A DNA stretch of 25,147 nt from a virus. A model generated the notes under the pieces. That model ran no database searches and was not told where the DNA came from. It saw only the letters and a list, made by a program, of their open reading frames with translations. The DNA lies in the IMG/VR virus record IMGVR_UViG_3300024062_000061, positions 1 through 25,147 of that record; one strand, given 5' to 3'. Positions 1 through 25,147 of this stretch are shown here, one piece after another; position 1 is the first letter of the stretch, and the number at the start of each line of letters is the position of its first letter. The position numbers and the translations under genes were made by a program.

Positions 1-619
1 TAAAAGCTTGAAAGGTTCCGTTTCTTATTAAACCTCCATCTTCAGCTTTAGATAATGAAACACAAGGTGTATTTAGTAATGGAGCTAATCTAATTTCCTC
101 ACAATCTAATCTATCTGTATCAGTACATGTTACACAATCATCTATTGTTTCACAATCTTGAATCCAAGGTACATTATCAATGTTTAATGTACGTGATGGA
201 TTATTAGAATCATCCCAATATACTTGCCAAGTACAATCAAAGTTTTCTTTAGCTGCACCTGATATAAGAAACTTTTTATTAAAGTTAAGACATGGATCAT
301 TTACAAGTGTTGTATACTTACATTCACTATCGTCAAATATACCTATCTCAGAATTAATATTATCTGTAGAATATATAACCCATTTATCACTATATAACTT
401 TATAGCTCCAATTATTGTATATGGTATTTCTCCACATGAAAAGTTTGAAGGTTCATTTCCTATAACACCTAGGTCTCCATCAGTAGAATTGTTAGCTGCA
501 TTACGCGCATGCCACCAACTTTGATTTGGTTCCATAGATTGTGTAATATCCTTATTCATACCCTTTATAAAGGTATTAGTATTTACACTAGATGATGATG
601 CTGATGTTTTCTTAGCCAT
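1..619 (-). CDS. Tail stabilisation / muzzle-like protein, 5' part only
   Basis: An open frame starts with ATG at 619 and runs without a stop to the left edge, giving 206 residues of a longer protein. It begins MAKKTSASSS and contains the segments NTFIKGMNKDI, HARNAANNSTDGDLG, PYTIIGAIKLYSDKWVIYST and NPSRTLNIDNVPWI. From memory these match the N-terminus of the long crAss-like tail protein annotated as stabilisation protein (P22 gp10-like) and seen as the distal tail 'muzzle' in a crassvirus structure. It would close or extend the tail barrel beyond the ring proteins. Several Cys pairs (DCVTC, LDC) lie near residues 160-180. The gene starts 14 bases after the 308-aa gene stops, in the same operon. 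Family assignment is by recalled similarity; the C-terminal part lies outside the window. Confidence 0.85.
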   Translation of the reverse strand, partial: MAKKTSASSSSVNTNTFIKGMNKDITQSMEPNQSWWHARNAANNSTDGDLGVIGNEPSNFSCGEIPYTIIGAIKLYSDKWVIYSTDNINSEIGIFDDSECKYTTLVNDPCLNFNKKFLISGAAKENFDCTWQVYWDDSNNPSRTLNIDNVPWIQDCETIDDCVTCTDTDRLDCEEIRLAPLLNTPCVSLSKAEDGGLIRNGTFQAF

Positions 620-633
620 GCTAATTTAATTCT

Positions 634-1560
634 TTATGAGTAAGTATTATTAGTTCTATTTCCTGTAACTCTTGGATTATGTGGAGCATAACTCAAAAAC
701 ATATTATAATAATTATGATACTGAGCTCTTCTGTTTACATTATGAATCTTTCTCATTTCTGCAAAGTTTGGTGTATTAACAAAACTTAAAGCATTATTTC
801 TTGCAGCTCTTAGTCTTTGTTCTATCAAACCTAACTGCTGACTTACGTTCTCACCTTGAAAAATCATATTCTCAAGTATTCTTTGCTTTATTGCATATTC
901 ATAATACTCATTGCAATATGGGTGATCTAATACTATTAATTCACCATTTGCATTTTCCATAGCACCTTGATAACTTAAATATACTTTACCTGTTGTAAAT
1001 GATGTAATTAAAAATCCATCTTTTATTTCTGCTATATCTGGTGCTTGAGCTCCTAACTCAGGACAATAACAAACTTTATCATTAACATCTTGAATTCTTA
1101 ATTGAGTCCATGCAGTAAAACTTCTATATTGTTCTGGTCCAATTCTTTGTATTAACTGATGCTCATTATTATCATTACAAGTTTTAATAATACAAACGTC
1201 TTTACATGTTGGTGAATCTCCACATTGATCAACTTCTGTTGGAGCAGGTACATATGGTACTTCATTAAAAGTTTCTACATGTGTGCCTGATGGCATTGTA
1301 TTATTTATCTTATAATCACCACATAAAAATCCATAATTTATATATGCAAAATCATTTGGTAATTGTCCTTTACCATGTTCTACATCTATAATAACTTCTT
1401 TAGTTCTATGTATTTTTAAACCTAAATCATAATTAACCCTTGTTGCAACTTTAATAAGTTGAGCAGGTTCAATCATTCCTTCTAAAGCATAATTAGAAAA
1501 GTCTATGGAAACATCTTCCATTAACTGTCCAAAAGTTCTATATTTATTTGATACTCCCAT
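634..1560 (-). CDS. Ring / head-tail connector protein (crAss-like conserved, 308 aa)
   Basis: This is a complete 308-residue frame. The N-terminal region (FGQLMEDVSIDFSNYALEG, about residues 10-30) looks like the helical start typical of connector or tail-tubular proteins. The middle is beta-rich with Cys clusters (DQCGDSPTCKDVC, VCYCPELG), and the C-terminus is a long helical segment (YEYAIKQRILENM to RRAQYHNYYNMF). This helix-beta-helix plan, and the position between the P22 gp4-like gene and the stabilisation protein, fit a crassvirus tail-ring protein. The start codon overlaps the preceding gene's stop as TAATG, so translation is probably coupled. The family is recognised as conserved in crAss-like phages; its exact ring position is inferred. 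Confidence 0.75.
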   Translation of the reverse strand: MGVSNKYRTFGQLMEDVSIDFSNYALEGMIEPAQLIKVATRVNYDLGLKIHRTKEVIIDVEHGKGQLPNDFAYINYGFLCGDYKINNTMPSGTHVETFNEVPYVPAPTEVDQCGDSPTCKDVCIIKTCNDNNEHQLIQRIGPEQYRSFTAWTQLRIQDVNDKVCYCPELGAQAPDIAEIKDGFLITSFTTGKVYLSYQGAMENANGELIVLDHPYCNEYYEYAIKQRILENMIFQGENVSQQLGLIEQRLRAARNNALSFVNTPNFAEMRKIHNVNRRAQYHNYYNMFLSYAPHNPRVTGNRTNNTYS

Positions 1561-2231
1561 TACCTATGTATATTTTGTTTGTTGTCAGAATCATCAGATG
1601 GTATTCGAGCTGTACCTATCATTGTTTGTATAACTTGTGCTTCTATTTCAGCAAATAGTGCCTCTGGAATATATATTGGTTGTTCGTATCTTGGTGTACA
1701 ATCATCTTCTGTATCACAATTCCATCTTGTAATATCAGAATTAAATACACCTTCTATCTTTAATGCATCCCATTCTATATTTGGAGAATATATGTAACCA
1801 TCTAACCACCAAAAATATTTTGCATTATTGTACTTAAAAGACGTTGTTTTTGTCATTGAGGTGTATGTACCCGGTTGAGTTGCGTTAAGCTCTTGTGAGC
1901 CATCTATGGAACTTACAGTTCTAATAAGAGGACCCCAATATCCTTCTATCATAGACGGAAGCCTTACTTTAGAACGTTTAAATGTACAACCACTTTGAAT
2001 ACCAGAACATTGAGCTTCAACCTTATCAACATCAATTAATTCTACATATGGTAATGTTTTCCAAACAGAATTAAATTTCATTAATTTGTTTGCATAATCT
2101 TGTCTTCTCATTAAAATCTGAGCATACTTTTCAATTAAACTGTATACATATCTATCAGTTACAAATGAATCTTGCACCTCAGCTTTAACCTGACCTCTTA
2201 TTCTTGATACGACTTCTGCTATAGTTGACAT
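1560..2231 (-). CDS. Tail tubular / ring protein, P22 gp4-like (223 aa)
   Basis: A 223-residue protein opens with a helical segment (STIAEVVSRIRGQVKAEVQD, VYSLIEKYAQILMRRQDY), has a beta-rich core with aromatic motifs (GYWGPLIRT, YFWWLDGYIYSPN), and returns to helix near the end (PEALFAEIEAQVIQTMIG). This matches my memory of the crAss-like tail tubular protein compared with P22 gp4, a dodecameric adaptor under the portal. A Cys pair occurs in the core (AQCSGIQSGC) and another at NCDTEDDC. It lies five bases after the 188-aa gene and its stop overlaps the start of the 308-aa gene by one base. The gp4-like assignment is family knowledge plus position; no catalytic residues are expected. Confidence 0.75.
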   Translation of the reverse strand: MSTIAEVVSRIRGQVKAEVQDSFVTDRYVYSLIEKYAQILMRRQDYANKLMKFNSVWKTLPYVELIDVDKVEAQCSGIQSGCTFKRSKVRLPSMIEGYWGPLIRTVSSIDGSQELNATQPGTYTSMTKTTSFKYNNAKYFWWLDGYIYSPNIEWDALKIEGVFNSDITRWNCDTEDDCTPRYEQPIYIPEALFAEIEAQVIQTMIGTARIPSDDSDNKQNIHR

Positions 2232-2236
2232 TATAT

Positions 2237-2803
2237 TTAATTTTCAAATTCATTATAAGACTCTAATTCTTTTTGAGTCTTTTCATTAATCTCAGTATAA
2301 AGTTTAGCAACCCTGAATGTGTTCTTTACATGAACATATTTAGTCCAATTAATTGGATATGTTTTAGCAACAGTTCTTTTAAATGTTCTACATGCTTCAA
2401 ACTTCCAAAGGTCTCTATTCTTATACCTATACTTTGCAGACCAATTAGTGTAAAATATTTTACCTATATTACCATCTGTATCCCAGTTCTTATTCTGTAA
2501 AACTTTTCCGTATTTATTGGATAATGCATAATTGGTATTTCCGTTTTTAGAACCAGGACACGTTCCTATAAAAAGATATCCTAATGAGTCAGGTAATTCT
2601 ACCCCGTCTCTATTTTCTATAACGGCATTCCATAAGTTAACATTATACAACTTAATTATACTTTTAAGTTTATTATTATCAATATTAGAATATGAAGGAA
2701 ATTGTTCTTTAAATTCTGATATTGTTTCTTTATTTAGTAAACCAAATTTTCTCTCTCTATATCTTGGAGCATTTAAATCAGGTTTGTTAAATACATTACT
2801 CAT
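2237..2803 (-). CDS. crAss-like conserved protein of unknown function (188 aa)
   Basis: This lysine- and asparagine-rich protein begins MSNVFNKPDLNAPRYRERKF. It has a helical stretch (ISEFKEQFPSYSNIDNNKLKSIIKLYN), the motif RDGVELPDSLGYLFIGTCPG at about residues 65-84, and a basic C-terminal half (KYRYKNRDLWKFEACRTFKRTV). I recall closely similar proteins next to the tail-ring genes of many crAss-like phages, without a known function. The net positive charge would suit contact with DNA or with acidic virion surfaces, but that is inference. It opens the short tail-gene run 2803-1 after the phosphoesterase gene, and a promoter-like element lies directly upstream. Confidence 0.65.
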   Translation of the reverse strand: MSNVFNKPDLNAPRYRERKFGLLNKETISEFKEQFPSYSNIDNNKLKSIIKLYNVNLWNAVIENRDGVELPDSLGYLFIGTCPGSKNGNTNYALSNKYGKVLQNKNWDTDGNIGKIFYTNWSAKYRYKNRDLWKFEACRTFKRTVAKTYPINWTKYVHVKNTFRVAKLYTEINEKTQKELESYNEFEN

Positions 2804-2814
2804 ATGGTCTCATT

Positions 2815-2826
2815 TATAATTTACAA
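2815..2826 (-). promoter_or_regulatory. Promoter-like element upstream of the 188-aa gene
   Basis: Plus-strand TATAATTTACAA (minus TTGTAAATTATA) matches at 11 of 12 positions the 12-mer found upstream of the 735-aa and 190-aa genes. It sits only 12 bases before the ATG, so if it is a -10 type element the message would be almost leaderless. It could instead be chance in AT-rich DNA. Confidence 0.25.
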
Positions 2827-2860
2827 AAAAAACATCACTTAATGAAATTAAAATGAGGCA

Positions 2861-4072
2861 TTATATTGCCTGATAGGTTAATTCACATATATTACCTAAT
2901 AATGCATCTTGAAGTTCTAACTTACCTGATCTTCTGTTACCTACATATTTATTGCTATAATGATAATAATCTGTTTTACCTAAACTTGGTAAAGTCTTAT
3001 GAACAAAACCTGTTGTCTCAGCAGTAGTCATATATTCAACTTTTCTTTCTGTATGAAAGTGCCCTGTAAATAAAGTTCTATTAATAGTTGCTCCCCATTG
3101 TTTAGGATATTCTGTTGCATATACTAATGGTGTATTTTTACTTGGTTTATCTCCATGTTCAAATGCATTAAAATTATTACCCCATACATGAACTTTTCTT
3201 TCTTCATATTTAATATCCCAAGTAATTTCATCACACTCTATAGACTTTGATAATGCATGAGCTAAATGAAAAGAAGATAATCTATCATGATTACCAGGTA
3301 TATATACTACAACTAATTCTTTACAAAAACTTTTAATATAATTAATACCCCAATGTAATGCATCAAATGCTTGAACATATGCTTCGGTTGATGTCATACA
3401 ATTATCTAAAGGAGTACCACTTGTTGTTGTACCATTAAATGTATCCATATTAATTAAATCTCCACCAACAACAAAATACATCTTTTCTATATAATGAGAT
3501 GGTACAGCTCTATTTAATAAATTAATTAAAGTATCTTCAAAATCTTTATCTATAGTTTCATTACCTTCTTTACCAAAATGTATATCTTGTAAAGACATAA
3601 CACCACACACTGTATGTGCATTTTTTCTTTTATCTAATTCAACTTTTGGTATCTTATAAGTTTTTGGTTTCCAGTTTTCTAATAATTTTTCAAGATTACT
3701 TTCTGTAGTATCTTTTACTTTTGATACTAAAGCTGAAACTCTCCAATGATCTCCCATTTGTTTATTCCAATATTGGGAAAGCTTCCACTCTTTTGTATCA
3801 ATACTTAAAAGTTTTATAATTTCTTCTGCTGACTTTGGTTCTGTAGATGATGTAGCAGCTATAGTTTTTTCACCTTTTTCTAAATTTACTGCTTCAGTAA
3901 TACCTGAGTCAGCATCCATTTTTCCAAAAAACTTTCTTTTTTGTTTTTTGCTTTTTCTGATTTCATTTCTCAACTTAACATATTCTGATTCAGATATTCC
4001 AAGTTTATCTGCACAATATGCAACAGACTTTTTCCACTTAAATGTTTTGATAATTTCTTCCTTAATATTCAT
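2861..4072 (-). CDS. Calcineurin-like metallophosphoesterase with N-terminal HTH-like segment (403 aa)
   Basis: The five metal-binding motifs of the calcineurin-like phosphoesterase superfamily are present in order: D163-x-H165 (SLQDIHFG), G204-D205-x-x-N208 (VVGGDLINMD), G260-N261-H262-D263 (IPGNHDRL), H306-G-D (FEHGDKP) and G337-H338-x-H340 (FTGHFHTE). The enzyme should therefore cleave a phosphomono- or phosphodiester using two metal ions; the substrate is unknown. Residues 1-45 (WKKSVAYCADKLGISESEY, then a Lys-rich stretch) resemble a helix-turn-helix with a basic tail, so a nucleic-acid target is plausible. Residues 60-150 look like a linker. The gene lies alone between a terminator and the tail-ring genes. 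Such enzymes are known within crAss-like structural modules, but I do not know whether they enter the virion. Confidence 0.92.
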   Translation of the reverse strand: MNIKEEIIKTFKWKKSVAYCADKLGISESEYVKLRNEIRKSKKQKRKFFGKMDADSGITEAVNLEKGEKTIAATSSTEPKSAEEIIKLLSIDTKEWKLSQYWNKQMGDHWRVSALVSKVKDTTESNLEKLLENWKPKTYKIPKVELDKRKNAHTVCGVMSLQDIHFGKEGNETIDKDFEDTLINLLNRAVPSHYIEKMYFVVGGDLINMDTFNGTTTSGTPLDNCMTSTEAYVQAFDALHWGINYIKSFCKELVVVYIPGNHDRLSSFHLAHALSKSIECDEITWDIKYEERKVHVWGNNFNAFEHGDKPSKNTPLVYATEYPKQWGATINRTLFTGHFHTERKVEYMTTAETTGFVHKTLPSLGKTDYYHYSNKYVGNRRSGKLELQDALLGNICELTYQAI

Positions 4073-4121
4073 AAGATTTTGTATAAAAGTTTTGTAAAAA
4101 TATATTTATTTTTTTAATAAG

Positions 4122-4152
4122 AAAAAAAAAGACTGAGTTTCCCCAGTCTTTT
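4122..4152 (-). terminator. Intrinsic terminator after the 186-aa gene
   Basis: Arms 4127-4135 (aaaagactg) and 4144-4152 (cagtctttt) pair perfectly around an 8-base loop. On the minus strand the stem is followed by a run of T (plus-strand A at 4122-4130). It ends the unit that contains the 735-aa and 186-aa genes, before the phosphoesterase gene. Confidence 0.85.
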
Positions 4153-4197
4153 CCAACGTTTGTGATAGAAAACCAACAAACCACCACTTGTTGTTTC

Positions 4198-4758
4198 TTA
4201 TGCTGCTAATGTTGTAAACAAAATTTCTATAGGTTTACAAGAAGCGGAATTATTATTATCTACAACTTTAACTTTATAAGCTGTATCAGCTACTAAATTA
4301 GTTATTGTAAAGTTATTAGTTGTAGTTACAATTGGTATTGGATTTGCAAGTGTCCATCCTGAAGGTGCTACTTGAGTATCATAATATATATTAATACCTG
4401 TACTAGAACTCCATATACCATCCCAAATAATATTTGCTGTACTTGATGCAATAACACCTGTATACACATTATAAGGATCGTGTTGTAAATCTTCAGAAGT
4501 ACATGCTCCTAATCCATTTGATAATATCATTGCAAATTTTTGAATAATAGAATCCAATCTTTCACCAGTATTTATTTTTAATAATGATGCTGGATCACCA
4601 ATTTGAAAAGATGCACCACAATAACTTACACACTCTGTGCATTGCACCTCATCACATCTTTCACTACCTACACTACAATCAGTATATGTACACGGTGTTG
4701 ATAAAGCTGTATCTTCACAACCACATTTATTACTACATTTAGAACAATTACAAGCCAT
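4198..4758 (-). CDS. Cys-rich / FN3-type virion protein (186 aa)
   Basis: Residues 1-48 are packed with Cys (MACNCSKCSNKCGCED, then pairs at SVGSERC, VQCTEC, SYC), a pattern that could bind metal or form disulfides. Residues 48-85 hold a GDxL-like helix (KINTGERLDSIIQKFAMILS). The C-terminal 85 residues form a beta domain ending in the FN3-like strands NFTITNLVADTAYKVKVVD and PIEILFTT. I recall this Cys-rich, helix, FN3 plan from surface proteins of crAss-like and related Bacteroidota phages. The same middle motif occurs in the 735-aa protein encoded just upstream (gap 29 bases), so the two probably share a docking mode. It is likely a short decoration or fibre-associated protein; direct proof is lacking. 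The next feature downstream is a terminator. Confidence 0.7.
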   Translation of the reverse strand: MACNCSKCSNKCGCEDTALSTPCTYTDCSVGSERCDEVQCTECVSYCGASFQIGDPASLLKINTGERLDSIIQKFAMILSNGLGACTSEDLQHDPYNVYTGVIASSTANIIWDGIWSSSTGINIYYDTQVAPSGWTLANPIPIVTTTNNFTITNLVADTAYKVKVVDNNNSASCKPIEILFTTLAA

Positions 4759-4787
4759 TTTTTTTATTTTAATTTTATTTTATTTTA

Positions 4788-6995
4788 TTAACATATAGCT
4801 AGAAGAGCGTTATTTAAGTCAACATAATCAGGATTTACACTAAATGTACCTCCAGTTGCTACTGCAAAGTCAGCCCATGGAGTTGTTGTTACTCCGCCTC
4901 CATCCGTATAAGTTACAGCTGCACCATCACCTAGCACAATTGCTTTAATACCATCTATTAAACATTGCTGTTGTAATGCTGCTAATTCAGCTACAGATGT
5001 TGCATCAAATACCCCAGTAGGTCCACTTGGTAATTCACTAGTTACAATCACAATAACTTTTGATGCTGTTGGTCTAAACGCATCAACAAATCCTGAAATT
5101 GCAGATGCTGCAAGTGTTCCTGTAGGTTGTGTACCAGCAACACCAGCTCCTAATGGCCAATCAACTGTATCTAGTTTATTCAACTGTGTATCAAATGTTG
5201 CAGCATTATTAGTTTGGAACATTTCAACAGCAGTTACATAAGCATATATTGATGGTGTTGCTGGAAATGGAGCTATAATTTTTTGAACCGCTGGCAAAGC
5301 TGTATACTCTACAGAAGAATTATAATTAGGCGTAGCACTACTATCTTGATCAGCAATTCCTAATGCAATTCTGTAATCATTTACTCCAGATAAAGTAGCT
5401 ATATTAGCAGATATAGCCGGTGCATTTGTTTTGTAATCAGCAATTATAGGTTGCATTAAATTAGCATCACAATAATCTATTAATATTGCTACATCCATTC
5501 CTTGATCACATGCAATAAATGCAAAGTTTGTGGTAAATGATGTAGTGTTAGTACAAACAACTGTTTTACCACCTTTAGTAACTGTTACTCTTACTGTATA
5601 TGTTGTACCAGGTGTTAAACCTGCAAATGTATTTGTTACAGTAACGCCTGGATTATTTTGAGTATATGTATCAATTATTACACCATTACTATCTAAAATA
5701 TCTATTACATATACTGCAGTAGTACCTATTAAGTTTGTAAAGTCTACTGTTGCCTCTTCTGTAGTTACCCCTGTTACATTTATAATTGCAGGACATGGGA
5801 CAATACCTGGTACTGTTCCTGCTGCAACATTACTACACGTATCAGATCCATTTGTAACACAAAATGCTACAGATGTTGTAAGATCTTGTGAAGTATTTAA
5901 TGCTGCAGTAGAAATATTTATACCAGCAGCATTACTTTGTAATGAGCTTACATTTACGGTACTTGTTATTGCTGCACCAAGTGCATCTGTAATAGTAACA
6001 ACAGTACTTCCTGCACAATCATTAAATACAGCAGGAATACTTGAAGATGTAAAATCAAAGTTTAATGTATCAATTTCACCAGATGTATTAATTACACCAT
6101 TTGCAACATACCCAAATGTTACAGCATCACAACCTGATGGACAACAGTTAAGTTGAATATTTTGTATTGCCGTATACATATCATCTATAACAACCCAAGC
6201 ATTTTGAAAACTTTCAGATAAAGTGCTTGGAGAAGAATTCCATCCTGTAATAGATCCATATGTTACTGCATTATTAGTTAATGTAGTATTTGAACTTACA
6301 ATTACTGTTTGACTTATTGCTGAGTTAATTGCTGCTGGTAAACCTACAGCATTTTCTAATGCACAAAAACGTGCTTCTATAGCAAGTACTAAAACTGAAA
6401 CATCTGTTAATACACTGGGTAATATACATGTAGGAATAATTTGTTTTTCTACTACAACACCTGAACATGGTAATACACATGCTTCAAGAATAGCTATTCT
6501 ATCTCCATAAGAAGTTAATGTAGACTGAATAGATGATATTGTAGTTAATATATCACAAACCTTATTTGCTATTAATGTTGCAAATAAATCAAGTCTTAGT
6601 TGTGTTACTGGATTCCCACCTGCATCATTATACTGAAGACAGAGAGGTAATGTCATTATAGGAAGGTTATCTTGTACATAATCTTCAGGAGGTAAATTAC
6701 TTCCTGAATCTGCACAAATAGAATTAACCATTTCCTGTAAAACAGGAACTAATGTAGTTGGAGTTGTACCTGGAATATTTAAACATGTTAGGTCTAACCC
6801 ATCAAGATTAGGATTTGCGGTTACACCGCTTGTAATTAAATTACATACCTCAGTGGCTAATTTATATGTTACTTCGCTTATAGTATCTCCATTACAAAGA
6901 TCTATACAACTAATATCTGGACCTTGCCATATAACACAATTAGATGAAATACTATCACATCCATTTGTCATATTACTTGAATTACTTGGAATCAT
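4788..6995 (-). CDS. Large virion surface protein with FN3 and vWA-like domains (735 aa)
   Basis: The N-terminus (residues 10-55) carries the anchor-like pattern CVIWQGPDISC plus GDTISEVTYKLATEVC, and a second helix of the same type sits at 123-150 (LRLDLFATLIANKVCDIL). A Ser/Thr-rich beta region follows (180-395). Residues about 400-490 form an FN3 domain (TVDFTNL through LTPGTTYTVRVTVT to TTSFTT). Residues 495-735 look like a von Willebrand A domain: hydrophobic strand MDVAILIDYC, helix, strand KVIVIVTSELPSG, strand GIKAIVLGDG. The MIDAS is degenerate: D507-Y-C-D-A replaces DxSxS, and TSE replaces the usual TDG. No signal peptide or membrane segment is seen. It probably decorates the virion and contacts host or matrix proteins; the ligand is unknown. 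It heads its own unit after the terminator at 7104-7142. Confidence 0.75.
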   Translation of the reverse strand: MIPSNSSNMTNGCDSISSNCVIWQGPDISCIDLCNGDTISEVTYKLATEVCNLITSGVTANPNLDGLDLTCLNIPGTTPTTLVPVLQEMVNSICADSGSNLPPEDYVQDNLPIMTLPLCLQYNDAGGNPVTQLRLDLFATLIANKVCDILTTISSIQSTLTSYGDRIAILEACVLPCSGVVVEKQIIPTCILPSVLTDVSVLVLAIEARFCALENAVGLPAAINSAISQTVIVSSNTTLTNNAVTYGSITGWNSSPSTLSESFQNAWVVIDDMYTAIQNIQLNCCPSGCDAVTFGYVANGVINTSGEIDTLNFDFTSSSIPAVFNDCAGSTVVTITDALGAAITSTVNVSSLQSNAAGINISTAALNTSQDLTTSVAFCVTNGSDTCSNVAAGTVPGIVPCPAIINVTGVTTEEATVDFTNLIGTTAVYVIDILDSNGVIIDTYTQNNPGVTVTNTFAGLTPGTTYTVRVTVTKGGKTVVCTNTTSFTTNFAFIACDQGMDVAILIDYCDANLMQPIIADYKTNAPAISANIATLSGVNDYRIALGIADQDSSATPNYNSSVEYTALPAVQKIIAPFPATPSIYAYVTAVEMFQTNNAATFDTQLNKLDTVDWPLGAGVAGTQPTGTLAASAISGFVDAFRPTASKVIVIVTSELPSGPTGVFDATSVAELAALQQQCLIDGIKAIVLGDGAAVTYTDGGGVTTTPWADFAVATGGTFSVNPDYVDLNNALLAIC

Positions 6996-7041
6996 AAATA
7001 TATATTAATATGATGTATTACTTTGTTGTAACACATATAGT

Positions 7042-7053
7042 TATAATATACAA
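7042..7053 (-). promoter_or_regulatory. Promoter-like 12-mer upstream of the 735-aa gene
   Basis: Plus-strand TATAATATACAA (minus TTGTATATTATA) lies 47 bases before the ATG at 6995, just past the preceding terminator. The identical 12-mer occurs upstream of the 190-aa gene (13576-13587). A position between a terminator and a gene start supports a promoter role; no Bacteroides-type -7/-33 pair is convincing. Confidence 0.45.
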
Positions 7054-7103
7054 GATTTTTTTAAATCAAACAAGTATCACTTATTATAAATATTTTTTTA
7101 AAT

Positions 7104-7142
7104 AAAAAAACCTCTTAAGTACTTATTATAAGTATTAAGAGG
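7104..7142 (-). terminator. Intrinsic terminator closing the fibre locus
   Basis: The arms cctcttaagtactta (7111-7125) and taagtattaagagg (7129-7142) pair with a single bulged base. On the minus strand the stem is followed by TTTTTTT (plus-strand A at 7104-7110). It lies 23 bases after the 45-aa gene and ends the long fibre unit. Confidence 0.88.
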
Positions 7143-7165
7143 CTGTAAAGAAGATATAAACCTAA

Positions 7166-7303
7166 TTATTTTTTTACTTCTTCTTCTTTTGGAAATACTT
7201 CTTTTAAAGCATCAATTATTGTTGCTGCATCATTTAAACTATAGCATCCTTTTTGGATTGCTAAGTCTATTGCGTTTACTATTATTTGTATCTTATCTTG
7301 CAT
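7166..7303 (-). CDS. Small conserved protein (45 aa) at the end of the fibre unit
   Basis: ATG at 7303 opens a 45-residue frame, MQDKIQIIVNAIDLAIQKGC at the start and FPKEEEVKK at the end, stop at 7166-7168. It is predicted mostly helical with a turn at QKGCYSLNDA, and it is acidic to mixed in charge. I recall similar tiny proteins next to fibre-associated genes in crAss-like phages, function unknown; they may be fibre assembly factors or minor virion parts. The frame is supported by its position 23 bases after the 112-aa gene and just before a terminator. A partial, non-intact copy of its middle lies at 8809-8839, which shows that this gene has moved or been duplicated with fibre cassettes. 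Confidence 0.7.
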   Translation of the reverse strand: MQDKIQIIVNAIDLAIQKGCYSLNDAATIIDALKEVFPKEEEVKK

Positions 7304-7326
7304 AATGCAAATATAATTATTTTATT

Positions 7327-7665
7327 TTAACTCCAAGGTAAAGGCTTAACAACAGGAACTACAGGAGGATTACTTTTATTATCAACCTGTGAAGCTAAAG
7401 ACTTTTCTATAGACTCAACACCTTCTGTACCTAATGATGATTTAATCCATCCAACAACTTGCTCTTCTGTAAGGTCAGAATAAGCAACAAATCCTTCTTC
7501 TTCTTTTGGCTCAATTACAATAGAACCTAAGCTTGAAGATTTATATTCTTTTCCATCAACCTCTTCTGTACAATTTACTCTGTAAAGTATAGTTGTAACA
7601 AAATCTGTTTCATTTACTTCGTCTACTGTTTGTAAACTTTTTATTTTCCAAGTATAATTTTTCAT
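7327..7665 (-). CDS. Fibre-associated conserved protein, paralogue 2 (112 aa)
   Basis: This 112-residue protein begins with beta-rich sequence (MKNYTWKIKSLQTVDEVNET), contains the motif FVAYSDLTEEQVVGWIKSSL at about residues 58-77, and ends in NPP...PLPWS. It is clearly related to the 111-aa protein at 10383-10718: both have MKxYxW, F-V-x-Y-x-D-L-T, VVGW(I/V)K, and the NPPV...PLPW ending. From memory the pattern matches a small phage family found near tail or fibre genes (DUF7936-like); function unknown, perhaps a fibre chaperone or adaptor. The gene starts one base after the stop of the 375-aa fibre, so the two are probably translated together. Confidence 0.75.
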   Translation of the reverse strand: MKNYTWKIKSLQTVDEVNETDFVTTILYRVNCTEEVDGKEYKSSSLGSIVIEPKEEEGFVAYSDLTEEQVVGWIKSSLGTEGVESIEKSLASQVDNKSNPPVVPVVKPLPWS

Positions 7666-7666
7666 T

Positions 7667-8794
7667 TTATGCTAATAATATTTTTTCTGCTACTCCATTT
7701 ATAATTACATCCCAAGTTTTTGTCTGAGCTACTGATGCTGTCGCTACAGCTCCTGCGTTATAAGAAGATGACCCTACAACAAACTGATTGCTTGCTGTTG
7801 CTGTTGCCTCCCTACCTAGTAGTACAGAATTACTAAAGTTACCTGTATTAAGATTGTGACCTAATCCTGAATTACCGTCAGCAGTTTGTGTTCCAAATTC
7901 ATCTCCTCCGCAAATAGTATTAAAAGAACCTGTTGTAAGTTCATATAAAGAACCCGACCCAATTGCAATATTAGCATTTCCTCCGTCCAAATTAAACATT
8001 GTTACAACTCCTAGTGCAGTATTACCACTACCGCTACCGTCACCCATTGAATTAAATCCAACTGAAGTATTTGCACTACCTGTTGCATTAAAACCCTGTG
8101 AATAATATCCCACAGCAGTATTTTCTGAACCACTAGAAATAGCAAGTAAAGCATCTTTACCTACAGCTACATTTTGTGATGCACTTGAGTTAAAAACAGA
8201 TTTATGTGCATTAGAACCTACGGCAGTATTCTCTCCTCCATACCAAGCCTCATTACCTGAACGGTATCCTATATATGTATTGTCAGATGTTCTTGAGTTA
8301 TATCCTGTATAAGCACCAAGTGCTGTGTTTCTACTGTCGTTGTTAAATAAAAAAGAAAGAAAACCTATAGCGGTATTTTCAACACCTGTTGTTAATTGTT
8401 GCAATGCTGCCACACCTATACCTATATTATTCCCTCCTGATATAACGTCTCTTAATGATTCTGCTCCAACACCAACATTTGAATTTGCTATAGTACTATT
8501 TTTTAACACTTGAAACCCTAAAGCTGTATTAAGAGTACCTGATGTGTTAGATTCAAATGCTTCAAATCCGTAAACTGTATTGTTTGTGGTTGGTCCTACT
8601 TTTGGTACAACATAGTTTGTAACAAAATCACTTGCTGTAATAAGACTTACTTTATCAGGAGGTGTAATTCCTGATACAGGAATAGATGATGTTACTTTTT
8701 TACTACCTAGTGCAATTATATCTGCATCTTTTGCATCTGTAATAATCTCTTTTCTTTTAAAGAGACCCATTATATCTGTTAATATCTGATTCAT
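7667..8794 (-). CDS. Head- or tail-fibre protein with YadA-like beta-roll (375 aa)
   Basis: Residues 1-65 (MNQILTDIMGLFKRKEII, VSGITPPDKVSLITASDFVTNYV) form an N-terminal module shared with the 242-aa protein and typical, as I recall, of crAss-like fibre proteins that dock on the virion. Residues about 75-330 are repeats of the NTAxGxxxL type (NTALGFQVL, NIGIGVAAL, NTAIGFLSF, NTAVGYYSQ, NTSVGFNSM, NIAIGSGSL), the pattern of the trimeric autotransporter (YadA) head beta-roll. The last 60 residues (VVGSSSYNAGAV, TWDVIINGVAEKILLA) resemble the end of the 591-aa fibre. It is probably a trimeric receptor- or glycan-binding fibre. No S74 chaperone domain is seen. It sits between a gene relic and the 112-aa paralogue. 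Confidence 0.8.
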   Translation of the reverse strand: MNQILTDIMGLFKRKEIITDAKDADIIALGSKKVTSSIPVSGITPPDKVSLITASDFVTNYVVPKVGPTTNNTVYGFEAFESNTSGTLNTALGFQVLKNSTIANSNVGVGAESLRDVISGGNNIGIGVAALQQLTTGVENTAIGFLSFLFNNDSRNTALGAYTGYNSRTSDNTYIGYRSGNEAWYGGENTAVGSNAHKSVFNSSASQNVAVGKDALLAISSGSENTAVGYYSQGFNATGSANTSVGFNSMGDGSGSGNTALGVVTMFNLDGGNANIAIGSGSLYELTTGSFNTICGGDEFGTQTADGNSGLGHNLNTGNFSNSVLLGREATATASNQFVVGSSSYNAGAVATASVAQTKTWDVIINGVAEKILLA

Positions 8795-8808
8795 TTTATT
8801 TTATTATT

Positions 8809-8839
8809 TTTAAACTGTAGTATCCTTTTTGGATTGCTA
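8809..8839 (-). pseudogene. Relic of the 45-aa small gene, 31-bp repeat of 7233-7263
   Basis: These 31 bases match 7233-7263 with two differences. Read on the minus strand in the same frame they encode LAIQKGYYSL, the equivalent of LAIQKGCYSL in the intact 45-aa protein, and the frame then runs into a stop after a few residues. The 5' half of the gene is missing because the repeat begins at the stop codon of the 247-aa gene, whose TAG (8837-8839) is made from relic sequence. This is best read as the scar of a cassette exchange. Confidence 0.75.
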
Positions 8840-9580
8840 GTTAAGTAGGACAATGTTAAAAGGTGCATCAGTAAGATCTAATTTAAAAACACCTTCAGGT
8901 GAATTTAATGTTTCTTCCCATTTCCCCGTCAACCATTCTAGTGGTTTTTTAGCATCAGAAGCAGTTAGTATTGAATATAACTGATTTGCAAACATAGTTT
9001 CTGCTTTTAATGTAAGTTGTGTTGGTGAGTCTATAGAAACAACAGTAGACTCATTTCCATTTGAAAGATTTGTTACAACATCTCCAGGCTGTAATCCTGC
9101 TGCAACAAAGTCAGCATTAGTATCAATAAGTTTATTAGTATCTTCTGAAGTAACTTCTCCTCTAGCAACAATTGGTCCTAATGGTTTAAAAATTCTATAG
9201 TCTATCCCTGCTCCATTATCACGTAAAGTATTAATATCACTAATTACTATTGATGTTGCATTAGTTACACTTACAACATGAAGACTGATTTGACCTTGAC
9301 CAACAGAAACAAAATCTCCTGGCTCAATTCCACCAGCAATAAAATCAGCATTACTATCAGTAAGTATAGCAGTTGTATTTAGAAATTCAGTTGTTGTTCC
9401 ACTAGCAGCTAAGTCTCCTGCTATATCCATATTAAAACCACTAAAACTTTTAGTAATACTACTTGCAGTTATTCTATATATAGAATAGGAACTAAAAAGT
9501 GAACTTATTGAGCTAATTTCTCTTAAAGAATCTGGATGTCCAGGTGTAGTTGATGGTATGCTAAAATATTTTTTATTCAT
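8837..9580 (-). CDS. Fibre-locus protein with two copies of a beta module (247 aa)
   Basis: Residues 1-60 are Ser-rich (FSIPSTTPGHPDSLREISS) without a recognised domain. Two related modules follow, at about 62-132 (AILTDSNADFIAGGIEPGDF...VVSVTNATSIVI) and 142-207 (KLIDTNADFVAAGLQPGDVV...VVSIDSPTQLTL). A third copy is in the 242-aa protein encoded upstream. The last 35 residues (WLTGKWEETLNS...FNIVLLN) have no match that I recognise. The protein lacks the MNQILTD anchor, so it may be the distal partner of the 242-aa protein, or the C-terminal part of a once longer fibre. Its stop codon lies inside a relic of the 45-aa gene, so its 3' end may have been set by recombination. Confidence 0.65.
   Translation of the reverse strand: MNKKYFSIPSTTPGHPDSLREISSISSLFSSYSIYRITASSITKSFSGFNMDIAGDLAASGTTTEFLNTTAILTDSNADFIAGGIEPGDFVSVGQGQISLHVVSVTNATSIVISDINTLRDNGAGIDYRIFKPLGPIVARGEVTSEDTNKLIDTNADFVAAGLQPGDVVTNLSNGNESTVVSIDSPTQLTLKAETMFANQLYSILTASDAKKPLEWLTGKWEETLNSPEGVFKLDLTDAPFNIVLLN
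9012..9036 (-). repeat. Direct repeat within the DxNADF modules (partner 9806-9830)
   Basis: Twenty-five bases match 9806-9830 with two differences. They encode the SxDSPTQLT strand in the 247-aa and 242-aa proteins. DNA-level identity this high, above that of the surrounding modules, suggests recent copying or recombination between the two genes. Confidence 0.7.
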
Positions 9581-9627
9581 TTTTCTTTTTATTATAAGAT
9601 TATAATTATTTATATATAGTAAGATAT

Positions 9628-10356
9628 TTAAAAATCAATACTCTTTATGCTAACAGAGAATTCTACATCTATTATATTACTAGTATTTTTATTAGAAAAC
9701 GCTGTAGCTAAAGCGTCATTAATTGCTTTTTGAACAGGTAAACTTTTATCAGGATGATAAATAGTGTAATCACCAGTACTACCCACAGCAAAGGGTTTCC
9801 CTATAGTAAGCTGTGTTGGTGAGTCTACAGATAATACAAATGCACTTACTCCAGTATTATCACTAAAAAAAACATCTCCAACTTGTACCCCTGATGCAAC
9901 AAAATCAACGTTAGTATCAGTAATTATATCTGGATTACCAGCATCAAAACTAGTTGTTGTACTGTCAATAATATTAGGAATAGGATGACTAATTTCTCTA
10001 CTTATATTCCATGCATAACTAAGTTGAGTTTTTTGGTAAGCCCCCAAAGCACCACTTGATTCAAGGTCTGTAACTGTACTAAACCTACCTAAATAATTTG
10101 CTGAAATTATAACCGTACCGTTATCTTCTGTTTGAAATCTCAAAAACTTAGGTGCTACACCTAAAGTAGTTCCAACATAATTTTGAGCAAAATCTTCTGC
10201 TGTAATAAGTGTCATTGCCTCAGATGGCTTTGGTCCTGATATTCCAAGAGAACCTGACCTTGTGTCTGCTAATGGAATTAAATCTCCATTTTTTCCTGTT
10301 TTAACAACTTTGTTTCTTTTAAAAAGACCTAGTATGTCTGTTAATATTTGATTCAT
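9628..10356 (-). CDS. Fibre protein with virion-docking N-terminus (242 aa)
   Basis: Residues 1-62 (MNQILTDILGLFKRNKVV, DLIPLA, SGPKPSEAMTLITAEDFAQN) match the N-terminal module of the 375-aa fibre, which marks it as a virion-docked protein of the same class. The C-terminal part differs: it lacks the YadA-like repeats and instead carries one module at about 132-200 (DIITDTNVDFVASGVQVGDV...SVDSPTQLTI) that is also found twice in the 247-aa protein. The final 40 residues are helix then strand (VQKAINDALATAF, VEFSVSIKSIDF). The gene lies 26 bases after the 111-aa gene and 47 bases before the 247-aa gene. It is probably an alternative fibre or a shortened stalk. Confidence 0.7.
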   Translation of the reverse strand: MNQILTDILGLFKRNKVVKTGKNGDLIPLADTRSGSLGISGPKPSEAMTLITAEDFAQNYVGTTLGVAPKFLRFQTEDNGTVIISANYLGRFSTVTDLESSGALGAYQKTQLSYAWNISREISHPIPNIIDSTTTSFDAGNPDIITDTNVDFVASGVQVGDVFFSDNTGVSAFVLSVDSPTQLTIGKPFAVGSTGDYTIYHPDKSLPVQKAINDALATAFSNKNTSNIIDVEFSVSIKSIDF

Positions 10357-10382
10357 AGTTTTATTATATTATTTATTATTTA

Positions 10383-10718
10383 TTACCAAGGTAAAGGTGT
10401 ATTTTCTGGACTTACCGGAGGGTTAATTTGACTATCAATCATACCGCCTACTGATGCTTCTAAATTAGATATATTAATTGTACCTAATTGATTTTTAACC
10501 CATCCTACAACCATTGCATCTGTAAGATCTTTATAAGGTACAAAACTTTCACCTTGTATTATCTCAAATGTTGCTGTATTTGTTAATTCTGCAGTATATG
10601 TAGTCCCACCACTTTCCTCTGTACCTACAACACTATAAATCACATCTACAACATAATTACTTTCTGTTGCAGTATTTATAGTATATAAGTCGGTAACATT
10701 CCAGATGTAACTCTTCAT
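10383..10718 (-). CDS. Fibre-associated conserved protein, paralogue 1 (111 aa)
   Basis: This protein is a paralogue of the 112-aa product of 7327-7665. It begins MKSYIWNVTDLYTI, has FVPYKDLTDAMVVGWVKNQL at about residues 59-78 and ends NPPVSPENTPLPW. The N-terminal half is beta-rich and the second half has one helix followed by a Pro-rich tail. It lies between the 591-aa fibre (gap 53 bases) and the 242-aa fibre. One copy beside each fibre set suggests it works with a particular fibre, for instance as adaptor or folding factor; this is inference, since the family has no known activity that I can name. Confidence 0.75.
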   Translation of the reverse strand: MKSYIWNVTDLYTINTATESNYVVDVIYSVVGTEESGGTTYTAELTNTATFEIIQGESFVPYKDLTDAMVVGWVKNQLGTINISNLEASVGGMIDSQINPPVSPENTPLPW

Positions 10719-10771
10719 ATATTAAATATAATTTATTTTTTTTATTTATACTATTAATATATATAATTTTT

Positions 10772-12547
10772 TTATGCTGCTACTATTGGTATTTTATAGT
10801 CAACACCGTTAATTTTTACTGTCCAAGTTTTATCTGCAGTTATAGTCTCTGTTGTTACTGCGCCTGCGTTATAAGCTGATGAACCTACTACAAATTGATT
10901 ATTTGCTGTTGCTGTGGCTGAACGACCTAATATAACAGATGAGTTGAAATTGCCTGTGTTGGCAGATGTACCTATGGCAACATTATTTGAACCTGTTGTA
11001 TTGTTATATGCTGCTTGATATCCAACTGCTGTATTTTCTGACGCTGTGTTACTATATAATGACTCTCTACCTACTGCTGTGTTTGTACTCCCTGAAACAT
11101 TAAGTCTTAAAGAATTAATACCTACTGCTACGTTATTATTTCCTGTAGTGTTAGTATTTAGAGCATAAGCTCCAAGTGCAGTGTTATAGCTTGCTGTGTT
11201 GTTTTGTAAAGAATTTGTACCAACGGCTGTATTAAATGTTCCTGCTGCGTTACTTATTAAAGCATCTTTACCGTAAGCAGCATTTGTATCTACACCACTT
11301 CCACCTGTTCCATATACGCTACCATCGTCTCTTACTCTAAACAGTTCAGTTGTAGCAGAGTTTTGTACAAGTAGCGCTGCTGTTGCAGACGTTGTGCCAG
11401 ATCCTTTTACGTGTAGTATTGCGCTTGCATCTGCGCTTGTGTTCCCTATAAATAAACCATTGCCTCTACCACTTAAATATAAAGTTCCTAAAGAGCCAGT
11501 CCATTTTATATGGCTTCTATTGTCAACAGCAAACCTCATTTGATTAGACCCGTGGTTTAAGCCTAGCAGATTACTAGAAGTGTTTACTATATCTAATTTG
11601 TCATTAGGACTAGTAATGCCTATTCCTACATTACCGGAGGAAGTAATACGTATCCTTTCGGTATTATCTGTTCCGAGTCTTATAGTACCGGCCTGTCTAT
11701 TATTTATAGTGAAGTCGTTGCTGTTAGAAACTAAAGCTGTTCCGTTTCCTGCTCCTACACCTGTTGTACTATTTGTAAATTTTAATTCAGATGATGTTGT
11801 AGCATTAATATGTAGACCTGTACCTCCGGATTGTAGAGCAGGACTATCTGTACCTATACCTACATTACCGGAAGAATCAATAACCATCCTTTCGCCTCCT
11901 CCGGTGAAGAATTTCATATCATTTGTGGAGTGAGCGTATGTTATTCTACCTACATCTCCGTCCTGCGGATCACCAAATTTAATAGATTGAGTTTGAGAAT
12001 TAGCAGATAGTATTTGGATTGATGGTGCTGATCCTTGTTCTATTATTAAAGTACCATTTGCTACAGCGGTTGCTCCTGAGTTGGATCCTTTTATATGTGT
12101 TTTAGCTAAAGGACTAGCTGTACCTATACCAACGTTAGTTCCATTATCAAAAACAATGCTATCACCTATAGCACTAGAGCTAGTGAATTTAGATAAATAG
12201 TTTGTAGTGCCTGTTCCAGTTACATCACCTGTTGGTAATGGACCTAGTGTACCATCACCTAAAACAACTTGAGAGCTAGTACCAGCACCTGTAACTGAAA
12301 GTGTTCCTGAACCAGTTATTGGAGAATTAGTAACTGAAAATGCTGTTGGCATAGATAAACCAACACTAGTTACTGTTCCTGGTGAACCAACTGAAGACCA
12401 TGAAGTACCATCATAAAGTTGAAGACCTTTACTATTAGTATTATAATAAAGTTGCCCTTCTCTTGATCTATTTGGTGGGCTATCCCTAGGATCTATTATT
12501 GGTTGTTTTTGGAGATTTTCAGTAGTTGATAAATATCTTATAGCCAT
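10772..12547 (-). CDS. Long fibre protein with GIGT and YadA-like repeats (591 aa)
   Basis: The N-terminus (residues 1-55) includes REGQLYYNTNSKGLQLYDGTSW, a motif common at the base of phage fibres. A Gly/Ser/Thr-rich stalk follows, then three segments of the VGIGTxSP type (near 138, 228 and 308) preceded by ERMVID or ERIRIT strands, typical of fibres that often end in S74 peptidase domains. Residues about 415-540 are NTAVGxxSL beta-roll repeats as in YadA heads. The C-terminus (QFVVGSSAYNAGAV, TWTVKINGVDYKIPI) is shared with the 375-aa fibre. No S74 chaperone domain is present, so folding must rely on other means. Some stretches (11620-11900) use more CCG, GGA and CGT-type codons than the neighbours, which hints at transfer from another source. 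Likely role: host or glycan binding. Confidence 0.82.
   Translation of the reverse strand: MAIRYLSTTENLQKQPIIDPRDSPPNRSREGQLYYNTNSKGLQLYDGTSWSSVGSPGTVTSVGLSMPTAFSVTNSPITGSGTLSVTGAGTSSQVVLGDGTLGPLPTGDVTGTGTTNYLSKFTSSSAIGDSIVFDNGTNVGIGTASPLAKTHIKGSNSGATAVANGTLIIEQGSAPSIQILSANSQTQSIKFGDPQDGDVGRITYAHSTNDMKFFTGGGERMVIDSSGNVGIGTDSPALQSGGTGLHINATTSSELKFTNSTTGVGAGNGTALVSNSNDFTINNRQAGTIRLGTDNTERIRITSSGNVGIGITSPNDKLDIVNTSSNLLGLNHGSNQMRFAVDNRSHIKWTGSLGTLYLSGRGNGLFIGNTSADASAILHVKGSGTTSATAALLVQNSATTELFRVRDDGSVYGTGGSGVDTNAAYGKDALISNAAGTFNTAVGTNSLQNNTASYNTALGAYALNTNTTGNNNVAVGINSLRLNVSGSTNTAVGRESLYSNTASENTAVGYQAAYNNTTGSNNVAIGTSANTGNFNSSVILGRSATATANNQFVVGSSAYNAGAVTTETITADKTWTVKINGVDYKIPIVAA
11619..11660 (-). 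repeat. Internal repeat of the 591-aa fibre gene (partner 11853-11894)
   Basis: Forty-two bases resemble 11853-11894 at most positions, sharing cctacattaccgga and atcctttcg blocks. They encode the ER(M/I)xI-xSSGNVGIGT repeat unit of the fibre stalk. Such repeats allow unequal crossing-over that changes fibre length. Confidence 0.7.
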
Positions 12548-12571
12548 ACCTTTAAAATTAATTAATATATT

Positions 12572-12799
12572 TTAACATGATTCTACTTTTTCAATAGAAA
12601 CACCTGGTACACTACTATCAATTACTGTATTATTACTGGTACTACTTTGCCAATCACACAAATATTTATCTATTGATGCACTAACTAAATCACTAAAACA
12701 ACATGGAGTAATACCAAGTTTTTTTTCTCTGTAAACAACATTTACTGCATTAGCAAATTTTTGTTGAATATCTATTTCTTTCTTTAGTGCATTATCCAT
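12572..12799 (-). CDS. Small protein of unknown function (75 aa)
   Basis: A 75-residue frame starts MDNALKKEIDIQQKFANAVN and continues with a helix, the segment GITPCCFSDLVSASIDKYLCDW, and a Ser/Val-rich tail ending in ESC. It is not a family I can name. The frame is supported by tight packing, with 13 bases after the Cys-rich 45-aa gene and 24 bases before the 591-aa fibre, and by the absence of any competing frame. Four Cys residues continue the trend of this region. It may be a minor virion part or an assembly factor for the fibre that follows. Confidence 0.55.
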   Translation of the reverse strand: MDNALKKEIDIQQKFANAVNVVYREKKLGITPCCFSDLVSASIDKYLCDWQSSTSNNTVIDSSVPGVSIEKVESC

Positions 12800-12812
12800 A
12801 GTCCAATCAATT

Positions 12813-12950
12813 TTAATTTGATGATAATTTTTGTAATTTTTTTTGTTTTTCCTCCCACTCTGCTTTACATGTTTTATGTATGGTTATACCATTAACACTT
12901 GTTTTTTGGCATCCGCAAGAAAAAGGTTTATTACAATGTTTACAATTCAT
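12813..12950 (-). CDS. Small Cys-rich, zinc-ribbon-like protein (45 aa)
   Basis: ATG at 12950 opens a 45-residue frame: MNCKHCNKPFSCGCQKTSVN, then GITIHKTCKAEWEEKQKKLQ and KLSSN, stop at 12813-12815. The spacing CxxC-x5-CxC, then HxxC, is a plausible zinc-binding knuckle followed by a basic amphipathic helix. I recall very similar short proteins with the FSCGCQKT motif in crAss-like and other Bacteroidota phages, without known function. The gene lies 24 bases after the 190-aa gene and 13 bases before the 75-aa gene, so it belongs to the same message. Protein or nucleic-acid binding is possible. Confidence 0.75.
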   Translation of the reverse strand: MNCKHCNKPFSCGCQKTSVNGITIHKTCKAEWEEKQKKLQKLSSN

Positions 12951-12974
12951 AATTTTATTGGTTTTAAATTTTTT

Positions 12975-13547
12975 TTATACTGTGTATTTATTATTTCCAC
13001 AATCTCCCGTAGGGCATATAATTTTATCTAATCTTTGTTTTGCATAATTATATAGTCTCATTCCTTGATCAGCTGAATTGCAATATTCTACATTTGCCAC
13101 TGCTGCATCAATTAAAGTTCTTATAAAATCCATTTCTCTTAACAAAGCTGCTTTCTCTGAATCAGGAATTTTAGGTTGAACATCTAAATCACATAACACT
13201 TTATAATATGAAGTCATTAGTTGTGTTACTCTTAAATGATTATATTCTACAAATACTTTATCATTTGGAGATACACTGTATTTAATAACATATGTACCAT
13301 CTGGTATATTTGTTTGTGTAGTCCCGCAGTTTTCTTTTTGAATAAGTAAACCACATGCTGATAAACATATATCAAAATCTTTCTCTACTTTAACTAATAC
13401 TGTACTGCTAAAACCAGGTAATGTAATTAATAACTCTGCACAGTCTACTGCAAGTTCTGTTGAATACTGGCTTGTATCTTTAATGCATAACAAACCGCAA
13501 TTAGATACAGTTGGTATTTCTAAACTTAATATATGTTTTGTAGCCAT
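12975..13547 (-). CDS. Conserved structural candidate, beta N-domain plus helical C-domain (190 aa)
   Basis: Residues 1-105 are beta-rich (HILSLEIPTVSNCG, YSTELAVDCAELLITLPGFSS, GTYVIKYSVSPNDKVFVEYN) and look like an Ig- or jelly-roll-like fold. Residues 110-175 are helical (TQLMTSYYKVLCDL, EKAALLREMDFIRTLIDAAV, MRLYNYAKQRLDKI). The tail is Cys-containing (CPTGDCG). I recall this two-part plan from crAss-like proteins encoded near the capsid and connector genes, which suggests a head or neck protein, but I cannot name the family. It begins a new unit after the terminator at 13606-13642 with a promoter-like element 29 bases upstream, and is followed by two small genes and the fibre locus. Confidence 0.6.
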   Translation of the reverse strand: MATKHILSLEIPTVSNCGLLCIKDTSQYSTELAVDCAELLITLPGFSSTVLVKVEKDFDICLSACGLLIQKENCGTTQTNIPDGTYVIKYSVSPNDKVFVEYNHLRVTQLMTSYYKVLCDLDVQPKIPDSEKAALLREMDFIRTLIDAAVANVEYCNSADQGMRLYNYAKQRLDKIICPTGDCGNNKYTV

Positions 13548-13575
13548 GATAATTTTTTAATTGTGGGAATATATA

Positions 13576-13587
13576 TATAATATACAA
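13576..13587 (-). promoter_or_regulatory. Promoter-like 12-mer upstream of the 190-aa gene
   Basis: Plus-strand TATAATATACAA is identical to 7042-7053. It lies 29 bases before the ATG at 13547 and directly after a terminator, where a new promoter would be needed. The surrounding DNA is strongly AT-rich (plus-strand atatatata before it), so chance similarity remains possible. Confidence 0.45.
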
Positions 13588-13605
13588 AAATATTGATTAA
13601 TATAA

Positions 13606-13642
13606 AATAAAAAGAGCAAGAGAGTTTGCACCCCCTTGCTCT
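13606..13642 (-). terminator. Intrinsic terminator after the 394-aa gene
   Basis: Arms 13613-13620 (agagcaag) and 13635-13642 (cttgctct) pair perfectly. On the minus strand the stem is followed by a T-rich run (plus-strand aaaataaaa). It lies 35 bases after the stop of the 394-aa gene. Confidence 0.85.
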
Positions 13643-13677
13643 AGATATTGTTTTAGAGTTTTACTTCTAATTAATTA

Positions 13678-14862
13678 TTATACAGTAATTGTTTCTACTG
13701 CAACGTTACTAGCAGTTGCTAAATCTGCCATAAGAAGATCCATTTTTCCTGTAGTAGTAGTATCAGTAGAATCTACATAAATCTTGTATATATACTGATC
13801 ATTATCAAATACTCCAGATGGATTATTGTATCTAGGTACTACGTGTTGAATTATGTATTCAACATAAGTACCAGTTCTATCTACAGCAGCAAGTAAATCA
13901 TCAGACATTTCAATCTCACGAATACGTGCAGAATCAGCATTCCCTTGGTTGTAAGGAGACTGTCTGTAGTTTTCAGATAATAATAAATCTCTAAGTACTG
14001 TTTCTCCTAATACTTGAGCAGATTTTCCAGTAACAGATGTAGCAACACCACAATCATTACAAGGATCACCAGTTTCATCAAGTAAACTTGGAATAATTGT
14101 TACAGGATCTTTACCATAAAAATCTCTAGTATCAAATGAACAATCTCCAAATTTAGTATCTACATAAGCTCCGATAAAGTTTGCTTCTGCACTTACTTGA
14201 TCTGCAATAGGATCAGTTGAAGGTGTATAAGTACCATCAAGAACTTCTGCAATAGTGTACTGAGTAGTAACACCAGCAACAGTAACATCCATTGCTCCAC
14301 CAGATCTCTCTGCTACAAAAGGAGAAATCAAAGGATCAGCCAATAACATTTTAGAAGCAGTTGCTAAAGCAACAGCTGGATCAATGTAAGTTTGACCGTC
14401 TACACAACATACATTAGCTGAATCACCAATTGCATAAGCATTGTGATTTAAAAAACGTAATGCTGGAGTTCCTTTAACATCCATTCTTACATAAAGAGAT
14501 GTTCCACATGGAACACAATCAGATGCAACAGAAAGAGTAGCAATTGATTGAACAGCAGCTACACCATCTTGTTTAACTAATCTGTTAATAAATTTAGGAT
14601 TGATTCCTTTAGATTTTACAGACTCTTGGTATCCACCATGTCCGGGATTACTTCCAATAGAATCTGAACCATAAAAACTACCTTGTACAAAATATACAAG
14701 ATCATTTGTAGGCAAAACTGCACCAGTTGCAATTGTTTGCCAGTTTGCATCGCTAACAAGACCTGCTTGTCCTGAAGTTAAAGCTGAAGTAGCAACACTA
14801 CCCACATCTTCTACAGAACTAACAACAAAGGTCTTACAAAATGCTGAATTAAATAAAGCCAT
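13678..14862 (-). CDS. crAss-like virion structural candidate, Cys-rich (394 aa)
   Basis: A 394-residue protein starts MALFNSAFCKTFVVSSVEDV and mixes beta strands and loops with a helical segment (ALATASKMLLADPLISPFV). The middle of the sequence has regularly spaced Cys pairs: SDCVPCG, NVCCVDG, GDCSFD, GDPCNDCG. The C-terminal part (EYIIQHVVPRYNNPSGVFDN, YIYKIYVDST) is beta. I recall conserved proteins of this size and start in crAss-like structural modules, where they are taken as virion components, but cannot fix the exact role; an auxiliary capsid or neck protein fits best. The gene has its own promoter-like element upstream and a strong terminator downstream, so it is probably made in quantity, like the capsid protein, with a matching A-rich leader. 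Confidence 0.6.
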   Translation of the reverse strand: MALFNSAFCKTFVVSSVEDVGSVATSALTSGQAGLVSDANWQTIATGAVLPTNDLVYFVQGSFYGSDSIGSNPGHGGYQESVKSKGINPKFINRLVKQDGVAAVQSIATLSVASDCVPCGTSLYVRMDVKGTPALRFLNHNAYAIGDSANVCCVDGQTYIDPAVALATASKMLLADPLISPFVAERSGGAMDVTVAGVTTQYTIAEVLDGTYTPSTDPIADQVSAEANFIGAYVDTKFGDCSFDTRDFYGKDPVTIIPSLLDETGDPCNDCGVATSVTGKSAQVLGETVLRDLLLSENYRQSPYNQGNADSARIREIEMSDDLLAAVDRTGTYVEYIIQHVVPRYNNPSGVFDNDQYIYKIYVDSTDTTTTGKMDLLMADLATASNVAVETITV

Positions 14863-14921
14863 AATTTTTAATTTTAAAGTTTAATAAATATATATAATTG
14901 TTTTTGTACTTATTGTACATA

Positions 14922-14933
14922 TATAATATAGTA
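14922..14933 (-). promoter_or_regulatory. Promoter-like element upstream of the 394-aa gene
   Basis: Plus-strand TATAATATAGTA shares ten of twelve positions with the 12-mer at 7042 and 13576 and lies 60 bases before the ATG at 14862. A small inverted repeat (tgtac-ttatt-gtaca, 14905-14919) lies between it and the gene and could be an operator or chance. Confidence 0.35.
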
Positions 14934-14941
14934 ATTTTTTT

Positions 14942-15418
14942 TTAAGAAAGAAAGATTAATTTATATTTTGCTGAATTAACAGCATCTTTAATGATATCTA
15001 AATTATTTACTATCTCAGAATGTGGCATAACAGCTTGTAATTCATCTATTTGAACTTTCATCATTCTTAAATATTCAATAGCACCATCTACACCAGATAA
15101 TGTAACAGGAGCTTTCTCAGGATAATTTAAAATTAACTCACAAGCACCTTGATATCCTTCTGCAATCTCATCTGCTAAATCAGGAAGCTTATCATAAATT
15201 TCATTCAATGCTTTATGTTGTGCATAAGAACCATCACCTGTAACTTGTAAATGTAACTTATGAAAACTTGTAGCTGCATTCATAACCTCAACAACTAAAT
15301 TTGCAGTCATTGCATCTACCACTTTCATATCTGTTGATCTTTCCATCATTGATTCTTTAACAGAAAATGATCTACTTAATCTTTTTCCTTTCTTTTTTAG
15401 ATTTCTTGAATAATCCAT
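14942..15418 (-). CDS. Dps/ferritin-like four-helix protein (158 aa)
   Basis: The segment from F52 to Y89 aligns without gaps to the Dps signature. H56, H68, D83 and E87 have the same spacing (12, 15 and 4 residues) as the Listeria Dps ferroxidase ligands H31, H43, D58 and E62; N72 replaces the accessory D47. Context also matches: a glycine after the first His-containing helix (VTGDGSYAQHKALNEIYD), then DLADEIAEGYQG. Length (158) is normal for Dps, and the last helix (NNLDIIKDAVNSAKYKLIFL) resembles the fifth Dps helix. Residues 1-18 are Lys/Arg-rich, like DNA-binding tails of some Dps proteins. I recall phage relatives under DUF5856, function unknown. It is packed between a ring candidate (gap two bases) and the 394-aa gene. 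Iron oxidation or DNA binding is inferred, not shown. Confidence 0.72.
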   Translation of the reverse strand: MDYSRNLKKKGKRLSRSFSVKESMMERSTDMKVVDAMTANLVVEVMNAATSFHKLHLQVTGDGSYAQHKALNEIYDKLPDLADEIAEGYQGACELILNYPEKAPVTLSGVDGAIEYLRMMKVQIDELQAVMPHSEIVNNLDIIKDAVNSAKYKLIFLS

Positions 15419-15420
15419 AA

Positions 15421-16128
15421 TTAATTATTTCTCTCAGCTGCTGCTTGTCCTCTTTGCTGTTGATATATATTTTCTATATCTCCAGCTATTAATGATGCAG
15501 TATCATCTAATAATAATTCTACAAGATCATCTTTAAACTCACATGGTACATCAACAGTGCTTACTTGTCCTGTATAAGGATCCGTACATCCTAGAATTTG
15601 AATAAATTGTGGTTTTCTATAATATGTTAATACTGGGTTGGCAATGTTAAAATCAGAATTTTTATAGATTCTAATTTTATTACCTATCATAGTACAAAAT
15701 GTTTCACCCCATTCAAAATCAGGATTCTTTAATGGATCTCTAAGTAATAAAGAAACATTAGCTTCTTCTGCTAAATAAACAGTCATTGAACGTGGATCAG
15801 GACAACATTCACTAGTAGCATCTGTTGAAATTCTTTTGTATTCTAAATATGCATCCTCTGGAAAATTATCTGTTTCAAAATAATCATCAGTTGTATTACC
15901 TGTTAAAGATAATTCTATAAGTAAAGGTTGTAAATCATCTATTCTTCTTTTAGATAACTCATCACCCTCCTTGTACATATTACCACCATGTAAATTTCTT
16001 CTACACCATTCTAATTGTACTTTATTAAAAGCTTCTACAAATTGCCAACATTCTATATTGTCATAGTCTTGACTATCAAGTTTATTGAGTCTTTGCTTAA
16101 GTTTAATTTGGAGAGTGTTGTTATTCAT
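15421..16128 (-). CDS. Head-tail connector / ring protein candidate (235 aa)
   Basis: The N-terminus is helical (LQIKLKQRLNKLDSQDYDNI, CWQFVEAFNKVQLEWCRRNL), the centre is beta-rich (DDYFETDNFPEDAYLEYKRI, SMTVYLAEEANVSLLL, NKIRIYKNSDFNIANPVLTY, YRKPQF), and the C-terminus is a helix (FKDDLVELLLDDTASLIAGD) with a Gln/Ala-rich tail. This helix-beta-helix plan is shared by phage adaptor proteins of the gp4/gp6 kind and by crAss ring proteins. A CCPDP motif is present near residue 108. It lies in the block after the capsid gene, 11 bases after the 338-aa gene, and is followed after two bases by the Dps-like gene. The connector role is inferred from plan and place. Confidence 0.7.
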   Translation of the reverse strand: MNNNTLQIKLKQRLNKLDSQDYDNIECWQFVEAFNKVQLEWCRRNLHGGNMYKEGDELSKRRIDDLQPLLIELSLTGNTTDDYFETDNFPEDAYLEYKRISTDATSECCPDPRSMTVYLAEEANVSLLLRDPLKNPDFEWGETFCTMIGNKIRIYKNSDFNIANPVLTYYRKPQFIQILGCTDPYTGQVSTVDVPCEFKDDLVELLLDDTASLIAGDIENIYQQQRGQAAAERNN

Positions 16129-16139
16129 TATCTAAAAAT

Positions 16140-17156
16140 TTATGAGTTCCAATATGGTTCTATTTTATTTAATAAAGATGTTAAACTTTCATCATTTTCA
16201 GGATTCTTTAAAAATTCTAAACATTCAGAAGGAGTTTTTCCTAATCTAACACCACTATCAATAGGTTCAATCCATCCTCCTGCTTTAGTGGTCATAAATC
16301 TGTAATATAAAGCATCTTTAATTAAAGCTCTTATTTTTAATTCTTCCATATCTAATGCTGCAACATCTGAAAATTGTGAAGCTGCTCTTTTCTTAGATGA
16401 CTCAGCACCATTACCATTAATGTATTCATCCATATTTTCATACAATACATCGTTGGGTGTACTCTTAACATACTGAGCACTGTTTGCATCACATATCTTA
16501 GCTACATACATTAACTTATTTGTATTTGTATCATATAAATTTTGTAAAGAAGCTAATGCTTTATTTCTTAACTTACTAACTTCAGTTCTAGTATTTAATG
16601 TTTCTTGCATAGTATCTAAATAAAATTTAGGAGAATTGTTTGAAGTTTTAGCTTCTTTTAGTGATTTAGCTACTATAGAAAAACCACCTGCATTAATTGC
16701 ATGTAATTTTATTAAATCATATGGATCTGTTTCTGGATCTAAAAATACTGGATCATTTCCACATCTTAAACTAATCTTATCCCAAAATGAAGAATTATCA
16801 GGTTTCATTACCGTAAGTTTATTCCAAAAATCTTTATCTTCAGTATCAACTACGTTAGCTGCTAGTTCTGCTTCTAGTTGTGCAACAACTTTTCTAATTT
16901 CTTTGATTTTTGCTTTTTTTTCTGCAGGAGCTAATTTTTTAACTTCTGGTGCAAATTCATTTAATCCTGTAACATATCTTTTAACACCGTTCATTTCTAA
17001 ACATGCTAAAGACTCTTCATGAAATACTCCATCATGGAGGGATAATCCGTACTGCTCTAATCCCATATTTTCAGTATTAGGATTGAAAAATGGACGTATT
17101 GCAATACTTTGATTTTTTGATTGCTGATACTTTTCTACAATTGTGTAATCTGTCAT
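16140..17156 (-). CDS. crAss-like conserved protein encoded after the capsid gene (338 aa)
   Basis: This mainly helical protein has a recognisable N-terminus (IVEKYQQSKNQSIAIRPFFN), a likely coiled coil at about residues 75-97 (PAEKKAKIKEIRKVVAQLEA), and helical repeats to the end, including EVSKLRNKALASLQNLYDTN and the Pro/Glu-rich finish GKTPSECLEFLKNPENDES. I recall homologues right after the major capsid gene in crAss-like phages; no function is assigned. No enzyme motif is seen. A capsid-associated, cargo or assembly role is possible. It follows the capsid terminator, with a palindrome and stem-loop in its leader, so it seems to start a separate message that continues into the ring candidate and Dps-like genes. 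Confidence 0.65.
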   Translation of the reverse strand: MTDYTIVEKYQQSKNQSIAIRPFFNPNTENMGLEQYGLSLHDGVFHEESLACLEMNGVKRYVTGLNEFAPEVKKLAPAEKKAKIKEIRKVVAQLEAELAANVVDTEDKDFWNKLTVMKPDNSSFWDKISLRCGNDPVFLDPETDPYDLIKLHAINAGGFSIVAKSLKEAKTSNNSPKFYLDTMQETLNTRTEVSKLRNKALASLQNLYDTNTNKLMYVAKICDANSAQYVKSTPNDVLYENMDEYINGNGAESSKKRAASQFSDVAALDMEELKIRALIKDALYYRFMTTKAGGWIEPIDSGVRLGKTPSECLEFLKNPENDESLTSLLNKIEPYWNS

Positions 17157-17203
17157 AATAAATTGGTTTGTTTAAATATTTAATAATTATTGTTAATTCA
17201 AAT

Positions 17204-17219
17204 GTGCATATATATGCAC
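17204..17219. promoter_or_regulatory. 16-bp perfect palindrome, possible operator
   Basis: GTGCATATATATGCAC reads the same on both strands. It lies 48 bases before the ATG of the 338-aa gene in an AT-rich leader. Its GC-containing ends are unusual here, which fits a dimeric repressor or activator site better than chance AT repeats. No regulator is seen nearby. Confidence 0.4.
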
Positions 17220-17240
17220 TTTATTAATATTAATATTTCT

Positions 17241-17263
17241 ATAGCCAAGATTATCTTGACTAT
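17241..17263 (-). other. Stem-loop in the capsid / 338-aa gene interval
   Basis: On the minus strand the RNA can form a 10-bp stem (auagucaaga with ucuuggcuau, one G-U pair) with a 3-base loop. It is not followed by a T run, so it is not a normal terminator. It might be an RNA-processing site or a stabiliser of a downstream 5' end. Confidence 0.4.
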
Positions 17264-17298
17264 GGTTATTTAAATTAGATAACTATTTTTAAAAGGTT

Positions 17299-17333
17299 AA
17301 AAAAAAGGGAGGAAGTTTTAACCGCCTCCCTTT
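17299..17333 (-). terminator. Intrinsic terminator of the major capsid gene
   Basis: Arms 17304-17312 (aaagggagg) and 17325-17333 (cctcccttt) pair perfectly around a 12-base loop; on the minus strand a T run follows (plus-strand A from 17299). It starts 12 bases after the capsid stop codon. Confidence 0.9.
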
Positions 17334-17345
17334 AAATTATTATTC

Positions 17346-18965
17346 TTAGAATGATCCTCCAGTTACTGGGTTTCTCATTACAATCTTAAGAACTTTAGTT
17401 GGATCTTTAACCCAAATTGCAGGCATAGTCTGCGACATCATAACTCTGTAACCATTAAAGTTACCAGTTGATGAAAATCCTTGAGTTCTTCCCATGTAGT
17501 CCATAGTACCATTTTGGTAGAACCACTTAAGTTGATTATCCCAAGAAAGTTTCAACAAGTGAATGTTGTCGTTTCCTTCATCTGTAACATCAAAGATAAT
17601 AAAGCTATAAGAACTTAAAGGACGACCATCAATCAATGGATTCTCTATGTCATTAGTGTTTAAATTATCAAATGCAGGGTTAAGAACAAACTTAACGTTA
17701 GCAAGGAAAGGAATAGTAAAGCTTGTATAAGCAAAACCGAAATCAAGATCCATACCTTGTCCTGTTACTGCACCAATGTCAGAAGCATTTTGAACTAATC
17801 CAGAACCATATACTTCATCAGCAATAGCTTTGTTAATTAGTTGCATACCACCAATACCAGTTTGTACAACAAGTGATCTTTGTGGATCCGGACCTTTAAA
17901 TTCAACTTTTCCTTGATAGAAATTATAAAGTTCAGATTTGAACATATCAAGAGTGAAAGAAGATTTGTTGTATACTCTCTTGAAAGAGTTATCCAACTGA
18001 GACCAAAGTCCTACAGATAATCTAACGTCATCTGGACCATCTTGCTTGATTCTACCTCCCTTACCCCACATTAGGTAAGTTTCAATGTCAGTAGCAATTT
18101 TTGAAAGGTGAGCAGCTTCCATGTTTGTAATGAAAGTTTTAGTAAGAGTACCATTTTCAAATGCTTCTCTAGCTCCTGCTTTACCCATGTTTGCAACTAG
18201 TCCTTCAATAGAAGCTACTGATGGATTGTTAGAGTCTTTGTCAAAGTTTCTCCAAATCTCAGTTACTGGAACAGTTCCATCTGCATTCAAACCACCTTTG
18301 ATCATAAGATCAGCACGGCTAGAAATAGAATAATGAACGTGTGCTTCAGCTCCTCCTACAAAGTTGTAGAATTCACGGAATCCAGATCCTGTTGTAATTT
18401 CAGAAAATCTTTCACCATACTCACCACGTGCAGAACCTTTTCTAAAGAATTTAGTTCCAGAAGCTAAGTAAGCATTGTCTAGAGTTGCTGTGTTGTTGTT
18501 GTTTACTAATTGAACTGTGTAAACAAATCCGTCACCTGCTGGGATAATATCGTCAGCTGTGATGTAAAGTTCTACACCATTGTACTTGTCATAAGTGATA
18601 ATATCACCATGTCCAAATGTTCTCTTAGAAATTTTAATTTGAAATGTTGTTCCATCAATACCTTTTGAAGTATTTCCTGGATCCATGTCTGCCACAATAT
18701 ATGGAAGATCTTGCGCGATAGGGGTTTGCCATTTGTACTCACCACGTGCATTGTCTACTAAAATTGTATTCTTTCCACCAAATGAAGCCATTTGATAAAG
18801 AGGCATTTCAACTTTTTGTGTCATTGCCCATAAATCTACTGGTCCCATATCCATTGGTTCTGCTGAACCAAGCATCTGAGTTAAGTGATAAGAATCAACG
18901 TGAGAACTTGCACTATAGCTAGTGTCTCTTAGGAAAATCCCATTGTTTAATACTGGAGTTGCCAT
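17346..18965 (-). CDS. Major capsid protein, crAss-like (539 aa)
   Basis: The protein begins MATPVLNNGIFLRDTSYSAS and includes EMPLYQMASFGGKNTILVDN, FKISKRTFGHGDIITY-like strands, the Arg/Gly-rich FFRKGSARGEYGERFSEITT and a C-terminal NPVTGGSF. Size and order of segments fit crAss-like major capsid proteins, which have the HK97 fold and build the icosahedral shell. It follows the scaffold-like gene, has its own terminator and an A-rich leader, and its codons are less extremely AT-rich than those of neighbours, all consistent with very high expression. No separate N-terminal delta domain is evident by eye; a scaffold protein is encoded upstream. Identification is by recalled family similarity and position. 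Confidence 0.9.
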   Translation of the reverse strand: MATPVLNNGIFLRDTSYSASSHVDSYHLTQMLGSAEPMDMGPVDLWAMTQKVEMPLYQMASFGGKNTILVDNARGEYKWQTPIAQDLPYIVADMDPGNTSKGIDGTTFQIKISKRTFGHGDIITYDKYNGVELYITADDIIPAGDGFVYTVQLVNNNNTATLDNAYLASGTKFFRKGSARGEYGERFSEITTGSGFREFYNFVGGAEAHVHYSISSRADLMIKGGLNADGTVPVTEIWRNFDKDSNNPSVASIEGLVANMGKAGAREAFENGTLTKTFITNMEAAHLSKIATDIETYLMWGKGGRIKQDGPDDVRLSVGLWSQLDNSFKRVYNKSSFTLDMFKSELYNFYQGKVEFKGPDPQRSLVVQTGIGGMQLINKAIADEVYGSGLVQNASDIGAVTGQGMDLDFGFAYTSFTIPFLANVKFVLNPAFDNLNTNDIENPLIDGRPLSSYSFIIFDVTDEGNDNIHLLKLSWDNQLKWFYQNGTMDYMGRTQGFSSTGNFNGYRVMMSQTMPAIWVKDPTKVLKIVMRNPVTGGSF

Positions 18966-18996
18966 AATTTTTAACTTTTAATTTTTAATTTTAATT
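18966..18996 (-). promoter_or_regulatory. A-rich translation leader of the capsid gene
   Basis: The bases before the ATG on the minus strand are almost only A and T (aaaattaaaaattaaaag, then ttaaaaatt) with no GGAGG-like sequence. The 394-aa gene has a nearly identical leader. A-rich leaders without Shine-Dalgarno sites are typical of highly expressed genes in Bacteroidota. Confidence 0.55.
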
Positions 18997-19015
18997 TATT
19001 ATACATTTTGATTAA

Positions 19016-20284
19016 TTAAATCCGTTTGAATATGTTGTTGGTTCTCTGAAGTTTTTTACCCGGTTTACTTTTTCTAACTGGCTCAGTTTCTTTTGTACCA
19101 AGTGAATTAGATGTACGGTTAGATTGTTCAGTCTTTAATTTTCTTACAGTTTGCTCAATATTCTGTTGAGCTCCTTTAGACATTATTTTTTCTTTGTATC
19201 CTTTTGGGTCTTGTAATAACCATAATGCTTCTGATATTAAAGAATAATTAGGTTCAACAAATTGATACTTTTCTAATAAATGACCTAATAGATTTGTATT
19301 TTTACCACTAACTGATGGATATGCTGGTTGTACTAATCCATTATATAGCATAGCTTGAGTCTTTTTATCTATTTTAATATCATTTATTGTACCATCTTTT
19401 AATGTATCATATACATTTTGCATATAATGAGCTGATGCTTGCTCTTGCTGTTTCTTTTTCATTTCTTGCTCTTCAAGTTTTTGAGCAATAATTTTTTCTT
19501 GCATCTTATCTAATTTAGGTTTAAACTTAGATGCTTGTGCTTCTAACTTACCTAAATCTTTCCAAATTTCAATTTCTTCTTGAATCTCTTCAGATGTACC
19601 ATATCCTGTAGCACCTAGATACTCAGTAATAATTCTTTCTTGATCATTTTCTTTAGTAACATCTAATTCTTTAGATTCTTCTACATATGCTAGTGTAGAA
19701 AACAATCCTTTTAAATCTTGTCCTCCATCTGCAACATACCTTGCAGCAACTTGTAATTCTTGAGGTAAACTTTCAAAAAATTGTTTTGGTGTTTCTCTTC
19801 TAACTTGGTTAGCTTTTTCTTCAAGATTTGCTTCAATAAGTTCTTCCCAATCTTTAGCACTATAATCTTCTAACGGTTTTTCATCATCAAAAGGAACTAT
19901 CTTTTCGCTACTAATAAGTTTAGAAAATACATCAGATATTCCAGAAATAGGTTTTCTACCTCTTTTCTGTTTTATTTCTTCATCTGTGTCTTCATCATCT
20001 ATTGAATCAATAATATCATTTACTTCTTCTAATGTATCTTCTTTTGATTCAACTTCTTCTTTAGAATCTTCAGATACAATTTCATTTAAATCATCAACAT
20101 CACTTTCAGGTTCAGTAAAAGAAAAATCTACTTCTTCTCTTCCTTTAAGAATGTTGTTAGTTTTTGGTTTTTCTTCTGTGGCAGATATAACGTCACCTCC
20201 AGCGGGTGCTCCACTGAAAATTTCATCAATATTAATATCTAATACTTCTACGTTACTTTCCACAATATTTGTTTTTTCACTCAT
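19016..20284 (-). CDS. Putative scaffold / capsid assembly protein (422 aa)
   Basis: Residues 1-105 are strongly acidic (ESDVDDLNEIVSEDSKEEVE, DDEDTDEEI) and probably disordered. Next comes KRGRKP (107-112), an AT-hook-like core. The central part has helices around FFESLPQELQVAARYVADGG and DLKGLFSTLAYVEE, then a coiled coil at about 245-285 (KLEAQASKFKPKLDKMQEKI, EEQEMKKKQQEQ). The last 40 residues are basic (RKSKPGKKLQRTNNIFKRI). An acidic, helical protein encoded between portal and capsid, with a basic C-terminal tail, is the classic plan of a phage scaffold, whose tail binds the capsid shell. No protease motif is seen. The scaffold function is inferred from position and composition; homologous genes occupy this place in crAss-like phages. 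Confidence 0.65.
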   Translation of the reverse strand: MSEKTNIVESNVEVLDINIDEIFSGAPAGGDVISATEEKPKTNNILKGREEVDFSFTEPESDVDDLNEIVSEDSKEEVESKEDTLEEVNDIIDSIDDEDTDEEIKQKRGRKPISGISDVFSKLISSEKIVPFDDEKPLEDYSAKDWEELIEANLEEKANQVRRETPKQFFESLPQELQVAARYVADGGQDLKGLFSTLAYVEESKELDVTKENDQERIITEYLGATGYGTSEEIQEEIEIWKDLGKLEAQASKFKPKLDKMQEKIIAQKLEEQEMKKKQQEQASAHYMQNVYDTLKDGTINDIKIDKKTQAMLYNGLVQPAYPSVSGKNTNLLGHLLEKYQFVEPNYSLISEALWLLQDPKGYKEKIMSKGAQQNIEQTVRKLKTEQSNRTSNSLGTKETEPVRKSKPGKKLQRTNNIFKRI

Positions 20285-20324
20285 AATACTTGTTGGTTTT
20301 AATTATTACTGGTTTCTATATATA

Positions 20325-20336
20325 TATAATATAATA
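20325..20336 (-). promoter_or_regulatory. Promoter-like element upstream of the scaffold-like gene
   Basis: Plus-strand TATAATATAATA shares the TATAATATA core with the elements at 7042, 13576 and 14922. It lies 41 bases before the ATG at 20284, in the 116-base gap after the portal gene; nothing else is seen in that gap. Confidence 0.35.
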
Positions 20337-20400
20337 ATTCTTTATTATATAAACTTAAATAATTTTAAAAAAATTAATGTTTTTCGCACTATATAGCTAA

Positions 20401-23154
20401 CTATGATTTTTTATCTTTAGAAGACTTGACATCATATTTATTTTTATTTTCTCTAGCTATCTCAAGATTTGTATTTGCAATCTGTAAATCAGCAGCAATT
20501 TTTTGTTTCTGAACATCTGCTTTAGAACGCTCTACTGTATTTCTAGTAGCCATCTCATCACGTTTAATATTCATTTGTTCTCTATATCTAGTAGATTCTT
20601 GAATATCTTTCATTGACTCTCTATAATCACTAATCTGATTCTGATTAATATCAGCTTGTGCAGCATATCCTGCAGATCTTATTTCTGCAATTGTTATATC
20701 TTTCTGACGTTCAAGTTCAGCATCTCTTTGTTCAACTTCAAGTTTCATTCTTGCTTCTTCAGCTTGTTGTTGAAGTTGAGCTTCTTGCATCTCACGTTGT
20801 TGCTGCATATCTTGAGTTCTTTGCTGAATCATTTTTTGTTCAGCATCTTTAAGAATATCACTTACTTCTGCAATATTATCAGATTTAATAATGTTACCTA
20901 ATTCATATATAGATGCACCAGTAGTATTATTAGTTAATGCCATTTGCTTTAACTGTTCTAATACAGCTCTATGATTTGTTTTAGATGTTACAAATACATT
21001 AAAGTCTCTTAATAAAAGATCAGTACCATTTATAACAAAATTTACTTTTTCTGCTTCTGTAGTAATATAATTCAATCTAATACTTGGATTAGTACTCTGA
21101 TAATATTGAGCTAAATCTGTTCTCATTTGATGAACCCTTGGCATTAAATGATCTGAATGCTGTGTAAAATATATTTCTGTTTGTGCATATGATTGTTGCA
21201 TAGCATTAACAACACCAGTAGCAGTTTCAGCAGATACAGCACCACCTAAACGTTGAGGATTAATACCAATAGCATCAAAACATTGTTGTTTGAAATAATT
21301 AGCTAATTGAATACGCGACATTAATCTACCAGTTTGCTCCATGTTAAGAGTCTGATAGTGATTAAAGTTTGTTGCATTTTCTGTATTAGTAATGGAAGTA
21401 TCTAAAGGTAACATCTGAAAATCCTTCATTGCTACATATGCTTTTGCATAATTATTTTTACCCCAGTCTTCACCCATTGAATGTCTTGGTAAAGCATTCT
21501 GATCAAACATAATCACAGTACCAAGCTCATCTACTAAAATATCAGCTATTTGATTATTAACCATGTTGTATCCAACTTGGTATGCTTTCATCAAATCAAC
21601 TAATGATGTTGATCTTGTATTTCTATCTGAAAATACTCTTCCTTCTACAGGTAACTTACAACCATATAATGATTTATTACCTTTAAATTGGAAAGGCATT
21701 CTTCCAGGAGTCTTTCTATTAATACCTAAATATATTGGTGCAGAGTCTTCGCTTATACTAGATCTCCATGATGTTGGAATGTTTGGTCCAAGTTTAACAC
21801 CACCCCATACTTCATTAATCCAAATCCAATCTATATGCTCTCCATATAATAAGTTTTCTTTATTCTTTTGTTTATATATGGATGTATCATATACACTTTT
21901 TTCAGTTATCTTATAAGTTTCATCAACAATGTCTTGAATAATTTCACCATCTTCTAAAACTCTTATTAAATGACCTATCTTTCTTTGAGTCTTCCAGTAT
22001 ATAGTTGTGACCCTCATTAAGTTACTATCACCATACTGTGCTAAGTCTTCACTTTGATCTAATATTTGATTTATAATATCACCACCAACACTTCTATCAT
22101 TAAAATAATTACTAGTATATTGTCTATACCCTAATGAAGGGCTATCAGTATTCCATGAATGAGATCTAGTTGGATCATAATATGAACCATCATTTTGATA
22201 TCCATTAACTGTATATTGTGCTGATCTTGCAGGATATATTCTTTGTAATGATTCTAATTGTTTCTTATTCATTAAATATCCATATCTATCTACAACATCA
22301 GATACAGTCATTAAATCTATTTTACCTACATAATTAGAATCAGATATATATCTCTGATCTGGAGACTTTTCATAAAATGTTAGTACAGGATTCCATAACT
22401 CTACATCATAATCATCCTCCATCATTCTAAAATGCCAAAACTCTCTATCAGTAATAAGCATATCACGGAAAGCTCTTTCCTCTAACTCAAGCATTCCAAA
22501 CTTTTCTTCATCAACAGCATATTGATGAGAAGCCCATTCTTCAATTGAACTTCTATATGACTTACTAAAATAATCTTCTATTTGAGGTAATGTTTTAATA
22601 TTTTCTGGAGACAACTGTTGAGCAAATTGTTCTGAATTAGGATCAACTCCCATTTGAATCATTTTTGTCAATAATTGTTTTTCTGCATCAGCAAGTAATG
22701 CAGACTCAACTTCAGCCTTTTTAACCTCAAGCATCTCATTGTAAGAAGTATCATCAACAGCTCTAAATTGAACTTTATTATATCTCTTAGAAAACTCTCC
22801 AGATAATACATTTATTACATTAGGGACAATAGGATAAAATTTAAGCTCTAATGCAGAATCTTCTTCTTTTGTTAGAACATCCATTAGATCCTTGTAGTCA
22901 TTATCAGGTTCTACAATATAATCAGATTTATCTATTATACCTTTAGCAAGTTTATAGTTCTTTAATAATCTTCTTGCATTAATTTTTAAAAACTCTATAC
23001 CTTGTAATTCTAACCAGTCTAAATTCCAAGCAGCCCACTCTTCATTTTTTTGTTTATATGGTAAAAACTGAACAGGTTGTGTTAAATTAGAAAAGGTAGG
23101 TCCTTCTGTAGATTTAGCACCATTTTTAAGCTGCATTGCATTAAGTACTTTCAT
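20401..23154 (-). CDS. Portal protein, crAss-like (917 aa)
   Basis: A 917-residue protein lies directly after TerL. The N-terminal part includes FLPYKQKNEEWAAWNLDWLE and LEFLKINARRLLKNY-like helices, followed by the long clip/wing core (MRVTTIYWKTQRKIGHLIRV, EHIDWIWINEVWGGVKLGPN) and the stem-like helix GRLMSRIQLANYFKQQCFDA with GINPQRLGGAVSAETATGVV, a motif common in large phage portals. Residues 771-917 form an uninterrupted Gln/Glu/Lys-rich coiled coil (QQRTQDMQQQREMQEAQLQQ and on), ending in a Lys-rich tail; it probably forms the barrel that extends into the capsid. Twelve copies should make the DNA channel and the docking site for TerL. Identification rests on size, motif pattern and gene order. 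Confidence 0.9.
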   Translation of the reverse strand: MKVLNAMQLKNGAKSTEGPTFSNLTQPVQFLPYKQKNEEWAAWNLDWLELQGIEFLKINARRLLKNYKLAKGIIDKSDYIVEPDNDYKDLMDVLTKEEDSALELKFYPIVPNVINVLSGEFSKRYNKVQFRAVDDTSYNEMLEVKKAEVESALLADAEKQLLTKMIQMGVDPNSEQFAQQLSPENIKTLPQIEDYFSKSYRSSIEEWASHQYAVDEEKFGMLELEERAFRDMLITDREFWHFRMMEDDYDVELWNPVLTFYEKSPDQRYISDSNYVGKIDLMTVSDVVDRYGYLMNKKQLESLQRIYPARSAQYTVNGYQNDGSYYDPTRSHSWNTDSPSLGYRQYTSNYFNDRSVGGDIINQILDQSEDLAQYGDSNLMRVTTIYWKTQRKIGHLIRVLEDGEIIQDIVDETYKITEKSVYDTSIYKQKNKENLLYGEHIDWIWINEVWGGVKLGPNIPTSWRSSISEDSAPIYLGINRKTPGRMPFQFKGNKSLYGCKLPVEGRVFSDRNTRSTSLVDLMKAYQVGYNMVNNQIADILVDELGTVIMFDQNALPRHSMGEDWGKNNYAKAYVAMKDFQMLPLDTSITNTENATNFNHYQTLNMEQTGRLMSRIQLANYFKQQCFDAIGINPQRLGGAVSAETATGVVNAMQQSYAQTEIYFTQHSDHLMPRVHQMRTDLAQYYQSTNPSIRLNYITTEAEKVNFVINGTDLLLRDFNVFVTSKTNHRAVLEQLKQMALTNNTTGASIYELGNIIKSDNIAEVSDILKDAEQKMIQQRTQDMQQQREMQEAQLQQQAEEARMKLEVEQRDAELERQKDITIAEIRSAGYAAQADINQNQISDYRESMKDIQESTRYREQMNIKRDEMATRNTVERSKADVQKQKIAADLQIANTNLEIARENKNKYDVKSSKDKKS

Positions 23155-23175
23155 TCTTAGTTTATTATCTTTTAC

Positions 23176-25147
23176 TTATCTAAAATTTTTAAAACCTGAT
23201 CTTTTTATCTTTGAGCTATTGCTAGATCTACTACGCCCAATATTTTTAAAGGGACTATACTTTAATTTATACAAATTTTCTGTATTATCCAAAGATTTTT
23301 GCTCTGATTCACGTCTTTTTGCATAGCCTCTATTTGCTTGTTGAACTTTTACAAAAGCCACTAAAGCAGAAAATGCAACAAGTCTATCCACGTTAAGACC
23401 AGGATAATACGCTAACATTTCTTTAATTAACATAGGATCTGGTATTCTTTCCACTCCTAATATAGTATTTATAACTTTGCCGTTTTCATCTGTGTCTTCA
23501 TATATTGACTCTCTTATAAACTCAATTGCATATGATATAAGATGTGTCTTAAATAATGTTCCTGTATTCTTCCAACCATATTCTTGATATACACTTCTAT
23601 TACTTCCAATATCCTTTAAAAATATAATTTGATTTTTAGGAACTAAATACTTTTGTTTTTTACGGGATATCATATATTGAATAAACAAACTAATATTATT
23701 TTCAACTAATGTCCATGCATTATACCATTCAATCAAAAGTTCTAAGCGCTCATGTGTTTTATTAATATCATCAAAACGTCCACACCATGATGCCACTAAT
23801 TTATCTTTTTCAATAAACTGTTCTGTATCTCCAGCTTTATTAATTCTTGTTACTTCAACAGCATTCTTATAAATAAAAATACTACACAATGAATCTGATG
23901 TTGTTGTTTTACCTTCACCAACAGGGTCAATAGATCCATAGTATGCACCAAAATCAGAATTAGGTGTTGGTCTTTCCCAAACTGTAATAGCTCCAGTTTT
24001 ATCTTGCATTTTTTTATCTACTGGAAATTTAGATATAGGAAGCTTATTAGTTCTTTTAGCAACAATACCTGTCTGATCTCTTTCTAATTCAAGTAATTCA
24101 TACGGGTATTCTTTCTCATTAATTTTCTTTTCTTGTATTGATAATATACTTTGTGGAAATATAGATTCTTTTCTATATGCAAAAGCTTCTTTAATATTTG
24201 TTGGTTTTTGTGAAATACGCAATTGATATTGTTCACCATCTAATTTAGATTTCCATTCTTTTCTTTCTTTTAAAATAGACTCTAATGCTTCTTTAACTAA
24301 TGAGTTTCCATATTCATCAATATACGGAGGCATAGACCATTGCTCTGGAATAAATAATCCTGCAATACCTATAGCACCTTCTGCATCTAATAAATTAGTT
24401 TCTACACCATATATATCATTTGCTTCTGGATTTAATATCATCTCCTTTAATGGATTACATTGATCTAAATCTCCCACAGAACCAGCAGCAATAAACATAC
24501 CTGTAGTTATCATACCTGAAGACATTGCAGGACGTAAGTACTCATATGTTTGCATCATCTTAGGAGCAATCCCAGCTTCCTCATGAAAGAAATAAGTTGT
24601 TGGACCACCCACACCTGTTGTTGCATTTTTTTCAAATGAAGCACCTTGTATTTTAGATTTAAGACCTCTTGAAGTTTTTCTATTACCAATTTTAACTTCA
24701 ATCTGTTGTTGCCATAATAAAACTTTCTCTGGATTACTTGGTCTATACCAAGCAGTATGTTCATTAAGAAATGTTTTATATTCATCAAGAAACTTCCATG
24801 AACCTTTGTCATTGATATAATCTTTAAGTGATGCACCAATCTTACACGTACTACCTTCTTCAAACCAATACGTATTGATTATCTTACCCATATGAAAATA
24901 AGAAGAAGCAATCTGACGCTTCTTTAATATTGCAGAGTGTTTATAATGCAGTTCTGCTAATAGTTCATATAACGCCATATGATATTGAGCATCTCTAACT
25001 TTAGCAAAACCATACTTCTTTTCTTCTTTATCATAAATTGGTAAGAAGTTTAACCACATATAATAGTCTCTAGTTAAATACCAAACCTTACCGTTATCTT
25101 TATAAATAACTCCGTTACGGCATTTATAAAGATAACGGTAAGGTTTG
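23176..25147 (-). CDS. terL: Terminase large subunit (TerL), 5' end cut by window edge
   Basis: The frame is open to the right edge; the first in-window Met is at 25059 but sequence upstream (CRNGVIYKDNGKVWYLTRDY) is in frame and fits the family, so that Met is internal. Numbering from it: an atypical P-loop-like segment KKRQIASSYFHMGK (47-59), Walker B TYFFHEEAG (155-163, catalytic Glu), coupling motif FIAAGSVGD (189-197), and a nuclease domain with GSIDPVGEG (D378), a second acidic site near E453 and the last Asp at D558 (NVDRLVAFSALVAF). The ATPase drives DNA into the head and the nuclease cuts concatemers. The C-terminus is a basic Ser/Arg/Lys tail (RSRSSNSSKIKRSGFKNFR), perhaps a portal- or DNA-contact tail. 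The portal gene follows after 21 bases. The extreme 5' segment overlaps an inverted repeat and may not be genuine. Confidence 0.92.
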   Translation of the reverse strand, partial: KPYRYLYKCRNGVIYKDNGKVWYLTRDYYMWLNFLPIYDKEEKKYGFAKVRDAQYHMALYELLAELHYKHSAILKKRQIASSYFHMGKIINTYWFEEGSTCKIGASLKDYINDKGSWKFLDEYKTFLNEHTAWYRPSNPEKVLLWQQQIEVKIGNRKTSRGLKSKIQGASFEKNATTGVGGPTTYFFHEEAGIAPKMMQTYEYLRPAMSSGMITTGMFIAAGSVGDLDQCNPLKEMILNPEANDIYGVETNLLDAEGAIGIAGLFIPEQWSMPPYIDEYGNSLVKEALESILKERKEWKSKLDGEQYQLRISQKPTNIKEAFAYRKESIFPQSILSIQEKKINEKEYPYELLELERDQTGIVAKRTNKLPISKFPVDKKMQDKTGAITVWERPTPNSDFGAYYGSIDPVGEGKTTTSDSLCSIFIYKNAVEVTRINKAGDTEQFIEKDKLVASWCGRFDDINKTHERLELLIEWYNAWTLVENNISLFIQYMISRKKQKYLVPKNQIIFLKDIGSNRSVYQEYGWKNTGTLFKTHLISYAIEFIRESIYEDTDENGKVINTILGVERIPDPMLIKEMLAYYPGLNVDRLVAFSALVAFVKVQQANRGYAKRRESEQKSLDNTENLYKLKYSPFKNIGRSRSSNSSKIKRSGFKNFR
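25082..25147. repeat. Perfect 25-bp inverted repeat ending on the last base
   Basis: Arm 25082-25106 is the exact reverse complement of 25123-25147, with a 16-base spacer. Both arms lie in the TerL frame (IYKDNGKVW and KPYRYLYK). The right arm stops exactly at the window end, which is typical of a fold-back artefact at a contig end, although a real repeat cannot be excluded. Confidence 0.9.

Follow-up and report, generated by a model that had tools for sequence, protein, structure and literature searches.

A hypervariable slot of fibre genes in a marine crAss-like phage, with probable exchange of fibre distal parts with podoviruses

The window analysed here is a virus record of 25,147 bases (IMGVR_UViG_3300024062_000061). 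It has a hypervariable slot of fibre genes within a marine crAss-like structural module, and these fibres are mosaics whose distal parts have probably been exchanged with a group of podoviruses. Alignments show that anchors typical of the lineage, termed NQI and MAIRY, are joined to shafts, C-tails and DUF7936 genes that are also present in unrelated Panino/elemo-like podoviruses. The unit in common consists of a fibre gene, a DUF7936 gene and a 45-aa ORF (s45), with breaks between anchor and shaft, shaft and C-tail, and tail and DUF7936, and at the s45 borders. Coordinates are given in Table 1.

Table 1. Positions of predicted features in the window
Feature	Position	Strand	Observation
TerL	23176-25059	minus	tblastn matches to crAss-like phages
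Portal	20401-23154	minus	phrog_6547; tblastn matches to crAss-like phages
MCP	17346-18965	minus	phrog_11589 (capsid PHROG)
p75 (75 aa)	12572-12799	minus	Same gene is 166 aa in closest relatives
Hypervariable fibre slot	7201-12590	minus	From blastn, a pairwise flank-versus-slot test and a slot survey
f591 fibre	10772-12547	minus	MAIRY-type anchor (12368-12547), repeats, C-tail type A1
C-tail of f591	10772-11002	minus	End identical to that of L182
d111, DUF7936	10383-10718	minus	Nearest copy found is in L178 (74%)
f242	9628-10356	minus	NQI anchor (10159-10356), one DxNxDF domain (9751-9936)
f247	8837-9580	minus	Two DxNxDF domains (9179-9376, 8957-9139)
s45 relic, 31 nt	8809-8839	minus	94% to 7233-7263; 93.5% to s45 of L163
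f375	7667-8794	minus	NQI anchor (8594-8794), repeat shaft, C-tail type A2 (7667-7888)
Block in common with Panino-like podovirus L163/L164	7323-8597	minus	80.9% DNA identity over 1,277 nt
d112, DUF7936	7327-7665	minus	89% identical to L163 copy
s45, 45-aa ORF	7166-7303	minus	92.6% DNA identity to L163 over 163 nt, 7328-7166 (blastn)

A variable slot in a crAss-like backbone

The minus-strand order of the genes is TerL, portal, a 422-aa gene, MCP, more structural genes, the fibre genes, p735, p186, p403 and more structural genes. The window represents the structural module of a crAss-like phage. Assignment to the Crassvirales is based on the crAss-like matches of TerL and the portal (tblastn) and on the portal and capsid PHROGs, rather than on formal placement in a tree. 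The best isolate match of the MCP is the cyanophage Leptolyngbya phage Lbo-JY46 (28.6%). The portal agrees with the MCP on this phage (32.4%). Relatives were retrieved with the MCP (80 sequences) and with p403 (80 sequences) as queries, and all related sequences are metagenomic contigs.

In these relatives the backbone genes are kept and the genes between p75 and p735 vary. The left boundary of the slot is near codon 70 of p75, a gene that the earlier note does not describe. Contigs L003 and L080, the nearest relatives by the left flank, are 91-96% identical to the window up to position 12590, inside p75, where similarity ends (blastn). From base 7201 to base 1, L082 is 94.4% identical to the window over 7,210 nt (blastn). 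A pairwise comparison of flank and slot shows 94.5% flank identity between the window and L080 with 2% of the slot alignable, and 92.8% flank identity between the window and L003 with 1% alignable; both contigs stop within their own fibre genes, and these values refer to the first 2.7 kb of the L080 slot and the first 4.7 kb of the L003 slot. In the pair L006 and L007, flank identity is 94.0% and 94% of the slot can be aligned, and in L020 and L036 the values are 84.4% and 99%. As the slot can match so little beside flanks of about 94% identity and yet match closely in other pairs, slot and backbone are decoupled. The backbone genes on both sides are conserved together, with the slot content replaced in blocks. 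Very large ORFs (about 750-1750 aa) occupy the slot in other phages of the crAss-like lineage.

The earlier note had proposed a combinatorial locus that evolves by recombination, as opposed to one gene set kept in fixed order with uniform divergence in related phages. The relatives clearly depart from such a fixed set, and the proposal is supported. A Mu-type invertible tail-fibre switch was considered and rejected; all slot genes are on one strand, and the longest inverted repeat is 33 nt at 73%. Neither a reverse transcriptase nor a recombinase was recognised among the window proteins scanned.

Variability is also seen outside the slot. Homologues of p735 (4788-6995) have the N-terminal ~480 aa in common, differ in the remainder, and are of two sizes. 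In relatives covering both flanks, slots of 3.6-6.6 kb pair with a homologue of 548-753 aa, and nearly empty slots of <400 bp (one of 1.7 kb) pair with homologues of 972-1249 aa. Exceptions among the small slots are homologues of 393 and 444 aa, which lie on shorter contigs and may be truncated. Possibly the long form has a tip of its own. The gap between MCP and p338 is a second variable place (17157-17345 in the window; also in L058, L060, L063, L069 and L077). It has a 73-aa ORF in L003 and L080, ORFs of 214-372 aa in other relatives, and a fibre-like ORF of 679 aa in L069. Homologues of p394 (13678-14862) range from ~390 to 600 aa, with BLAST matches that often cover only the N-terminal or only the C-terminal half, an indication of a variable middle part.

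Mosaic fibres and their podovirus counterparts

Every similarity that the earlier note had read in the fibre proteins is confirmed by BLASTP. A docking module is common to f242 and f375 (residues 1-62, 48% identity, E 1e-14), repeats and C-terminus are common to f375 and f591 (42% over 184 aa to the C-termini, E 3e-28), and f242 and f247 have the DxNxDF module as one copy versus two (E 5e-9 and 9e-6). The gene of 111 or 112 aa noticed beside each set is a DUF7936 gene, which comes after each C-tail fibre. The repeats had been described as YadA-like; this holds for their style but not as a Pfam or PDB sequence match, of which there is none. The top Foldseek matches of the f375 model (pLDDT 63) are trimeric autotransporter adhesins, at non-significant scores, and the f375 profile has no significant PDB sequence match. 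A search of IMG/VR with f247 found no close relative. In Panino-like phages a MAYQKLQ protein measures 84-86 aa, or 155-157 aa where a DxNxDF domain is inserted (L168 4107-4367; L212 1018-1491; L227 2723-3193; L235 359-826), and the domain therefore also looks like a mobile insertion.

The MAIRY-type anchor is present in about 50 crAss-like loci. The NQI anchor is present in f242, f375, L082 and, in diverged form, L060 (E 6e-10), and the distal parts attached to it differ; a query with this anchor returned only the contig of L082. Among the loci compared, NQI is found only in crAss-like loci, and a third anchor, ATV, only in Panino-like loci, where it also occurs with other C-termini. MAIRY is mainly crAss-like and is also found in three Panino-like contigs. 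Anchors are therefore not strictly bound to lineage, although they tend to follow it.

Contigs of the podovirus group were reached through DUF7936 and s45 queries. The capsid protein of L163 is 52% identical to that of Maribacter phage Panino and 47% to those of Flavobacterium elemo phages, and most of the other DUF7936 or s45 contigs, where long enough, have the neighbouring genes of the Panino-like group. The block in common with L163 comprises the f375 shaft, C-tail and DUF7936 gene but excludes the f375 anchor (blastn). The match starts right after the docking module, which is NQI in f375 and an unrelated ATV anchor in L163. Outside this block and s45, blastn aligns the window with L163 only at a paralogous segment (10567-10385), at the s45 relic and over a single 50-nt stretch (E 5e-4). 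The same distal part is thus found in a phage with another anchor and another backbone. It is likely, from these comparisons, that the outer parts of crAss-like fibres have been exchanged with unrelated flavobacterial phages and that the fibres' own attachment ends have been kept; either group may have been the donor.

The s45 ORF and its relic, which is immediately upstream of f375, are both absent from the description in the first reading. With the relic upstream and the whole s45 downstream, the f375-d112 cassette has s45 on both sides. At the right-hand joint, inside a GAAGAAG stretch, s45 runs at its 3' end into the final codons of a gene that encodes 83 aa in L082. The usual order in the podovirus group is fibre-DUF7936-s45; in L163 it is s45-fibre-DUF7936, and in L165 s45 separates two cassettes. 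An s45 alignment used as query in a bacterial genome collection gave no match, and no host can therefore be named from prophages. The exchange partners alone point to marine Flavobacteriia as the expected host.

Within f375 and d112 the best partner changes along the sequence. Where the anchor begins, the nearest sequence is L082, with 76% DNA identity over the first 100 nt; most of the shaft is closest to L163 (58-92%), and the end of the C-tail to L165a/L170/L172 (86-88% versus 69% for L163). In the d112 region L163 is again the nearest (79-97%). The f375-d112 cassette is a three-way mosaic. The C-tail of f591 and its DUF7936 gene likewise have their nearest relatives in different contigs (Table 1).

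Subtypes of anchor, tail and DUF7936, which were set by identity, are found in nearly all combinations. All four combinations of tails A2 and A3 with DUF7936 types D1a and D2 occur (win375, L163, L170 and L168), as do all four of anchors ATV1 and ATV2 with tails A2 and A3 (L171, L163, L170 and L168). A fixed tie between DUF7936 and C-tail type was dropped on the identity matrices. The beta-tail clade, to which the tail tree gives 100/99 support, is rejected by the DUF7936 data (p 9e-6), as are the A2 (p 1e-84) and A3 tail groups; the groups tested were chosen partly after the identities were seen. The reverse AU tests, on a short C-tail alignment of 228 columns, do not reach significance (p about 0.1 or more), and the distances among tails remain correlated with those among DUF7936 proteins (Mantel r 0.48). 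Assortment is therefore frequent but not complete.

The DUF7936 partner genes

The d111 and d112 proteins are alike over their full length (BLASTP, E 5e-22). They score 61.5 and 93 bits, respectively, against DUF7936 (PF25590), where the Pfam gathering cutoff is 27. The structural model (pLDDT 90) displays three strands and one long helix. The AF2 model matches DUF7936 models in BFVD (best E 5e-9), but a comparison with PDB folds gave nothing at E below 0.1, and the DUF7936 profile has no significant PDB sequence match. No mention of DUF7936 was found in the papers searched, and it is the least explained part of the locus. DUF7936 genes also stand beside the fibres of several phage groups. With considerable reserve, DUF7936 may be regarded as an interchangeable fibre partner in crAss-like phages, Panino-like podoviruses and some cyanophages. 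It would be a small beta-beta-beta-alpha protein that goes with various fibre C-terminal types, in a fibre-DUF7936-s45 cassette that moves between unrelated phages by border homology.

A second DUF7936 type, with the motif NYNWNCKTVD (L182 6521-6841, L082 26-364), is common to a Panino-like contig and crAss-like contigs and is a possible case of further exchange across lineages. In Synechococcus phage WH11-B (L265), the annotated hypothetical gene at 3968-4264 is opposite in strand to a DUF7936 frame that adjoins a 'chaperone of endosialidase' fibre; this gene is possibly misannotated.

Proposed explanation and known systems

Fibres of the crassvirus phicrAss001 dock by short N-terminal segments, residues 1-26 of gp22 at the tail hub and residues 1-38 of gp21 and 1-58 of gp29 at the capsid (PMC10172136). 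By analogy, the anchors of roughly 60 residues would fix the fibres to the crAss-like particle. The shaft and C-tail would point outward, and their position and precedent suggest that the distal part meets the host surface. With the anchor docked and the distal part meeting the host, recombination would swap the binding end and leave attachment undisturbed. Short homologous stretches at the borders, in s45 and at the start of DUF7936, may guide the joints. DUF7936 might help to assemble or cap the fibre or might itself be a small fibre component, which is the weakest step of the model.

Duplication within the window's own lineage offers another origin for the two sets, which would have arisen in tandem and diverged there. 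The anchor and C-tail in common and the two DUF7936 genes in one locus are consistent with this, as are the tandem cassettes of L165 and the s45 copies that flank the f375 cassette as direct repeats. However, d111 and d112 are only 39% identical, compared with 74% for d111 and L178 and 89% for d112 and L163. The f591 tail is 85% identical to that of L182 and 59% to that of f375, and the NQI anchors of f242 and f375 are closer to L082 (64% and 60%) than to each other (46%). A recent intragenomic duplication was rejected on these grounds, and duplication within the lineage is very improbable. The earlier note's suggestion that the modules were reshuffled inside one genome is not borne out either. 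As each paralogue of the window resembles a foreign copy more than it resembles its counterpart, repeated import from a common pool is indicated instead. An assembly artefact, in which crAss-like and podovirus genomes were joined in one contig, could be considered for a 25-kb virus record without a complete genome that has a block common to two lineages. The crAss-like backbone continues on both sides of this block, though, and an artefact would take two precise misjoins, of which one would have to be in frame. A fusion of this type (NQI anchor with C-tail, DUF7936 and s45) is also present in a second contig, L082, in a different sequence, and the podovirus matches the block at 81-93% identity rather than at 100%. 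A chimeric contig was rejected for these reasons and is extremely unlikely.

The place of these proteins on the particle and the role of the partner gene allow other readings as well. PHROG matches fall both in tail fibre families and in 'virion structural protein, head and packaging', and in phicrAss001 short N-terminal segments dock the head fibres gp21 and gp29 as well as the tail fibre gp22, as would suit head (capsid) fibres or decoration proteins. This is unlikely in comparison with tail-borne receptor-binding fibres, as block replacement and cross-family exchange are typical of host-recognition modules (PMC10579305) and the very large ORFs in the slot of other phages of the lineage also argue against it. 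The window fibres, which the earlier note took for alternative receptor- or glycan-binding devices, could equally be parts of one fibre, or head fibres. It is conceivable, though we lean against it, that DUF7936 acts as a folding chaperone specific to the C-tail before it. It directly follows the fibre in every C-tail cassette, as chaperones do in Alteromonas phages A5 and V22 (PMC10579305), but DUF7936 and tail types separate and the model has no significant PDB fold match. In MW202484 and in Synechococcus phage S-EIVl, DUF7936 comes after fibre genes that apparently end in their own S74-like chaperone sequence, as read from a DYRLKE motif rather than from a profile test, and in MW202675 it is placed after an annotated tail assembly chaperone. 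It is therefore doubtful that DUF7936 is the only folding chaperone.

On the preferred reading, mosaic fibres with distal parts exchanged between phage groups, the locus is a natural case, with dense sampling and sub-gene resolution, of exchange between a marine crAss-like lineage and unrelated flavobacterial podoviruses. The exchange suggests shared hosts for this uncultured crAss-like group, and DUF7936 is singled out as a widespread, unstudied, fibre-associated protein that is directly testable.

Fibres that keep their anchor and exchange the distal part are an established kind (PMC6872550, PMC8262889, PMC10408124). As in the T7/K1F fibres and Klebsiella phage receptor-binding proteins (PMC6872550, PMC8262889), a short N-terminus tied to lineage is kept and the distal part is exchanged. 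Unlike in those systems, the distal unit here extends to a separate DUF7936 gene downstream and to a 45-aa ORF, there is no recognisable depolymerase, and the exchange spans two unrelated phage groups. The Alteromonas phages A5, V22 and P24 also have a fibre and a downstream partner common to different families that are otherwise dissimilar (PMC10579305). In those phages the partner, a chaperone, has 176-239 aa (DUF4376 in A5 and V22), whereas here it is a DUF7936 protein of about 112 aa, and partner and tail are separable by recombination. Tail spikes shared across Crassvirales families that infect one host (PMC10569736) are similar in that host-recognition genes depart from the phage tree; that sharing is within the Crassvirales, whereas here it crosses the boundary of the order and can be followed down to sub-gene modules. 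Fibres of zeta crAss-like phages diversified by a DGR (PMC12386605) are another instance of crassvirus fibre variability, but the DGR makes point changes at adenines, whereas here whole modules are exchanged. The locus is a new, well-resolved case of a known strategy, fibres with conserved anchors and exchanged tips. Less expected are the presence of DUF7936 as partner, the fact that it can be separated from the tail, and an exchange that extends from crAss-like phages to unrelated podoviruses.
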